Shown one piece after another: positions 1 to 64,000 of a DNA stretch of 64,000 bases. Source of the stretch: Gammaproteobacteria bacterium (lineage in GTDB: Bacteria; Pseudomonadota; Gammaproteobacteria; Burkholderiales; Gallionellaceae); the NCBI GenBank assembly GCA_018813765.1, contig JAHJBC010000007.1, positions 1 to 64,000 on the forward strand, read 5' to 3'. How positions within the stretch are numbered: position 1 is the first letter of the stretch; each line of letters starts with the position of its first letter. The translations under genes and the position numbers were made by a program. Below the pieces are notes generated by a model, which was not told the DNA's origin, did no database searches, and saw nothing but the letters and a program-made list of their open reading frames with translations.

Positions 1-206
1 ACAGCCCAACATGACCGTTTGTAGTTTAGCAGTCCTTCACCTTCTCGCACGATGCACGCAGCGCGACAGAAAACGAAACGGAGAATGGCAATGAACTAGA
101 AAATCAAAACCGGTTGTGAATTTGGGGAAGCCCTTGTAGTGAAGATAAGGGGTTGCGCTTTAGAGAGTACGAAATGTACCGGAGTCACCCTCTTTTGCCT
201 ACACCC
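1..206. other. gene-free left edge
   Basis: I see no convincing coding region here. It lies downstream of the radical SAM gene, which is read leftwards, so it may hold that operon's 3' end or lead into further pigment genes outside the window. No clear hairpin with a T-tract was found. Confidence 0.4.
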
Positions 207-1823
207 TTACTCCTCGCTCATCTCCGCACTCTGCTCCGGTACATCCGCCGCTTTCTTCAGCACGCTCACCGGCACGCTGACCTTCACGGTCGAGACCTTG
301 TCGGCATACAGTTCCTCGCCCAGCAGCGGCACAAGGTTGGTGGGTTGGCGCGGGTGTTTGGGGAAGTTCTGTTTGATCTCTTCGAGCCGTTTCTGGTTGG
401 CGCTGAAGTAGCGGTTGGCCTGGATGACCTGCGGGATGTGCTTGATCAGGTGCCACAGGCTCCAGCGGTGTTGCCACAGCCGCTTGGCGAAAGTGCGGTG
501 ATAGGTCTTGCTGTTGTAGAAGCGCAGGATGTGCCAGTTGTAGAGCGCGTCCATCTCTTCGCGCGATTTGAATCCCTTGGGCAGGAACACGAAGTTGAGG
601 CAGTTGAGCAGGCGCCAGTCTTCGATGAAGTCGCCCTCCTCGCCACTCACGCATTCGTCCCAGATCGGCGCGCCGTAAAGCGGGCTGAACTTGGTCATGT
701 TCATCTCGTCGAGATTGAGCGAGAGGATGAAGTCGCTGGTGGTCTTCACCGTCTCCGGCGTCTCGCCCGGCATGCCGAAGATGAACAGGCCCTTCGCGCG
801 CAGCCCGGCGGCGTGGATCTGCTCCACGGTTTTCTTCACTGCTTCCAGCGTCACGCCCGCCTTGTGCCGCTCCATCATCGCGGGGTCGGCGGATTCCACG
901 CCCATGGACACCATCAGCGCGCCCGCCTGTTTGAGCTTCTGCAGCATCTCGTCCGAGGTGTGGCCGGTGCGGATGGCGCAGTTGAACTGCATGCCGAGCG
1001 GATTCTTGATGAGCAGTTCGCACAGGTCGAACACGCGCTTCTTCTGCGCGGTGAACAGGTCGTCGTAGAAGTTGATGTGGTACACGCCGAAATTGTCGCG
1101 CAGGTGCTTCATGTGGTCGTAGATGTACTGCGCGGAGTTGACCTTGTACAAGCGCTCGAACACGGTGCGGTCGCAGAACGAGCAGGTGTAGGGACAGCCG
1201 CGCGAGGTGATCATGGTGGCGCCGTGTTTCTTGATGTAGGAGAACAGCGGCAGGTGGTAGGCATCGGGGAAGCCGGCCAGTTTCTCGTAAGCGGGAAAGG
1301 GCAGGTCGTCGAGATTCAAAATGCGCTGGCGGCGCGGGTTGGAGACGATCTTGTCGCCGTCGCGATACACCATGTTGGATATCTGCGCCACCGGCATGCC
1401 ATTGGCGTAATCGAGCAGCGCACCCTCGCCCTCGCCGATGCAAAGGTAGTCGATCTCGGGGAAATGCTCCAGCAGCGGCGCGCCAATGGACGAGGCGTGC
1501 ACGTTGCCGAAGATGATCTTGATGTCAGGACGTTTCTTCTTGATGTAGGAGGACATGTCCACCGCGTCCATGAAGCCGGAGGTGGTGGCGGAGAAGCCGA
1601 TCATCTCGGGGTCGGTCGCCAGCACGATCTCGGCGTTCTCTTCGATGGTGGGCGGCGCGAAGGGGCCGAGGCAGTCGTGCACAGAGGTGGTGTGGCCGTG
1701 CTTGTCCAGCCAGGCGGCGAGCGACAGGATGCCGATGGGCGGCATGCGGTTGGCGAGCACCGAGAAGTCGGGTTGGCCGGGGACGAAGTTGAAACCGGCG
1801 GGGTGGACGAAAGTTATGCGCAT
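207..1823 (-). CDS. B12-binding-type radical SAM protein
   Basis: 538 residues. The N-terminal 140 residues form a Rossmann-like cobalamin-binding-type domain (GNVHASS and CIGEGEGALLDY stretches). The radical SAM core carries the iron-sulfur motif CPYTCSFC (C210, C214, C217), followed by a typical (beta/alpha) barrel (VSMGVESADP, KGLFIFGMPGET). No DxHxxG base-off cobalamin motif is visible, as in BchE-like members. Such enzymes perform radical methylations, cyclisations or rearrangements; the substrate cannot be read from sequence. It is the last gene of the leftward pigment-like operon, separated from the glycosyltransferase gene by 218 bases that hold a dispersed repeat, so it could also be a separate unit. 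The family is certain; membership of the pathway is inference. Confidence 0.85.
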   Translation of the reverse strand: MRITFVHPAGFNFVPGQPDFSVLANRMPPIGILSLAAWLDKHGHTTSVHDCLGPFAPPTIEENAEIVLATDPEMIGFSATTSGFMDAVDMSSYIKKKRPDIKIIFGNVHASSIGAPLLEHFPEIDYLCIGEGEGALLDYANGMPVAQISNMVYRDGDKIVSNPRRQRILNLDDLPFPAYEKLAGFPDAYHLPLFSYIKKHGATMITSRGCPYTCSFCDRTVFERLYKVNSAQYIYDHMKHLRDNFGVYHINFYDDLFTAQKKRVFDLCELLIKNPLGMQFNCAIRTGHTSDEMLQKLKQAGALMVSMGVESADPAMMERHKAGVTLEAVKKTVEQIHAAGLRAKGLFIFGMPGETPETVKTTSDFILSLNLDEMNMTKFSPLYGAPIWDECVSGEEGDFIEDWRLLNCLNFVFLPKGFKSREEMDALYNWHILRFYNSKTYHRTFAKRLWQHRWSLWHLIKHIPQVIQANRYFSANQKRLEEIKQNFPKHPRQPTNLVPLLGEELYADKVSTVKVSVPVSVLKKAADVPEQSAEMSEE

Positions 1824-1841
1824 TTATTTGTTTAAGACAAT

Positions 1842-2000
1842 TTGTCCACGAAAGACACGAAGCGGGGTAAGCAGGCATTTCGCCGCAAGGCGAAAGCTCG
1901 CAAAAGCACGAAAGGAGAACCTGATATTAAAGGCACCGACTGGATGATTAACAATCAATCCAATGCTTTTGTTCGTGACTTTCGTGTATTTCGTGGACAG
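1842..2000. repeat. dispersed intergenic repeat, TTCGTGGACA type (copy 1)
   Basis: An element of about 160 bases bounded by inverted ends: TTGTCCACGAAAGACACGAA on the left and TTTCGTGTATTTCGTGGACA on the right. It contains a further small palindrome (TTTCGCC GCAA GGCGAAA). A second copy lies at 2809-2943. There is no open frame of its own. It probably forms a long hairpin in the operon mRNA between the radical SAM and glycosyltransferase genes. Confidence 0.8.
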
Positions 2001-2041
2001 ACTGGTTTTCCCAAAACCTCGGCTGCTCCTGGCGCAGTATG

Positions 2042-2797
2042 TCAGAACAGTTTCCGCCATATCAACAAGGGCAATCGGATGAGGAAACCGGTGAACAGGC
2101 GCAGGTGCATGCCGGTGAGCAGGATGTTGTCGCGCAGGTAGTTGAAATGCGATACCCCACCCTCGTCGGCGCGGAAATATTTCACAGGCGCATCGACGTT
2201 GATCGGCTTCGCGCCGCACCAGCACAGGCGTACCGCGGCCTCGGGGTCGAAATCGAAATGGCGCATCCAGTAGCTGTTCTCCATCACGCTCAGCAGCATC
2301 TGCGCGGGATAGACGCGGAAACCGTACAGCGAATCGCCTATGCCCTGCCACAGCGTCTCGAAGTTGGCCCACCAGTTGGAGACCTTGCGGCCGCGCACGC
2401 GCAGCAATGGCGCGCTGGCATCGAACACCGGGCGGCCCAGCACCAGTCCGTCGGGGTTGGCGATGGAGACCTGCATGAACTCAGAGATCTTCTCGGGCGG
2501 ATGCTGGCCGTCGGAATCCATGGTCAGCACATGCGTGTAGCCCTCATGCACCGCGATGCGCAGGCCGTGCAGCACCGCCGCGCCCTTGCCGTGGTTATCA
2601 TTCAACACCATCACTCGCAGTTGCGGGTCGATCTCCGCCATCTTCAGCAAACCTTCGGCGGTGCCGTCGGTGCTGCCGTCCACCACCACCCACACCGGCG
2701 ACCATTGTTCGCGCGCCGCGCGCACGGTGTCGTACACCTTGTCGCCGGTGTTGTAGCTGGGGATGAGGACTAAGTGAGTTTTGGAAGGATTCATCAT
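2042..2797 (-). CDS. GT2-family glycosyltransferase
   Basis: 251 residues with the GT-A fold signature of family 2 (dolichyl-phosphate mannose synthase-like). The nucleotide-binding N-terminus is LVLIPSYNTGDK, VVVDGSTDGT follows at about 38-46, and the metal-binding DSD lies at 94-96 in TMDSDGQHP. There are no C-terminal membrane helices as in polyprenol-anchored types, although the end (LFTGFLIRLPLLIWRKLF) is hydrophobic and may be membrane associated. It should transfer a sugar from a nucleotide sugar to a lipid or pigment acceptor. Repeats flank it on both sides. The start at 2797 has an AAGG-type site; Met-2 is an equivalent choice. Confidence 0.88.
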   Translation of the reverse strand: MMNPSKTHLVLIPSYNTGDKVYDTVRAAREQWSPVWVVVDGSTDGTAEGLLKMAEIDPQLRVMVLNDNHGKGAAVLHGLRIAVHEGYTHVLTMDSDGQHPPEKISEFMQVSIANPDGLVLGRPVFDASAPLLRVRGRKVSNWWANFETLWQGIGDSLYGFRVYPAQMLLSVMENSYWMRHFDFDPEAAVRLCWCGAKPINVDAPVKYFRADEGGVSHFNYLRDNILLTGMHLRLFTGFLIRLPLLIWRKLF

Positions 2798-2808
2798 TCA
2801 AACCTTGC

Positions 2809-2943
2809 TTGTCCACGAAAAACACGAAAGGCACGAACAAATTCAAAAGCGCCTTCTGATGGGTAGCATTCGACAGACTGGCAGGTCGAAATCTTGAAAT
2901 GGCGTTTGCCTTCTTTCGTGCTTTTCGTGTCTTTCGTGGACAA
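2809..2943. repeat. dispersed intergenic repeat, TTCGTGGACA type (copy 2)
   Basis: An element of about 135 bases with the same inverted ends as the copy at 1842: TTGTCCACGAAAAACACGAA on the left and CTTTCGTGTCTTTCGTGGAC on the right. The interior differs from copy 1, so only the ends are conserved, as in a MITE or REP-like element. It fills the gap between the PlsC-type and GT2 genes. Confidence 0.8.
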
Positions 2944-2960
2944 AATGATTTTGTTTTTTT

Positions 2961-3710
2961 TCACAACTGCTTCCTCGTCATTTCTTCTCGGTAATACTGT
3001 TCAAGATCGGCGGCGAAGGTCTTGGCATCGGTATCCACCTCGAAGCGTTTGCCCAGCCGCACGGTGTAGCGCAACGGGAATTCGGGTTTGTAGAAGAACG
3101 ACCAGTTCTTGCCGAGGAAGGGGCTGCTCGCTTCGAGGAACACGGTCTGCACCGGCACGCCCGCTTTTTTCGCGACCAGTGCGAAGCCGCCCTTGAATTC
3201 GTTCACCGGCTCGCGCACGGTGCGTGTGCCTTCTGGGAAGATCAGCAGTTGTGCGCCTTCGCGCAGCGCGACACCGGCTTCGCGCACCAGCATGGCGGTG
3301 GAATCGTTGCGCACATATCCCGCCATGCTGGCGCCGCCGCCGAGCAGCGGATTGTCGAGCAGCTTGGCTTTCAGCACGCAGACAAAATTGGGCAGGCGCG
3401 AACCGACCAGCACCACGTCGATCAGTGCCGGATGGTTGGTGACGATGACCAGCGAAGGTTCGTCGCGCAGCGCGTCGAGCGCCTTGAGGTCCAGCTTCAC
3501 CAGACCGCTGGCGCGGATGACGAACAGGTAGAGCCGGAACACCAGCATGATCGCGTAGCGCCCGACGCGCTGGCCGAGGCGATGCGGCAGCAGGTGGCGC
3601 AGCAGGCTGGCGGGCAGGCTCCACGCCAGACAGACGAAGGCGAAGAACAGCAGGCCGCCGTAGAGCACGAGGTATTCATACAGCGATCTGATTTGGCGCC
3701 AGATGATCAT
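2961..3710 (-). CDS. PlsC-type 1-acyl-glycerophosphate acyltransferase family protein
   Basis: 249 residues. It has the acyltransferase block I HX4D motif in NHPALID (H93, D98) and block III FPEGTRT (about 158-164), with one or two N-terminal membrane segments (LVLYGGLLFFAFVCLAWSL). The family acylates lyso-lipids at the inner membrane. The gene starts 3 bases after the MipA-like gene ends. In an aryl polyene cluster it could add the lipid part of the pigment conjugate. A housekeeping plsC is the alternative, but the tight operon position argues for a pathway role. Confidence 0.87.
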   Translation of the reverse strand: MIIWRQIRSLYEYLVLYGGLLFFAFVCLAWSLPASLLRHLLPHRLGQRVGRYAIMLVFRLYLFVIRASGLVKLDLKALDALRDEPSLVIVTNHPALIDVVLVGSRLPNFVCVLKAKLLDNPLLGGGASMAGYVRNDSTAMLVREAGVALREGAQLLIFPEGTRTVREPVNEFKGGFALVAKKAGVPVQTVFLEASSPFLGKNWSFFYKPEFPLRYTVRLGKRFEVDTDAKTFAADLEQYYREEMTRKQL

Positions 3711-3713
3711 GGG

Positions 3714-4544
3714 TCAATCGTATTCCACTTCCACCAGTTCGTCCGACTTGTCGAATATCCAGGTGATGGCGAAGCCGACGGTGAAATATTCCTTGCTCTT
3801 CACCAGCGGGCTGTTCTCGAAGGCCGCGCCTTTGAGACTGTCCCACTTGGCGAAACCGCCGACCCAGTGTCCGGGATAACGCTTGTTGAAGGCAAAGATG
3901 AATTGCGTGCCGGCGTAACCGCCTGGTGCCTCGTAGGCCGGGCGCTCCGCGGTGGCATATTGCGGCGCGACATCGTAGAAGTAGGAATGGTATTGCCGGT
4001 CGGAATAGATCACGCCGCCGACCACACCGATGTTCCAGCCGCTGCGGTCGATGTCGTAGAAATCCAGGTTCAGTTGCGGCTGGAACAGCCAGCCTTCGTG
4101 ATGCACGCGCTTGAAGTCGGAGGCGATGACCGCGCGCAGCGGCATGCGGATGTCGAAGGTATTCTTCTTGTCTTCGGTGTACCAGAGGTGGAAGTTGAGC
4201 GAAGGGCCGACTTCCAGCGTGGGATCAAGGTCGGGCATGCCCCTGCGCGCTTCGGCGCCGTCGGCCGGGACCGAGCCGTTCACACTGACATCCATCTCTA
4301 CCCTGTCCTGCTTGAAGATCAGGCCGCGCACGCGCTCGCGGCTGACCTGCAGCACTTCGCCGTTGTAGACGACATAGGGCGCCGGTAACAAATAGGATTT
4401 GCGTTCGTCCGAGCCGCGGTACATGGGAAAGTCGATGGCCGCGACGCCCGCGCCGATCTCCCACAGCGGCCTGATTTCGGTCTGCGCCTGGGCGGTCGAC
4501 AGACAGCAGAACGACAACAGCGCGCCAGGGATAATCTTCTTCAT
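3714..4544 (-). CDS. MipA/OmpV-family outer membrane protein
   Basis: 276 residues with a signal peptide (MKKIIPGALLSFCCLSTAQA, cleavage after AQA) and the family pattern of beta strands. PMYRGSDERKSYLLPAPYVVY near the N-terminus and the ending FTVGFAITWIFDKS, with alternating polar and hydrophobic residues, are typical of this outer membrane barrel group. Members are adhesins, scaffolds or putative channels. It starts 17 bases after the chorismatase gene stops. In this operon it may help place pigment in the outer membrane; that is inference. Confidence 0.85.
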   Translation of the reverse strand: MKKIIPGALLSFCCLSTAQAQTEIRPLWEIGAGVAAIDFPMYRGSDERKSYLLPAPYVVYNGEVLQVSRERVRGLIFKQDRVEMDVSVNGSVPADGAEARRGMPDLDPTLEVGPSLNFHLWYTEDKKNTFDIRMPLRAVIASDFKRVHHEGWLFQPQLNLDFYDIDRSGWNIGVVGGVIYSDRQYHSYFYDVAPQYATAERPAYEAPGGYAGTQFIFAFNKRYPGHWVGGFAKWDSLKGAAFENSPLVKSKEYFTVGFAITWIFDKSDELVEVEYD

Positions 4545-4561
4545 CGCGACAAACCGGTGCG

Positions 4562-5563
4562 CTAGCGCGCGTCGTTGAAATAAGCGCCCTCGATCTCCAG
4601 CAGCAGGTCGGAACGGCAGATGTTGGAATGCAGATAGACCGCCTGACAGGCCTTGCCGAATTCGGCTTGCACCCTGCTTTGCACCATCGCCAGGTCATGC
4701 TCGTGGCGCACATACACCTTGAGCAGCATGCGTCCCTGGGCGGGATCGTAATGCGGCCCCTGCTGCAGCAAAGTGCGGATGTTGAGCAGGGTCTCGGCTG
4801 TCTGCTTCTCGCTGTCGCCCTGGTGCAGGGTCTCGAAGCCGACGATGCTGGCGGTGCCGGAGATGAAGAAGCAATCCTGTCCGCCCAGTCTCACCGACAG
4901 CGCGCGCACGAAGATCGGGCTCTTGGGACCGAACTGGTCCGGGTACTGATAGGCACTGACCTGGCGCGGATTCTCCACCGCCTTGCCGGGCAACTTGCCG
5001 GCCATGAAATAGATGGTCAGCGATCCGCTGTTGCTGCCCAGCGCGCTGGCGGCGGGCACGTCCTCTTCGCCTATGCTGCGACCGTTGGCGACGAAGGCGC
5101 CATGCCGCCCGACGTTGAAGCCGCGATAACGCTCGAGGCCGTTTTCGTCGTCGTTGATCTGCGGGAAGTAGTGCCAGACGCGCAGCAGGTGGCGGTATTC
5201 GAAATGATCGATGTATTCGAAGATGCGCGTATAAGCCTGCGAGGCCAGTTTTTCCAGCGACTCGCCCGCATGCTGCTGCAGCGTCAGGCTGGCGAACATC
5301 ACCTTTTCGTCGGCCGCCCCGCAGATGCCGTCGCGAACGCACCGTACCGTTGGTGAATCGCTGGTCCAGACTTCAAAGCTGTTGTCGCGCCCACCCAGCA
5401 CCGGGATATCCACCCACAACGGCGCGCATGACAATGCCGGCATCTGCATGCTGCGGCCGAAACCGATCACGCCCAGCACATGCCCCGCGTGGGTTTCGAG
5501 ATATGCGCCGATCTCATCGGCATCGAGATAGGCCAGCCCGAATTGCGTGCTGCTACTGTCCAT
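4562..5563 (-). CDS. xanB2-like: chorismatase of the FkbO/Hyg5/XanB2 family
   Basis: 333 residues. Family blocks are visible in order: RVWHYFPQIND (128-138), RYRGFNVGRHGAF (145-157), SNSGSLTIYF (177-186), SGTASIVGFE (235-244) and the QTAETLLNIR segment (254-263) with the conserved glutamate. Characterised members hydrolyse chorismate to a dihydroxycyclohexadiene acid (FkbO) or to 3-/4-hydroxybenzoate plus pyruvate (Hyg5, XanB2); XanB2 supplies the aryl head group of xanthomonadin. Product type cannot be decided by eye. It overlaps the halogenase-like gene by 11 bases and has a GGAG site, so it is co-translated with it. This gene is the main reason for calling the locus xanthomonadin-like. Confidence 0.85.
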   Translation of the reverse strand: MDSSSTQFGLAYLDADEIGAYLETHAGHVLGVIGFGRSMQMPALSCAPLWVDIPVLGGRDNSFEVWTSDSPTVRCVRDGICGAADEKVMFASLTLQQHAGESLEKLASQAYTRIFEYIDHFEYRHLLRVWHYFPQINDDENGLERYRGFNVGRHGAFVANGRSIGEEDVPAASALGSNSGSLTIYFMAGKLPGKAVENPRQVSAYQYPDQFGPKSPIFVRALSVRLGGQDCFFISGTASIVGFETLHQGDSEKQTAETLLNIRTLLQQGPHYDPAQGRMLLKVYVRHEHDLAMVQSRVQAEFGKACQAVYLHSNICRSDLLLEIEGAYFNDAR

Positions 5564-6878
5564 ATGTCTCCGTCACGGCGACATCGAGTACCTGGATGGA
5601 ACGCTTGCGCTTGAACCAGGCCTTGATGGTGGATGGCAGATGCAGGACCGAACCGGTGTAATACATGAGCTTGAACATGAGCAGCCAGAAGGAATAACGC
5701 TCGGTGCGGTAGACATCGCCGATCAGGATGGAGATCAGCGCCTTCTTCACCTTGCTCTCGGCGCCCTTGTACATGAGCAGGTTGCGCATGGCCGGGGTGG
5801 TGATGCGGTAGATGAACCAGGAGAACACTTTGGGCCCCTGCATGATGGCCTTGTCGAATTCCTTCAGCGCCTGTTCGGCTTCCTGCGGTTTGCTCAGGCA
5901 GCGCTCGACCGCCGTGGCACCGGCGAAGGAACTGGCCATCGCCAGGAACACGCCAGAGGAGAAGATCGGGTCGATAAAAGCGAAGGCATCGCCCAGCAGG
6001 ATGTAGTTCTCGCCGGAGGAACGCTCGGACAGGTAGGAGAAGTTGCCGGTGGCCGTCACCGGCGTTTCCAGCTTGGCATCCTTCATGCGCTCCATCAGCG
6101 CGGGACACATGGCGATGGTGTCCATGAAAAACTGGGTGAGATCGGTCTTACCGCGCGTCTTCATGTAATACGGCCAGCAGGTCGCGCCGATGCTGGTGTT
6201 GCCGTCGGGCAGCGGGATGAACCAGAACCAGCCGTGGTCGAACCAGAACAGGCTGATGTTGCCCTCGACTTCGCCTTCCAGTCGTTTCACGCCGGAGAAA
6301 TGGCCGAACATGGCGGCGCTGTTGTGTTTCTTGTTGCGGTGCTTCATCTGGAAGTGGTTGGACAGGAAGGTGTCGCGGCCGGAGGCGTCCACCACGAATT
6401 TCGTGCGGATGCGCTGTGTCTTGCCGTCCTTGTCCAGCGTATCCACCAGCGCGCCCTCTTTCGGCAGAAACTTGACGTCGGTGACCTTGCATTCCTCAAC
6501 CACGCGCGCGCCCTTGGCGGCGGCATTCTTGAACATGACCTCGTCGAACTCGTCGCGGCGCACCTGGTAGGCGGAAGGCCAGGTGTTATCCAGCGAATCG
6601 TTGAAGTCGATCATCACCGGCGCCGGATGCCAGGGCGAGACGAACTCCGCGCCCAGTTTGACGATGCCGATGCGCTTGATCTCGTCCAGCAAACCGAGCT
6701 CTTCGAACATCGGCATGTTCATCGGCAACAGCGATTCGCCGATATGGAAACGCGGGTGCTTCGATTTTTCCAGCATCAGTACATCGCGTCCCCGCTGCGC
6801 CAGCAGTGCGGCAATGGTGGAACCGGCAGGACCTCCGCCGATGACCAGCACTTCGCACGAAGTTTCCTGCTCTGCCAT
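5553..6878 (-). CDS. FAD-dependent halogenase-like oxidoreductase
   Basis: 441 residues. The N-terminal FAD dinucleotide-binding motif is GGGPAGS (14-20), and the second FAD motif is GDAFAFIDPIFSSG at about 287-300. The flavin halogenase signature WxWxIP is present as WFWFIP (217-222). A lysine in GIVKLGAEF (K75) sits where the catalytic lysine of flavin halogenases is expected. Family members halogenate phenolic or pyrrolic groups, often on a carrier protein; related enzymes are reductases. The gene has a strong AGGAGG site and overlaps the chorismatase start. Halogenation of the aryl head group is the natural inference, as xanthomonadins are brominated; activity is unproven. Confidence 0.8.
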   Translation of the reverse strand: MAEQETSCEVLVIGGGPAGSTIAALLAQRGRDVLMLEKSKHPRFHIGESLLPMNMPMFEELGLLDEIKRIGIVKLGAEFVSPWHPAPVMIDFNDSLDNTWPSAYQVRRDEFDEVMFKNAAAKGARVVEECKVTDVKFLPKEGALVDTLDKDGKTQRIRTKFVVDASGRDTFLSNHFQMKHRNKKHNSAAMFGHFSGVKRLEGEVEGNISLFWFDHGWFWFIPLPDGNTSIGATCWPYYMKTRGKTDLTQFFMDTIAMCPALMERMKDAKLETPVTATGNFSYLSERSSGENYILLGDAFAFIDPIFSSGVFLAMASSFAGATAVERCLSKPQEAEQALKEFDKAIMQGPKVFSWFIYRITTPAMRNLLMYKGAESKVKKALISILIGDVYRTERYSFWLLMFKLMYYTGSVLHLPSTIKAWFKRKRSIQVLDVAVTETYGQ

Positions 6879-6907
6879 GATGCCCTCCTGAAATTTAAAT
6901 GAATTTT

Positions 6908-7288
6908 TTACTCGGCCTTGTTGACCTCGACGCGCGTCAGCAACTGGTCGCCGCCGTAATTGAACGTCAACACGCCCTCACGCTTGTAGGAATACTTGAG
7001 CACCCAGCGATCCGGCCCGAAATAGAACGGGATCGATGCCTTGCCGGTGGGGTGCTGCCACTGCTTGGTGGGTGGGCCGATCAGCTTCACCGCTTGCGCC
7101 AGCGTCATGCCGATCTTGAGTTTGGAGAATTTGCTGCCGGGCGCCGGTTTGCCGACGATCTCGCCCTGCACGGTTTCCTGGGCAGCAGCGGGAGCCTTGG
7201 CGGTGGGCGCGGCCTTATCCTGCTTGGATGCGCAGGCGGACGCCAGCATGGCGGCCATTACGACGGCAATCAGTTGTGCATGTTTCAT
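6908..7288 (-). CDS. SmpA/BamE-like outer membrane lipoprotein
   Basis: 126 residues when started at the ATG preceded by CAGGAG; the longer frame is not needed. It has a lipoprotein signal with lipobox LASAC (lipidated Cys about residue 19), an Ala/Pro linker, then a SmpA/OmlA-like domain: FSKLKIGMTLAQAVKLIGPP and a short beta sheet. That fold occurs in BamE and other small envelope lipoproteins. It lies between the MMPL exporter and the halogenase-like gene. A role in envelope delivery of the product is likely by context only. Confidence 0.75.
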   Translation of the reverse strand: MKHAQLIAVVMAAMLASACASKQDKAAPTAKAPAAAQETVQGEIVGKPAPGSKFSKLKIGMTLAQAVKLIGPPTKQWQHPTGKASIPFYFGPDRWVLKYSYKREGVLTFNYGGDQLLTRVEVNKAE

Positions 7289-7393
7289 TTCTAGCTCCTG
7301 AAAAAGCCACGCCGGACGGCGCGATGGATAATGAAAAAGACCGTTTTGCATCTTAACCGACCCCCCAGTGGCGGGCAACCAAGGTTGCGTGAT

Positions 7394-9718
7394 TCAGTCA
7401 TCTTTCCTGACGATCAGAATGGCGGAAAACACCAGGCTCAGCACCGCCCCGGTCGCCACGGTGGAACCGATGGCGTTGAGCACCGGCGACTGCGAGAACG
7501 ACAGCAGGCCGAAGCCCAGCATGGTGGAGACGTTGGCGAACAACAGCGAAGTGATGGTGCGTTCGCGATCCTGTGCCGAGGTGCAGCGATGATCGAAAAA
7601 CAGTGTGTAATTGGAGCCGACCGCCACCACCAGTAACAAACCGATCAGGTGGAAGATGGACAGCGTGTGTCCGGTGAGCAGCAACAGCGCGGTCACCGTC
7701 ACGACCGCTGCCGCCAACGGCATTGAAATCTCCAGCACGCGCCGGAACGAGCGCAGGCTGACGAACAGCAGCACGACGATGCCCAGCGCACCCAGCAGGG
7801 CATTGCTTGCCGCCTCGTGGCGATAGTCGCGGAACATCTGCTCGGTTTCGCGTTTCATGTCGAGCAACACGAACGGCGCTTCTGTGGCATTGCCGATACC
7901 CCGCTCGATGGCGGGTGCGTCTTTCACGCCGCGCAGCGGCAACATCACCGACCAGCCCTCCTCGCGCCGCACCAGACAGGTATCCAGCTTCAAGCCCAGC
8001 GCCGTCCCTTGCAGCGCCTCGCGATCCAGCAAGGGCTGGCGCTTCGCCGCCGCGATCTCTGCCGCGAACGGCGCAAAGGTCCCGCTGCGGAAAGGCATGC
8101 CGCGCAAGGCTTCGCCCATGTTGCGGCGCAACTCCAACTCGCCCGGCAGTACGGCCTGGCGCGCCAGCTGCGCCTTGCGGCTGGGCAGCGGCGGCGCATC
8201 GTATCCTTGCAGCATGCCCTGCGCCGCCAGATCGCGCAGCACGGCGACCAGTTCCTCGCCCTGCTGCAAAGCGTGCTCCTCGTCGTCGGCACCGGTCACC
8301 AGCATGTAGCGCACATCGGGCGCTCCCATGTCGCGGCGCAACTGCTCGTCCAGCTTCAGCGCCTCCTGCGGGATCGGACTCATGCTGGACAGATTGTCGT
8401 TCCACATGGCATCGCGCTTGAACACCAGAAAGGCGAGTGCAGCAGCCACCACCAGGAAAAGTGCAAGCCGCATGCGCGGCGCGGCGCGCACCAGCGCCAT
8501 CAGCGCGCCGCCCAGCCACGCCGGGGTATGCACAAAGAATCCCTGCGGCAACAGGTGCGGGATCACCAGCCGCGACGTGGCCAGCGCCACGACGAGCCCG
8601 GTGATGGAGAACATGCCGAGTTGCGCCAGCCCGGTGAAGCCGGAGAACAACATGGCAGAGAAACCGCACACCGAGGTCAATACGCCCAGCCGCATGGTCG
8701 GCCAGATGCGCCGCAGCGTGGTTTGCGGGCTGCCGTTGCGCTCGATCTGGGTAAACAGGTAGATGGCGTAGTCCACGCCTTCGCCGATGAGCGTGATGCC
8801 GAAGCCGAGCGTAAGGCCGTGCACGCTGCCGAAACCCAGGCTCACCGCCGCGATACCCGCCAGCGCGCCGCTCGCCACCGGGAACAGGCCCAGCGCCAGC
8901 GCGCGCGGCGAACGGTAAAGCAGCAGCAGCATGCAGGAGATCAGCAGGGTGGCGATGATGGACAGCCGCAGCGCATCGTCGCGGATGGCGGCGCGCGACT
9001 GCACCGAGAACACGCCGGGGCCGGTCATGCGCACCTGTGCGCCTGCCGCCTCAGCATTACCTTTGCGCGCTTCCTCGAACGCGCTGCGGATCGCCAGCAT
9101 GGCGCGTTCCTGCGCGTCGATGTCGTTGCCCGCGCCTCGCGTATGCGCCAGCAACATGGCACGCGAGCCGTCGCCGGAGAACCACACGTCGTCCTGCACC
9201 AGCGGCTGCGCCTGGCCCTGCAACTGTTCGAGCATGTGGATCAGTTCGCCGCTGGGGTCGGTGGGCAGCACGCGCTGCGCCATGCCGCTCATCGGCGTGG
9301 CGAGCAGGTCGAGATAGTAGTTCAGGCTGTCGCGCAGTCCGGCAGCGGAGAAACGCTGCGGCGTGACCGCGTCGCTCAGCAGGTAGCGGTTGTCGCGCAG
9401 CAGTTCGAAGTCCTTCTCCATGCCGACCTGCTCGCCGTTGTTCACCGCAGCGAGTTCCGGCGCGGCGCGCAACTGCTCCGCCATCCTCTTGCTGAGCCCG
9501 GCCAGCACAGGCGCGGGCGCGCCGTCCACGCCGATCAGGATCAGGCGCGACACCACGCCGTCGCGCAACTGCTCGACCATGATCTTCTGCGTGGGGGTGG
9601 GATCGCGCGGCATGAACGCCGACATGTCGGTGGTAAACTGGGTGCGGGCGATGACCAGCACACAGCTCGCGACGAACGCGAGCCAGACCGTCACCGCCAG
9701 ATAGCCGCGCAGTTTCAC
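7394..9718 (-). CDS. MMPL/RND-family exporter
   Basis: 774 residues with the MMPL layout: an N-terminal helix, a periplasmic domain (about 25-240), a bundle of five to six helices (LSIIATLLISCMLLLLY, GFGITLIGEGVDYAIYLF), then a second periplasmic domain and helix bundle. The GxGxDYAIYL segment is the family's central motif. In aryl polyene clusters a protein of this type works with a LolA-like carrier to move the lipid-linked pigment to the outer membrane. It overlaps the LolA-like gene by 4 bases (translational coupling). The 105-base gap to the lipoprotein gene is the largest break in the front part of the operon. Confidence 0.88.
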   Translation of the reverse strand: MKLRGYLAVTVWLAFVASCVLVIARTQFTTDMSAFMPRDPTPTQKIMVEQLRDGVVSRLILIGVDGAPAPVLAGLSKRMAEQLRAAPELAAVNNGEQVGMEKDFELLRDNRYLLSDAVTPQRFSAAGLRDSLNYYLDLLATPMSGMAQRVLPTDPSGELIHMLEQLQGQAQPLVQDDVWFSGDGSRAMLLAHTRGAGNDIDAQERAMLAIRSAFEEARKGNAEAAGAQVRMTGPGVFSVQSRAAIRDDALRLSIIATLLISCMLLLLYRSPRALALGLFPVASGALAGIAAVSLGFGSVHGLTLGFGITLIGEGVDYAIYLFTQIERNGSPQTTLRRIWPTMRLGVLTSVCGFSAMLFSGFTGLAQLGMFSITGLVVALATSRLVIPHLLPQGFFVHTPAWLGGALMALVRAAPRMRLALFLVVAAALAFLVFKRDAMWNDNLSSMSPIPQEALKLDEQLRRDMGAPDVRYMLVTGADDEEHALQQGEELVAVLRDLAAQGMLQGYDAPPLPSRKAQLARQAVLPGELELRRNMGEALRGMPFRSGTFAPFAAEIAAAKRQPLLDREALQGTALGLKLDTCLVRREEGWSVMLPLRGVKDAPAIERGIGNATEAPFVLLDMKRETEQMFRDYRHEAASNALLGALGIVVLLFVSLRSFRRVLEISMPLAAAVVTVTALLLLTGHTLSIFHLIGLLLVVAVGSNYTLFFDHRCTSAQDRERTITSLLFANVSTMLGFGLLSFSQSPVLNAIGSTVATGAVLSLVFSAILIVRKDD

Positions 9719-10287
9719 TGCGTTTCCCCGATCACGGTCATGGTCGAATGGTCACCGTTGGCTTCCAGCATCTCGATGGCTGTCACGCGATCGCCGTGGC
9801 CGGAGATGACAATCTCCTTCACCATGGCGCGTGTCCTGTCTTCCAGCGGCAGCAGCTTCATGCGCCACTTCGCCGCCCCGCCTTTCAGTTCGACCTTATA
9901 AAAGCGTTGCAGCATGGGCAAATCGCCCGCCAGGGTGGAACGTATGCTTTCGACGAAGGCCCACACCGCCGGATACTGTTGCACCACCAGCGTGCGCTTG
10001 ATGTTGCGCGCCTTGTTCTCGATGGTGAGCACGCCCTGATCCAGCACAAGAGTCTCGTCCTTGGGCTCCAGCGTGTGTTTTTCCAGATGGTCGGGCGCGC
10101 GGAACGACAGCGTACCGGAAGAAGTCAGCGGCACATCCAGCACGGCGAGGTGCTTGCGCTCGACGAATTTGCCCTGCGAAGTCTGCACCTGCGCCAGACT
10201 CTGCATCAATTGCGGCAGTCCCCATTCCTCGGCACTCGCGGGAAGGACGAACAGAGCGGCCAGCAATATCAGGATGCGCATATTCAC
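9715..10287 (-). CDS. LolA-like outer membrane lipoprotein carrier
   Basis: 190 residues with a cleavable signal peptide (LLAALFVLPASAEE). The body matches the LolA-like clade found in pigment clusters: a half-barrel with QGKFVERKHLAVLDVPLTSSGTLSF rewritten from the LolA lipid-binding start, plus SGHGDRVTAIEML. It should ferry a hydrophobic product across the periplasm. It overlaps the acyltransferase gene upstream by 4 bases (ATGA) and the MMPL gene downstream by 4. A housekeeping lolA is unlikely, because of this context and sequence divergence. Confidence 0.82.
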   Translation of the reverse strand: MNMRILILLAALFVLPASAEEWGLPQLMQSLAQVQTSQGKFVERKHLAVLDVPLTSSGTLSFRAPDHLEKHTLEPKDETLVLDQGVLTIENKARNIKRTLVVQQYPAVWAFVESIRSTLAGDLPMLQRFYKVELKGGAAKWRMKLLPLEDRTRAMVKEIVISGHGDRVTAIEMLEANGDHSTMTVIGETQ

Positions 10288-11201
10288 TTCCAGAAGTCGA
10301 AAAAGTTGAACCAGTTGTACGGGGCCTCTCGGCAGAAATGCTCGATACGCGCCACATAGCGCGATTGTGCCTGACGGATCAGTTCGTTGCGCGGCAATCC
10401 GGCATCGGCCATGTCCGCCAGTTCCTCGAAATACAGGTCATAGCGGTTGCCGCCGCGATAGACGCCGACCATCAGCAGCACCGGGCTCTTCAGCATATAA
10501 GCCATGCGCAGCGGGCCGGTGGGGAATTTAGCCGCTTCGCCGAGGAAATCGAAGGTCGCGCTCGCGCCGCCGTGTTCCAGACCGCGGTCGGCGAGGATGC
10601 CGATGAACTCGCCGCGCTGCAACGCCTGCTCCACCTTGAGCATGGAATCGACCTTGCCCAGCGCGATCACCTGCTGCGTCAGGTCTGGATTGATCGCCTT
10701 CAGCACCGAGTTGAGCTTGCGTGCGTTCTCCTCGTACATCACCACGCTGGCAGGCGGCCCCTGTATCTGGTCGGCATAGGCGCGCATGATCTCGAAACTG
10801 CCCAGATGCGCGCCGAGCAGGATGCAGCCGCGCTTGCTGGCGATCATCCTCTGCGCGGCATCGTCCAGATGCACGCGCACGTCGAACTTGTCGAAGCGGC
10901 CGTTGAGCAGGAACACGCGATCAAGAATGGTGGAGGCAAAGGTATGGATGTGGCGAAAGCCGTCGCCGATACGGGCTTCGCGCCCCAGCACCTTGCGCAG
11001 ATATTTGCGCGACGACCTGCGCGCCTCTGCGGCGAATATAAAGAAATAGAGGCAGATCGGATACAGGAACAGGCGCGCAACGCGACGCCCCAGCGTTAGC
11101 GCGACCCAGACGATGAAGCGGATGGCCAGCGTGTTGCTGCGTTCCGGCCGCGCGGCCCACTCCGTCGCGGACTTTTCCGGGATATTGTCAGACGTTCGCA
11201 A
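10284..11201 (-). CDS. LpxL/HtrB-like lysophospholipid acyltransferase family protein
   Basis: 305 residues. An N-terminal membrane anchor (LFLYPICLYFFIFAAE) precedes the catalytic HX4E motif in GAHLGSFE (H132, E137), the hallmark of the lipid A late acyltransferase family. A later GILADRGLEHG segment and PTGPLRMAYML are also typical. Aryl polyene clusters usually encode one such enzyme, thought to attach the polyene acyl chain to a lipid or sugar acceptor. It overlaps the dehydratase gene by 14 bases. The first Met at 11201 is used, as no better internal start is visible. Confidence 0.85.
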   Translation of the reverse strand: MRTSDNIPEKSATEWAARPERSNTLAIRFIVWVALTLGRRVARLFLYPICLYFFIFAAEARRSSRKYLRKVLGREARIGDGFRHIHTFASTILDRVFLLNGRFDKFDVRVHLDDAAQRMIASKRGCILLGAHLGSFEIMRAYADQIQGPPASVVMYEENARKLNSVLKAINPDLTQQVIALGKVDSMLKVEQALQRGEFIGILADRGLEHGGASATFDFLGEAAKFPTGPLRMAYMLKSPVLLMVGVYRGGNRYDLYFEELADMADAGLPRNELIRQAQSRYVARIEHFCREAPYNWFNFFDFWK

Positions 11202-11487
11202 CGACAGCTCCTGTCAGGACTTTGTTGCCCGCGACCGTGCAGGTGAATTCGATGGTGCCTTTGGCTGTGCGCGTATGCTCGATCTCGACCGTATCGCCCG
11301 GCCGCGCCGGCGCGAGGAACTTGGCGTTCTTCACGTTGCACGAGACAAAGCTCGCGCCCTCGGCGCGTTCGATGCAGCGCAACACCTCGGCCAGCAGCAG
11401 CGCGCCGGGGATGATGGGATTGCCGGGGAAATGCCCGGCGCCGGTGGGGTGGTCGGCTGGAAATCGCAGGGTGAGCTTGCTCATCAT
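11188..11487 (-). CDS. FabA/FabZ-like 3-hydroxyacyl-ACP dehydratase (ApeI-like)
   Basis: 99 residues, a single hotdog domain. The active-site motif GHFPGNPIIPGALLL contains the His expected of FabZ-type dehydratases. It would remove water from the beta-hydroxyacyl intermediate during polyene chain growth. The start overlaps the ligase stop in ATGATGA; either of the two consecutive ATGs (11487 or 11484) works. It is shorter than FabZ (about 150 residues), as the pathway-specific ApeI-like proteins are. Confidence 0.82.
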   Translation of the reverse strand: MMSKLTLRFPADHPTGAGHFPGNPIIPGALLLAEVLRCIERAEGASFVSCNVKNAKFLAPARPGDTVEIEHTRTAKGTIEFTCTVAGNKVLTGAVVANV

Positions 11488-12812
11488 CGTTTCGCGCACT
11501 GCTCTCTCAGCCGCAACAGCGATTCGCGCGTGAGCTTGCCGGTGCTGTTGCGCGGCAGCGCTTCGACGAGATACAGCGGGCGCGGCAGGAACACCGCATC
11601 CATGCTGGTGCGCAGCGCATCCAGTATCCGCTTTGAGTCCACCCCGGGAGCGACCACGAAGGCCAGCGGACGCGTCACCGCGCCGTCACCGTCATCGGGC
11701 ATCAGGAACACGCCGTCCTGCACGCCGGGAATGGAGTTGAGGTGATGGTTGAGACTGGCCAGCGAAGTGCGCTTGCCGGCGATATTCACCATGTCGGCGG
11801 TGCGCCCGTGCAGGATGAAGGTGCCGTCAGGGTTACGTTCGATTACGTCGGAGAGCGGCGCCTCGATCTCGACATGGCCGCCGTGCACGCGGGCGCCCTG
11901 TGCATCCTGCTCCATCGTCACGCCGGGCAGCAGGTGCCAGGCCGCGCCTTGCGTGGTGCGGCGGCTCGCCACCATGCCCGCCTCGGTGCAGCCGTAGATC
12001 TCATACAACGGCGCGCCGAAACGCGCTTCCGCTTCTGCGGCCAGTTGCGGCGCGAGCGGCGCAGTCGCGCACAGCACGAAGTCGACCGGCGGCACTTGCG
12101 CCACTTCCGCCAGCAGGGTGCGCAGGTGCACCGGCGTGGTGATCATGCAGCGCGAACGCGGCAAAGCCGACAGCGCGGCACAGATGTCCGCCGGATAGAA
12201 CGGCCGCTCGGCCACCAGCGCCAGACCGTTCTGCATGGCCAGCAGCATGCTCGATTCCAGCCCATACATGTGCTGCGCAGGCACCGTGCCCAGCACCGCC
12301 ATGCCCGAGTCCGGCACGATGCCGAGGCGCTGCGCTTCGGCGACCGCACCGCGACACAGGCTGCCCCAGGATTTGGCGTGCGCCACCGGGTCGCCGGTGG
12401 AGCCGGAGGTGAACACGAGTGCGGCCTGCTGCTGCTCGTCGATCTGCGGGATAGCGCCGGGCGCAGTACCCGCGAACGAGGCCGGGAACGGAACGATCTC
12501 GATACCGGGCAACTCGGTTGCGCCATCGGTCAGACAATAAAGGTCGGGATAACGCTGGCCCAGGCGCGCGACGAAGTCGGCGGTGTAGTTGGGCGGCAAC
12601 AGACTGGTCTGGCCGCGCAACAGCGCGGCGGCGAAGCCGACAGCAAAACGATAGCGGTCGGTGCACAGGTTGAGGATGTGGGATCTGGCCGGCAGGGAAG
12701 CGGCGAGCTGGTCGACATCGCGCAGGAAATGCGCGACCGTGACCAGCTGTCCGCCGCGCCACGCAAAAATGCCGGCGGGGTCGTGGTGTCGGATGAGCGG
12801 AATGCCTGCCAT
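11484..12812 (-). CDS. AMP-dependent acyl/aryl ligase (ApeH/XanA2-like)
   Basis: 442 residues of the ANL adenylating superfamily. The phosphate-binding motif is LVFTSGSTGDP, the A5 motif YEIYGCTEAG, and the C-terminal catalytic lysine motif NSTGKLTRESLL. It is about 100 residues shorter than acetyl-CoA synthetases, as pigment-cluster ligases are. Expected reaction: activate a hydroxybenzoate-type starter with ATP and load it on an acyl carrier protein. The partner chorismatase at 4562 could make that substrate. It starts 11 bases after the COG4648 gene stop, with only a weak AAGG site. Confidence 0.83.
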   Translation of the reverse strand: MAGIPLIRHHDPAGIFAWRGGQLVTVAHFLRDVDQLAASLPARSHILNLCTDRYRFAVGFAAALLRGQTSLLPPNYTADFVARLGQRYPDLYCLTDGATELPGIEIVPFPASFAGTAPGAIPQIDEQQQAALVFTSGSTGDPVAHAKSWGSLCRGAVAEAQRLGIVPDSGMAVLGTVPAQHMYGLESSMLLAMQNGLALVAERPFYPADICAALSALPRSRCMITTPVHLRTLLAEVAQVPPVDFVLCATAPLAPQLAAEAEARFGAPLYEIYGCTEAGMVASRRTTQGAAWHLLPGVTMEQDAQGARVHGGHVEIEAPLSDVIERNPDGTFILHGRTADMVNIAGKRTSLASLNHHLNSIPGVQDGVFLMPDDGDGAVTRPLAFVVAPGVDSKRILDALRTSMDAVFLPRPLYLVEALPRNSTGKLTRESLLRLREQCAKR

Positions 12813-12823
12813 GAACCTGGACC

Positions 12824-13480
12824 TTAACGCTCGCTATCGGCCTTCTTGGGCGCGGCAAAATCCCGGCTGTAAACCTCGATCGCTTTCAGGATGGAAGTCT
12901 TGGGATGATTGGGGAAACGCAACGTACGATAAGCCTTCTCGGCCACGAACATGAGGATCAGCAGCGGCAGGTTCAGCACGTTGATGAAGAAAGACCATGC
13001 GGAAAGCGGCGCGAACAGGTACAGCAGCAGCGACACCGTCACCTGCCCGGCAAAATAGCCACACCATGCGATGGTGACTTTGCGGGTGTAATCGACCACC
13101 TCGGGTTTGAGCTCGCCGTTGATGTGGCGCGAGATCTGCGAGATCAGCGGCTCGCGCCCGCGAAAGAGTGTGCGACCGAACAGCCACAGCAGGAACAGGT
13201 TGAGGGTGGCATGCGACAGGCCATTCACCGCAAGCAGGCCGATGCGGCCGTAGTCGCTGGTCACGATGAAATAGATTGCGCCAAGGAACGCCAGCGCCAG
13301 CAACGGCCACCAGACCTTGCCCGCGATGCGGAACAGCACCCAGGCCGCGACGATCAACAAGGGCGCGAACACAAACATCAACTGCCACATCTCCACCTCA
13401 TCCTTGAGGATAAACACATGCAACAGGATGGGATAAGCGATGAACGCAGCCAGCAGCAGAAACTTGCCCACTTTCCCCAT
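12824..13480 (-). CDS. COG4648-type multi-pass membrane protein
   Basis: 218 residues from the ATG that follows GGAG at good spacing; the longer frame begins with a TTG lacking a site. About six membrane helices can be read (KFLLLAAFIAYPILLHVFIL, LMFVFAPLLIVAAWVLF, LLALAFLGAIYFIV, LNLFLLWLFGR, YFAGQVTVSLLLYLFAP, FINVLNLPLLILMFV). Proteins of this kind recur as the first gene of aryl polyene clusters with no known function. Here it is the first gene of the operon, facing a divergent methyltransferase gene 238 bases away. That gap holds a GGGCGG/CCGCCC inverted repeat (13592-13618) but no promoter I can defend. Confidence 0.75.
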   Translation of the reverse strand: MGKVGKFLLLAAFIAYPILLHVFILKDEVEMWQLMFVFAPLLIVAAWVLFRIAGKVWWPLLALAFLGAIYFIVTSDYGRIGLLAVNGLSHATLNLFLLWLFGRTLFRGREPLISQISRHINGELKPEVVDYTRKVTIAWCGYFAGQVTVSLLLYLFAPLSAWSFFINVLNLPLLILMFVAEKAYRTLRFPNHPKTSILKAIEVYSRDFAAPKKADSER

Positions 13481-13718
13481 TACGCGCTCCGGAATAGCTG
13501 CCGCAGGGAGGGGTGGCAATCACGCAATGTGATGCTTCCCGCGACTGATTTTCTGTGATTGGACTGCAAGGTATGTCCCCGATCGATTTCAGGGCGGCAT
13601 TCTACTCTGAAACCGCCCGTCCCGCCCCGGACACAAGGACAGGTCGGCATCATTCACGCACGTTTCGGCGAAATTTCAGTTAGCATTGCCGCATAACAAT
13701 CCGGACAGAAATCTGCCC

Positions 13719-14489
13719 ATGACATCCCGTTCCAGTGAAACAACCGGCGCCGTCGTCCACGCCCCGCACCCCCCGCTCACCGAGTACTACCAAAGCGAAG
13801 AAGACCGCCGCGAGTGGGTCGGCGAGCAATTCGACAAGACCGCCGCCGACTACGACCGGGTGGAAAAGATCCTCGGCCTTGGCACCGGCCCGTGGTATCG
13901 CCGCAAGATGCTGGAAGTCGCCGGCCTGAAACCCGGCATGCGCATCCTCGATGTCGGCATGGGCACCGGACTGGTGGCGAAACAGGCCGCCGCCATCCTC
14001 GGCGATGCCAGTCTGGTCACCGGCGTCGATCCCAGCGCGGGCATGATCCGCAACGCCAAGCTGCCCGTCGGCGTGACCGTGATCGAAGGCCGCGCCGAAC
14101 TGATCCCGCTGCCCGCCGCCGGTTACGACTTCCTCAGCATGGGCTACGCCCTGCGCCATGTATCCGACATGTCGGTCGCCTTCGCCGAATTCCACCGCGT
14201 GCTGAAACCCGGCGGCAAGGTCTGCATCCTCGAGATCACCCCGCCCAAAGGCAAGATCGCCACGGCATTGCTGAAGGGCTACTGCAAATACGCCGTGCCC
14301 ATGCTGGCCAAACTTGTCGCCCGGGACAAGGACACTGCGCAATTGTGGCGTTACTACTGGGACACCATCGAAGCCTGCGCCGTGCCGGAGCAGGTGATGG
14401 CGACGCTGGAGAGTGCCGGGTTCGTGAATGTGCGGCGGACGGTGGATGTGGGGATGTTTTCTACTTATCTGGCGGAGAAACCGCAGTAG
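13719..14489 (+). CDS. class I SAM-dependent methyltransferase, UbiE/COQ5-like
   Basis: 256 residues from the ATG at 13719; an upstream TTG in frame has no better site. Motif I ILDVGMGTGLVAKQAA binds S-adenosylmethionine, followed by GVDPSAGMI, and RHVSDMSVAFAEFHRVLKPGGKV is the UbiE/COQ5 motif region. It could act on a quinone precursor. Its place, divergent from the pigment operon, also allows a role in methylating the aryl head group, as aryl polyene clusters often carry a methyltransferase. The sequence does not decide between them. Confidence 0.75.
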   Translation: MTSRSSETTGAVVHAPHPPLTEYYQSEEDRREWVGEQFDKTAADYDRVEKILGLGTGPWYRRKMLEVAGLKPGMRILDVGMGTGLVAKQAAAILGDASLVTGVDPSAGMIRNAKLPVGVTVIEGRAELIPLPAAGYDFLSMGYALRHVSDMSVAFAEFHRVLKPGGKVCILEITPPKGKIATALLKGYCKYAVPMLAKLVARDKDTAQLWRYYWDTIEACAVPEQVMATLESAGFVNVRRTVDVGMFSTYLAEKPQ

Positions 14490-14515
14490 GGCTTGGTCTT
14501 ATTGACCACATAGGA

Positions 14516-14845
14516 CCGTTCGTCCTGAGTAGGCGTAGCCGTATCGAAGGATGGGCGAAGCCCGCTGGTTTTCAAATTCAAAACCAACACCGTCGGGGGT
14601 TGCCCGACAGCAAGTCACTTTTCTCGTCTTGCCGAGAAAAGTAACCAAAAGAGGGCGCCCCCGGTGCGCCGCCCCTTCGGGGTTCCCTGCGTTGCTCGAC
14701 TGGTCAGGCGGCTGCGGAACTCGCGCTACGCGCTCAGACAGTCCTCGCCGAAATCCCCTGACCAGTCTCCGCTACTCGGCGGACGCACAGGGGAGGGAAC
14801 GTCAAAACCTAAAACCACAGCGTGAGCACTTCGTGCCCACGCTGC
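14516..14845 (+). repeat. large dispersed repeat, copy A
   Basis: It begins TCGTCCTGAGTAGGCGTAGC and runs through TCGAAGGATGGGCGAAGCCC and CGTCGGGGGTTGCCCGACAG, then a hairpin around GAAAAGTAACC, a GC-rich block (CGCCGCCCCTTCGGGGTTCC) and a final stem-loop at 14819-14843 (AGCGTG...CACGCT). Reversed, the same order occurs at 15430-15682. Compared with that copy it has an extra segment of about 80 bases whose ends (ACTGGTCAGG and CCTGACCAGT) are inverted repeats. The last stem-loop lies just past the stop of the 14868 gene and could end its transcript. Confidence 0.85.
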
Positions 14846-14867
14846 TTGGATATGTGTAAAGCAACTG

Positions 14868-15359
14868 CTAACTCAATTTTCGAACTTCCTTACATTTACA
14901 TAAAAATGAATCTATCTTCTTTTCAATCTCCATACTTGCCCTAGTTTTTTCGGGTTCAATTCCTGCCAAATAATCTTTTCTGGAATCCAGAATGCGGTCT
15001 AAAACATCATTGGGGGCATTAAATTTTTCATATTCTTCTGAACTGTATACCGCCAACTTGTACTTATATTCACTCCATATTTTGAGACTAATGTGTTCTG
15101 CTATTGCGAACTTTTGAGACAAAGCTGATATTGATTGTCCATTTATTGTCTGATCCTTCCAGTTTTCTGTTTTTACTAAACGCGAATAGTTTTCCTCAAG
15201 CTCTTTTTCTATAAGGGCCACAATATTTTGGTTCTGCTTATATTCCTGATACCCCGGTAAAAACAAGGCTACCAAGACAGCCAGAAAGGTAGCAACTGCG
15301 CTCAATCCGGTCCAAGCGGTCCCGTTAAGCCAAATAAAGCATTCTGAGATATCACACAT
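14868..15359 (-). CDS. orphan small membrane-anchored protein in an A/T-rich island
   Basis: 163 residues, not recognised. One N-terminal membrane helix (TGLSAVATFLAVLVALFLP, about 17-35) is followed by a charged, mostly helical domain rich in Lys and Glu (QNIVALIEKELEENYSRLVK). An AAAGG site precedes the ATG. Base composition is clearly lower in G+C than the flanking genes, with many A/T-ending codons, which suggests recent acquisition. It is enclosed by inverted repeat copies A and B. The layout of one anchor plus a cytoplasmic helical domain is seen in many small accessory or defence-associated proteins, but I assign no function. Confidence 0.6.
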   Translation of the reverse strand: MCDISECFIWLNGTAWTGLSAVATFLAVLVALFLPGYQEYKQNQNIVALIEKELEENYSRLVKTENWKDQTINGQSISALSQKFAIAEHISLKIWSEYKYKLAVYSSEEYEKFNAPNDVLDRILDSRKDYLAGIEPEKTRASMEIEKKIDSFLCKCKEVRKLS

Positions 15360-15429
15360 GCTATGCCTTTCGCTTTATAGGTTCAGGTTTGAGATGGTCT
15401 CAATGTACCGGAGTCTTTTTGTTTTGACT

Positions 15430-15682
15430 ATGGTGGGCAGCTTGCTGCCCACCATACGGTTTTGAGTTTCGCTTTTTCCTCCCCTGTGCGCCGCCGAGTA
15501 GCGCAGGGGACCCCGAAGGGGCGGCGCGCTGGGGTCGCCTTTTCTTTGGCTACTTTCTTTTGGCGAAGCAAAAGAAAGTAGCTTGCTGTCGGGCAACCCC
15601 CGACGGTGTTTGTTTTGAATTTGAACACCAGCGGGCTTCGCCCATCCTTCGATACGGCCTTCGGCCTACTCAGGACGAGCGG
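15430..15682 (-). repeat. large dispersed repeat, copy B
   Basis: The reverse-oriented partner of copy A at 14516. Read on the minus strand it begins TCGTCCTGAGTAGGCCGAAG and follows copy A closely up to the CGCACAGGGGAGG block. It ends in a different stem-loop, 11 bp with a 4-base loop (15430-15455, ATGGTGGGCAG / CTGCCCACCAT). Its outer end overlaps the last codons of mutY. Confidence 0.85.
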
Positions 15683-16748
15683 ATTGGAGTTGCCCCAGCA
15701 CCTTCCTCACCGGTGTCGGTATCGCCGCCCCCAACGCCTCCCCCACCTCCAACCAAACACTACCAGGCTCCGCAGCCAGCACCGGCTTGCGCGCCAACTC
15801 CACCCGCAACGGGGTGATGTAAAGTTTGAAATGCGTAAACGCATGCGTGAACGTCGCCAACTTTTCCCCGCCTCTCGCCTCCATACCGTTGCGCACGAAC
15901 CAATCCCTCGCCGCAATCTCATCCTCGAACTGCGGCGGACACCACAGTCCACCCCAGATGCCGCTGCCGGGGCGCTTCTCCAGCAGGATGTCGTTACCGT
16001 GCATCAGCAGCAGGAATACAGCATGCCGTTCCGGCACGGACTTCTTCGGGCGCGGTGATGGCAGTTCGGTTGTGCGTTCTGTCTGCAGGGCGACGCAATC
16101 GTCTTGCACGGGACAGATGACACATCTGGGTCTGTTGCGTATACAGACGGTAGCGCCCATGTCCATCAGGGCCTGGGTGTAGGTGGCGATGTTGCTTTCA
16201 GAGCCGCCCCTCTCCCCCGCCCTCTCCCGCGAGGGGAGAGGGAGTAAGGCCTCTGCCCGTTTCCAGAGTTGTTCTTCGACTTTCCTTTCGCCCGCCCATC
16301 CTTCGATGCCGCAGTAACGTGCCAGAACGCGCTTGACGTTGCCGTCCAGTATCGCGCGGTGTTCGTGATAGGCCAGCGCGCAGACAGCGGCGGCGGTGGA
16401 GCGGCCGATGCCGGGGAGTTCGACGATGTCTTCAAACTTGCGCGGGAATTCGCCGTTGAATCTTTCGACGATGATGCGTGCGGCCTTGTGCAGGTTGCGG
16501 CCTCTGGCGTAGTAGCCGAGGCCGCTCCAGTGGGCGAGTACCTGCTCTTCGCTGGCGGCGGCGAGTGCGGCGATGTTGGGGAACGAGGCGACGAAACGCC
16601 GGTAGTACGGAATGACGGTGGCGACTTGCGTCTGTTGCAGCATGATCTCGGAGAGCCACACGCGGTAGGCATCCTGGCCTTGCCAAGGGAGGTCGTGGCG
16701 ACCGTGCGTGCGCTGCCAGGCGATGAGACGGGAAGAGAACGATGTCAT
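15666..16748 (-). CDS. mutY: A/G-specific adenine DNA glycosylase MutY
   Basis: 360 residues. It removes adenine mispaired with 8-oxoguanine. Seen: catalytic Glu in LSEIMLQQTQV (E34), helix-hairpin-helix ELPGIGRSTAAAVCALA with Asp in ILDGNVKR (D135), and the iron-sulfur cluster cysteines C202, C209, C212 and C218 (CIRNRPRCVICPVQDDC). A C-terminal NUDIX-like 8-oxoG recognition domain follows (HAVFLLLMHGNDILLEKRPGSGIWGGLW). Two oddities: about 16 extra residues (PLPSRERAGERGGSES, 170-185) encoded by a palindromic repeat before the cluster domain, and a C-terminus (ARPE, stop) read from repeat copy B. Catalytic residues are intact, so it should be active. Confidence 0.93.
   Translation of the reverse strand: MTSFSSRLIAWQRTHGRHDLPWQGQDAYRVWLSEIMLQQTQVATVIPYYRRFVASFPNIAALAAASEEQVLAHWSGLGYYARGRNLHKAARIIVERFNGEFPRKFEDIVELPGIGRSTAAAVCALAYHEHRAILDGNVKRVLARYCGIEGWAGERKVEEQLWKRAEALLPLPSRERAGERGGSESNIATYTQALMDMGATVCIRNRPRCVICPVQDDCVALQTERTTELPSPRPKKSVPERHAVFLLLMHGNDILLEKRPGSGIWGGLWCPPQFEDEIAARDWFVRNGMEARGGEKLATFTHAFTHFKLYITPLRVELARKPVLAAEPGSVWLEVGEALGAAIPTPVRKVLGQLQSARPE
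16206..16243. repeat. palindromic repeat inserted in mutY
   Basis: The 9-bp stem CCCTCTCCC / GGGAGAGGG (16220-16228 and 16234-16242) is preceded by a second CCCTCTCCC-like tract. This is the well-known dispersed hairpin that gives PSRERAGERG when translated. Here it is in frame inside mutY. Confidence 0.8.
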
Positions 16749-16779
16749 GGGGGAGCGGATCAGGCTTTGCTCGAACCGT

Positions 16780-19020
16780 TCATTTGAACAGGTTCTTCAG
16801 GCCCTTCTTCAATTCTTCCCTTGCCTTGGCCTTGGCGTCTTCTTTCAATTGTTCCTTTTTCTCGTCCAGCTTCTGCTTGGCGACATCCTTCAGCAGGGCG
16901 CCATAGTCGATCTTGAACTTGACGGCATCGAACGCGCCATACACCGTCACCGGCAGTGTCGCCGTCTTGCCCTGCGCGGTCTTGGCGAAGGCTGCCTTGG
17001 CGTTGTATCGCAGATTGTCGTGCCCGATGTCGATATCGCCGCGGCCAGTGATGCGCAGCACGACGGACCTTACCGCGAGGTCGTCGTTGTGCGCGATGCC
17101 GTTCTTCACTTTGAAGCTGGCCTTGAATTCGTTGAATTCGGTCTTCTCGTTCTTGTCCACGCCCAGCGTCTGGGTGGTGCTCTCCTTGCTCAGGCTCTGT
17201 ATGCCCTGTACCAGTTTGGCCAGGTTGATACCCTTGATCGCGCCGTTCGCCAGGTCGACCTTCACGTTGCCGCTCAGTGCCTTCTTGAGGGCACTGACGG
17301 TGTTGCCCTGTGTGGCGAGATCGAGCGTGATGTTGCCGCGTCCTTCTGCCAGATCGAGATCGGCCGCATCCTTCATCAGCGGCGCGATGTCGACACCAGA
17401 CAGTTTCGCTTTGACGGTGAAGCTGGATGTATTTGCGTTCACCGTGACTTTGCCGTTGATGTTGCCTTTGTAGAGTTTGGCGGAAAACGGCGCGATGTTG
17501 ACCATGCCATCCCTGGCTTTCACATCCACACGCAATTGCGCGACCTTGATGTTGGCTGCCTTGAGCGAGCCCACCTTCAGGCTGCCGTCCACATCCAGCG
17601 TCTTCAGCGCAGAAAGATCGAAGGGCTGTTCGGCTGCTTGACTCTGGGCGGGGCCGTTCGCTGCTTGCTCCGCCTTTCCGGGCATGAATTGATCGGCATC
17701 GAACCGATCGATCTCCACAGCATAGCGGATCATCGGCACTTTAAAGTTCTTCACCGATGCCTTGGCCTTGATCCGGCTTTGCAGCAATCCGCCGGCCAGT
17801 TTGGCTTCGACGTACTGCCTGACCAGATCGGCCTGGATGCTGCCTTTCAATTCGCTGTCGATGCGCTTGCCGGGCAGATTGTCGCCCGTGGCGCTGACCG
17901 CGAAACTGAGGTCGGACAGGTTGAATTGCCGGGATTCCAGACTGCCCTTGAGCGTGGAGATGAGTCTCGCCTTGAATGCCTGCTCCCGCTGTTTCAGGTC
18001 GATATTGACGCTCAGGGCGTTCACCTTGAACGCCTGCGCCTTCCCCTCCAGCACCGGAACTGCAAGCGTCGCTGTGATATCCCCGAACGCGCCGTTCATC
18101 CTGGCGTTCAGCGCGATGCCTTCGCCGCCGAACCTGTCCCTGACCAGGTTCAGCGCAGGCGCATCCAGTTTGGCCTCGAAGCGTTCCTTGTCCTTTTCTG
18201 CACTGGCCGAGAACGCAAGGTTCTCTGCCGAGAATTCCCGCGTGCCGGGGTGGACGCTGGCGTCGCCGCTTACGTTCAACACCACTCCGGTATAGTCGAG
18301 CGCGGCCCCGCTCGCTTGCAGATCCATGCCGCGCAACTGGTAATGGTTGCTGCCCAAATCGAATGTCAATCCGGCCTTGAGCCGGGCAGCGATGTCCACC
18401 TTGGGTTGGCTGGCTGTCACGCGCATGGACAGATCGATCTCGGTCGGCACGCCGTTGGCCAGGCGGCCGGTCTTGAGACTCATCTCCTTCACGCCGTATC
18501 GCGCACCCGTCGTCTCGTCGAGATAAGTGAATTCCGTCCGTTCGAGCAGTACCGAGGCGATATCGAATTTCATCGGTGCAGCTGCCGGTTCGGCTGCTGG
18601 CTGTGGCGCCGCAGCGGCTTCGCCGGACAGCAGGTCGTCGATGTTGGTCTTGCCGTCCTTGTATTTGACGAGATGCGCCTTCAGTCCGCTCACCGCGACT
18701 TCGTCGACCACAATATGTCCGGCAAACAAGGGGAACAGCTTGAGCGAGAAGCTGGCGCCTTCGAGCGCGGCGAATTCCTGTGCGTTCCCGAATTCAGACA
18801 GCGAGACGCGCCCGAGGGCCAGCCCGATACTGGGGAAGAACTTCAGCTTGATGTCGCCGTCCAGCTTGAGGGTGCGCTGGTTATTGTCTTTCACCGCCTG
18901 GATGATCTGCGGTTTGTAGCTGTTGGGGTCGAAGGTCAGGGCGATGTAGGTGATCGCGGCAGCGAGCAGCGCGATCGCACCGCCGACCGTCCACAGGCTG
19001 TATTTGAGATATTTGTTCAT
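16780..19020 (-). CDS. AsmA-family inner membrane protein
   Basis: 746 residues. An N-terminal membrane helix (LWTVGGAIALLAAAITYIALTF) precedes a typical AsmA start: FDPNSYKPQIIQAVKDNNQRTLKLDGDIKL reads as the conserved NDYKPxI...GRxLxLxG region. Long beta-rich repeats follow, with the second conserved block at about 560-680 (KLSGVDIAPLMKDAADLDLAEGRGNITLDL) and a Lys/Glu-rich tail. AsmA-like proteins form long grooves bridging the periplasm and are linked to phospholipid transport and outer membrane assembly. It starts 31 bases upstream of nothing shared; mutY on its other side is transcribed the same way but ends before it, so it may be read with mutY from a promoter not visible here. Confidence 0.87.
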   Translation of the reverse strand: MNKYLKYSLWTVGGAIALLAAAITYIALTFDPNSYKPQIIQAVKDNNQRTLKLDGDIKLKFFPSIGLALGRVSLSEFGNAQEFAALEGASFSLKLFPLFAGHIVVDEVAVSGLKAHLVKYKDGKTNIDDLLSGEAAAAPQPAAEPAAAPMKFDIASVLLERTEFTYLDETTGARYGVKEMSLKTGRLANGVPTEIDLSMRVTASQPKVDIAARLKAGLTFDLGSNHYQLRGMDLQASGAALDYTGVVLNVSGDASVHPGTREFSAENLAFSASAEKDKERFEAKLDAPALNLVRDRFGGEGIALNARMNGAFGDITATLAVPVLEGKAQAFKVNALSVNIDLKQREQAFKARLISTLKGSLESRQFNLSDLSFAVSATGDNLPGKRIDSELKGSIQADLVRQYVEAKLAGGLLQSRIKAKASVKNFKVPMIRYAVEIDRFDADQFMPGKAEQAANGPAQSQAAEQPFDLSALKTLDVDGSLKVGSLKAANIKVAQLRVDVKARDGMVNIAPFSAKLYKGNINGKVTVNANTSSFTVKAKLSGVDIAPLMKDAADLDLAEGRGNITLDLATQGNTVSALKKALSGNVKVDLANGAIKGINLAKLVQGIQSLSKESTTQTLGVDKNEKTEFNEFKASFKVKNGIAHNDDLAVRSVVLRITGRGDIDIGHDNLRYNAKAAFAKTAQGKTATLPVTVYGAFDAVKFKIDYGALLKDVAKQKLDEKKEQLKEDAKAKAREELKKGLKNLFK

Positions 19021-19070
19021 GCGCCACCCTTGACAAAAACCAAGGGTGGATTATAAACCACTGAAAATCC

Positions 19071-20318
19071 TCAATCCGGCAACGCGATCTTGTTGTCGGT
19101 GCTGAACTGGTAGTCCTTGAAGATGTGCTCGGCGCTCAGGATGCGGTACTTGCCGTCCGCTTCCTTGCGTGTGGTGTCCTTGAGGCGATAAGTGAGCTGC
19201 CCGCAGGTCCAACATTTGTAGTTGCGCATGTGCGTGCACAAACAGGTCTTGTCCATCACCGATATCTTCTTCTCGTCGGGATGCAATGCCACTTCGCGGT
19301 TGTAGGAGTCGATGTAGTCGCAGTGGCCGTTGAGGTCCAGCAGATAGCCATAGGATTCGCAGCCGGGGCGGATGCCGGAACCGGTGGACGGACTGTTCTT
19401 CAGCATGCGCATCGGGTAGCCCGTGGGCGAGGTGCCGTTCACTTCGATGTCGTCCTCGCTGGCCTTGAAATATTCCTGCTGCACTTCGGCGGGCAGGCCG
19501 CATTCGCTGGCAACAGTGAAACGGGTGGCCACCTGCACGGCGGCAGCGCCGTCCTCGAGGAAGCCGACCGCATCGCTGCCGGTAAAGATGCCGCCGGCCG
19601 GGATCACCGGGATGTCGAGCTTTTCGTCGCGCAGGTACTGGTGGATCTCGTTGGTGATCGTGCGCAGGTCATACTTCATCCAGTCGTCCAGACCGAAGCC
19701 GAGGTGGCCGCCCGCCAGCGGGCCTTCGACCACGATGTAATCGGGCAGGCGGTTGGTGCGCGCATTCTTGCGCAGGAACAGTTGCAGCGCGCGCAAGGAC
19801 GAGACGATGATGCCGAGTTTCACGTCGCGGAATCGCGGATGCTCTTCGATCATTGCGAACGAACCCAGATGCAGGCCGGCCGCCAGCGTGATGCCGTCGA
19901 TGCCCGCGGACATGGCTTCCCACAGGCGCACCTTGAGCGTCTCCTTGGGCGCGTTCATGGTGAGCTTTTCCATGCAGTTGATGTAGATCGCACCGGGACC
20001 GCGCTTGCGCTCCATGGTCTTGCTCACGTGCAATCGGGTGGATTCGGCGATGTGGCCGAGATCGAACTTGACCTCCGCCTTGTTGGAATTGTCGATGTTG
20101 TACTTGAACTGCTGCAGCTTGGTCTTGACGAAGTCGGTGTCGTAGTGACGATCCGACACGGTCGGCAGCATGGCATCCGAGATATGGCCGACGCCGCCCA
20201 GACGCGCCGCTTCGAGCGCCAGTTCCGAGGTGGAGATGTCCACACCCATACCCCCGATCATGATCGGGACCAGCTCCTGCTTGCCGAACTTCAGACGGAA
20301 ATCATCTACACGTTTCAT
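19071..20318 (-). CDS. nitronate monooxygenase-like FMN enzyme with Cys-rich C-terminus
   Basis: 415 residues. The FMN-binding TIM barrel is recognisable: PIMIGGMGVDIS at the start, EGPLAGGHLGF with the family His at about 213, PVIPAGGIFTGSDAV and AAAVQVATRF as the phosphate-binding segments. This group covers nitronate monooxygenase and FabK-type enoyl reductases. After residue 300 there is an extra domain of about 100 residues with CESYGYLL, CLCTHMRNYKCWTC and conserved-looking aromatic residues; the four clustered cysteines suggest a metal site. The substrate is unknown. It is followed, past 101 bases, by hemN on the same strand. Confidence 0.78.
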   Translation of the reverse strand: MKRVDDFRLKFGKQELVPIMIGGMGVDISTSELALEAARLGGVGHISDAMLPTVSDRHYDTDFVKTKLQQFKYNIDNSNKAEVKFDLGHIAESTRLHVSKTMERKRGPGAIYINCMEKLTMNAPKETLKVRLWEAMSAGIDGITLAAGLHLGSFAMIEEHPRFRDVKLGIIVSSLRALQLFLRKNARTNRLPDYIVVEGPLAGGHLGFGLDDWMKYDLRTITNEIHQYLRDEKLDIPVIPAGGIFTGSDAVGFLEDGAAAVQVATRFTVASECGLPAEVQQEYFKASEDDIEVNGTSPTGYPMRMLKNSPSTGSGIRPGCESYGYLLDLNGHCDYIDSYNREVALHPDEKKISVMDKTCLCTHMRNYKCWTCGQLTYRLKDTTRKEADGKYRILSAEHIFKDYQFSTDNKIALPD

Positions 20319-20419
20319 TGTTTCTCTCGCTCCTAACGGGGTGCATTTTACCCCAAACTGCCGGCTACCCTCCGCAATACTGCCTGCGTTGGAAGTGTGC
20401 CGACTTTATCTACTGGCGC

Positions 20420-21823
20420 CTATATGACTTTCGAATAGCGCGCGTGTTCCTGTTTTGCGCGCAGGTATTTGTCGAACACCATGCAGATGTTGCGGATCAG
20501 CATGCGTCCCTTGGGTGTGACGCTGATCCATTGCGGCGAGAGCTCGAGCAGCCCTTCTTTTTCGTATTCGGCCAGTTCTTTCAGTTCCGTCGCGAAGTAC
20601 TGGTCGAAATCGATCAGGTAGGCGATATTGAACGATTCCTTCGAAATCTCGAAGTGGCACATCAACGCCTGGATGATGGCGCGGCGCACCAGGTCGTCGG
20701 CATTCAGCTCCATGCCGCGCATGATGGGCAAGGTGTCGTTGTCGAGTGCGTCGTAATACGGTTCCAGTTCGCGAAAGTTCTGGCTGTAGGTCGGGCCGAT
20801 CTTGCCAATGGAGCTGACACCGACCGCGATCAGGTCGCAATCCGAGTGCGTGGAATAGCCCTGGAAGTTACGGTGCAGCCTGCCTTGGCGCTGGGCCACG
20901 GCCAGCTCGTCGTCCGGCTTGGCGAAGTGGTCCATGCCGATGTACACATAACCCGCGTCGGTCAGCGTGTTCACCGCCAGCTTGAGGATATCGAGCTTGG
21001 TCTGCGGCGCCGGCAGGTCTTCCTCGTGGATGCGGCGCTGCGGCATGAACAGCTTGGGCATGTGCGCGTAATTGTAGATGGACAGGCGATCCGGATTGAC
21101 CGCAATGACCTTGTCCAGCGTGGTCTTGAAGCCCTCGATGGTCTGTTTGGGCAGGCCGTAGATGAGGTCGATGCTGACCGACTGGAAGCCGTTGGCACGC
21201 GCGGCCTTGATGACCTGCAGCGTCTCTTCCTCGCTCTGGATGCGGTTCACCGCCTTCTGCACGTCCGCATCGAAATCCTGTACGCCGATGCTGATGCGGT
21301 TGAAGCCCAGTTCGCCCAGCAGCGCGACGGTGGCATCGCTGACCTTGCGCGGGTCGATCTCGATGGAGTATTCGCCGTCCTCGACCAACTGGAAGTTCTT
21401 GCGGATGGCGCCCATGACGGCGCGCAGTTCGTCGTCGCTCAGGAAGGTGGGGGTGCCGCCGCCAAAATGCAGTTGCTCGACACGGCGCGAATCACCCAGC
21501 AGGGCGGCCTGCATCTCGAGTTCCTTGATCAGGTATTTGACATACTGGTCGGCCTTGCTGAAGTCCTTGGTGACGACCTTGTTGCAGGCACAGTAGAAAC
21601 ACAGGGTATTGCAGAACGGGATATGGACATACAGCGACAGCGGACGGCTGATGCCGCCAATCTCGCGCTTCTTCACCCATTGGGCATACATCTCGGCGTT
21701 GAACGCCTCCACGAAGCGGTCTGCGGTGGGATAGGAAGTGTAGCGCGGGCCGTTCTTGTCGAGACGGCGGATCAGGTCCAGATCGACTTCAAGCTGGGAG
21801 CTAATTTCTTTGTTGACTGACAT
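20420..21823 (-). CDS. hemN: oxygen-independent coproporphyrinogen III oxidase HemN
   Basis: 467 residues, the full family length. Radical SAM cluster motif HIPFCNTLCFYCACNK (C71, C75, C78, plus C80, the HemN-specific fourth Cys), then FGGGTPTFLS and the HemN C-terminal domain. It decarboxylates coproporphyrinogen III to protoporphyrinogen IX without oxygen. An FNR-type box lies 57 bases upstream of its start, which fits induction under low oxygen. It is divergent from the fnr gene. Confidence 0.95.
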   Translation of the reverse strand: MSVNKEISSQLEVDLDLIRRLDKNGPRYTSYPTADRFVEAFNAEMYAQWVKKREIGGISRPLSLYVHIPFCNTLCFYCACNKVVTKDFSKADQYVKYLIKELEMQAALLGDSRRVEQLHFGGGTPTFLSDDELRAVMGAIRKNFQLVEDGEYSIEIDPRKVSDATVALLGELGFNRISIGVQDFDADVQKAVNRIQSEEETLQVIKAARANGFQSVSIDLIYGLPKQTIEGFKTTLDKVIAVNPDRLSIYNYAHMPKLFMPQRRIHEEDLPAPQTKLDILKLAVNTLTDAGYVYIGMDHFAKPDDELAVAQRQGRLHRNFQGYSTHSDCDLIAVGVSSIGKIGPTYSQNFRELEPYYDALDNDTLPIMRGMELNADDLVRRAIIQALMCHFEISKESFNIAYLIDFDQYFATELKELAEYEKEGLLELSPQWISVTPKGRMLIRNICMVFDKYLRAKQEHARYSKVI

Positions 21824-21879
21824 GGGAATGCTTCAAATTATTCGGTTTCAGGAATGTGCCAGCATACCGCAAAATGCGT

Positions 21880-21893
21880 TTGATATAGGTCAA
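21880..21893. promoter_or_regulatory. FNR/ANR box between hemN and fnr
   Basis: TTGATATAGGTCAA matches the consensus TTGAT-N4-ATCAA with one mismatch. It lies about midway between the divergent hemN and fnr starts (57 and 52 bases away), so it could control either or both. Confidence 0.8.
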
Positions 21894-21945
21894 AAACCAT
21901 GTCATATTCCGCCCCCGGATCATGCAATACCCATATAGAAATTAA

Positions 21946-22671
21946 GTGCAAACCGCTTCCGACAACCCCTGCCTGCGCATAGCGTGTTCGAGCTGCAACC
22001 TGCGCGAACTCTGCCTTCCAGTCGACCTGCAGGGTTCTGCGCTGCACCGGCTCGACGCACTGACCAGTATCAAGCGCCCCTTCCGCCGTGGCGAATATCT
22101 GTACCGCAGCGGCGAGCCGTTCCGCGCCCTGTACGCCATCCGTACCGGTTTCTTCAAGACCCAGGTGCTGCACGAGAACGGTCGCGAACAGGTGACCGGC
22201 TTTCAGATGCCCGGCGAGATCATCGGCCTGGACGCTATCAGCAGCGACGCCCACTCCTGCGACGCCGTGGCGCTGGAGGACAGCGAGATCTGCGAGATTC
22301 CGTTCGACCAGCTGGAAGAACTGAGCCGCGAGCTGCCCACCCTGCAACGCTACCTGCACAAGATTATGAGCCGTGAGATCGTGCGCGACCACGGCATCAT
22401 GATGCTGCTGGGTTCGATGCGTGCCGAAGAGCGCCTGGCCGCCTTTTTGCTCAACCTGTCGCAGCGCTTCAGTGCGCGCGGCTATTCGCCGAGTTCCTTC
22501 CATCTGCGCATGACGCGGCAGGAGATTGGCAGTTATCTGGGCCTGAAGCTGGAAACGGTCAGCCGCACGCTGTCCCATTTCCAGGACCATGGCCTGCTCA
22601 ACGTGCGCCTGCGCGAGGTGGAGATCATGGACATGCTGCGCCTGCGCAGCTTCGTCGGCACCACCGCCTGA
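21946..22671 (+). CDS. fnr: FNR-family oxygen-sensing transcription regulator
   Basis: 241 residues from a GTG start; the nearby ATG upstream runs into a stop. The N-terminal cysteines C14, C17 and C23 (CSSCNLRELC) and a fourth Cys in HSCDAVALED supply a 4Fe-4S sensor. The cyclic nucleotide-like domain spans about 50-150. The C-terminal helix-turn-helix has recognition helix LKLETVSRTLSHFQ with the Glu-x-x-Ser-Arg triad that reads TTGAT half-sites. The FNR box in its own upstream region allows autoregulation. It is the likely regulator of hemN and ccoN here. Confidence 0.92.
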   Translation: MQTASDNPCLRIACSSCNLRELCLPVDLQGSALHRLDALTSIKRPFRRGEYLYRSGEPFRALYAIRTGFFKTQVLHENGREQVTGFQMPGEIIGLDAISSDAHSCDAVALEDSEICEIPFDQLEELSRELPTLQRYLHKIMSREIVRDHGIMMLLGSMRAEERLAAFLLNLSQRFSARGYSPSSFHLRMTRQEIGSYLGLKLETVSRTLSHFQDHGLLNVRLREVEIMDMLRLRSFVGTTA

Positions 22672-22772
22672 GCATTCCCTGCGGCTTTCGGCCGCATCCC
22701 AAGTCCCCGGAGAAACTGGTATCCTACGCGGATAACAAGCTTCTATAACAAGTTAGACCGAGGGAGACCAAC

Positions 22773-23294
22773 ATGCACGAGCACTACGAGATAGGACGCG
22801 AGGAGAGGTTCCGCGCAAAATGGCCGCACGAGATATTCCTGATCAACCTGGTGTTCAACCATATCTTGGTGTTCGCCTCGACTTTCGGCGTGTTCAGCAC
22901 CTTCCCGTGGATGGTGCTGGTGGTGCCGATCACTTCTTTCGCCATCACTGCCTACATCCTGATCAAGGCCCGGCAGATCGCCAGAGGCAACGAGACCTGG
23001 TTCGTCAAATCGCACTGGGTCATTGCCGACAAGCGCAACAAGCACTTCATGTGGCTGCTGGTCATCACCTGCGCCATTGTCGGCAGCGGCTTGCTGATCT
23101 CAAAATTGATGGGCTGGTCCAAGATCGCCACCATCGCACTGATCGGCGGCGCCGGACTGCTGCCGTTCATGGTCACGCTGCTGGTGCTGATCGTGCTCGG
23201 CAACGATTCGATGTATCAGGCACGCCATGGCAAACTACCCAAACGTTTCGTCGAACAGAATCCGGACTCTTCAAACCCTGCAGCTTCCCCTTAA
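22773..23294 (+). CDS. uncharacterised four-helix membrane protein
   Basis: 173 residues, not recognised. Four hydrophobic stretches: INLVFNHILVFASTFGVF, MVLVVPITSFAITAYILI, MWLLVITCAIVGSGLLIS and MVTLLVLIVLGND. A short charged N-terminus (HEHYEIGREERFRAKWPHE) resembles a cytoplasmic tail. The start has a GAGGGAGACC-type site. It precedes the next gene by 21 bases, so the two are likely one operon downstream of fnr. Confidence 0.65.
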   Translation: MHEHYEIGREERFRAKWPHEIFLINLVFNHILVFASTFGVFSTFPWMVLVVPITSFAITAYILIKARQIARGNETWFVKSHWVIADKRNKHFMWLLVITCAIVGSGLLISKLMGWSKIATIALIGGAGLLPFMVTLLVLIVLGNDSMYQARHGKLPKRFVEQNPDSSNPAASP

Positions 23295-23315
23295 ACTCAA
23301 CCCTGACTCTCAACC

Positions 23316-23990
23316 ATGTCAACTGAAAGCAAGATCTATTGGAGTGTCGGCATCGTGTCGATACTGATATTCGCCGCCTCTTTCCTGATCCCCGCCGACA
23401 CCTCGCGCAAGGACGACGTGCCTTGGCATATCGAGCATCCGTCCGCGGGCTCTGTGCGCGTCTTCGGCCTGACGCTGGGGGAGGCTTCCACCAACGAGGC
23501 AGAGCAGCGCTTCAAGGAGGAGGCCAAGCCCAGTCTGTTCAAGACGCCCGACGGCGAACTGATTGCCGAGATGTTCTTCGAACAGGTCAAGCTTTCCGGA
23601 CTGCACTCCAAGATCGTGCTTACCATTGACGTTCCGAAGGCGGAATTGCAGGAAATGTATGAGCGCGGCCTGCGCATGGCCTCGACCGGCAGCGGCAAGA
23701 AGATCACGCTGGCGCCGGAGGATATCGAAAGAGTGCGGACCTTGCCCGTCAACAGCCTGACCTACATGCCGGGCTTGCGCGTCGAGGATGCGGTGTTCCT
23801 CAAGCGCTTCGGCGAACCGGCACAGCGCATCCGCGAGACCAAGAGCGGCGCCATCCACTGGCTGTACCCGCAGAACGGACTGGACATCACGCTGGGAGGC
23901 AGCGAGAAACCGTTGCTGCAATTCGTCGCCCCCAGGGAATTCGACAGGCTTTCCAAACCCCTGCTGGCGCACGGGGAAGCGGTGAACTAA
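23316..23990 (+). CDS. uncharacterised anchored periplasmic protein
   Basis: 224 residues, not recognised. An N-terminal signal anchor (VGIVSILIFAASFLIPAD) is followed by a soluble domain. The stretch VRVFGLTLGEASTNEAEQRF resembles the start of small BamE/SmpA-like folds, and the region KRFGEPAQRIRETKSGAIHWLYP repeats a similar shape, so it may bind ligands or other envelope proteins. It follows the four-helix protein gene and converges on ccoS with 15 bases between stops. No function is assigned. Confidence 0.6.
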   Translation: MSTESKIYWSVGIVSILIFAASFLIPADTSRKDDVPWHIEHPSAGSVRVFGLTLGEASTNEAEQRFKEEAKPSLFKTPDGELIAEMFFEQVKLSGLHSKIVLTIDVPKAELQEMYERGLRMASTGSGKKITLAPEDIERVRTLPVNSLTYMPGLRVEDAVFLKRFGEPAQRIRETKSGAIHWLYPQNGLDITLGGSEKPLLQFVAPREFDRLSKPLLAHGEAVN

Positions 23991-24005
23991 GGAACCGGCG
24001 GACGC

Positions 24006-24206
24006 CTACTTGTTGTCGGCGTCCCCATCCCCGGATTGTTGCTGACGGCAGTGCGGCATCATGTCCTCATCGTCGTCATGCAGGATGCGGTTGGCATTCC
24101 CCTCCATATCCTCGTACTGCCCCTTCTTCACCGCCCACACCAGTACGACGACGAACAGCACGCCGAAGAACATCATGCCGGGTATCAAGCTGTAGATCAC
24201 TTCCAT
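24006..24206 (-). CDS. ccoS: cbb3 oxidase assembly protein CcoS
   Basis: 66 residues. One membrane helix (LIPGMMFFGVLFVVVLVWAV) followed by the CcoS block KKGQYEDMEGNANRILHDDDE, close to the family pattern WAxxSGQFDDLExxAxRIL. CcoS is needed to insert haem and copper into CcoN. It is last in the ccoGHIS series, 8 bases after ccoI. Confidence 0.9.
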   Translation of the reverse strand: MEVIYSLIPGMMFFGVLFVVVLVWAVKKGQYEDMEGNANRILHDDDEDMMPHCRQQQSGDGDADNK

Positions 24207-24214
24207 CGTTCACC

Positions 24215-26677
24215 TCATCGATTCTTGAACATGGTGCGTATGCGCGCCGCATTGCCGATCACGATCAGCGAACTGATCGGCATGCTGATCGCCGCCACCA
24301 GCGGGCTGACCCTGGCCATCATCGCCAGCGGCACCATGATGATGTTATACACGAATGATAATCCGATGTTCTGCTTGATGGTAAGCAGGGTGCGACGCGA
24401 CAACTGGGCGGCCTGACGCACCTTGTCCAGTTCGTTGTGCATCAACACGATGTCCGCGCTCTCCACCGACACGTCGGTGCCCGATCCCAGCGCGATGCCG
24501 ACATCGGCGCGGATCAGTGCAGGCGCATCATTGACGCCGTCGCCCACCATGGCCACCACCGCTCCGCTCTGCTGCAGCCGCTGGATCACCTGATCCTTGT
24601 CCTGCGGCAGTACTTCGGCGATCACTTCCATGCCGCCAAGTTGGCGCGCGATGGCTGCGGCAACGGGCCTGCGGTCTCCGCTCAGCAGCGTCATGGTGAT
24701 GCCGGCCGCGCGCAGTTCGTTCACCAGTTGCTGTGCGTCGGGACGCAATCTGTCGGCCAGGGCAATGATGGCGACGTGTCTGCCGAATAGCGCGACATAG
24801 ACACAACTCATCGCTTGCATCTCCAGCTTCTGCGCAATGGCATGCAGCCCGGCATCCGGCGCTATGCCCTGCCGTGTCAACCACTCCGCGCTGCCCAGCA
24901 ACACGGTCCGCCCGTCGACGTTTGCTTCAACACCCAGACCGGCCGTGGCACGGAATCCGCTCGCTTCCAGACTGCGATAGGGCAGTTGGCGCGTCTCGAC
25001 TTCGGCGACAATGGCCTTGGCGACGCTATGTTCGCTGTAGCGCTCCGCCGCCGCCGCATGCCGTAACACTTCACCCTCGTCTGCGCCCGCCGCGACATGA
25101 ATCTCTGCTACGCTCATCTTGCCCTCGGTCAGGGTGCCGGTCTTGTCGAAGACGAAATGGGTGACCTTGGACAGCGTCTCCAGCACCAGGCCGTTCTTGA
25201 CCAGGATGCCGTGCTTGGCCCCCAGCCCGGAAGCGACTGCGATGGACATCGGCGTCGCCATGCCCAGCGCACAGGGACAGGTGATGATAAGTACCGAGGT
25301 AGCCGCCATCAGCGCGATTTCGAAATCGTGGCTGTTCCAGATGAAGAACGTGACCGTCGCGCAGATCAGCGTGACCAGCACGAACCACGGCACGATGGTA
25401 TCGGCCAGCCGCTGGATCGGCGCCTTGGAGGATTGCGCCTCTTCCACCAGACGGATGATCTTGGACAGCATCGTGTCCTGCAGTTGCGCGCGCACTTCAA
25501 CCAGCAATACGCCGTCGGTGTTGACTGTCCCGGCCGAAACCTGTGCACCGGCCGATTTGTGCACCGCTGCGGATTCGCCGCTGAGCATCGATTCGTCCAC
25601 CGCACTGTGCCCTTCAAGTACCACACCGTCCACCGGCACCTTGTAGCCCGGCTTGATAAGGACATGGTCGCCCAACTTGACGCCGCGTATCGGCGTCATC
25701 TTCTCCTCGCCTTCCTGCATCACGATGGCGACGCGCGGTTGCAGTTCCATCAGGCGCTTGGTGGCGGAGACGGCTTGGTGGCGGAACATGCCCTCCAGAT
25801 AGCGCCCGACCAGGATGACGAAGGTCAGGTTGGTGACGGTATCGAAATAGACTTCACCCTGCTGGTTGTTGGTGAGCGTCACATAGAGCGAGTAAACATA
25901 AGTGACGCTAAGACCGAGGGCGATCGGCAGGTCCATGGTGAGGCGCCCCGCACGCAAGCCGCCCATTGCCCCGCGATAGAAAGGATAACCGGAATACAAC
26001 AGGGTCGGCGTCGCCAGCAGCAGGCCCATCCAGTGGAAGAAGCCGCGGAACTCGTCCTGGTTGGCGCCGCTGTAGAGCGCGATGGCGATCCACATCATGT
26101 TCATCATGGCGAACCCGGCGAAGAACAGCCGGTACAGCATGGCACGATTCGATTTCTGGATAGCGCCTTCCGCAGTTTCGGGATCGTAGGGGACGCCGGA
26201 ATAGCCGATGCGTGCAAGCGCGCGAATGAGATCAGACAACTTGCTCTTGCTGTTGTCCCAACGCAAATGCAATCGTTTGCCGGCCAGGTTGACTTCGGCG
26301 GCCTGTACGCCCGGCGCACGCTGCAAACCGCGCTCGATCAGCCAGACGCAAGCGGGGCAGTGGATTCCCTCGACCAGCAGATGGATGTCGCGGATATCGC
26401 CGGAGCAGGTGGTGAATTCCTGCTGCACTTCGTCGAAATCGTAGATCTCGATGTCCTTGGGCGGCTCCGGTGGCGGCCCCAGCAGCACCCCTTCGGGCGT
26501 GCGCTGGTAATAGCCCTGCAATCCGGCCTCATAGATGGCGCTGCAAACCGACTGGCAGCCAAAACAGCAGAAATCGCGCTCCCCTCCTTCGAGGTTTGCG
26601 TGAAACGACACGTCCGCCGGAATGGGAAGGCCGCAGTGGAAACAGCCCGCTGCGGCCTGGTGACTATGCTGCGACAT
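24215..26677 (-). CDS. ccoI: copper-exporting P-type ATPase CcoI (FixI)
   Basis: 820 residues. N-terminal Cys-rich metal domain (CFHCG at 12-16, CCFGCQSVC at 37-45) as in the FixI/CcoI clade, heavy-metal-associated domain with GIHCPAC (C107, C110), eight helices, membrane CPC motif (CPCALGMA), phosphorylation loop DKTGTLTEG and hinge MVGDGVNDAPAL. It moves copper out of the cytoplasm for the CuB site of cbb3 oxidase. It lies 16 bases after ccoH and 8 before ccoS. Confidence 0.94.
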   Translation of the reverse strand: MSQHSHQAAAGCFHCGLPIPADVSFHANLEGGERDFCCFGCQSVCSAIYEAGLQGYYQRTPEGVLLGPPPEPPKDIEIYDFDEVQQEFTTCSGDIRDIHLLVEGIHCPACVWLIERGLQRAPGVQAAEVNLAGKRLHLRWDNSKSKLSDLIRALARIGYSGVPYDPETAEGAIQKSNRAMLYRLFFAGFAMMNMMWIAIALYSGANQDEFRGFFHWMGLLLATPTLLYSGYPFYRGAMGGLRAGRLTMDLPIALGLSVTYVYSLYVTLTNNQQGEVYFDTVTNLTFVILVGRYLEGMFRHQAVSATKRLMELQPRVAIVMQEGEEKMTPIRGVKLGDHVLIKPGYKVPVDGVVLEGHSAVDESMLSGESAAVHKSAGAQVSAGTVNTDGVLLVEVRAQLQDTMLSKIIRLVEEAQSSKAPIQRLADTIVPWFVLVTLICATVTFFIWNSHDFEIALMAATSVLIITCPCALGMATPMSIAVASGLGAKHGILVKNGLVLETLSKVTHFVFDKTGTLTEGKMSVAEIHVAAGADEGEVLRHAAAAERYSEHSVAKAIVAEVETRQLPYRSLEASGFRATAGLGVEANVDGRTVLLGSAEWLTRQGIAPDAGLHAIAQKLEMQAMSCVYVALFGRHVAIIALADRLRPDAQQLVNELRAAGITMTLLSGDRRPVAAAIARQLGGMEVIAEVLPQDKDQVIQRLQQSGAVVAMVGDGVNDAPALIRADVGIALGSGTDVSVESADIVLMHNELDKVRQAAQLSRRTLLTIKQNIGLSFVYNIIMVPLAMMARVSPLVAAISMPISSLIVIGNAARIRTMFKNR

Positions 26678-26693
26678 ACAAGCAAGCTCTCAC

Positions 26694-27206
26694 TTACGAG
26701 GATGCCTCGACCATGAATTTTGCGGTACCGACACCGAACCGCTCATCGCCCCGCTGCACGCGGATATGTAGTTCCCAGTATCCCTTGAGCGGGAAGTTGA
26801 TGTAACCCTGGTATTGGCCCGGCGCGACTTCGCTGAAGGCGGTGGTGAAGTCCTTGCTGGAATCGGAAGCGCGATAGGCTTCCACTTCGAGCGTACCGCT
26901 CACCGGCTTGCCTTCGCGATCCTTGATGCCGATCTCATATGCCGTCGGCGTACCCATGACGATGGCCTTGGGTTTCTTGATCTCGGTCTGCCAGGACAAT
27001 GCCTGCTGCTCGCGCAGCTCTTTCAGCACGGCGTCGGCCGTTTTGCGATCCTTGGTCTTGTAATCGCGCTCGACCAGTTCGGAACGTCCGTCCCGCATGG
27101 TGAACCAGATGAACGTTGCATTGACTGCCAGCACCACGGTGATCAGGGCCATCATGCCCAGCACCCATGGATTGCGCAGTGCCGATTTGTTGCTTTGCGA
27201 GATCAT
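26694..27206 (-). CDS. ccoH: cbb3 oxidase assembly protein CcoH (FixH)
   Basis: 170 residues. One N-terminal helix (PWVLGMMALITVVLAVNATFIWFTM) and a periplasmic beta domain with the FixH-like segments ERDYKTKDRKTADAVLKE and GYWELHIRVQRGDERF. It stabilises CcoI and the CcoNOQP complex during assembly. It is 11 bases downstream of ccoG. Confidence 0.9.
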   Translation of the reverse strand: MISQSNKSALRNPWVLGMMALITVVLAVNATFIWFTMRDGRSELVERDYKTKDRKTADAVLKELREQQALSWQTEIKKPKAIVMGTPTAYEIGIKDREGKPVSGTLEVEAYRASDSSKDFTTAFSEVAPGQYQGYINFPLKGYWELHIRVQRGDERFGVGTAKFMVEASS

Positions 27207-27217
27207 GTTCTCTCCTC

Positions 27218-28648
27218 TTACGGCTTGGGACCGTTGAAGTTGCTGGTATATTCGGCGAACACGGCCGGGTCTTCAACACCTTCCACCCTGAAGTGGATCG
27301 GCGTGATCTCCTGCTTGAGATTCTTGCTGGGCACCTTCACGAAAATGGTGAAGGAGGTGCCGCGGCCATGGTGTGTCAGCGGCGGAGTCTCGGCGCCGAT
27401 GAGCATCTGCCCCTCGAGTCCGCTCTCTGCCGTGACCTTCACATGGATGTCCTTGTCGGTCTTGTTGAGCACCTTGAAGGCATATTTGTTCTGTACCGAA
27501 CCGTCGCTCATCTGCACGAACAGCGGCTGCCGTTCAGGCAACACCTTCAACGACATCGCCCCCAGGTGTGTCAGGCCGTAGACGATGCCGGACATTGCAA
27601 CCAGGATGATGGCGAGATAGACCAGCGTGCGCGGATGTTGATACAGTTTGTGCGTCGGCTTGCCCGACATCTCGTCCAGCGAAGCATAGCGGATCAGACC
27701 GCGCGGCTTGCCAACCTTATCCATGATCGCATCGCAGGCATCGATGCACAGGCCGCAGGTGATGCAACCCAGCTGCTGGCCGTGGCGAATATCCACTCCG
27801 GTCGGGCAGACCTGCACGCACTGGAAGCAGTCGATACAGTCACCCTGCGGCGCACCCGTTTCGCCGCCCTTGCGCAATTTGCCGCGAGGTTCGCCGCGGG
27901 CGGTGTCATAGGTCGGCAGAATGGTCTGCGCATCGCCCATCACGCCCTGGATACGTGCGTACGGGCACAGCCAGATACAGGCCTGCTCGCGCAGGAAGCC
28001 GGCCAGGATGTAGGTGCCGAAGAAGAACATGGCCAGTACGACCCAACCCACTTTTGGCAGATTGAGATGGATCAGATTGTTCCAGTATTCGTACGCATCC
28101 ACGAACCAGACGGAGAAACTAATGCCGGTCAGCAGGGCGAGCAGCATCCAGACCGCATGCTTGATGCCCTTCTTCTTGATCTTGTCCAGACTCATTGGCG
28201 CGTCGTCCAGTTTGCGACGAGCCGCCGGGTTACCCTCGATCTTGTCCTCGATCCAGGTGAACCAGTCGGTCCACGCGGTCTGGAAACAGAAATAGCCGCA
28301 CCACACGCGTGAAGCCACCGAGGTCACCGCGAACAGCGTCATCGCCGCGATCAGCAGTACCAGCGACAGCATCCAGATATCCTGCGGCAGCACCATGATG
28401 TCGAAGAAGTGGAACTGGCGGTTCTGGATATCGAAAAGGATGGCTTGCTTGTCGTTCCAGCGCAGGTAAGGCACCAGGAAGAATGGCAGCCAGAGTGCCA
28501 ATTGCGTATAGTTCTTTATGGTGCGGAAAAAGCCGGGCATGCGCTTCGCATGAATGGTCTTTTCGCCGCGGTTCACCTGCCAGGCTTCGAACTCGTGGTA
28601 GATGGACGTGACCGACCCCGTCTCCTTGTTGTCAGTTGCTTCGTTCAC
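27218..28648 (-). CDS. ccoG: CcoG (FixG) iron-sulfur membrane protein
   Basis: 476 residues with five or six helices (QLALWLPFFLVPYLRW, MLSLVLLIAAMTLFAV and others). Two 4Fe-4S motifs are in CIDCFQCVQVCPTGVDIRHG and CITCGLCIDACDAIMDKV, and an immunoglobulin-like periplasmic C-terminal domain follows. It reduces Cu(II) to Cu(I) for cbb3 assembly. It opens the ccoGHIS unit, behind the terminator at 28755. The promoter must lie in the 106 bases between; no FNR box is visible there. Confidence 0.94.
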   Translation of the reverse strand: MNEATDNKETGSVTSIYHEFEAWQVNRGEKTIHAKRMPGFFRTIKNYTQLALWLPFFLVPYLRWNDKQAILFDIQNRQFHFFDIMVLPQDIWMLSLVLLIAAMTLFAVTSVASRVWCGYFCFQTAWTDWFTWIEDKIEGNPAARRKLDDAPMSLDKIKKKGIKHAVWMLLALLTGISFSVWFVDAYEYWNNLIHLNLPKVGWVVLAMFFFGTYILAGFLREQACIWLCPYARIQGVMGDAQTILPTYDTARGEPRGKLRKGGETGAPQGDCIDCFQCVQVCPTGVDIRHGQQLGCITCGLCIDACDAIMDKVGKPRGLIRYASLDEMSGKPTHKLYQHPRTLVYLAIILVAMSGIVYGLTHLGAMSLKVLPERQPLFVQMSDGSVQNKYAFKVLNKTDKDIHVKVTAESGLEGQMLIGAETPPLTHHGRGTSFTIFVKVPSKNLKQEITPIHFRVEGVEDPAVFAEYTSNFNGPKP

Positions 28649-28754
28649 ACTCTTCTCCTTAAGATTTGTTTGTCATTGCCTTACGGCGACCAAGATACTT
28701 CCGGATCGGCTCGAAAACCCCGCGAGCGGATACGCAATTACCCTGCCCCATATG

Positions 28755-28784
28755 AAAAAGGGAGGAGAGTATAACTCTCCTCCC
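28755..28784 (-). terminator. Rho-independent terminator after ccoP and the small peptide gene
   Basis: On the minus strand an 11-bp perfect stem GGGAGGAGAGT / ACTCTCCTCCC with a TAT loop, followed by TTTTT (28759-28755). It separates the structural genes from ccoGHIS, giving two transcription units. Confidence 0.9.
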
Positions 28785-28804
28785 TGTTCACCAAGTCGAA
28801 AAAC

Positions 28805-28924
28805 TTACTTCTTGTCCTTTTCCTTGATTGCGTTCAGGTACACCTTCAACAACAGCCAAGCCGGAATCAGGAACGAGCCAGCCACGCTGATGATCACAGC
28901 CCAAAATACCATATCTTGATTCAT
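28805..28924 (-). CDS. 39-residue membrane peptide in the cbb3 operon
   Basis: The peptide reads MNQDMVFWAVIISVAGSFLI then PAWLLLKVYLNAIKEKDKK. One hydrophobic helix (5-29) and a Lys-rich end are typical of small oxidase subunits. It has an AAAGGAG site 9 bases before the ATG. It lies 60 bases after ccoP and directly before the terminator, so it belongs to the ccoNOQP transcript. It is separate from CcoQ, which sits between ccoO and ccoP. It resembles CcoM-type single-helix subunits in size and position, but I cannot show sequence relation. Confidence 0.75.
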   Translation of the reverse strand: MNQDMVFWAVIISVAGSFLIPAWLLLKVYLNAIKEKDKK

Positions 28925-28984
28925 CTCATTTACTCCTTTTGGTAAGGGTCTGCACGGGTCATCCCCGTGCAGATCGAGATTGTC

Positions 28985-29848
28985 TTAGTTGGCCTGACCG
29001 CCACCGAACTTGTAGACATACACTGCCAGCTTCTTCATTTCGGCATCGCTCAGCTTGCCTGCGGCCTGGAAGGAAGGCATCACTGCATCACGAGAACCCG
29101 GACCGACGTTGACGCCGTTCGTGATCGTGTACTTGATCCCCTCAAGAGAGCCGTCAAAGCGCCAGATACCGTCGGTCAGGTTGGCGGAACCCAGTGCCGC
29201 CATGCCCTTGCCGTCTTCACCGTGGCAAGCCGTGCATCCCTTTTCCGCGAACAGCGGGGTGGAAGTCGGATTGCCCGCAGCGACAGCGTTGGCCAAAGTA
29301 TCGATCTCGGCTGCGGACAACACGTCCTTGTGCGGTGTCATGACACCCTGACGACCACCCATAATAGTGGTGTGGATATCGTCGATCTTGCCGCCATACA
29401 GCCAGTCGTCGTCGTTCAGCTTGGGAGCGATCAGGCCGAGTTTGTCAGCTGCGCCCACGCCGTTGGTACCGTGGCAAGCTGCACAGTTGTCGCCGAACAG
29501 CACCTTGCCGGAACGGGTCACATACTCGGTCAACTCGTTGTCAGCCAGGATCGCTGCGGGCGTCATGTCCTTCAGCTTGTCTTCGTACTTGCCGCGCACT
29601 TCGTCCACCACGCTCTTGTCGGCTTCCATCTCGGTGATGGCTGTCCAGCCGCCGATCCCCGCGAAGAAACTGCCCGTATTGGAAACCGGAATGGACGGGT
29701 AGTACAGGAAGTACACCACACACCAGATCGCGCTGGCGGTCAGTCCCAGCATCCACCACTTGGGCGGTTGATTGGCGAAGTCAGCCAAGTCGCCGTCCCA
29801 CACGTGCCCTGTCGTAGGCACGCCACCTGCATCGTGTTTATCACTCAT
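28985..29848 (-). CDS. ccoP: cbb3 oxidase subunit III CcoP, dihaem cytochrome c
   Basis: 287 residues. Membrane helix at 31-50 (WMLGLTASAIWCVVYFLYYP), then two haem-binding domains: CAACH (122-126) and CTACH (205-209), with distal Met in later loops. It receives electrons from soluble c-type cytochromes and hands them to CcoO. It overlaps the end of ccoQ by 4 bases. Confidence 0.95.
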   Translation of the reverse strand: MSDKHDAGGVPTTGHVWDGDLADFANQPPKWWMLGLTASAIWCVVYFLYYPSIPVSNTGSFFAGIGGWTAITEMEADKSVVDEVRGKYEDKLKDMTPAAILADNELTEYVTRSGKVLFGDNCAACHGTNGVGAADKLGLIAPKLNDDDWLYGGKIDDIHTTIMGGRQGVMTPHKDVLSAAEIDTLANAVAAGNPTSTPLFAEKGCTACHGEDGKGMAALGSANLTDGIWRFDGSLEGIKYTITNGVNVGPGSRDAVMPSFQAAGKLSDAEMKKLAVYVYKFGGGQAN

Positions 29849-30048
29849 CTTTTTTCTCCTATATGGTCTTCGTCATCCAGCGCCATGGAGCGCTGGGACT
29901 CGAACATGGACTTGTTTGCCGGACGGAATACCATGAAATAGACCGCCACCATTCCGAGCGCAGAGACCAGGGCGAAAAACACGCCCAGCCAGTCGTTCGT
30001 TGTCATGGCCGCTACATCCATGCCAAGGTACCCCATCAGCTTAGTCAC
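29845..30048 (-). CDS. ccoQ: cbb3 oxidase subunit CcoQ
   Basis: 67 residues. One helix ([24 protein letters not shown]) followed by a short polar tail ending [14 protein letters not shown], matching CcoQ size and layout. It overlaps ccoO by 8 bases and ccoP by 4. The N-terminus ([15 protein letters not shown]) is longer than usual; a later Met is possible. Confidence 0.85.
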
Positions 30049-30853
30049 GGTAGTTCACACCCTCTTCGAACTTGATGTGGTTACCCATGCTCTGCAGGTA
30101 AGCAATCAAGGCCTCCATCTCGGTCTTGCCTTCCAACTGCGCAGCTGCGCCGTCGATGTAGGCATCCGTGTAGATGGTCTTCGGAATCGGGTTGAACGGC
30201 ATGATGGTCAGGACCTTCATGGTCTGAACGGTCTCTTCCACGTTTACCGTGCCGTCGGACAGCCAGTAGTAGTTCGGCATGACGGACTCGGGCACCACTT
30301 CGCGCGGGTAGCTCAGGTGACGGCGATGCCATTCATCCGAGTATTTGCCGCCGACACGGGCCAGATCGGGACCGGTACGCTTGGAACCCCACTGATAGGT
30401 GTGGTCGTACATGGACTCTTCAGCGATGGAGTAGTGGCCATAACGGTCTTTCTCGTCGCGGAACGGGCGGATCATCTGCGAGTGGCACAGGTAGCAGCCT
30501 TCACGGATGTAGACGTTGCGGCCGGCCAGCTCCAGAGGCTTGTACGGACGCACGCCGTCGCCGGCTTGCCATTCGTCCAGCGTCTTGTGGGCAGAGGTCG
30601 CCGGATTCCAGACGATCTTGTCCATCGAGATGGTATTGCCGCTGTTGTCCTTGTGCTGCGTATTGTTACAAGTCGCATCGGCTCCCGCCAAGGCGCTTGA
30701 ACACATCGCAGTGTTCGGCAGATAGAACAACGGGACGATTTCGACGATACCGCCGATCGCCACCGCGACCGCAGTCACCACAAACATCAGGAGCGTGTTA
30801 CGTTCGATGTTGTCCTGAAATTTTGTCGAATAGATTTTGTCGTGATCAGACAT
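30041..30853 (-). CDS. ccoO: cbb3 oxidase subunit II CcoO, monohaem cytochrome c
   Basis: 270 residues. Helix [20 protein letters not shown], then the haem site CYLCH (120-124) in [21 protein letters not shown], and [22 protein letters not shown]. It is longer than typical CcoO (about 200-240): some 50 residues between the helix and [12 protein letters not shown] (47-100) contain C51, C62 and [13 protein letters not shown], replacing the usual short linker. The start is 10 bases after the ccoN stop. Confidence 0.94.
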
Positions 30854-30863
30854 GTCTCACTCC

Positions 30864-32297
30864 TTATGCTTTGGCGGGAACGGAACCGGCAGAGCGCGTA
30901 GCGCCTGCACGACTCACGGTCATCACGATGTTGTAGAGAGCAATCAGGGTACCAATGTGGAAGATCAGGCCGCCGATCGCACGCATCGTGTAGTACGGAT
31001 GCATCGCGGAAACCGATTCAACGAAGGTATAGGTCAGTGTGCCGTACTCGTCATAATCACGCCACATCAGGCCCTGCATGATGCCGGAGACCCACATCGC
31101 CACGACATACACCACGGTGCCGATGGTCGCCAGCCAGAAGTGGACGTTCACCAGACCTTCGGAGTACATCTTTTCCACGCCCCACAGCTTCTTCACCATG
31201 TGGTACATGGCGCCGTAGGCAACCATCGCCATCCAGCCCAGAGCGCCGGAGTGCACGTGACCAACGGTCCAGTCGGTGTAGTGAGACAGAGCATTGACGG
31301 ACTTGATCGACATCACCGGACCTTCGAAGGTGGACATCGCGTAGAACGCCAGAGCCACGACCAGGAAGCGCAGGATGTAGTCGGTACGCAGCTTGTCCCA
31401 TGCGCCGGACAAGGTCATCATGCCGTTCATCGCACCGCCCCAGGACGGGATGATCATCGCCAGGGAGACTGCGGCGCCGAGGGAGCCGGTCCAGTCAGGC
31501 AATGCAGTGTATTGCAGGTGGTGCGCGCCCAGCCAGACATAACCGAAGGTCAGCGCCCAGAAGTGCAGCACGGACAGACGATAGGAGAACACGGGACGCT
31601 GTGCTTGCTTGGGCACAAAGTAGTACATGATGCCCAGGAAGCCGCCGGTCAGGTAGAAGCCCACCGCGTTGTGACCCCACCACCATTGCACCATGGCGTC
31701 TTGTACGCCGGTGAACACGGAGAAGGAATTGGTCAGGCTGACCGGGATTGCCAGGCTGTTGACCACGTGCAGGTAAGTGATCATCACGATCATGCCCATG
31801 GTGAACCAGTTGGAAACGTAGATGTGGGAAGTCTTGCGGATCGCCACGGTCATGATGTGGTTCAGACCGAAAGCCAGCCAGACCACTGCGATCGCGATGT
31901 CGATCGGCCATTCCAACTCTGCATATTCCTTGCCGGTAGTCAGACCCAGGGGAAGCGTGACCACAGCAGAAACGATGATCAGATTCCAGCCCCAGAAGGT
32001 GAACCAGGCCAGGCCATTGCTCCACAGCTTGGTGCTGCCGGTGCGTTGCGCGATGTAGTAGCCGGTCGCCATCAACACGCAACCGCCGAATGCGAAGATC
32101 ACCGCATTGGTGTGCAAGGGACGCAGACGTCCGAAGGTGATATAGGGCAGATCAAAGTTCAAAAACGGGAACGCCAATTCCGATGCGATATACACACCGA
32201 TCAGCGTGCCGACGACTGCATAGATGGCAGCCGCGATGGTGAACCATCGGACGACTTCCATATCGTACTTTACTGGTGTCGCTTGCGTAGCTTCCAC
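30864..32297 (-). CDS. ccoN: cbb3 oxidase subunit I CcoN
   Basis: 477 residues from the GTG that follows GAGGAGGAG; the longer frame adds 51 residues of non-membrane sequence with no support. Twelve helices, with the haem-copper signatures [42 protein letters not shown] and [13 protein letters not shown], where the histidines bind the haems and CuB. It is the oxygen-reducing subunit. The FNR box at 32544 lies 247 bases upstream. Confidence 0.95.
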
Positions 32298-32869
32298 AGT
32301 AGTCTCCTCCTCGAGCAAGTTAACAATAAATGCGCCATCCACACCCTTTAAACAGTCGATGTGTCCAGCGCACCCTTCCCTTACAGCTTCCTTACAGCTT
32401 TCCAAAAACGGCGCAATCATGGCATAGCCATTGTCGACAAGTAAAGCCAAACTTGGGCCGCAAACCTCGCATACCCAAGCGAATACCTCAGGTTAGACAG
32501 TCGATTGCCGGGGCGATAGTAGTGAAAATCCATATCGTTAAAATTGATATGAATCAACTCTCGCTCATGCAATCAGCGGCGGCGGGCGGCTATGAAATTT
32601 GACGATAATTCGCTCTGCTGAAGAGTCGACTTTTCCATGAAGTCGTCCGCCCATCTGTCTCAACATCATGCTTTGATGTACGAAAAACGAAGTCGCATCC
32701 TCAGTCTCTGCATGTGTGATTTCACCGATCACCGCACTTCAAAATCCGGTGCATGTATTTGCACGATTGCTATTAAAAACCTTTTACGCCGCCGCATCGT
32801 CATGTCTCTTGCACAGCGATAACAGCACTGCCATGATGGCAGCGTTTGTCACTCTCCTGATGGCGCCAT
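32298..32869. promoter_or_regulatory. divergent control region, ccoN and sigma-54 activator gene
   Basis: 572 bases with no gene that I can support. It includes the ccoN ribosome site, a long A/T-rich leader and the FNR box at 32544. Promoters for ccoN and for the divergent activator should both lie here. No sigma-54 site was found in it. Confidence 0.6.
32544..32557. promoter_or_regulatory. FNR/ANR box upstream of ccoN
   Basis: TTGATATGAATCAA is a perfect match to TTGAT-N4-ATCAA. It lies 247 bases from the ccoN GTG, so the leader would be long, or another promoter is used. It is also 313 bases from the divergent activator gene. Confidence 0.88.
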
Positions 32870-34171
32870 ATGAAATCCCCTTTGCTTCCCGAACTGGTTT
32901 CCTTCATCGACACGCTCCCGGAACCACATATCCTGTGCGACCGCGAGTATCGGGTGCTGGCGGCGAACACAGCTTACAGGCGCAGTTTCGGTGAGAACCA
33001 GGTCTTCGTCGGCCGCACCTGCTTCGATATCTCCCACCATTTCAAGGTGCCCTGCGACCAGGCGGGGGAGACCTGTCCGGTCAAGCAGAGTCTGCGTTCC
33101 GGGCAACGGGAGCGCGTGCTGCATCTGCACCAGACGCCGCAAGGTGAGGCCTACGTCAACATCGAACTCTCCCCGATACGCAACGGCAAGGGCGACATCG
33201 TCTATTTCATCGAGAAGATGGAACCCGTCGCCGTTGCCCGCGGCTTGTCGTATGCGCAGGGACTGGTTGGACGTGCACCAATCTTTCAGCACATGCTGGA
33301 GATGGTCGCACGGGTGGCGCCCTCCGAGGCCACCGTACTGCTGCTGGGCGAGTCCGGCACTGGCAAGGAGCTTGTCGCCAAGGCGATACATGATGCGAGC
33401 CGCAGGGCCGAAAAGCCCTTCGTGGCACTGGACTGCTCGGGCCTCACCGAGACGCTGTTCGAGAGCGAACTGTTCGGCCATGAGCGCGGCGCCTTCACCG
33501 GCGCCACCGCAAGGAGTGTCGGTCTGATCGAGGCCGCCAATGGCGGGACCCTGTTCCTCGACGAAGTGGGCGACATCCCGCTGGCCATGCAGGTCAAACT
33601 GCTGCGCCTGCTGGAAACCGGAACCTACCGTCGTGTCGGTTCATCCGAACCGCACAAAGCCGACATCCGACTGGTCTCGGCGACACACCGGGATCTTCGC
33701 AAGATGGTGACCGACGGCAGTTTTCGGCAGGATCTCTACTTCCGCCTGAACACCTTCCCCGTCGAACTTCCGCCCCTGCGCAAAAGGCCGACCGACATCC
33801 CGTTGCTGGCGAAATCCCTGCTGGCGCGTGTCGCTCCCGAGCGCAACCTGGTGATCTCGGAAGACGCCCTCAAATTGCTGCGCCACTATGACTATCCAGG
33901 CAATGTGCGCGAACTGCGCAACATCATCGAGCGCGCCAGCCTGCTCTGCGACGGAGAAGCCATCCAGCCCGCGCACTTGCCCGAGGAAGTCCGGAGCGGG
34001 CGGGTATGGCGCGAAGCCCCGATCAGCCTGTCGCCCAAGCTGAAGGAACTGGAACGGCAGACCCTGCTGGCCCGGCTCGCGCATCATCGGGGCAGCCGCA
34101 AGATGCTGGCCGCCGAACTCGGCATCAGCGAGCGAACGCTGTATCGCAGATTGAAGCACTTCGAAAAATAG
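32870..34171 (+). CDS. sigma-54-dependent activator with N-terminal PAS domain
   Basis: 433 residues. PAS-like sensor at about 10-115 with a Cys/His cluster: C51, H56, H57, C62 and C69 in [15 protein letters not shown]...CPVKQ. The AAA+ domain carries Walker A GESGTGKE (160-167), the sigma-54 contact loop GAFTGA (207-212), Walker [11 protein letters not shown] and arginine finger region [10 protein letters not shown] Fis-type HTH ends it ([20 protein letters not shown]). There is no receiver domain, so it senses its signal directly, perhaps redox or a metal. It lies just upstream of a sigma-54 promoter driving the bd oxidase genes. Confidence 0.9.
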
Positions 34172-34192
34172 CCCCGCTGCCAACAAGTCAAT

Positions 34193-34217
34193 TTCTCTGC
34201 CACTCTGGCAGAGAAAG
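34193..34217. other. 11-bp palindrome after the activator gene
   Basis: Perfect arms TTTCTCTGCCA and TGGCAGAGAAA with a 3-base centre. No T-tract follows, so it is either a weak terminator or a protein-binding site about 110 bases before the sigma-54 promoter. Confidence 0.6.
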
Positions 34218-34241
34218 GCGATCTTTCCGACGTCCCCGCGC

Positions 34242-34308
34242 TGCGACATTTCGCCGCAGCACATCCCACAATCCGCAACGAACATAAGCCCTTGCGATTT
34301 TCTCGCAT
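34242..34308. promoter_or_regulatory. candidate activator-binding palindromes
   Basis: Two related inverted repeats, CTGCGACATTTCGCCGCAG (34242-34260) and TTGCGATTTTCTCGCAT (34292-34308), centred about 75 and 25 bases before the -24 element. They share the form TGCGA...CGCA. They are a candidate upstream activator sequence for the 32870 protein; this is inferred from position and symmetry only. Confidence 0.35.
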
Positions 34309-34312
34309 CGCA

Positions 34313-34328
34313 TGGCATGCGCCTTGCA
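34313..34328 (+). promoter_or_regulatory. sigma-54 (-24/-12) promoter
   Basis: TGGCATGCGCCTTGCA matches TGGCACG-N4-TTGCA with one change and the exact GG-to-GC spacing. The start of transcription should be near 34339, giving a leader of about 120 bases before the NifX-like gene. Confidence 0.85.
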
Positions 34329-34457
34329 AAGATAGGTCGCAAGGAAGCGACGTCCTCGTTGCCGTCGGAACGGTCAGTGTGCCTCCTCTCGCTAACGATA
34401 CCTGCCCGCTGCTTCGACACCGGTCGCTTCCACCCATCACCAACTTTGGAGGTTCCC

Positions 34458-34871
34458 ATGCGTATCGCAGTCAGCAGTCAGAATTACCGCACCGTCACCG
34501 GCCACGCCGGAAAGGCGCGCCGCTTCATCGTCTTTGAAGCGGATGGAGAAACGCCGCCCCGCGAGATCGAACGGCTCGATCTGGACGCCAATATGGCCAT
34601 CCATGGTTTCGACCATGCTGCCGGCCACCCCCTCGACAGCATGAATGCGCTGATCACCGGCAGCGCCGGCGAAGGCTTTGTCCGCCACCTTGCCGCGCGC
34701 GGCGTGCTGGTTGTGGCAACCAACGAGACCATACCCAGCCTGGCCGTGGAAGCTTTTCTGGACGGACGCGTGAAGTCGCCGAGCGGCAGTTGCAACCACG
34801 ATCATGGCAAAGGTGGCGGCAAGGCTCACGTTCACGATGCGCAGGAGCAATCATGCAACTGCCATGGCTGA
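34458..34871 (+). CDS. NifX/NifB-family iron-molybdenum cluster-binding protein
   Basis: 137 residues from the ATG with a GGAGG site. The fold is dinitrogenase cofactor-binding type: MRIAVSS at the start, GHAGKARRFIVFEAD, and GITGSAGEGF-like ITGSAGEGFVRHLAARGV. An unusual His/Cys tail (SCNHDHGKGGGKAHVHDAQE, ending CNCHG) suggests metal binding. No nitrogenase genes are nearby, so it is likely a standalone cluster or metal carrier. It is the first gene after the sigma-54 promoter and overlaps cydP by 19 bases. Confidence 0.82.
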   Translation: MRIAVSSQNYRTVTGHAGKARRFIVFEADGETPPREIERLDLDANMAIHGFDHAAGHPLDSMNALITGSAGEGFVRHLAARGVLVVATNETIPSLAVEAFLDGRVKSPSGSCNHDHGKGGGKAHVHDAQEQSCNCHG

Positions 34872-35059
34872 AACGCGGCCCCGGCACCAGGAAGATGTTG
34901 GGGCGCGAGATCGCCCTGACCCTGGCGGTCAAGCTGCTGCTGCTCTACGGCATCTGGAATGTGTTCTTCAGCCATCCCGAGTTGCACAGCATGATCGAAG
35001 GCATGGATCCAGACCGGGTCGCCGCCAGGCTGGTCACCGCACCTGCCGACCCTGAATAA
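34853..35059 (+). CDS. cydP: putative small cytochrome bd accessory subunit CydP
   Basis: 68 residues from the ATG with an AGGAG site. One helix (IALTLAVKLLLLYGIWNVFF) and a short tail with HPELHSMIEGMDPDRV, as in CydP small subunits encoded upstream of cydAB. It overlaps the NifX-like gene, so the two are co-translated. Confidence 0.82.
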   Translation: MQLPWLKRGPGTRKMLGREIALTLAVKLLLLYGIWNVFFSHPELHSMIEGMDPDRVAARLVTAPADPE

Positions 35060-35086
35060 AAACGAACCTCACTAGGAGAATATCTG

Positions 35087-36658
35087 ATGATCACCGAAGA
35101 AGTCGTCGACCTGTCGCGGCTGCAATTCGCCGCGACGGCCTTCTATCACTTTCTGTTCGTACCCCTGACACTAGGTTTGTCCTTCCTGCTCGCCATCATG
35201 GAGACGACGTATGTCATGACCGGCAAGGAGATCTACCGCGACATGACCAAGTTCTGGGGCAAGTTGTTCGGCATCAACTTCGCCCTCGGCGTCACCACCG
35301 GCATCACCATGGAATTCCAGTTCGGCACCAACTGGGCTTACTACTCCCATTACGTCGGCGATGTGTTCGGCGCGCCGCTGGCCATCGAAGGACTGATGGC
35401 TTTCTTCCTCGAATCGACCTTCATCGGCCTGTTCTTCTTCGGCTGGGACAAACTTTCCAAGCGACGGCACCTGCTGATCACCTATCTCACCGCCATCGGT
35501 TCCAACCTGTCGGCCGTGTGGATACTCATCGCCAACGGCTGGATGCAGAATCCCGTCGGTTCCGAGTTCAGCTGGGTGACCATGCGCATGGAAATGACCT
35601 CGTTCTGGGACCTCGTCTTCAACCCGGCAGCGCAGGCCAAGTTCGTGCATACCGTCTCCGCCGGTTATGTCACCGGCTCCATGTTCGTGCTCGGCATCAG
35701 CTCCTGGTACCTGCTCAAGGGCCGCGACATCGAATTCGCCAAGCGCTCCTTCCGCATCGCCGCCGCGTTCGGCTTCGCCTCCGCTCTATCGGTCATCGTG
35801 CTGGGTGATGAGTCCGGCTATGCCGTGACCGAGCACCAGCAGACCAAACTCGCCGCCATGGAAGGCATGTGGAAGACCGAGGAAGCGCCGGCCCCGTTCA
35901 CACTGTTCGCCATCCCGGACGACGAGAAGCGCGAGAACAGCGCCGAGATCAAGATCCCCTACGCCCTCGGCCTGATTGCCACGCGCACGGCAACCAAGGT
36001 GCTGCCGGGCATAGAAGAACTTGAGGCCCAGGCTGCCGAGCGCATCGCCAGCGGCATCATCGCGGTCAAGGCGCTCGAACAACTGCGCGCCAGAACGGCC
36101 GACGAGGAAACCAAGGTGATCTTCGAGGCGCACAAGGCCGACCTCGGCTACGGCCTGCTGCTGAAGAAATACACAAGCGACGTGTCGCAGGCGACACCGG
36201 AGATGATCGCGCAAGCGGCACGCAGCACCATCCCCAAAGTGGCCCCCATGTTTTGGACCTTCCGCATCATGGTGCTGCTGGGCTTCTCCTTCGCCCTGCT
36301 GTTCGCACTCTCGTTCTGGTTCTCGGCCAAGAACACCTTCCACGAGAAACGCTGGCTGCTGCGCTGGGCGCTGTGGTCCATCCCGCTGCCGTGGATCGCC
36401 TCCGAGATGGGCTGGTTCGTGGCCGAATACGGCCGCCAGCCCTGGACCATCTACGGCATCCTGCCCACGCATCTGTCCACCTCGACGCTGACCGCCAACA
36501 GCCTGTACGGCTCCATCGCGGGCTTCCTGTTCTTCTACACCGGCCTGCTGGTGGTGGAGATGTTCCTGATGTTCAAGTACGCGCGCCTCGGTCCCGCCAG
36601 CCTCGGCACCGGTCGATATACCGGTGAAACCGCGCCTGCCCTGAAAACTGCACATTGA
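35087..36658 (+). CDS. cydA: cytochrome bd ubiquinol oxidase subunit I CydA
   Basis: 523 residues, nine helices. The N-terminal block [22 protein letters not shown] carries the first haem His, with GFNFALGV-like [22 protein letters not shown] following. The long periplasmic Q-loop (about 255-385) makes it the long-loop type. [13 protein letters not shown] is the family's C-terminal signature. It oxidises quinol and reduces oxygen without copper. It is 27 bases after cydP with AGGAG before the ATG. Confidence 0.95.
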
Positions 36659-36667
36659 GGAAAAATC

Positions 36668-37807
36668 ATGCTCGATTATGAAACCCTGAAACTCATCTGG
36701 TGGCTGCTGGTCGGTGTGCTGCTGCTGGGCTTTGCCGTCATGGACGGTCACGACATGGGCGTGGGCACGCTGTTGCCCTTCGTCGGCAAGAACGACGTGG
36801 AGCGCCGCGTCGTCATCAACACCGTCGGCCCGCACTGGGACGGCAACCAGGTCTGGTTCATCACCGCGGGCGGCGCCATCTTTGCCGCCTGGCCGCTGGT
36901 GTATGCGACGGCCTTCTCCGGCTTCTACTGGGCCATGCTGGCGGTGTTGTGGGCGCTGTTCTTCCGTCCGGTCGGTTTCGACTACCGTTCCAAGGTGGCC
37001 GATCCGCGCTGGCGCAGCGCGTGGGACTGGGGCCTGTTCGTCGGCGGCAGCGTGCCCGCGCTGATCTTCGGCGTGGCCTTCGGCAATCTGTTGCTGGGCG
37101 TACCCTTCCACTTCGAGGACAACCTGATGCCGGTCTACACCGGCACCTTCTGGGCCTTGCTCAATCCCTTCGCGCTGCTGGCGGGCGTGGTGAGCCTGTC
37201 CATGCTCACCTTCCATGGCGCCAACTACCTAGCGATACGCACCGAGGGTGACGTGCAGACCCGCGCCCGCATTGCCGCGCTGATCTTCGGCACGGTGATG
37301 CTGGTCGCCTTCGCGGGAGCCGGTGTGTGGGTGTCCTCGGATATGCCGGGCTATGTCATCACCTCGGTGGTCGATACCGGCGCCTTGCCCGATCCGCTGG
37401 ACAAGACCGTCGAGATACAAGCCGGTGCATGGATGGGCAATTTCGCCAGCCATCCGCTGCTGTGGGCAGTACCGGGCGCAACCTTCGCGGGCGGACTGCT
37501 GGCCCTGCTGTTCGCCTGGGTGAGGAAACCGGTGCTGGCCTTCGTCGGCAGCGCCGTGGCTGAACTGGGTGTCATCGGTACTGCGGGCGTGGCCATGTTC
37601 CCGTTCGTGATGCCGTCGTCCAGCGATCCGCGCTCCAGCCTGACGGTGTGGGACAGCGTATCCAGCCATTTCACGCTGGAGGTGATGTTCTGGGCGGCGC
37701 TGATCTTCACGCCCATCGTCATCGCATACACCGGCTGGGCCTACCGGATGATGGCGGGCAAGATCACCATCGCCCACATCGAGGCCAACGACCATTCCGC
37801 TTATTGA
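36668..37807 (+). CDS. cydB: cytochrome bd ubiquinol oxidase subunit II CydB
   Basis: 379 residues, eight or nine helices. The first helix LKLIWWLLVGVLLLGFAVMDGHDMGVGTLLPF carries the CydB GFxxxDGxDxG pattern. It partners CydA and forms the membrane body of the oxidase. It starts 9 bases after cydA and is followed by cydX. Confidence 0.95.
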   Translation: MLDYETLKLIWWLLVGVLLLGFAVMDGHDMGVGTLLPFVGKNDVERRVVINTVGPHWDGNQVWFITAGGAIFAAWPLVYATAFSGFYWAMLAVLWALFFRPVGFDYRSKVADPRWRSAWDWGLFVGGSVPALIFGVAFGNLLLGVPFHFEDNLMPVYTGTFWALLNPFALLAGVVSLSMLTFHGANYLAIRTEGDVQTRARIAALIFGTVMLVAFAGAGVWVSSDMPGYVITSVVDTGALPDPLDKTVEIQAGAWMGNFASHPLLWAVPGATFAGGLLALLFAWVRKPVLAFVGSAVAELGVIGTAGVAMFPFVMPSSSDPRSSLTVWDSVSSHFTLEVMFWAALIFTPIVIAYTGWAYRMMAGKITIAHIEANDHSAY

Positions 37808-37831
37808 TATCGATTACTTGAGGAGATTCAC

Positions 37832-37918
37832 ATGTGGTATTTCACCTGGATGCTCGGCCTCGCCATGGCCATCCTGCTCGCCGTCGTCAATGCCATCTGG
37901 CATGAGTACCATGAATGA
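37832..37918 (+). CDS. cydX: cytochrome bd small subunit CydX
   Basis: 28 residues: MWYFTWMLGLAMAILLAVVN then AIWHEYHE, one helix with the CydX start MWYFxWxLG. A strong AGGAG site stands 8 bases before the ATG. CydX stabilises the haems of CydAB. It begins 24 bases after cydB. Confidence 0.93.
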   Translation: MWYFTWMLGLAMAILLAVVNAIWHEYHE

Positions 37919-37938
37919 CAGGCAGGCTTAGATGACTG

Positions 37939-37980
37939 AAGCCGGGGAGTGCGGTTGCGCGTTCCCCGGCTTGTGATTTT
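37939..37980 (+). terminator. terminator after cydX
   Basis: Stem AAGCCGGGGA / TCCCCGGCTT with a 14-base loop, followed by GTGATTTT. It should end the NifX-cydPABX transcript before the SQR-like gene. Confidence 0.75.
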
Positions 37981-38087
37981 GCCGGAAAGGCAGGTGACCT
38001 TTGTCACAGACATGCAGCCGCTTTGCGCCTATCTTGTGTGCTGTTCCAAACCTTCCCCTTCCACGAACCGAACACAGGAGTTTTCCC

Positions 38088-39227
38088 ATGTCCCATGAAT
38101 CACCCCGCATCGCCATTCTGGGTGCCGGTTTTGCCGCGCTGACCGCGGCGCGCGAATTGCGCAAGCGCTCGCCCAAAGCGAACATCACCCTGCTCTCACC
38201 GAGCACCGACTTCGTCTATCTGCCCAGCCTGATCTGGGTACCGCCCGGCATCCGCAAAGGGTCGGAACTGATCATCCCGCTGGCACATTTCCTGAAGAAA
38301 TACCGCATCGAACATGTGCGCTGCAGCGTGACCGGCCTGAAGAACGGCGGCCGCACCGTGTTGACCGACAGCGGCGAGTTCGACAACGACGCCCTCGTCA
38401 TCGCCACCGGCGGCCGCTTCCTCAAAGGCATGCCGGGCATCGAGCATGCGCTGACGCTGTGCGAGGGCGTGCCCGCTGCGGAAGCCATCGGCAAACGACT
38501 GCGCGAGATGGACGGCGGCAGCATCGCCTTCGGTTTCGGCACCAACCCAAAAGAACCCTCCGCGATGCGCGGCGGCCCGATGTTCGAGCTGCTGTTCGGT
38601 GTGGATACCTGGCTGCGCCAGCAGGGCAAGCGCGAGCGTTTCCAGTTGACCTTCTTCAACGCCGCCGCAGAGCCGGGCAAACGCCTGGGCGACAAGGCGG
38701 TGAAAGGCCTGCTCTCCGAAATGAGCCGGCGCGGCGTGGACACCCAGCTCGGCCACAAGATCAAATCGTTCTCGGCCACCGGTGTGAGCACGGAAGCCGC
38801 CGACATCCCGGCCGACCTCATCCTGTTCATGCCCGGCCTCACCGGCCCGGCCTGGGCGGAGAACAGCGGCATCGCGCTGTCCGAGGGCGGCTTCTTCCCG
38901 GCCGACGAATTCTGCGCGGTCAAGGGCACGGAGCGCGTGTTCGTGGCCGGTGATGCGGGCAGTTATCCGGGACCGGACTGGTTGCCGAAGCAGGCGCACA
39001 TGGCCGACCTGCAAGCGGTCGCTGTCGCCGAGAACCTGCTGCTGGCACTCGACGGCAAGGCGCCGACCGCACGACCGCGCACCGAGCTGATCTGCATCGT
39101 CGACAGCGTCGACGCCGGGATACTCGTCTATCGCGACCTCAAGCGAAACTGGGTGCTGCCGTCCTCGCGCCTGTTCCACTGGGCGAAACGTTATTTCGAA
39201 GGGCACTACCTGCGTGAGTTTCGCTAG
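38088..39227 (+). CDS. sulfide:quinone oxidoreductase-like FAD flavoprotein
   Basis: 379 residues from the ATG with AGGAG. The two FAD motifs are ILGAGFAALTAARELRK and VFVAGDAGSYPGP. C125 (LTLCEGVPAAEA) stands at the position of one SQR cysteine and C336 near another; C79 and C276 are the only others. It fits the SQR/NDH-2-like family of membrane-bound quinone reductases, but the SQR cysteine triad is not clear, so the donor (sulfide, NADH or another) is open. It follows the bd oxidase genes after a terminator. Confidence 0.72.
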   Translation: MSHESPRIAILGAGFAALTAARELRKRSPKANITLLSPSTDFVYLPSLIWVPPGIRKGSELIIPLAHFLKKYRIEHVRCSVTGLKNGGRTVLTDSGEFDNDALVIATGGRFLKGMPGIEHALTLCEGVPAAEAIGKRLREMDGGSIAFGFGTNPKEPSAMRGGPMFELLFGVDTWLRQQGKRERFQLTFFNAAAEPGKRLGDKAVKGLLSEMSRRGVDTQLGHKIKSFSATGVSTEAADIPADLILFMPGLTGPAWAENSGIALSEGGFFPADEFCAVKGTERVFVAGDAGSYPGPDWLPKQAHMADLQAVAVAENLLLALDGKAPTARPRTELICIVDSVDAGILVYRDLKRNWVLPSSRLFHWAKRYFEGHYLREFR

Positions 39228-39242
39228 CACAGGGGGCGTGGC

Positions 39243-40127
39243 GTGAGCGGCCTTTCGGCGATGGCATGGCTGTCGGCACTGCTGCTGGCTGGGACGGCGT
39301 CAGTACTGATCCTGAATCGTCTGATCCGGGTCAGCCTGGCCGCACCGCGCGTACAGGAGAGCGGCGTGCCCGCCGGCCTGCCCTGGCGCGAAGTGAGCAT
39401 CCCCACGCTACGCGACAAAAATCTGTTCGGCTGGTTCATCCCCGCTGGCAGACGCGCGCCCGCGCTGGCCATCCTGCACGGCTGGGGCGGCAATGCCGAG
39501 ATGATGCTGCCGCTGGCGAAGCGACTGCATGCAGCGGGCTATGCCCTGCTGTTCTTCGATGCGCGCTGTCATGGCCGCAGCGACGGCGATACCTTTGCCT
39601 CCCTGCCGCGCTTCGCCGAAGACCTGGAGCATGCGGTCGACTGGTTGCGGGTGCAGGGCGAGGTAGATGAGCAGCGCGTCGGCGTCATCGGCCATTCGGT
39701 GGGCGCGGGCGCCGCGCTGCTGCTGGCGTCGCGGCAGCGGGACATCGCCGCGGTCGTGAGCCTGGCGGCGTTCGCCCACCCCGCGGGCATGATGCGGCGC
39801 TGGCTGCGATTCAAACACATCCCGTTCTGGCCGTTGGGCGCCTATATCCTGTTCTACGTGCAGCGCGTCATCGGTCACCGCTTCGACGACATCGCGCCCG
39901 CCCGCACCATCCGCGACATCGACTGCCCCGTGCTGCTGGCGCACGGCACCGAGGACGAGACCGTGCCGCTGGGCGAAGCGCGGGCGATCTATGCCAACCG
40001 CAAGGACGGACGGGTACGTCTGCTGCCGATGCAGGGCAGCCACGACGAATATGCCGAGCTGGAGCGCCATATCGGCACGATGATCGGGTTCCTGGATAAC
40101 GCCATGCTCAGGCCGCGCAAAGGATGA
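39243..40127 (+). CDS. alpha/beta hydrolase
   Basis: 294 residues from a GTG with AGGGGG upstream. An N-terminal helix (LSALLLAGTASVLILNRLI) may anchor it. The hydrolase core has ILHGWGGNAEM, FFDARCHGRSDG, nucleophile elbow GHSVGAGA with Ser, then AHGTEDETVPL and QGSHDEY for the Asp and His. The substrate is unknown. It starts 15 bases after the SQR-like gene. Confidence 0.85.
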   Translation: MSGLSAMAWLSALLLAGTASVLILNRLIRVSLAAPRVQESGVPAGLPWREVSIPTLRDKNLFGWFIPAGRRAPALAILHGWGGNAEMMLPLAKRLHAAGYALLFFDARCHGRSDGDTFASLPRFAEDLEHAVDWLRVQGEVDEQRVGVIGHSVGAGAALLLASRQRDIAAVVSLAAFAHPAGMMRRWLRFKHIPFWPLGAYILFYVQRVIGHRFDDIAPARTIRDIDCPVLLAHGTEDETVPLGEARAIYANRKDGRVRLLPMQGSHDEYAELERHIGTMIGFLDNAMLRPRKG

Positions 40128-40192
40128 GAAGTCCTGCTGCCGGGCGGGTGATCCAATGTCTTTGACGGGAAATGACAAAACGGCGGAAAGGA

Positions 40193-40266
40193 TGGAGCGG
40201 GTGAACGGGATCGAACCGTCGTATGCAGCTTGGGAAGCTGCCGTTCTACCATTGAACTACACCCGC
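40193..40266 (-). tRNA. tRNA-Gly (anticodon CCC)
   Basis: Full cloverleaf on the minus strand. Acceptor arms GCGGGTG / CACCCGC, D arm region TAGTTCAATGGTAGA, anticodon arm GCAGC-TTCCCAA-GCTGC giving anticodon CCC, T arm GGTTCGATCC, discriminator T and encoded CCA. Confidence 0.95.
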
Positions 40267-40306
40267 GTGTAGAATGCGGCGCGAATTCTAACACGGGCAA
40301 AACACT

Positions 40307-40510
40307 GTGATCAGCATCATCATCAACGGCGAAACACGCCAGCTTTCCGGCACCCTGACCGTCGCCGCACTCATCGACGAGATGGGGCTGACCGGCAAAC
40401 GTGTCGCGCTCGAACGCAACGGCGAGATCGTGCCGCGCAGCACTTTCCCCAACCAGCAGTTGGCCGATGGCGACAAGCTCGAGATCGTGGTCGCGGTCGG
40501 CGGCGGCTGA
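40307..40510 (+). CDS. thiS: sulfur carrier protein ThiS
   Basis: 67 residues from a GTG. Ubiquitin-like beta-grasp fold ending in the required Gly-Gly (VAVGGG). It carries sulfur as a thiocarboxylate for thiazole synthesis. It is followed by thiG after 19 bases. Confidence 0.92.
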
Positions 40511-40529
40511 ACTTATTACAGGAACCATC

Positions 40530-41324
40530 ATGGCAGACAATCTGATCATCGCAGGCAAGAGTTATTCCTCCCGCCTGCTCGTCGGCACCGGAAAATACAA
40601 GGACTTCACCGAGACACGTGCGGCGCTGGATGCCAGCGGCGCCGAGATCGTCACGGTCGCGATCCGCCGCACCAACCTCGGCCAGAACGCCAACGAGCCC
40701 AACCTGCTCGACGCAGTGCCGATGTCGAAATTCACCTACCTGCCCAATACGGCGGGCTGTTATACCGCCGACGATGCCGTACGCACGCTGCGCCTTGCGC
40801 GTGAACTGCTGGACGGCCACTCGCTGGTGAAACTGGAAGTGCTCGGCGACCCGCAATCGCTGTATCCCAACGTGATCGAGACCATCTCCGCCGCCAAGAC
40901 CTTGGTGGCCGAAGGCTTCCAAGTCATGGTCTACACCTCGGACGATCCCATCGTCGCCAAACAACTGGAAGACATTGGCTGTGTCGCCATCATGCCGCTG
41001 GCTTCGCTGATCGGCTCCGGCATGGGCATCCTCAACCCGTGGAACCTGCAACTAGTGATGGAGCGCGTGAAGGTGCCGGTGATCGTCGATGCGGGCGTGG
41101 GCACGGCTTCCGATGCCGCCATCGCGATGGAACTGGGGTGCCACGGCGTGCTGATGAACACCGCCATCGCCGGCGCGAAAGACCCGGTGCTGATGGCCTC
41201 GGCCATGAAAAAGGGTGTAGAAGCCGGGCGCGAGGCATTCCTCGCCGGACGCATGCCGAAGAAACTCTACAGCGCCAGCCCGAGTTCGCCGACCGCAGGC
41301 ATCATCTCCTCGACACGCAGCTGA
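40530..41324 (+). CDS. thiG: thiazole synthase ThiG
   Basis: 264 residues from the ATG after ACAGGAACC. TIM barrel with the Schiff-base lysine in [27 protein letters not shown] and [17 protein letters not shown]. It builds the thiazole ring of thiamine from deoxyxylulose phosphate, dehydroglycine and ThiS-bound sulfur. Its stop overlaps the trmB start in TGATG. Confidence 0.94.
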
Positions 41325-42019
41325 TGAGCGAAACAGAAGACCTCAGCAAGCGGCATATCCGCAGCTTCGTGCTGCGCGCTGGCCGCGTCTCGGTCGCGCA
41401 ACAGCGCGCCATCGACACACTGCAGCCGCGCTACGGCATTCCCTATGTCGCCCGTCCACTCGACCTCGCGCAAGCCTTTGGCCGCACCGCACCGATCATC
41501 CTGGAGATCGGCTTCGGCATGGGCGACAGCACCGCTGTCATCGCCGCAGCACATCCCGAGATCGACTACCTCGCGCTGGAAGTGCATACGCCCGGCGTGG
41601 GCAACCTGCTCAAACTGATTGATTCTGAAAATCTGAAGAATGTCCGCATCATGCAGCACGACGCGGTGGAAGTACTGCGCGACATGATCGCGGACGGCAC
41701 GCTGGACGGCGTGCATATCTTCTTCCCCGACCCGTGGCACAAGGCGCGCCACAATAAGCGCCGCCTGATCCAGGCGCCGTTCATCGCCAAGCTGGTGCAG
41801 AAACTCAAACCGGGTGGCTACATCCATGTCGCCACCGACTGGCAGGATTATGCGGTGCAGGTGCTGGCCGTGCTAAGCGAAGAAACGCTGCTGGAGAACA
41901 CGGCTGCCGATTACGCCCCCCGCCCCGACTACCGCCCGCTCACCAAGTTCGAGCAGCGCGGTTTACGCCTCGGGCATGGCGTGTGGGACCTGGTCTTCCG
42001 CCGCAAGAAAGATCTGTAG
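41324..42019 (+). CDS. trmB: tRNA (guanine-N7-)-methyltransferase TrmB
   Basis: 231 residues. SAM motif [14 protein letters not shown], then the TrmB motifs [30 protein letters not shown] and TDWQDYA. It makes m7G46 in tRNA. It overlaps thiG at the start by one base and its last 57 bases overlap the 3' end of hemW, read on the other strand. Confidence 0.94.
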
Positions 42020-43174
42020 CAGATCGTTGAGGAAGCGCTGTCCCATCTCGGTCGGCGCGATACGTTGTCCTTCGCGCTGCAACAGCCCGCGCTTCTCCGC
42101 TTCTTCCAGTTCGCGCCTTATCACCAACAGCGGCAGGCTGGTGCGCTCCTGAAACAATGCTTCATCGAAACCGCCGTTCAGGCGCAGGGCGTTCATCATG
42201 AACTCGAAGGCGAGATCGTCCTTGCCCAGCAACTGCTCGTCTTGCGCGACACTTTCCATGTAGGCCTGCGGTTGCTTGAGGCGCGCTTGCCGTATCACTT
42301 TGTCGTGGAAACTCAGCTTGCTGTGCGCCCCAGCTCCGATGCCGAGGTAGTCGCCGAACTGCCAGTAATTGAGGTTGTGGCGCGACCTTTTCTTCGGCTG
42401 CGCAAAGGCGGAAGTTTCGTAATGTTCGTAACCGTATGCGGCCAGCATCTCCTCGATGCGATGCTGCATCTCGCTGCTCGCGTCGTCGTCGGGCACTTCC
42501 GGCGGCTGGTGCGCGAACAGCGTGTTCGGCTCCAGCGTCAGGTGGTAACAGGAGAGGTGTTGCGGTTTGAATTGCAATGCGGTCTGCACATCCAGCAACG
42601 CTTCGCTCAATGTCTGCTGCGGCAGCGCGTACATCAAATCGAGGTTGAGGTTGTCGAAGTGCTGTTGCGCGATCGCGATCGCCCGCCTGGCTTCATCAGC
42701 AGAATGGATACGTCCCAATGCCTGTAAGTGCGCATCGTTGAAACTCTGGATGCCTAGCGACAGCCGGTTCACCCCGGCCTCCCTGAACAGCGCGAACCTG
42801 TCCGCCTCCACCGTGCCGGGATTCGCCTCCAGCGTGATCTCGGCATTGAGGTCCAGCGGCAGCAGCATGCGCACCTGACGCAGTATCTCCGCCACGGCTT
42901 CACCACTCAACAAGCTGGGCGTGCCACCGCCGAAGAACACGGTATAGACTTTGCGCCCCCAGATCTGCGGCAATGCCATCTCCAGGTCACGCACCAGTGC
43001 CGCGACATATTCCTTTTCCGGGATTCCTCCGCGCGCCTCGTGCGAATTGAAATCGCAATACGGGCATTTGCGCACGCACCAGGGAATGTGAATGTAGAGC
43101 GAGAGTGGCGGCAAGGCTTGAAAGTTCGCTGCCTGCGCTTTGAGACCAACAGGTTGCAGTGGATGGGTAGACAT
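41963..43174 (-). CDS. hemW: radical SAM haem chaperone HemW
   Basis: 403 residues. [17 protein letters not shown] (C33, C37, C40) lacks the fourth Cys seen in HemN (here Phe follows), the mark of Hem[11 protein letters not shown] and [11 protein letters not shown] are further family features. It binds and delivers haem. Its C-terminal 19 codons overlap trmB on the other strand. Confidence 0.92.
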
Positions 43175-43192
43175 GGGCAGCTGTGTTGCGAC

Positions 43193-43786
43193 CTAGTGTT
43201 TCAGCTTCAGTTTTTCCAGCAGCACCTTCATCGCCTTGCCCCGGTGACTGATCGCGTGTTTTTCGTCATGGGTCAGCTCGGAACTCATTTTGCCCAGGTC
43301 GGGCAGCCAGAACATCGGGTCGTAGCCGAAGCCGCCGTCGCCGCGCTCTTCGTGCGCGATCTCGCCCCACCACTCGCCTTCCGCGATGATGGGCTGCGGG
43401 TCGTCTGCATGGCGCACCAGCACCAGCACACAATAATAGTGTGCGCGGCGGTCGGTGACGCCCTGCATGTCCTGCAACAGCTTGTCGTTGTTGCGCCGGT
43501 CCGATTTTGGACTATCACCCGCATAGCGCGCCGACTGCACGCCGGGCGCACCACCCAATGCTTCGACGCAGATGCCGGAATCGTCGGCCAGCGCGGGCAG
43601 CCCGCTCTCGCGGCTCACATGGCGCGCCTTGGCCAGTGCGTTCTCGACGAAGGTGCAGTGCGGTTCTTCGGCTTCGGAGATGCCGAGTTGGGACTGCGTC
43701 AGCACTTCGATGCCGAGCGGCGCCAGCATCTTCTCGAACTCACGCAGCTTGCCCGGGTTGTTGGAAGCGATGACCAGCTTGTTCAT
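43193..43786 (-). CDS. rdgB: XTP/dITP pyrophosphatase RdgB
   Basis: 197 residues from the ATG that overlaps the rph stop (ATGA); the long upstream frame is a shadow of rph. Motifs: [53 protein letters not shown] and SHRGKAM. It removes non-canonical purine nucleotides. It is coupled to rph. Confidence 0.95.
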
Positions 43787-44499
43787 TGTGCCAGCGCTGT
43801 GCGTTGCATCTGAGTCAACTGGGTGATGCCATGTTTGGCCAGCTCCAGCAGCGTATCCATCTCTTCGCGCGAGAAGGGATGGCCTTCGGCCGTGCCCTGC
43901 ACTTCGACGAAATGGCCGCTGCCCAGCATCACCACGTTCATGTCGGTGTCGCAGTCGGAGTCTTCGAGGTAATCCAGATCGAGCACGGGCGTGCCTTGGT
44001 AGATGCCGACCGAGATGGCGGCGACAGAATCCTTGAGCGGATTCTCTTTGACCAGACCTTTTTGCACGAGCGCCGATACTGCGTCTTGCAGTGCAACAAA
44101 CGCGCCGGTGATGCTCGCTGTGCGCGTGCCGCCGTCGGCCTGGATCACGTCGCAGTCCAGCGTAACGGTGCGCTCGCCCAGCTTTTTCAAGTCGACCACT
44201 GCGCGCAGGCTGCGGCCGATCAGCCTTTGAATTTCCTGCGTGCGCCCGGATTGCTTGCCCTTGGCCGCCTCGCGCCCCATGCGTTCGCCGGTGGAGCGCG
44301 GCAGCATGCCGTATTCGGCCGTCACCCAGCCCTCGCCGCTGCCCTTCTTGTGCGGCGGCACGCGCTCTTCCACGCTGGCGGTGCAGATGACCTTGGTGTC
44401 GCCGCACTCGATGAGTACGGAACCTTCGGCATGTTTGGTGTAATGGCGGGTGATACGGATAGCACGGAGCTGGTCTGGCTTACGCTGACTGGGACGCAT
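43783..44499 (-). CDS. rph: ribonuclease PH
   Basis: 238 residues. Opening [28 protein letters not shown] with [14 protein letters not shown] is the standard RNase PH start, and [18 protein letters not shown] is its active-site block. It trims tRNA 3' ends using phosphate. It starts with a GAGG site and is coupled to rdgB. Confidence 0.96.
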
Positions 44500-44549
44500 G
44501 ACGGGAACCTCGGAAAAAGTGGAAAACGGCGCGGATTATAGCGGACTTG

Positions 44550-45362
44550 TCAGAAGTCCTTGGGGACGGGTCTTTCGTCCAGCACGATGCACATCGGCAT
44601 CTCGGCCAAATGCTCTTCTTCCCGCTCCCCCAGCCGGGCCGCCACCGCCGTTGTGTTGTCGGCGCGGATCGAGTCGCGTTTCACTGCCATTTCGATCAAC
44701 TCATCCACCCTGTCCGCCAGCACGGAAGCGCCGGCCAGATCCGCTATCTCATTATCTTCCAGAGGGCTCCAGAATCCGTCGCTGCACAGCAACAGGGTAT
44801 CGCCGGATTGCACGGCGCTTGGCTCGGAGACGTCCACGTAGAACATGTCCTCCACCCCGCCCAGGCAGTTGGTGATCTTGTTGCGGTCCGGATGCGTCCT
44901 CATCTCGTCCGCGCCGATGATGCCCCAGTCGGCCCACTGTTGCACCACCGAATGGTCGTGCGTAACACCGGCCACCTTGCCGTCGCGCAACAGGTAGCAG
45001 CGCGAATCTCCCGCGTGCGCCCACCAGATATGCCCACCCTGCACCAGTGCCACGACGCAGGTGGTGCCGGGATTGCCGCCAAGCTGCTGCTCGCGCGCGT
45101 ACTCGAAGATGGCGTCGTGCCCGGCACGCATGGTCTCGCGCAGGAACACCTCCGGCTCCTTCACCAGACCTTCTTTCAACCGCCCGAACGCGCGCATGAA
45201 GGTCAATACGGCGATCTGTGCCGCGACCTCGCCGTGCAGATGCCCGCCCATGCCGTCCGCCAATACCAACAGCAACACTTCACTGGTGTAGGCATATCCG
45301 ACGCGATCCTGATTGTATTTACGGCCCCCGATCTTGCTGGCCTGATAAACAGCGAACTTCAT
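44550..45362 (-). CDS. PP2C-type serine/threonine phosphatase
   Basis: 270 residues from the ATG at 45362; a longer TTG start has no site. Metal motifs: RKYNQDRVGY, VLADGMGGHLHGEVAAQ, VTHDHSVVQQWADWG, SDGFWSPLEDNEIADL and IRADNTTAVAARL. It dephosphorylates Ser/Thr proteins; no partner kinase is in the window. It is divergent from yicC. Confidence 0.9.
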   Translation of the reverse strand: MKFAVYQASKIGGRKYNQDRVGYAYTSEVLLLVLADGMGGHLHGEVAAQIAVLTFMRAFGRLKEGLVKEPEVFLRETMRAGHDAIFEYAREQQLGGNPGTTCVVALVQGGHIWWAHAGDSRCYLLRDGKVAGVTHDHSVVQQWADWGIIGADEMRTHPDRNKITNCLGGVEDMFYVDVSEPSAVQSGDTLLLCSDGFWSPLEDNEIADLAGASVLADRVDELIEMAVKRDSIRADNTTAVAARLGEREEEHLAEMPMCIVLDERPVPKDF

Positions 45363-45425
45363 TGTCTTCCCATGCTTCTTATTATTTACTTCGGTATCGT
45401 GAACGGAAGCGACACTCAATCGTAA

Positions 45426-45431
45426 TATAAT
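45426..45431 (+). promoter_or_regulatory. -10 element ahead of yicC
   Basis: A perfect TATAAT, 45 bases before the yicC ATG. I find no good -35 at 16-18 bases, so it stands as a weak call. Confidence 0.35.
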
Positions 45432-45475
45432 GCGCCGCGTTCAGTTGATGTTTTTTCCATACCCCGGAGTCTTCC

Positions 45476-46342
45476 ATGATCTACAGCATGACCGGTTTTG
45501 CCGCCGTAGCCACCGAACTGGAGACCGGTTCTCTCACGCTGGAACTGCGTTCGGTCAACAGCCGCTATCTGGACCTGCAACTGCGCATGCCGGACGAGTT
45601 GCGCACACAGGAACCCGCCCTGCGCGAGGCCATCTCCGCTCAGATCATCCGCGGCAAGGTTGAATGCCGCATTAATTTCGCCGCGCGCCAGTCCGCGCAG
45701 ACCCCGGCGCGGCTCAATCCTGCCATGGTTCAGCAGCTGGCGGCATGGAGCGAGCAGATACGTGAAATACTGCCCGCCGCTGCCGAACTCGGCGTTGCGG
45801 ATGTGTTGCGCTGGAGCGGCGTGCTGGAAAGTGCGGCCACATCGGCAGAATCGCTGCATGCCACCCTGCAAGCCCTGCTGCAGCAGGCGTTGAAAGAGTA
45901 TGCGGCGGCACGCCAGCGCGAGGGCGAGAAACTGAAGGATTTCCTGCTGGAACGCGTGACACAGATCGAGTCGTTGTGCGTGGCAGTCGCCCCGCGCATC
46001 CCCGGTGCCATCGCCGCCTACGAAGCCAAGCTGCGAGCGCGCCTGTTCGAGGCGCTGGGCAGCGAGGACGACGAGCGCGTGCGGCAGGAAATCACTCTTT
46101 TCGCCAGCAAGGTCGACGTGGATGAGGAGCTTTCCCGTTTGCAGACCCACCTTGCCGAGATGAGGCGCGTACTGAACAAAGGCGGTGCCGCCGGCAAGCG
46201 TCTGGATTTCCTCATGCAGGAGTTGCACCGCGAGGCCAACACCCTGGGTTCCAAGTCCGTGGATGCGGATGTCTCCCGTACGGCCATGGAGATGAAGATC
46301 CTCATCGAACAGATGCGCGAGCAGATACAGAACATCGAATAG
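45476..46342 (+). CDS. yicC: YicC-family endoribonuclease
   Basis: 288 residues. It begins MIYSMTGFAAVATELETGSL and has the family block LELRSVNSRYLDLQLRMP; the end carries DFLMQELHREANTLGSK and MKILIEQMREQIQNIE. YicC proteins are RNA-binding endonucleases tied to stress. It starts the yicC-gmk-rpoZ-spoT series with a GGAG site, and is 8 bases from gmk. Confidence 0.92.
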   Translation: MIYSMTGFAAVATELETGSLTLELRSVNSRYLDLQLRMPDELRTQEPALREAISAQIIRGKVECRINFAARQSAQTPARLNPAMVQQLAAWSEQIREILPAAAELGVADVLRWSGVLESAATSAESLHATLQALLQQALKEYAAARQREGEKLKDFLLERVTQIESLCVAVAPRIPGAIAAYEAKLRARLFEALGSEDDERVRQEITLFASKVDVDEELSRLQTHLAEMRRVLNKGGAAGKRLDFLMQELHREANTLGSKSVDADVSRTAMEMKILIEQMREQIQNIE

Positions 46343-46350
46343 GAGATTGC

Positions 46351-46968
46351 ATGTCAGGCATACTTTTCATCGTCAGCGCGCCTTCCGGGGCCGGCAAGAC
46401 CAGTCTGGTCAGCGCGTTGCTCAAGAGCAACCGGCAGATCGCGCTTTCCATTTCCTACACCACGCGCGCCCCGCGTCCCGGCGAGACCAACGGCAAGGAA
46501 TACCATTTTGTCGGCCGGGACATGTTCCTTGAAATGGCCAAGAACGGAGATTTTCTGGAAAGCGCCGAGGTTTACGGCAATTTCTATGGCACTTCACAGC
46601 CGTGGATCGAGAAGCAGCTCGCCGATGGCCGCGACATCCTGCTCGAGATCGACTGGCAGGGTGCGGCGCAGGTGCGCAAACTGATGCCGCACGCCCTCTC
46701 CATCTTCATCCTGCCGCCTTCGCTGGCCGCACTGGAGACCCGCCTGAAAGGCAGAGGTCAGGACAGCGAAGAGGTCATCGCGCGCCGCCTGCAGGCCGCG
46801 CAGGAGGACATCTCGCATGTGGCCGAGTTCGACTATGTTATTATCAACGACAAGCTGGACGAGGCTCTGCAACAACTCGCCGCGGTGATCACCGCCGCCG
46901 GGTTGCGCCGCGATAGCCAACTCTCACGTCACGCAAACCTCATCAATCAATTGCAAAAACAGGAGTAA
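46351..46968 (+). CDS. gmk: guanylate kinase
   Basis: 205 residues. P-loop [60 protein letters not shown], and [10 protein letters not shown]. It phosphorylates GMP to GDP. An AGGAG site precedes the ATG. Confidence 0.96.
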
Positions 46969-46972
46969 CACC

Positions 46973-47179
46973 ATGGCACGTATCACCGTCGAAGATTGCA
47001 TGAAGCATATCCCCAACCGTTTCGAGCTGACTCTGGCCGCCGCTTACCGCGCGCGCCAACTGGCCAATGGCGCCGGTTATCTGGTTGAGAACACCAAGGA
47101 CAAGGCCACCGTCGTCGCGCTGCGCGAGATCAGCGAGGGCAAGGTCGGCATCGAGATCCTGAACCGCGGCATGGCCTGA
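46973..47179 (+). CDS. rpoZ: RNA polymerase omega subunit
   Basis: 68 residues. [21 protein letters not shown] is the usual omega start, followed by [13 protein letters not shown] and [10 protein letters not shown]. It helps assemble and stabilise RNA polymerase and completes its ppGpp site. It lies 4 bases after gmk and before spoT. Confidence 0.96.
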
Positions 47180-47185
47180 ACCAGT

Positions 47186-47216
47186 GCCGCCTGAGCAGTC
47201 GCAGGCGGCTTATTCC
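47186..47216 (+). terminator. weak hairpin between rpoZ and spoT
   Basis: Stem GCCGCCTG / CAGGCGGC with an 8-base loop, followed by TTATTCC. It may act as a partial terminator, lowering spoT expression relative to rpoZ. Confidence 0.5.
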
Positions 47217-47227
47217 TCTCATGTCCC

Positions 47228-49351
47228 ATGCCGCAAACCGATGCCGAAACGCTCGTTCAAGAGGTCTCTGCCTATCTGAAGCCTAAGGATGTGGCGCAGA
47301 TCGAAGCTGCGCTCGCCTTCAGTATCCACGCCCATCAGGGCCAGTTGCGCGAATCCGGCGCACCCTACATCACCCATCCGATCTCCGTAGCACGCATCCT
47401 CACCCCGCTGCATATGGATGCGCAGGCCATCACTGCCGCATTGCTGCACGATGTGGCCGAGGACACCGGCATCAGCATCGATGAGCTTGCCGAGAAGTTC
47501 GGCAAACCCGTGGCCGAGCTGGTCGACGGTCTTTCCAAACTGGACAAGCTCAAGTTCGAGACCAAGGAGGATGCGCAGGCGGAGAACTTCCGCAAGATGC
47601 TGATGGCGATGGCGCGCGACGTGCGCGTCATCCTGATCAAGCTGGCCGACCGTCTGCACAACATGCGCACGCTGGGATCCGTCTCCAAGCAAAAGAGCGA
47701 GCGCATCGCGCACGAGACCATGGACATCTACGCCCCCATCGCCAACAGGCTCGGGCTCAACAGCGTGTATCAGGAGCTGGAAGACCTGAGTTTCAAATAT
47801 CTGCATCCAAACCGCTATGCCGTGTTGTCAAAGGCACTCAAGGTTGCACGCGGCAATCGGCGCGAGGTGGTGAGCAAGATACTCGAGGCCATTCACCAGA
47901 AGCTGGACGAGAACCATATCAAGGCCGAGGTGAGGGGACGCGAGAAGCATCTATTCGGCATTTACCAGAAGATGCAGTCGAAGTCGCTGGCTTTTTCCCA
48001 GGTTCTCGACATCTATGGTTTTCGCGTGCTGGTCGATGACGTCCCTTCCTGCTATCTCGCGCTGGGCGTGTTGCATAGCCTGTACAAGCCCTTCCCGGGC
48101 AGGTTCAAGGATTACATCGCGATCCCCAAAGCGAACGGTTACCAATCGCTGCACACCGCACTGTTCGGTCCGTTCGGTACGCCGATCGAGGTGCAGATCC
48201 GCACCCATCAGATGAACGAGTTGGCCGAGAGCGGCGTGGCTTCGCACTGGTTATACAAATCCTCCGAGACGCAGATCAACGACCTGCACCAGAAGACGCA
48301 CCAGTGGCTGCAAAGCCTGCTGGAGAGCCTGGCGCAGAGCGGCGATTCGGTCGAATTTCTCGAGCATCTCAAGGTCGACCTGTTTCCGGACGAGGTCTAT
48401 GTGTTCTCGCCCAAGGGCAAGATCTACGCGTTACCGCGCGGCGCGACCACGGTGGATTTTGCCTACAGCGTGCACACCGACATCGGCAACCGCTGCGTCG
48501 CCGCCAAGGTCAATGCCGAGCTGGTGCCGCTACGCACCGAGTTGCGCAACGGCGACCGTGTCGAGATCATCACCGCGCCGCTCGCGCATCCGAATCCCGC
48601 CTGGTTGAGTTACGTCGTCACCAGCAAGGCGCGCAGCGAGATTCGCCATGCGCTCAAGACCATGCATCTGGAGGAGTCGGCCAGGTTGGGCGAACGCCTG
48701 CTCGGTCAGGCGCTCAACTCGCTCGGGATCAAATTGCAGGACATCGAGGACATGTGCTGGGAACGCGTGCTGAAGGAGACCGGCGCGAAATCGCGCCAGG
48801 ATATCTTTGCCGACATCGGGCTCGGCCGCCGCCTGAACATGGTCATCGCGCGTCAGCTCGCCCGACTCAGCGATAGCGAGGGCGCGCGCGGCGATTCCAG
48901 CGGCATCATCACCCTGCTGGGCACCGAGGGCATGGCGGTCCAGTATGCCAAGTGCTGCCGGCCCATCCCGGGCGATCCCATCATCGGTGTCATCAAGAGC
49001 GGTCAGGGCCTCATCGTGCACACGCACGACTGCCCGTCGTTGCGCAAGGGACGCGGCAGCAGCGAGGAATGGCTGGACGTGGTCTGGGACCGGACCATCA
49101 ACAAGCTTTTCGAAGTCAGCATCAAACTCATCGTCGCCAACCAGCGCGGCGTGCTGGCCAAGGTGGCCGCCGCCATCGCCGATGCGGACTCCAACATCGA
49201 GAATGTGCATTTCACCAGTGAGGGCGAATACACCGCGCTTTACTTTACCCTGCAGGTGAACAACAGACTGCATCTTGCCAATGTGATGCGCGGTTTGCGC
49301 AAGATACCCGAGGTGATACGCATCACCCGGGTCAAGAGCATTCCCGGCTAG
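47228..49351 (+). CDS. spoT: bifunctional (p)ppGpp synthetase/hydrolase SpoT
   Basis: 707 residues. HD hydrolase domain with LLHDVAEDTG (H74, D75), synthetase domain with FKDYIAIPKANGYQSLHT, TGS domain (about 385-450, FPDEVYVFSPKGKIYALP), a zinc-finger-like helical part with KCCRPIPGDPIIG, and ACT at the C-terminus (SIKLIVANQRGVLAKVAAAI). Both catalytic sites look intact, so it makes and breaks the alarmone. It follows rpoZ. Confidence 0.95.
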   Translation: MPQTDAETLVQEVSAYLKPKDVAQIEAALAFSIHAHQGQLRESGAPYITHPISVARILTPLHMDAQAITAALLHDVAEDTGISIDELAEKFGKPVAELVDGLSKLDKLKFETKEDAQAENFRKMLMAMARDVRVILIKLADRLHNMRTLGSVSKQKSERIAHETMDIYAPIANRLGLNSVYQELEDLSFKYLHPNRYAVLSKALKVARGNRREVVSKILEAIHQKLDENHIKAEVRGREKHLFGIYQKMQSKSLAFSQVLDIYGFRVLVDDVPSCYLALGVLHSLYKPFPGRFKDYIAIPKANGYQSLHTALFGPFGTPIEVQIRTHQMNELAESGVASHWLYKSSETQINDLHQKTHQWLQSLLESLAQSGDSVEFLEHLKVDLFPDEVYVFSPKGKIYALPRGATTVDFAYSVHTDIGNRCVAAKVNAELVPLRTELRNGDRVEIITAPLAHPNPAWLSYVVTSKARSEIRHALKTMHLEESARLGERLLGQALNSLGIKLQDIEDMCWERVLKETGAKSRQDIFADIGLGRRLNMVIARQLARLSDSEGARGDSSGIITLLGTEGMAVQYAKCCRPIPGDPIIGVIKSGQGLIVHTHDCPSLRKGRGSSEEWLDVVWDRTINKLFEVSIKLIVANQRGVLAKVAAAIADADSNIENVHFTSEGEYTALYFTLQVNNRLHLANVMRGLRKIPEVIRITRVKSIPG

Positions 49352-49370
49352 CGGACTGGAGGAATTTCAG

Positions 49371-49790
49371 ATGAAGGCCAGCCTGCAGCCCGGTATCAAA
49401 TACGAGCACAAATTCCTGTTGCCACCCACGAAGACCGTGCCCGCGCTCTACCCCGAATCCGAGGAATTTCTTGCCATGCCGGAGGTTTTTGCCACCGGGT
49501 TCATGGTCGGTTTTCTGGAGTGGGCCTGCATCAAATGCATCAATCCGCATATCGACTGGCCGACCGAAATGACTCTGGGTACGCATATCGACGTGAGTCA
49601 CCTGGCCGCCACGCCACCCGGCATGGAAGTCACTGCGAACGTCGAACTGATCGAGGTGGATGGCAAGCGACTGGTCTTTCAGGTGGAGGCCCACGACGGC
49701 GTCGACCTGATCTCCAAAGGGCGGCACGAGCGCTACATCGTCAACAGGGAAAGATTCGATGCCAAGATCGGCGAGAAGCTGAAGCGCTGA
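49371..49790 (+). CDS. FlK-like hotdog thioesterase
   Basis: 139 residues. It resembles fluoroacetyl-CoA thioesterase-type hotdog proteins: VFATGFMVGFLEWAC with Glu, then MTLGTHIDVSHLAATPPG with His. Likely hydrolyses a short acyl-CoA. It starts 19 bases after spoT. It converges with pabB 16 bases away. Confidence 0.85.
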   Translation: MKASLQPGIKYEHKFLLPPTKTVPALYPESEEFLAMPEVFATGFMVGFLEWACIKCINPHIDWPTEMTLGTHIDVSHLAATPPGMEVTANVELIEVDGKRLVFQVEAHDGVDLISKGRHERYIVNRERFDAKIGEKLKR

Positions 49791-49806
49791 TCAACCATAT
49801 ATATAG

Positions 49807-51186
49807 TCAACCAACGTTGCAGCATCCGCCGCCGAAGCGGCCAAGCAGTTCCAGCATGGCTTTCGCCTTGTCCCTTGTTTCCTGGTATTCGGCCTCGCAG
49901 GTCGAATCGGCGACGATTCCGCCGCCCGCCCAGCAACGCATCACCCCGTTCGAATAGACCAACGTCCTGATGGCGATATTAGTGTCCATTGCGCCGTCGT
50001 AACCGATATAGCCGATGGCACCGCAGTAGATGCCTCGACGCTGCGGTTCGAGCTGTTCGATTATCTCCATTGCCCGCAGCTTCGGCGCGCCGGTGATGGA
50101 TCCGCCAGGAAAACACTCGCGTAGCAGGTCGAGGGCGGTCTTGCCGTTTTGCAGGCGGCCTTCGATCGTGCTGACCAGATGGTGCACATTCGCATAGCTT
50201 TCCACTTCGAACAGCCGGGTCGTCTGTACCGAGCCGGGTTCGCAACACTTGCCCAGATCGTTGCGCAGCAGGTCGACGATCATCAGGTTCTCAGCCCTGT
50301 CCTTGGGATGATTGCGCAGGTCTTCCTTCAACCGCGCATCCTCGGCGGCATCGGCACTGCGCGGGCGCGTACCCTTGATCGGTTTGGTCTGCACTAGGCC
50401 ATGTTGTACCCGCAGGAACCTTTCCGGCGAGGCGCACAGAATCTGCGCTTGCGGCCAATCGAGGAACGCCGACCAGGGTGCAGGACTGGTCCTGCGAAGT
50501 TCAAGGTAGGCCGGATAGGCATCGCCCGTCGCCGGAGCGGAAAAGCGTTGCGCGAGATTGACCTGATAGCAGTCGCCTTCGTGCAGATAATCCTTCACGG
50601 CCGTGAATGCAGCGCGGTAACTGGCTGGGGTGAAATTGGAGGCGACCTCACCCCGTACTTTCAGCCGTTCACCCTGCGGCACGTCAGGCTTGGCGCTATT
50701 CAGCTTTCCCAGCACCTGTTCCAGCGTCCGTTCAGTCCCCGCATCGCGCAATCTGGATAACAACCGCGCGTTCAGTTCCTGATGATCGACGATGATCGCC
50801 CAGTCATAGATGCCGACCGCCATCTCCGGCAGCGCTTCGTCATCCCGCGCGATATCCGGAATGTGGTGGTAGCGCCGAGCCAGATCGTAGCTCCAGTATC
50901 CCAGTACCCCACCGGCGAACGGGATGCCCGGCATGGGCGCTATCGGCTCGCCCATGAGCTCGCGCAGGGCTTCGTTCGGGTCGCCGTCATGCCGATACAC
51001 TCCGTCGGCATTGCTTATCTCGGTGATCCCGCCCCGCGTGACGACAGTTGCCGCAGGAGCCGCAGACAGTATGTCGTAGCGTCCGCAGCCGGAGCTGTCC
51101 AGCCATGCAGGCCACGCCATATCGCGGATCGCGGCGAAGTAGGCACAGGCATCGGCATGGTAGGGAAGAGGCGCGCTATACAGCAT
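49807..51186 (-). CDS. pabB: aminodeoxychorismate synthase component I PabB
   Basis: 459 residues from the ATG at 51186; the longer TTG frame would start inside the divergent gene. Chorismate-binding motifs: PIKGTRPRS, ENLMIVDLLRNDLGK and FPGGSITGAPKLRAMEIIEQLEP. It converts chorismate, with a glutaminase, to aminodeoxychorismate for folate. No fused lyase domain is present. It has almost no intergenic space with the BPH gene (38 bases). Confidence 0.93.
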   Translation of the reverse strand: MLYSAPLPYHADACAYFAAIRDMAWPAWLDSSGCGRYDILSAAPAATVVTRGGITEISNADGVYRHDGDPNEALRELMGEPIAPMPGIPFAGGVLGYWSYDLARRYHHIPDIARDDEALPEMAVGIYDWAIIVDHQELNARLLSRLRDAGTERTLEQVLGKLNSAKPDVPQGERLKVRGEVASNFTPASYRAAFTAVKDYLHEGDCYQVNLAQRFSAPATGDAYPAYLELRRTSPAPWSAFLDWPQAQILCASPERFLRVQHGLVQTKPIKGTRPRSADAAEDARLKEDLRNHPKDRAENLMIVDLLRNDLGKCCEPGSVQTTRLFEVESYANVHHLVSTIEGRLQNGKTALDLLRECFPGGSITGAPKLRAMEIIEQLEPQRRGIYCGAIGYIGYDGAMDTNIAIRTLVYSNGVMRCWAGGGIVADSTCEAEYQETRDKAKAMLELLGRFGGGCCNVG

Positions 51187-51224
51187 CAATGATAAAATCG
51201 CAGTTCGCAAATCGGGAGTCTGGC

Positions 51225-51791
51225 ATGACCACAATCGTCGCTGTCAAAAAGAACGGCTATGCCGCCATCGCGGCGGACACTCTCACCACTTTCGGCAATA
51301 CCCGCCTGCATGCTGGCCAGGATGCATCGCACGACAAGATTCTGCATGTCGGCGACAGTTTTATCGGCGTCTGCGGCAGCGCCGCACACCATCTGGTGTT
51401 GACCAGCCTGCTGGCCAAGATGCCTGAAGTGCAGCTTAACAGCAAGGCGGCGATCTTTGAAACATTCCGCAAGCTTCACCCCGTCCTGAAGGAAGAGTGT
51501 TTTTTGAACCCGAAGGAGGACGAGGAAGACCCGTACGAGTCCAGCCAGATCACGGCGTTGATCGCCAACAGCAGCGGCATCTATGGCATCTATTCGATGC
51601 GGGAGGTTTTCGAGTTCACACAGTATTGGGCGATCGGTTCCGGCCATGAGTTTGCATTGGGCGCAATGCATCAAGCCTATGCACACAATGACGACCCTGC
51701 CGTGATCGCACGTGCGGGCGTTGAAACCGGGATCGCATTCGACAAGAACAGCGATGCGCCAGTCACGCTATATACGGTGAAACTCGCCTAG
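51225..51791 (+). CDS. BPH-type proteasome-like peptidase
   Basis: 188 residues from the ATG after GGGAG. After Met removal the protein starts TTIVAVKKNGYAAIAADTLT, matching the HslV/proteasome Ntn-hydrolase pattern: Thr1 as nucleophile and Asp17. The HslV Lys33 position is shifted by a four-residue insert to K37 (HDKILHV). GDSFIGVCGSAAHHLVL is the next strand, and the GSGHEFALGAM segment carries the SGxxxALGAM motif common to proteasome beta subunits. It fits the betaproteobacteria proteasome homologue group, not HslV: no hslU neighbour and weaker similarity. It should form a self-compartmentalised ring. Confidence 0.8.
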   Translation: MTTIVAVKKNGYAAIAADTLTTFGNTRLHAGQDASHDKILHVGDSFIGVCGSAAHHLVLTSLLAKMPEVQLNSKAAIFETFRKLHPVLKEECFLNPKEDEEDPYESSQITALIANSSGIYGIYSMREVFEFTQYWAIGSGHEFALGAMHQAYAHNDDPAVIARAGVETGIAFDKNSDAPVTLYTVKLA

Positions 51792-52174
51792 ATACCGCTA
51801 TTCAACGGCTTGCATGATGAATCTCGAACCAGCCGCGAATTGACTTTTTCAGCGGAACAGAATCCCTCCGGGGACCCGGATGTTTGACTGCCACCTGATT
51901 CGCCCAAGGGCACCAACCCCCTCCATCTCGATCAGTGGCAAAAATTCCCGAACTTGCCGTTGTCGGAAAGCGGCGCGAGCCTTTGCACAGCGCAGACCGC
52001 CACGATACGCCAAGCATCAATACCTTACGTTTCCCAGCGAGGACAAAGCCCCGCGCACTTTTTTAAAGTGCGAATCACATCGCTTCCGAGCCTGTCCGGC
52101 CCGCCATCCGACAACCGTGAATCAGCCCCTATCAAACCAACCGATCGGGGCTGCCTTCACAGCCTCCCACCACA
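51792..52174. other. gene-free gap after the BPH gene
   Basis: 383 bases without a gene I can support. It holds a perfect hairpin, CGCACTTT / AAAGTGCG with loop TTT (52054-52072), and a 7-bp stem CAGCCCC / GGGGCTG nearer the histone-like gene. Neither is followed by a T-tract, so they are weak terminator candidates for the converging BPH and histone-like transcripts. Confidence 0.5.
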
Positions 52175-52543
52175 TTAGTTCGGCTTGCTGATGCCGGGTG
52201 TGGGAAAAGGCCAAGTTGCAGCCGGGCGAACAGGTGCCGGTGCAGATGGCGCCAGCGTTGACACTGCCGGAGCTGCTGCGGGCTTTGCTGCGGGCTTCTT
52301 CGCTACGGCTTTCTTGGCAGCGGGCTTCTTTGCTGCCGGCTTCTTTGCCACGGCCTTTTTGGCAGCGGGTTTCTTCGCTACTGCCTTTTTGGCTGCCGGC
52401 TTCTTGGCTGCCACTTTTTTCGCAGCAGGCTTCTTGGCTGCTACTTTTTTAGCTGCCGGCTTCTTGGCTGCTACTTTTTTGGCTGCGGGCTTCTTTGCAG
52501 CCGCCTTTTTTGCTGCGGGTTTAGCTTTCTTAGCTGCTACCAT
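52175..52543 (-). CDS. Lys/Ala-rich histone H1-like DNA-binding protein
   Basis: 122 residues from the ATG with a perfect AAGGAGG site. Nearly the whole protein is tandem [15 protein letters not shown] repeats, followed by an Ala/Pro tail ([19 protein letters not shown]). Such proteins bind DNA non-specifically like eukaryotic H1 tails (AlgP-like in Pseudomonas). The repeats can expand or contract, so length may vary among strains. It is transcribed leftwards, away from nrdB. Confidence 0.82.
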
Positions 52544-52573
52544 TTCAACCTCCTTAAGTGGGAAAGTTAACAA

Positions 52574-53282
52574 AAAACAACATTACCTCTACTACACCTC
52601 CAACACACCGCAAGCGGCGCGAATGAAGTCCTTGCAACAAAGGAGCCGTAGCGACCTTTGAAAAATCCCAGCATCAGAACAGCGCTTCGTCCGCGATGAA
52701 AGCGGGCGATCGCGACTCGGCGCCCGCATTCCGCACGCCACACCACGGCAGAGAAACACAGTTCCGCCCCGAAATATTCTCGAATTGAATTGAACCTGCA
52801 TCTGGAACCACCAAGCGGCTATAGTTCATAGTCAGTTGCTGGAATTGATTGGCGACGAAGCAGGTCGTTCAAGCCGTGCTGACGACACTGCAAACGAATG
52901 GGAAATTTTGAGGGAGGGGAACCCCTGAGAAGAAATCTCGCTTTTGAATTGCGCCAACGGCGCTGTGTAAGTTGAATCTCGAGCTTCAAGTTCGCGCAAG
53001 CGAAGTCCCCTTTTGCCTTTTTATGCCTCTTTTGAACACTACAGCTAGTGTTTGGCGTAGAAATTCTTTACTACATCTTGCGGTTGCAACTTTATCTTAA
53101 ATATGTTTGCTGTCAATATATAAATTGAGTTTTTTGCTTTTTTTTGTTATGCGGGCGTGAAATTTTTTCGAACGCGTACTCGCGCGCGCTTACAGAACAT
53201 TTTTTCTGAGAGCACTTGAACAATTCCCCTTCCCTGAAATTATTCAGCGACACCGAACTCGCTCCTTCTTTGCGAGGCACGG
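52574..53282. other. gene-free region between histone-like gene and nrdB
   Basis: About 710 bases with no gene I can support. It should contain the histone-like gene promoter. The part around 53040-53175 is A/T-rich and contains T-runs. A short sequence CTTCAAGTTCGCGCAAGCGAAG (as separate halves CTTC...GAAG) can pair weakly near 52984. A small RNA is possible but unsupported. Confidence 0.4.
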
Positions 53283-53283
53283 A

Positions 53284-53310
53284 AATAAAAACGCTCCCGC
53301 GAGGGGAGCG
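53284..53310 (-). terminator. Rho-independent terminator after nrdB
   Basis: On the minus strand a stem CGCTCCC / GGGAGCG with a short loop (53310-53292), followed by TTTTTATT. It lies 36 bases past the nrdB stop. Confidence 0.88.
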
Positions 53311-53345
53311 CTCCATCGGGCTTTCCGCCCGCCAGGTCGGATGGA

Positions 53346-54491
53346 TCAATCCCAGGACAATGCCCCGCCGGTCTGATATTCCGTCACGCGGGTCTCGAAG
53401 AAGTTCTTCTCCTTCTTCAGATCGATCATCTCCGACATCCACGGGAACGGGTTGGTCGCTCCGGGGAAGATCACGTCAAGGCCGATCTGTTGGCAGCGGC
53501 GGTTCGCGATGAAGCGCATGTATTCCTTGAACATGGCGGCGTTCAGGCCCAGGATGCCGCGCGGCATGGTGTCGTCGGCATAGGCCGATTCCAGCTCGGC
53601 CGCCTTGCGGAACAGGCCGGAAAGCTCGGCCTTGAACTCGGGCGTCCACAGGTGCGGGTTCTCCATCTTGATCTGGTTGGCCATGTCGACACCGAAATTC
53701 AGGTGCAGCGACTCGTCGCGCAGGATGTACTGAAACTGCTCAGCAGCGCCGGTCATCTTGTTCTGGCGCCCCATGGCCAGGATTTGCACGAATCCTACGT
53801 AGAAGAACATGCCTTCCATGATGCAGGCGAACACAATCAGGCTGCGCAGCAGCTTCTGGTCGTTTTCCGGCGTGCCGGTCTTGAAGGCGGGATTGGTCAG
53901 CGTGTCGATGAACGGCAGCAGGAACTCGTCCTTGTCGCGGATCGACTGGACTTCGTGGTACATATTGAAGACTTCGCCCTCGTCCATGCCCAGCGACTCG
54001 ACGATGTACTGGTAGGAATGGGTATGGATGCCCTCGTCATAAGCCTGACGCAACAGGTACTGACGACATTCCGGCGCCGTGATGTGGCGGTAGGTGCCCA
54101 GCACGATATTATTGGCAGCCAGGCTGTCGGCGGTGCTGAAGAAGCCCAGATTGCGCATCACGATGCGGCGCTCGTCTTCGGTCAGGCCGTTCGGGTTCTT
54201 CCACAGGGCGATGTCGGCCGACATGTTGATTTCCTGCGGCATCCAGTGGTTGGCATTGCCGGCCAGGTATTTCTCCCACGCCCATTTGTACTTGAACGGC
54301 ACCAGCTGGTTCACATCGCAGCTGCTGTTGATGATGCGCTTGTCTTCCACGCGGATGCGGCCGAATGCCTTCACAGCAGGGGCACCATCCTTCTCAACCT
54401 TCTTGTCGACCACTGCGGCACCCATATCCATGGTTGCCATGCGCAAGCCCGCCTGGGCGGATGGTGTCATTTCTTCGTCAAAATTCAGCAT
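53346..54491 (-). CDS. nrdB: class Ia ribonucleotide reductase small subunit NrdB
   Basis: 381 residues. Diiron site ligands are visible: [26 protein letters not shown] with Glu, His and the tyrosyl radical Tyr (HTHSY, matching Y122 of E. coli NrdB), and [13 protein letters not shown]. It makes the radical that starts ribonucleotide reduction in NrdA. It follows nrdA by 136 bases that hold duplicated nrdA tail sequence. Confidence 0.95.
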
Positions 54492-54543
54492 ATCTTTCCT
54501 TTGCCTCTATGTTTCCGTCGCACGATGCGGCGAACGTACGCTC

Positions 54544-54576
54544 TTACTGGCAAGCCTTACACTCTGGATTGTGGTT
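54544..54576 (-). repeat. degenerate direct duplicate of the nrdA 3' end
   Basis: On the minus strand it reads NHNPECKACQ then TAA, matching the true NrdA end NPECEACQ then TAA (54628-54660). About 24 of 33 bases are the same. It has no start codon of its own and a stop lies upstream in frame. Confidence 0.75.
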
Positions 54577-54607
54577 ACGACATAACCTGAAGGTTAGTCT
54601 TCACCGC

Positions 54608-54654
54608 AACCCTGAATGTGAGTCTTGTTACTGACAAGCCTCGCATTCAGGGTT
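54608..54654 (-). other. 21-bp inverted repeat over the nrdA stop codon
   Basis: Arms at 54608-54628 and 54634-54654 (AACCCTGAATG... and ...CATTCAGGGTT), 19 of 21 pairs, with a 5-base loop. The nrdA stop sits at the loop edge. The plus-strand arm would itself read NPECESC, an inverted copy of the NrdA tail. No T-tract follows, so it is not a standard terminator; it may reduce read-through to nrdB or protect the mRNA end. Confidence 0.8.
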
Positions 54655-57510
54655 GTCGATAGAGCAAAATTTCGTTTCTTCTGCTACCGGAGCCGCAGAC
54701 ATACCCCCGGCTCCCGCGTCGCTGGAAACAGAGTTAAGCGAACCGGCACGCGAAGTCGACTTCTCGGCCGAGGTCGCGCCCAGCGAGCGCAGGTAGTAGG
54801 TGGTCTTCAGGCCGCGCACCCACGCCAGTTTGTAAGTCTCGTCCAGCTTGCGCCCGGACACGCCAGACATATATATGTTGAGCGACTGCGACTGGTCTAT
54901 CCATTTCTGGCGCCTTGCCGCCGCTTCGATCAGCCACTGCGGCTCGACCTCGAAGGCGGTCGCATACAGGCTGCGCAGTTCGGCTGGGATGCGGTCGATC
55001 TTGGACAGGCTGCCGTCGAAATACTTGAGGTCGGCGATCATCACCTCGTCCCACAACCCGAGCGCCTTCAGATCGTTCACCAGGTGCTCGTTGATGACGG
55101 TGAATTCGCCTGACAGGTTGGATTTCACGAACAGGTTCTGGTAGGTCGGCTCGATGCCCTGCGACGCCCCGATGATGTTGGAGATGGTCGCGGTCGGCGC
55201 GATGGCCACGCAGTTGGAATTGCGCATGCCGTACTGCTGGATGCGCGCGCGCAAGGCACTCCAGTCCATGGCAGAGGAGTCATCCAGCTCGACAAAACCG
55301 CCGCGCGACTGGCGCAGCAGGTCGACCGAGTCCTGCGGCAGAATGCCCTTGTCCCACAGGCTGCCGCGGTAGCTGGAATAGCGGCCGCGCTCTTCCGCCA
55401 GTTCGGTCGATGCCAGATAGGCGTAATAACACACCGCTTCCATGGAACGGTCGGCGAACTCGACCGCGGTACTCGATGCATAGGGTACGCGCAACTCGTG
55501 CAGCGCATCCTGGAAGCCCATGATGCCCATGCCCACCGGACGGTGCTTGAGGTTGGCGTCGCGCGCCTTCTTGACCGCGTAATAATTGATGTCAATCACG
55601 TTATCCAGCATGCGCATCGCGGTACGGATGGTGCGTTGCAGCTTGTCGTGATCAAGCTGGCCGAACTTCTCGTGACCCTTGGGATAAAGGTGAGCGGCGA
55701 GGTTCACCGAGCCCAGGTTGCACACGGCGATCTCGGCATCGGAGGTGTTCAGCGTGATCTCGGTGCACAGGTTGGAACTGTGCACCACGCCCACATGCTG
55801 CTGCGGGCTGCGCACATTGCATGGGTCCTTGAAGGCGATCCACGGATGGCCGGTCTCGAACAGCATGGTCAGCATCTTGCGCCACAGGCTCTGTGCCGGG
55901 ACCTTTTTGAACAGCTTGATCTCGCCGCTGGCGGCCTTGGCCTCGTAGGCGTTGTAGGCTTTTTCGAATTCGGCGCCGAACTTGTCGTGCAGGTCGGGGC
56001 AGTTCGAGGGCGAGAACAATGTCCATTCGCCGCCTTCCATCACGCGTTTCATGAACAGGTCGGGGATCCAGTTGGCCGTGTTCATGTCGTGGGTACGACG
56101 GCGGTCGTCGCCGGTGTTCTTGCGCAGTTCCAGGAATTCCTCGATATCGAGGTGCCAGGTCTCCAGATAGGCGCACACCGCACCCTTGCGCTTGCCGCCC
56201 TGGTTTACCGCCACGGCGGTGTCGTTCACCACCTTGAGGAACGGCACCACGCCCTGCGATTTGCCGTTGGTGCCCTTGATGTGGCTGCCCAGCGCACGCA
56301 CGTTGCTCCAGTCGTTGCCCAGACCGCCGGCGAACTTGGACAGCAGCGCGTTCTCCTTCAGCGCCTCGTAGATGCCGTCCAGATCGTCCGCCACCGTGGT
56401 CAGGTAGCAGGAAGACAATTGCGAACGGCGCGTGCCGGAATTGAACAGGGTCGGCGTCGAGCTCATGAAATCGAAACCAGACAGCAGGCGGTAGAACTCG
56501 ATGGCGCGCGCCTCGCGGTCGATCTCGTTCAGGCTCAGTCCCATCGCCACGCGCATGAAGAACGCCTGCGGCAGTTCGATGCGCTTTTCGTCGATATGCA
56601 GGAAGTACCTGTCGAACAGGGTCTGCAGGCCCAGATAATTGAATTGCAGGTCGCGCCCCGCATCCAGCTCCCGGCCCAGACGTTCCAGATCGAAATTGCC
56701 CAGCTCGGCATCCAGCAGTTCGGCCGCTATGCCGCGCTTGATAAACTTGGGGAAGTATTCGGCATAGCGATGCGCCATCTCGGCCGGCGCCACTTCTTCG
56801 CCCAGGATCTCGCAGCAGATGTTGTTCAGCAGCAGGCGGGCGGTGACAAAACCATAGGCGGGCTCCTGCTCGATCAGCGAACGCGCCGAAAGGATGGCGC
56901 ACTTGCGCACCTCCTCGACCGGCACGCCGTCGTACAGGTCCTTCAGCGTACGCTTGAGGATCAATTGGCCGTCCACCACTTCGCCCAGCCCGGCGCAGGC
57001 GGACTCGATCACGGCCGACAATGCCGCCACGTCCAGCGGGCGCGTCGTGCCATCGACCCGCACGTTGATCACATGCGCCACTTCGTCCGCCTTCCTGCTC
57101 TTGGCGCGCTCCTGGGTGCGCTGTTCGCGATACAGCACATAAGAGCGGGCGACATCGTGCTCGCCGGAGCGCATCAGCGACAACTCGACCTGGTCCTGGA
57201 TATCCTCGATATGCAGCGTGCCGCCGTGCGGCTGGCGGCGCACCAGCGCGTTCACCACGTTTGCAGTCAATTGCTCGACCAGCTCGCGCACACGCGCGGA
57301 TGCGGCGCCTTGCCCGCCATTGACGGCGATGAAAGCCTTGGTCATGGCGATGGATATCTTGCTTGGTTCAAAAGCGACAACGGAGCCGTTGCGACGGATC
57401 ACCTTGTACTGATCTAGCGGAAGACTGGGGGAAGGCGCTACCGATTCGGAACTTTGTTGCATAAGCAGGGGGGAAACAGAAGAAGAAACACCATCGGCAG
57501 CATGCAGCAT
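54628..57510 (-). CDS. nrdA: class Ia ribonucleotide reductase large subunit NrdA
   Basis: 960 residues from the ATG with GGGGAG upstream. N-terminal ATP-cone (KVIRRNGSVVAFEPSKISIAM) and a second cone-like segment (about 150-230) come first. The barrel has NSGTRRSQLSSCYLTTV with an active-site Cys, NLGSVNLA and VAIAPTATISNIIG. The C-terminal redox pair is PECEACQ. It reduces ribonucleoside diphosphates. Two NrdR boxes lie upstream. Confidence 0.96.
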   Translation of the reverse strand: MLHAADGVSSSVSPLLMQQSSESVAPSPSLPLDQYKVIRRNGSVVAFEPSKISIAMTKAFIAVNGGQGAASARVRELVEQLTANVVNALVRRQPHGGTLHIEDIQDQVELSLMRSGEHDVARSYVLYREQRTQERAKSRKADEVAHVINVRVDGTTRPLDVAALSAVIESACAGLGEVVDGQLILKRTLKDLYDGVPVEEVRKCAILSARSLIEQEPAYGFVTARLLLNNICCEILGEEVAPAEMAHRYAEYFPKFIKRGIAAELLDAELGNFDLERLGRELDAGRDLQFNYLGLQTLFDRYFLHIDEKRIELPQAFFMRVAMGLSLNEIDREARAIEFYRLLSGFDFMSSTPTLFNSGTRRSQLSSCYLTTVADDLDGIYEALKENALLSKFAGGLGNDWSNVRALGSHIKGTNGKSQGVVPFLKVVNDTAVAVNQGGKRKGAVCAYLETWHLDIEEFLELRKNTGDDRRRTHDMNTANWIPDLFMKRVMEGGEWTLFSPSNCPDLHDKFGAEFEKAYNAYEAKAASGEIKLFKKVPAQSLWRKMLTMLFETGHPWIAFKDPCNVRSPQQHVGVVHSSNLCTEITLNTSDAEIAVCNLGSVNLAAHLYPKGHEKFGQLDHDKLQRTIRTAMRMLDNVIDINYYAVKKARDANLKHRPVGMGIMGFQDALHELRVPYASSTAVEFADRSMEAVCYYAYLASTELAEERGRYSSYRGSLWDKGILPQDSVDLLRQSRGGFVELDDSSAMDWSALRARIQQYGMRNSNCVAIAPTATISNIIGASQGIEPTYQNLFVKSNLSGEFTVINEHLVNDLKALGLWDEVMIADLKYFDGSLSKIDRIPAELRSLYATAFEVEPQWLIEAAARRQKWIDQSQSLNIYMSGVSGRKLDETYKLAWVRGLKTTYYLRSLGATSAEKSTSRAGSLNSVSSDAGAGGMSAAPVAEETKFCSIDNPECEACQ

Positions 57511-57579
57511 AAAACTCCCCTTTATTATTAGTTATTTGGACCGCCCAAGAAGAGCTGATCGCACCCTGAAATGAAAAAA

Positions 57580-57626
57580 CCACTACATCTAGTGGTTCGA
57601 CATCGAATTTCGACTAATTCTAGTAC
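57580..57626. promoter_or_regulatory. pair of NrdR boxes upstream of nrdA
   Basis: CCACTACATCTAGTGG (57580-57595) and CGACTAATTCTAGTAC (57611-57626) resemble the NrdR box ACACTATATATAGTGT. Their starts are 31 bases apart, three helical turns, as is usual for NrdR pairs. They lie 70-116 bases before the nrdA ATG and should repress nrdAB when ATP/dATP is high. Confidence 0.82.
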
Positions 57627-57717
57627 GTGAGAAATTTTATGCAAGATAAATTTTGGCCTATATCTTTTTTTGCGGCGCGAAGTCCGCCGCGAGCGGAAGA
57701 ATGACCATGCGCGCAGC

Positions 57718-58254
57718 TCAAGCGAGCTGGTTCAGGTAGCGCTGCCAGTCGAAATGGGGGCCGGGATCGGTCTTGCGACCGGGTGCAATGTCGGAGTGAC
57801 CGACGATGTCGCGGATGGGAAAGCGCCGCTTGAGTCGCCGGGTGAGGCGGGCCAGCGCAGCGTACTGGCGGTCGGTGAACGGCTCGAAGTCGCTGCCTTC
57901 CAGTTCGATGCCGATGGAAAAATCGTTGCAGCGGCTGCGACCGCGCCAGGCCGATGCGCCCGCATGCCAGGCGCGCCTGCCCGCGGGAACGAATTGCACG
58001 ATGGTGCCGTCGCGGCGAACCAGGAAGTGCGCCGACACGCGCACATCCTTGAGCTGTTCGAAATAGGGGTGCTCGGAATGGTCCAGCGTATTGGTGAAGA
58101 AGCGCAGGATCGCGTCCCCGCCGTATTCGTTGGGTGGCAGGCTGATACTGTGGATGACCAGCAGTTCCACGGCCATGCGTGGTGGACGGGCATCATGGTT
58201 GGGCGAAGCCGCCCTCTGCACACCGCTAAACCAGCCCAGCGTATCAAGCTTCAA
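57718..58254 (-). CDS. ampD: N-acetyl-anhydromuramyl-L-alanine amidase AmpD
   Basis: 178 residues. Zinc ligands and active site: VELLVIHSISLPP (His), GRRAWHAGASAWRGR (His) and IVGHSDIAPGRKTDPGPHF (His and Asp). It recycles cell wall anhydromuropeptides in the cytoplasm; there is no signal peptide. It overlaps pilR by 4 bases. Confidence 0.95.
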   Translation of the reverse strand: MKLDTLGWFSGVQRAASPNHDARPPRMAVELLVIHSISLPPNEYGGDAILRFFTNTLDHSEHPYFEQLKDVRVSAHFLVRRDGTIVQFVPAGRRAWHAGASAWRGRSRCNDFSIGIELEGSDFEPFTDRQYAALARLTRRLKRRFPIRDIVGHSDIAPGRKTDPGPHFDWQRYLNQLA

Positions 58255-59612
58255 TCGACCTTGTCCTTGTCAGTGATGGAAAGACGCTCCATGCGGTAGC
58301 GCAGTGCGCGAAATGTCACACCCAGTATCCTGGCTGCGGCAGTGCGATTGAAGTCCGTCTGGCCCAAGGCCTCCATGATCGCTTCGCGCTCGACCCGATC
58401 CAGATAATCAGTGAGCGGATACTTGCCCACCCCGCCCGCCTGCGCCTCGGTTTGCGATGACTGCACCGGTTTCAGTTGCAGATCGTCCGGCTGGATGAGC
58501 CCGTCCATGCACAGCGCCAGCGCGCGCTCGATGACGTTCTCGAGCTCGCGCACATTTCCCGGAAAATCGTAGCGCGCCAACTCGTGCAGGGCCTTGGAAG
58601 AAAAGCGGACCGCGGCATCCCCGCGCAACCGCTCCAGCAATCGCTCGGCGATCTCCGGCACATCGTTGCTCATCTCGCGCAGGGATGGCATGTGTATGGA
58701 GATGACGTTCAGACGGTAATAGAGATCCTGCCGGAACAAGCCCTGCTGCACGCAACTCGCCAGATCGTTGTGGGTGGCACTGAGGATGCGCACATCCACC
58801 GGCTCCTCCTGCGTCGCTCCCACCCGGCGCACCCGCTTTTCCTGGATCGCCCGCAGCAGCTTGACCTGCATCGCGATCGGCAGCTCGGCCACCTCATCCA
58901 GCAGCAGGGTGCCATGGTTCGCCGCCTGGAAGAATCCTTCCCTGTCCTTGTCCGCCCCGGTGAACGCGCCCTTGCTGTAGCCGAAGAACTCGCTCTCCAT
59001 CAGGTTCTCCGGGATCGCGCCGCAGTTGACCGCAACGAAGGGCTGCTCGCGGCGCGCGCTCTTCTCTACGATCAGGCGCGCCGCCAGTTCCTTGCCGCTG
59101 CCGGATTCGCCGCTGATATGCACCGGCGCCTGGCTGCGCGCCACGCGGGCGATCATTTCGCGCACCTGCTCCATGGCAGGCGAACTCCCCAGCAAGGTAC
59201 CTTCTGCAACCTTGTCGGCCTTCGATGTCGCCGGAAGCCGCAGCGCCGACGTAACCAGGGTGCGCAACTGGTCTAGCGCCACCGGCTTGGACAGATAGTC
59301 GAATGCCCCAGCCTTGAGCACCGCCACCGCATTCTCCAGATTGCCGTGCGCGGTGATTACCGCTACCGGAACATCCAGTCCGCGTTCGGCGATATGGCGC
59401 ACCACTTCCAGCCCGTCGCCGTCCGGCATGCGCATGTCAGTCAAGCAAAGATCGAAGCTGTCGCCATCGAGTCGCTGCTTGGCCTGCTGCACACAGTTGG
59501 CGCGCACGACCTCCAATCCCATACGTACCAGGGTCAGTTCCAGCAACTCCAGGATATCCGCTTCATCGTCCACCACCAGCACGCGCGGAATCTTCTTCGC
59601 CTCACGTTTCAT
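58251..59612 (-). CDS. pilR: NtrC-family response regulator PilR
   Basis: 453 residues from the ATG at 59612. Receiver domain with phospho-Asp D59 (LTDMRMPDG), AAA+ domain with GESGSGKELAARL, GAFTGA loop and DEVAELP, and Fis-type HTH at the end (FNRTAAARILGVTFRALRYRMERL). It activates pilin transcription with sigma-54. It overlaps pilS by 11 bases and ampD by 4. Confidence 0.92.
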   Translation of the reverse strand: MKREAKKIPRVLVVDDEADILELLELTLVRMGLEVVRANCVQQAKQRLDGDSFDLCLTDMRMPDGDGLEVVRHIAERGLDVPVAVITAHGNLENAVAVLKAGAFDYLSKPVALDQLRTLVTSALRLPATSKADKVAEGTLLGSSPAMEQVREMIARVARSQAPVHISGESGSGKELAARLIVEKSARREQPFVAVNCGAIPENLMESEFFGYSKGAFTGADKDREGFFQAANHGTLLLDEVAELPIAMQVKLLRAIQEKRVRRVGATQEEPVDVRILSATHNDLASCVQQGLFRQDLYYRLNVISIHMPSLREMSNDVPEIAERLLERLRGDAAVRFSSKALHELARYDFPGNVRELENVIERALALCMDGLIQPDDLQLKPVQSSQTEAQAGGVGKYPLTDYLDRVEREAIMEALGQTDFNRTAAARILGVTFRALRYRMERLSITDKDKVD

Positions 59613-61227
59613 TGTTGCCCCCAAACTGGATGCGGAAACGGGCGCCGCCGTCCGGTCCGCGCCGGTAATCGATCATTGCCCCGTTCGCCTCGCACAATTC
59701 CCGTGCTATATACAAGCCCAATCCGGTCCCGCCCGAATCCGTGGTAAAGAACGGCTCGAACAGCTTCTGCTCCGCATCGCCTGAAACCCCTGGGCCGTCA
59801 TCGGCGACCTCCAGCGTCACCTTGCCGTCATCGGCGGTGGTGGCGCGGATGATCACGCTGCCGTCGCGCCGCTGACTATAACGCAAAGCGTTGCGGCACA
59901 GGTTCCACAACACCTGTTCGAAATGGCCACGGTCGAAGCGCACTGCGCAAGACGCATCGACCTGCATCGAGAACACCGTGCGCGGCACCTGCTCGACCTG
60001 GCACAGGTTATCGATCAGTTCATCCAGCCGCTCGGACAGATTGAGAATTTCGGCCTGCAGGCGGTCGCGGCGGTTGACCTGCATCACGTCCTGTACGATG
60101 CGGTTCAGCCGTCTGGTATTGTCGAGAATGATCTGGAACAGCCGCGACTGCGCCTCATCGTGTTCCTGTTCATTCAGCAACTCGGTCGCATAGCTGATGG
60201 AAGACAGCGGATTACGCACCTCGTGCGCGATGTTCGCAGTCAACCGGCCCAAAGCAGCGAGCTTCACCTGCTGCGCCTGCTCCTGCGCGCGCTGCATATC
60301 TTCCAGCACCACCACGGCCCCCCAGAACCCGTCGCGCTGAACCGGCAGGAAGCGCACCCGCACCGGATGGTTGGTACCCGGCAGGCGCAACACCTCATGT
60401 CCGAAGGCCTTGTTCTGCCGCCAGACCGCGAACATGGCACTCAACAAGGGAGAACAGTCCTCCAGCAGACACTTGTCGCCGGGCGGAAACACATACCCCA
60501 GCATTCTTTCCGCGCCCGGATTGGACTGTCGCACCACCCCGCGCTCGTCCACAACCAGCACGCCGTCCGGCATGTCCTGGATCATCAGGCGGTTGGCTTC
60601 GGCCATGTTGGAGAGGTCCACACCGCGCCGGAAAGCCAGCTTCTCGCTGGCGACCGCATATCTGGACAGGGTGTGCGCCAGCCAGGCCACCGCAAAATAC
60701 GAAGCGCACAATATCCCCGTCTGCAGGTACTGGGCGACGGTCGCATCGCTGGTCAACACGGAGAAACCGTGTTGCAGCAGCATGGCGATGCTGGCCAGCG
60801 CGGCGAACAGCAGCGTGATGCGGCCGCGCGCGATCATGCCGGCAAGCGCCAGCGACACCAGCAGCAGCATGCCCAGATTGCTCTGGATACCGCCGCCAAA
60901 ATAGGCCAGCATGGCGACCGCCGCGATGTCGGTACAGATCTGGAACGCCAACTGCAGCATCGGGCGCGATTTACGCAACACTACCGCCAGCACCGAGACC
61001 AGCACCAGCACGGTATACGCGGTGGCCACCCAGAAGAACAGCCTTTGATGCAGAATGCTCCGCTCGAATATTTCGCCGAACAGGGTCGGCACGAGCAGCA
61101 ACACACCGCCCAGGATCAGGCGGTAGAGATTGAAGAAACTGATGGAACGCCACAGACTTTCCTGCGACAACGGCGCCGCCGTTTGCAGGTAGGGGAAGGT
61201 ACCGGTGACAGACGGGCTATCCCGCAT
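59602..61227 (-). CDS. pilS: sensor histidine kinase PilS
   Basis: 541 residues from the ATG at 61227; upstream extension would read through the next gene. Six helices at 40-210 (LILGGVLLLVPTLFG, LFFWVATAYTVLVLVSVLAVVL and others), PAS (LMIQDMPDGVLVVDERG), HisKA H-box IAHEVRNPLSSI, and ATPase motifs LWNLCRNALRYS and GTGLGLYIARELC. It partners PilR. Confidence 0.92.
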   Translation of the reverse strand: MRDSPSVTGTFPYLQTAAPLSQESLWRSISFFNLYRLILGGVLLLVPTLFGEIFERSILHQRLFFWVATAYTVLVLVSVLAVVLRKSRPMLQLAFQICTDIAAVAMLAYFGGGIQSNLGMLLLVSLALAGMIARGRITLLFAALASIAMLLQHGFSVLTSDATVAQYLQTGILCASYFAVAWLAHTLSRYAVASEKLAFRRGVDLSNMAEANRLMIQDMPDGVLVVDERGVVRQSNPGAERMLGYVFPPGDKCLLEDCSPLLSAMFAVWRQNKAFGHEVLRLPGTNHPVRVRFLPVQRDGFWGAVVVLEDMQRAQEQAQQVKLAALGRLTANIAHEVRNPLSSISYATELLNEQEHDEAQSRLFQIILDNTRRLNRIVQDVMQVNRRDRLQAEILNLSERLDELIDNLCQVEQVPRTVFSMQVDASCAVRFDRGHFEQVLWNLCRNALRYSQRRDGSVIIRATTADDGKVTLEVADDGPGVSGDAEQKLFEPFFTTDSGGTGLGLYIARELCEANGAMIDYRRGPDGGARFRIQFGGNNET

Positions 61228-61232
61228 CTGGC

Positions 61233-61454
61233 CTATTTGGAATTGTGTTCGATGCGATGGGCATCGCTGCAAAAGAATTTGCCGCCCGCCATGATGCTTT
61301 CGCTTTTCGGCAGGTGCACGCCGCACTGGGCGCAGCGCACCATCTCTTCCGCCGCAGCCGGCTCGTCCTGTTGCTGTTGAGCCTTCTTGCGGAAAGACCT
61401 CAGCAGCAGGAAGACCACCGCAATGACCGCCAGCAGAAATAATAAGCGACTCAT
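61233..61454 (-). CDS. PP0621-family small zinc-ribbon membrane protein
   Basis: 73 residues from the ATG after GGAG. One helix (RLLFLLAVIAVVFLLLRSF), a Gln/Ala-rich linker and a Cys motif (MVRCAQCGVHLP, then FFCSDAHRIEH) that likely binds zinc. The family has no known function and is often found beside pilS. It is 5 bases before pilS. Confidence 0.85.
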   Translation of the reverse strand: MSRLLFLLAVIAVVFLLLRSFRKKAQQQQDEPAAAEEMVRCAQCGVHLPKSESIMAGGKFFCSDAHRIEHNSK

Positions 61455-61495
61455 GCGCCTGCTCCACAGAGCGCCGCACACTGGCGGCTGAAAAT

Positions 61496-61572
<77 letters not shown>

Positions 61573-61583
61573 AATCGATGAAA

Positions 61584-62546
61584 CTAAAATTGCCGCGTCG
61601 CGGCAAAGTGCGCCAATTGTAACAGGGATTGTCTGTATTTCGTATCGGACAATGAAGACAATTGCGCGCATGCCGCCTCGGCTTCGAGCAAAGCCTGCTG
61701 GCGCGTGAACGCCAGCGCCCCGGTTGCATGGATGATCTCCAGCACCTCGGAAAACTTGCCCACATCGCCCTGTTCGATCGCCGCGCGAACCACGGCGGCC
61801 TGCTCCGGTGTGCCGTGCTGCATGGCATGGATCAACGGCAGCGTCGGCTTACCCTCGGCCAGATCGTCGCCCAGATGTTTACCGGTCTGCGCCTCGTCGG
61901 CGGAATAATCCAACACATCGTCGACCAACTGGAACGCCGTGCCCAGATGCATGCCGTACTTCGCCGCCGCATCTTCGTCCGCAGCCGAAGCCTTGCCGAG
62001 AATCGCCCCCAGCCGCATCGCCGCCTCGAACAGCTTGGCCGTCTTGTAATGGATCACGCGCATGTAACTGGGGACATCCACATCCGCATCGTGGCAATTG
62101 AGCAACTGCAACACCTCGCCCTCGGCGATGACGTTGGTCGCATCGGCCAGCGTCTGCATCACGCGCATCTCGCCCACCTCCACCATCATCTGGAAAGCGC
62201 GCGAATAGAGGAAATCACCCACCAGCACACTGGCTGCGTTGCCGAACAGCGCATTGGCCGTCTCGCGCCCGCGCCGCAACTCGGATTCGTCCACCACATC
62301 GTCATGCAGCAGCGTCGCGGTGTGGATGAACTCCACCACCGCCGCGAGTTCGTGATGACGCTTGCCGCTGTAACCGAAGGCCTGCGCCGACAGCAGCACC
62401 AACGCCGGGCGCAGCCGCTTGCCGCCGCTGTTGACGATGTACTCGCCGACCTGGTTGACCAGCACCACCTCCGAGCGCAGGCGCTCGCGGATGACGGCAT
62501 CCACCGCCGCCATGTCTTCGGCGATCAACTGTTTGAGATTGTCCAA
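61584..62546 (-). CDS. ispB: polyprenyl diphosphate synthase, IspB-like
   Basis: 320 residues from a TTG with AGGAA upstream; the ATG 66 bases further up has no site and would add a non-family stretch. The two Asp-rich motifs are LLHDDVVDESELRRG and QLVDDVLDY, with GKRLRPALVLLSAQAFG at the start. It builds the long isoprenoid side chain of ubiquinone or menaquinone. It lies 12 bases after tRNA-Pro on the same strand. Confidence 0.92.
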   Translation of the reverse strand: MDNLKQLIAEDMAAVDAVIRERLRSEVVLVNQVGEYIVNSGGKRLRPALVLLSAQAFGYSGKRHHELAAVVEFIHTATLLHDDVVDESELRRGRETANALFGNAASVLVGDFLYSRAFQMMVEVGEMRVMQTLADATNVIAEGEVLQLLNCHDADVDVPSYMRVIHYKTAKLFEAAMRLGAILGKASAADEDAAAKYGMHLGTAFQLVDDVLDYSADEAQTGKHLGDDLAEGKPTLPLIHAMQHGTPEQAAVVRAAIEQGDVGKFSEVLEIIHATGALAFTRQQALLEAEAACAQLSSLSDTKYRQSLLQLAHFAATRQF

Positions 62547-62655
62547 AGTATTCCTGTTCCGAATTCGGGTATAGCCATCCGGCGCGTCGGCGCGCTCTTT
62601 TGGGGGGCGCATTGTCGCACAAATGAAACCGGCGAATAAGCCAACAAAAGTCTCC

Positions 62656-63936
62656 TCACCCCCGGACGGACGCTACCCCTCCCTGCGGGCGCCGGCTCAG
62701 GTACAACCCCAATCCCACGCCCAGCACGCTCAGCGCGATGACGTAATGGGCCGGAGCCATGCGGTCCAGAGGCAACAGCAGGCTCACCAGCACCGGTGTC
62801 ATTCCGCCGAACACGGCATAGGCGACGTTGTAGGAGAAGGACAGGCCGGAGAAGCGTACCGGCGCGGGAAAGGCCTGCACTGCGGCGCCCGGTATCACGC
62901 CGATGGCGCCGACAAAGAAGCCGTTCAGCGCATACAACGTGTAAATGTCATCCGGCGCGACCGCCATCCGGCTGTAAAACAGCCAGGAAGTCGTGCCCAG
63001 CCCCACGCAACCCGCGGCCAACACGCGCCCGGCGCCGAAACGGTCGGACAGGGCGCCGAACACGATGCAGCCGATGCTGAGGAACAGGGTGGCGATGCTG
63101 TTCGCCTGCAAGGCGGTGGCGGCGGGGATGGCATAGAGCTTCTGCACCAGCGTCGGCGTCATCAGGATCATCACCACCACGGCGGCGGAGAGCAGCCAGG
63201 TCATCAGCATGGTGAGCACAACGGACGGGCGGTGTTCTCGCACCACGGTCTTCAGCGGCAGCTCGTCGGCCAGTTGCTGGCGTTCCTGCAATTCCCGGAA
63301 CACCGGCGTCTCGTGCAGGTACTGGCGCAGCCACACCGACACCAGGCCGAAGGCGCCGCCGAGGATAAAGGGCACGCGCCAGCCTTCGGCCAGCAATTCC
63401 TCCGGCGCGTAGCTGCGCGTCACCGCCGTCGCCACCAGCGATCCCAGCAGGATGCCGCCGGTGAGTCCGGCCGTGAGCGTGCCGCAGGCGAAACCGACAT
63501 GGCGCTGTTGCACATGCTCGGCGACGAACACCCAGGCGCCCGGGATCTCGCCGCCGATGGCTGCGCCCTGCAGCAGGCGCAGTGCCAGCAACAGCAGGGG
63601 TGCGGCGATGCCGATGCTGGCATAGGTGGGCAACAGGCCGATCAGCAGCGTCGGCACCGCCATCAGCAGGATGCTCAACATGAACATGCGTTTGCGCCCG
63701 AACAGGTCGCCGAAGTGCGCCATGATGATGCCGCCCAGCGGACGCGCCAGATAGCCCGCGGCGAAGATGCCGAAGGTCTGCACCTGGCGCAGCCAGTCCG
63801 GCATGTCGGGCGGAAAGAACAGTTGCGAGATCGCACCGGCAAAGAAGATGAAGATGACGAAGTCATAGAACTCCAACGTGCCGCCCAATGCGGCCAGCGT
63901 CAGCGTGCGGTAATCATTGCGGGTCAGCGCGGACAT
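62656..63936 (-). CDS. MFS transporter, MHS (metabolite:H+ symporter) type
   Basis: 426 residues, twelve helices. MHS hallmarks: long N-terminus with LGGTLEFYDFVIFIFFAGAI, the loop 2-3 motif GDLFGRKRMFML, and RLLQGAAIGGEIPGAWVFVAEH between helices 4 and 5. It imports organic acids or similar solutes with protons; the substrate is unknown. It is followed by ispB on the same strand after 109 bases. Confidence 0.9.
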   Translation of the reverse strand: MSALTRNDYRTLTLAALGGTLEFYDFVIFIFFAGAISQLFFPPDMPDWLRQVQTFGIFAAGYLARPLGGIIMAHFGDLFGRKRMFMLSILLMAVPTLLIGLLPTYASIGIAAPLLLLALRLLQGAAIGGEIPGAWVFVAEHVQQRHVGFACGTLTAGLTGGILLGSLVATAVTRSYAPEELLAEGWRVPFILGGAFGLVSVWLRQYLHETPVFRELQERQQLADELPLKTVVREHRPSVVLTMLMTWLLSAAVVVMILMTPTLVQKLYAIPAATALQANSIATLFLSIGCIVFGALSDRFGAGRVLAAGCVGLGTTSWLFYSRMAVAPDDIYTLYALNGFFVGAIGVIPGAAVQAFPAPVRFSGLSFSYNVAYAVFGGMTPVLVSLLLPLDRMAPAHYVIALSVLGVGLGLYLSRRPQGGVASVRG

Positions 63937-64000
63937 TTCCCCTCCCGGTCTTGCGGTTCAACAGCAATATTTTTATCACGGCCCCCAGCGCATACAAGGC
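63937..64000. other. right edge, no call
   Basis: 64 bases upstream of the MFS gene. It contains CCCTCCCGG close to that gene's start and nothing else I can support. Confidence 0.4.

Follow-up and report, generated by a model that had tools for sequence, protein, structure and literature searches.

A probable arcuflavin-type pigment gene cluster divided between two contigs of a Gallionellaceae genome, and the radical SAM gene linked to such clusters

We present a functional bioinformatics analysis of an operon of 13 genes at the start of a 64,000-nucleotide stretch of contig C13 (the window) of a Gallionellaceae assembly. The operon very probably supplies the starter, activation, tailoring, anchoring and export functions of an arcuflavin-type pathway to a yellow membrane pigment. 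Its counterpart, for chain elongation and dialkylresorcinol formation, lies on contig C9 of this genome, and the two halves presumably still work together. The last gene of the operon encodes a radical SAM enzyme, termed rSAM1, which is physically linked to and co-occurs with pigment genes in other genomes. The original prediction had described a xanthomonadin-like aryl polyene operon without ketosynthases (KS); the polyene genes are indeed present, in an operon that is incomplete by itself and in a genome that also carries a DarB-type dialkylresorcinol synthase, which is not needed for a plain xanthomonadin. The apparent gap is closed: the ketosynthases exist, on another contig.

Genes of the operon on contig C13

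All 13 predicted genes are present as open frames and arranged as predicted; they occupy the minus strand between 13519 (TTG; ATG at 13480) and 207, with support from Pfam, NCBIfam and synteny. The NCBIfam scan covered 10 of the 13 operon genes as support for their labels, and the arc letters were given purely by function and gene order. The features are as follows.

14516..15683: dispersed inverted repeats on the C13 side of the split; copies at C9:151451-153144
13686..14489, plus strand: UbiE-like SAM methyltransferase; PF01209, E 1.7e-28
12824..13519 (ATG 13480), minus strand: membrane protein, ArcU/ApeG (COG4648) position; open frame and synteny, 55-85% identity in genus-mates
11484..12812, minus strand: AMP-forming acyl/aryl ligase, ArcT position; PF00501, E 2.2e-20
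11188..11499, minus strand: short FabA/FabZ-like dehydratase, ArcS/ApeI position; PF07977, E 3.5e-5, barely above cut-off, fabZ models below cut-off
10284..11201, minus strand: LpxL-like acyltransferase, ArcR position; PF03279, E 8.2e-11
9715..10287, minus strand: LolA-like periplasmic carrier, ArcQ position; LolA_3, PF19574, E 1.1e-18
7394..9718, minus strand: MMPL/RND exporter, ArcP position; PF03176, E 6.2e-16
6908..7294, minus strand: small putative lipoprotein, ArcO position; open frame with signal-like start, 56-67% in genus-mates
5553..6878, minus strand: FAD-dependent halogenase-like enzyme (Trp_halogenase type), ArcA position; PF04820; PDB 3e1t, 8zop, 3i3l
4562..5563, minus strand: chorismatase (FkbO/Hyg5 type), ArcB/XanB2 position; PF21168 over cut-off, TIGR04444 below
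3714..4544, minus strand: MipA outer-membrane protein, ArcC position; PF06629, E 4.4e-36
2961..3710, minus strand: PlsC-type acyltransferase, ArcD position; PF01553, E 2.2e-16
2809..2943: second copy of the palindromic short element, between PlsC and GT2
2042..2797, minus strand: family-2 glycosyltransferase (GT2), ArcE position; PF00535, E 1.6e-21
1842..2000: palindromic short element, between GT2 and rSAM1
207..1823, minus strand: rSAM1, B12-binding radical SAM enzyme, 538 aa; PF04055 and PF02310

For the COG4648 protein neither Pfam nor NCBIfam gave a match, and for the small lipoprotein Pfam gave none; both were labelled by position and by homologs in genus-mates. The UbiE-like gene lies outside the originally predicted range and adjoins the COG4648-like gene in most cluster-bearing genus-mates, a synteny by which it appears to belong to the cluster; it is a candidate aryl O-methyltransferase. 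The ligase, with PF00501 above cut-off, is predicted to act on a benzoate starter. The chorismatase belongs to the expected fold family (PF21168, 125.9 bits against a cut-off of 27; TIGR04444, 219.1 bits against 325) and, in alignment to 5ag3 and 4bps, is Hyg5-like at two sites (SGTAS and ICRSDLL, as against SATAG and IAREDLL in FkbO), which is consistent with 3-hydroxybenzoate as the probable product of an XanB2/ArcB-type enzyme.

The chain-building half on contig C9 and the split of the cluster

The absence of KS and acyl carrier protein (ACP) genes from the operon and the window was correctly predicted, as neither was found on C13 in the profile search of the genome. The genes had been expected either left of base 1 or in the other part of a split locus. 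It is the second expectation that the assembly bears out: the window starts at the first base of its contig, and C9:153156-162297 carries genes for KS, a partial KS, a DH-position protein, KR, two ACPs, a second KS, a DarA-position protein, DarB and BtrH. The notion of KS genes just beyond base 1 was rejected, the cluster on C9 having its own flanks and lying ~9 kb from the nearer contig end. Genome-wide, six KS-family matches (five over cut-off) were distributed over C9 (three), C2, C4 and C10 (one each, those on C4 and C10 weak), and the three ACP matches over C9 (two) and C2 (one).

KS, partial KS, KR, DH and ACP are all found in the genome, the DH on C9 by position only. The KS on C9 reaches 546 bits to NF006618 (cut-off 407), the partial KS is PF13723 and the KR is FabG-type. 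DarB scores 587.1 bits to the StlD/DarB family model NF005293 (cut-off 450) and 463.5 bits to the narrower DarB model NF053539, below its cut-off of 550. The putative DarA aromatase was assigned by its place before DarB. Neither Pfam nor NCBIfam gave a match for this protein, for one DH or for a small KS-like protein, and Pfam gave none for the DarD-position protein.

Arcuflavin-type clusters were found in 9 of the 34 genomes of the window's genus and also in Ferriphaselus. Both halves, including dar genes, occur in all nine of these genus genomes, and in six (G003, G004, G008, G014, G028 and G029) they are adjacent, on one contig and in the same order. In the present genome the split separates the BtrH-like from the UbiE-like gene; dispersed repeats lie at this point, and neither breakpoint is a contig end. 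Misassembly at these repeats could have produced the split, in which case the true chromosome would carry one cluster as in the genus-mates. The repeat adjoins both breakpoints, contigs C4, C8 and C11 of this assembly start inside it, and it was found in 6 of 12 gap or edge intervals, that is, in the BtrH-UbiE gap or at an adjoining contig end (G003, G005 on C11, G007 twice, G014 and G029). However, past the repeats both halves run on into other genes within their contigs, the flanking copies are only ~81% alike over 317 bases, and Ferriphaselus (G052) likewise has its halves on two separate contigs, neither near a contig end; such an error is regarded as unlikely. The genus-mates include a MAG titled Sideroxyarcus.

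A second radical SAM enzyme (C9:162397-163758) is present in seven of the eight other genus genomes with both halves (absent from G004) and had one match, of 23%, in the 80 rSAM1 loci (up to 10 kb on each side of rSAM1). A START-domain gene and a second GT2 beside it were unmatched in the cluster regions of the genus-mates; they were left out of the cluster, rather than excluded from it, because only G029 and G003 extend more than 3 kb past this point.

The proposed pathway and its relatives

Every reaction of the following pathway is predicted from sequence. The chorismatase would supply 3-hydroxybenzoate, which the ligase would load onto ACP; the C9 ketosynthase and its truncated partner, together with the ketoreductase and dehydratases, would build the polyene, and the UbiE-like enzyme could methylate the ring oxygen. 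The DarA/DarB-like proteins would provide a dialkylresorcinol, to which and/or to a glycolipid (formed via the PlsC, LpxL-like and GT2 enzymes) the polyene acid may be esterified. Transfer to the outer membrane would involve the MMPL, LolA-like, lipoprotein and MipA proteins, and rSAM1 may contribute a further tailoring step.

The closest counterpart is found in Azoarcus sp. BH72, where arcuflavin, a xanthomonadin-like polyene joined with a dialkylresorcinol, derives from two unlinked arc loci and a dar locus, and mutants in both arc loci are colourless (Schoner 2014, PMC3949708); a predicted arcuflavin-like cluster of Sideroxydans lithotrophicus ES-1 is already reported in the same paper. According to its gene table, functions and order match for arcU-T-S-R-Q-P-O and arcA-B-C-D-E, and the KS, partial KS, DH, KR, ACP and dar functions match as well. 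The chorismatase-MipA-PlsC-GT2 genes, which had been read as a distinct lipid/sugar tail, correspond to the arcA-E block of that table (PMC3949708, Table 1) and are not a separate feature. Compared with the BH72 genes tabulated there, the two arc blocks are here fused in one operon ending in a B12 radical SAM gene, KS/KR/ACP are grouped with the dar genes, and the genes listed here at the cluster include no two-component system, antiporter or deacetylase.

The xanthomonadin cluster of Xanthomonas, as described in PMC3949708, shares the chorismatase start, type II elongation and export genes; however, xanthomonadins lack a dialkylresorcinol, whereas DarB is present here on C9. Bacteroidetes flexirubin clusters have in common the polyene and dialkylresorcinol logic, LolA, exporter and DarB-like genes, but the flexirubin models are not reached here (LolA2, 57.9 bits against a cut-off of 125; FlxB, 287.6 against 340), the resorcinol DarB model is below cut-off and a chorismatase is present. 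The E. coli APE cluster (apeA-R) shares the apeG-H-I, apeL-M, acyltransferase and glycosyltransferase functions, while its Table 1 in PMC8253772 lists no chorismatase, halogenase, MipA, dar or radical SAM gene.

Linkage, family and possible roles of rSAM1

The radical SAM gene at the end of the operon was found as predicted and is its sole member outside the published Azoarcus gene table (PMC3949708, Table 1), where no counterpart is listed. From 115 confirmed rSAM1 loci 80 were kept. At least one arc gene lies within 12 kb of rSAM1 in 57 of the 80 and at least three in 51; none was found in 23, six of which are loci shorter than 10 kb, and no cluster gene lies within 3 kb in 20. The gene is placed before the halogenase-like gene in 44 loci, after GT2 in six and between KS and ACP1 in five.

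Within the genus, all eight carriers of full-length rSAM1 possess DarB and chorismatase. The three chorismatase genomes without DarB (G013, G019 and G024) are also without rSAM1, G019 being 62% complete, and in G003, where DarB and chorismatase are present, the contig ends before the rSAM1 position. In an order sample of 399 genomes, the exporter was present in 9 of 9 rSAM1 carriers against 80 genomes overall, and DarB in 7 of the 9. Nine of the 80 exporter-positive genomes have DarB, and seven of these carry rSAM1; of the 71 that lack DarB, two carry it. Altogether rSAM1 was missing from 71 of the 80. Fisher tests with genera as units gave p = 0.0016 and 0.0065 (genus counts for the second made by hand), the genome-level values being overstated because the genomes are related. 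For a DarB search 48 of the 80 loci were chosen and 47 genomes searched (L161 left out); 27 of the 47 had no close DarB, and in an exporter search of the same genomes three had no match and four a weak match only. A strict pairing of rSAM1 with DarB, which looks true inside the genus, was accordingly rejected. A further comparison set comprised 78 of the 80 loci and the window; L161 was omitted because of an internal stop and L173 because of its length.

These distributions also bear on whether the product is a plain xanthomonadin-like aryl polyene lipid, with separate dar genes and rSAM1 as a passenger. The loci without a cluster gene close to rSAM1 would agree with this, as would G013 and G024, which retain the polyene genes but lack both dar genes and rSAM1. 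But in six genus-mates the dar genes lie between the elongation and the anchoring/export genes of one cluster, and the frequent presence of arc genes near rSAM1, at several positions, speaks against a passenger; we hold a plain xanthomonadin to be highly improbable. An arcuflavin-type pathway is preferred, and rSAM1 is, on balance, probably a tailoring enzyme, not described before, that some of these pathways employ.

By sequence, rSAM1 is placed within the B12-binding radical SAM superfamily, with PF04055 and PF02310 above cut-off and B12 binding predicted. In an alignment of the window's protein with 45 orthologs (45 of the 80 loci), the mean column identity is 78%, and C210, C214 and C217 of the CxxxCxxC motif at residues 210-217 are invariant in all 46. 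Among the NCBIfam models, HpnJ scores highest with the window's protein (TIGR03471, 167.2 bits, cut-off 577.6), BchE reaching 144.5 bits (TIGR02026, cut-off 481.35). Domain architecture or fold is common to rSAM1 and HpnJ, BchE, AprD4 and CysS, but rSAM1 falls far below the cut-offs of HpnJ, BchE and all other curated models, and identity with HpnJ or BchE was rejected on the equivalog cut-offs. The top Foldseek match of the rSAM1 model is AprD4 at ~20% identity (solved relatives, ~16-20%), and the methylases CysS, TokK and TsrM are also matched. B12 binding is putative, as the model is poor at residues 10-25 and in the cluster loop (207-225).

It is conceivable, if somewhat doubtful, that rSAM1 C-methylates the aryl head, polyene or resorcinol as a B12-dependent methylase. 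Its two domains, the fold matches to methylases and its co-occurrence with DarB in the 399-genome sample are in line with this, and CysS was solved with a pantetheinylated 3-methoxy substrate, which we take to be an aryl group. Against it stand the poorly modelled regions and the fact that AprD4, the top fold match, is a dehydratase; moreover, arcuflavin as given in PMC3949708 bears no methyl beyond the explained one, though the BH72 gene table lists no rSAM1. Alternatively, rSAM1 could act on a lipid-headgroup sugar made by the neighbouring GT2, by HpnJ-like ring contraction or sugar deoxygenation. HpnJ is matched by all 46 aligned members, AprD4 was solved with the aminosugar paromamine, and GT2 adjoins rSAM1 in six Gallionellaceae loci; yet the HpnJ score is far under its cut-off, identity to AprD4 is ~20% and in 74 of 80 loci rSAM1 has a neighbour other than GT2, so that a sugar substrate appears improbable.

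As a tentative proposal, rSAM1 may found an unrecognised B12-dependent radical SAM family for aryl polyene-type pigments in Gallionellales and Rhodocyclales and, less tightly linked, in other Betaproteobacteria and Verrucomicrobia, which was gained or kept at several cluster positions and performs a C-methylation or ring rearrangement absent from characterised arcuflavin, xanthomonadin and flexirubin, possibly for low-oxygen growth. Gallionellaceae are iron oxidisers living at low oxygen. Should rSAM1 be a pigment enzyme, bacterial pigment clusters of this very widespread class would gain a B12-dependent radical step, and pigments not yet seen would be predicted.

Around these genes, an Rfam search over positions 1-20000 returned no matches, and promoter and terminator scans were near chance. 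The end motif of the palindromic element, two copies of which flank GT2, had 61 matches in the genome at up to two mismatches and 0 in the control.

A two-piece locus of arcuflavin type

The thirteen-gene order of the original prediction, which described an aryl polyene operon, was recovered entirely as open frames on the minus strand, running from 13519 to 207; the window spans bases 1-64000 of contig C13. Domain searches (Pfam, NCBIfam) supported 11 of the 13 genes; the COG4648 gene and the small lipoprotein were without a Pfam match and both labels are positional. In an alignment, the chorismatase is Hyg5-like and not FkbO-like at two sites (SGTAS versus SATAG; ICRSDLL versus IAREDLL), both sites that govern 3-HBA formation. 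Solved flavin halogenases align with most of the length of the halogenase-like protein; as arcuflavin is unbrominated, halogenation is only a candidate activity.

The KS, KR and ACP genes had been expected either left of base 1 or in a second piece of a split locus. Their absence from the operon stood, and a whole-genome search (3.14 Mb, 13 contigs, 99.76% complete) favoured the split, with KS, KR and ACPs on contig C9. Six KS-family matches, five of them above the cut-off, were found in the genome: three on C9 and one each on contigs C2, C4 and C10. Two ACP matches lie on C9, one on C2 and none on any other contig. The C2 KS match adjoins the ACP match, with weak DarB-query matches there too, and this pair is probably a housekeeping set; the C4 and C10 matches each lie near a contig end.

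Features of the C9 half, assigned from profile matches, position and synteny
C9:153156-162297, single strand: elongation and dar half
Within it: KS; partial KS (PF13723); KR; two ACPs; second KS
Within it: DH, by position
Within it: small KS-position protein, without HMM match
Within it: DarB (NF005293, 587.1 bits; cut-off 450)
Within it: DarA-position, DarD-position and BtrH-type proteins
C9:162397-163758 (L007 15398-16759), upstream of the C9 ketosynthase: second B12-binding radical SAM gene

The arcuflavin genes of Azoarcus sp. BH72 have a matching content (arcU-T-S-R-Q-P-O, arcA-B-C-D-E, KS/partial KS/DH/KR/ACP and dar; PMC3949708). The BH72 arc genes occupy two unlinked loci, arcK and arcT insertion mutants are colourless, and a predicted arcuflavin-like cluster is listed for Sideroxydans lithotrophicus ES-1 (PMC3949708). 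Judged by the function and order of its genes, the locus is arcuflavin-type, a known kind, in two pieces in this assembly.

Repeats at the break and arrangement in relatives

The break falls between BtrH and a UbiE-like gene, and a dispersed inverted repeat flanks both sides of it (window 14516-15683; C9:151451-153144). This repeat has 44 matching pieces genome-wide, including the starts of C4, C8 and C11. In five relatives (G003, G005, G007, G014, G029) it also occupies the interval between BtrH and the UbiE-like gene or the end of a contig bordering that interval; in G028 and G004, where the interval is short, it was not found. Recombination between repeat copies is the simplest explanation of the split, and misassembly at the same repeats is rather unlikely. 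The halves are likewise apart at contig ends in G007, at one contig end in G005, and inside contigs in G000 and in Ferriphaselus (G052), a member of the family.

Among the 34 genus members in the sample of relatives, a chorismatase was found in 12, DarB (at least 79% identity) in 9 and full-length rSAM1, the B12-binding radical SAM enzyme ending the window operon (207-1823), in 8. Nine genomes have both halves together with dar, and in six of them (G003, G004, G008, G014, G028, G029) all share a single contig, in the order elongation, dar, BtrH, UbiE-like, COG4648-like and ligase through to GT2 and rSAM1; the G003 contig ends before the rSAM1 position. The UbiE-like gene is on the opposite strand in these one-contig clusters, except in G004, where it has no match. 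The second radical SAM enzyme, which differs from rSAM1, occurs in seven of the eight other genus genomes holding both halves (about 6.5 kb away in G005). No halogenase-like gene was seen in the G004 and G029 clusters, nor the second radical SAM gene in G004. In G013 and G024 the polyene genes form an unbroken set that lacks dar and both radical SAM genes.

The gaps GT2-rSAM1 and PlsC-GT2 each hold one short palindromic element with TTGTCCACGAAA-type ends (at 1842-2000 and 2809-2943, respectively), and measure 218 versus about 34-96 bases and 163 versus about 2-26 bases, respectively, against seven genus-mates. With 61 genome matches to the end motif at two mismatches or fewer, often in inverted pairs (control 0), these elements are a MITE-like family. 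Separately, a contig end of G011 (C12:443641-444618) encodes the last 326 residues of rSAM1; this genome is without chorismatase or close DarB match.

rSAM1 and its association with pigment genes

rSAM1 contains radical SAM and B12-binding domains (Pfam); of the curated NCBIfam models with a listed match, none reaches its cut-off, HpnJ scoring best (167.2 versus 577.6 bits). Its structure model is of moderate confidence (mean pLDDT 75, pTM 0.79), with AprD4, TsrM, CysS, TokK, MgmA and OxsB as best fold matches (16-20% identity). As a guess, the candidate reaction would be C-methylation first and sugar chemistry second.

Orthologs (69-95% identity) were taken from the 80 of 115 confirmed loci in named genomes, spanning Rhodocyclales, Gallionellales, other Betaproteobacteria, Verrucomicrobia and one Ectothiorhodospiraceae MAG; Dechloromonas agitata and Azonexus hydrophilus are among the carriers. 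Within 12 kb of rSAM1, at least one arc gene occurs in 57 of these 80 loci and at least three in 51; with the window's family set aside, at least one is present in 51 of the remaining 74 loci. The gene precedes the halogenase-like gene in 44 loci, follows GT2 in 6, lies between a KS and ACP1 in 5 and elsewhere in 5; 20 have no cluster gene within 3 kb. The three main placements are largely apart in the rSAM1 tree (Azonexaceae and allies; Gallionellaceae; Azoarcus/Parazoarcus), with L104 and L129, both before the halogenase, branching elsewhere and the deepest forks weak.

Across 47 rSAM1 genomes searched, 40 gave an exporter match of 37-66% identity, which in one genome comes as two pieces; the match was weak in 4 (29-32%) and absent in 3. 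DarB reached at least 51% identity in 20 and only 38-39% in 2; A. hydrophilus is a carrier that has no close DarB. An order-wide sample of 399 genomes held rSAM1 in 9, the exporter in 80 and DarB in 12. All nine rSAM1 genomes carry the exporter (Fisher 3.6e-7, genomes not independent; by genus 5/5 versus 45/158, Fisher 0.0016), and among exporter genomes rSAM1 is found in 7 of 9 with DarB versus 2 of 71 without (Fisher 3.9e-7, genomes not independent; by genus 0.0065). These genome-level associations place rSAM1 with the pigment pathway; the order sample has it more commonly with the hybrid (DarB) form, though it is neither universal nor strictly DarB-tied. The association makes a variant of the arcuflavin-type locus of which we found no description in the literature searched, where radical SAM was never named together with flexirubin and there were few joint mentions with aryl polyene, dialkylresorcinol or xanthomonadin.

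An ortholog of 86% identity (L101 10001-11557) lies on a contig titled Akkermansiaceae MAG, with Gallionellaceae as tree neighbour. Its surroundings showed no pigment gene, and the exporter search of that genome gave no match; either gene transfer or a misbinned contig would account for it. Azoarcus sp. Aa7 and three Aromatoleum genomes (L115, L119, L140, L146) have no arc gene near rSAM1; the genes beside it are common to these four, and each genome encodes the pigment exporter at another site.
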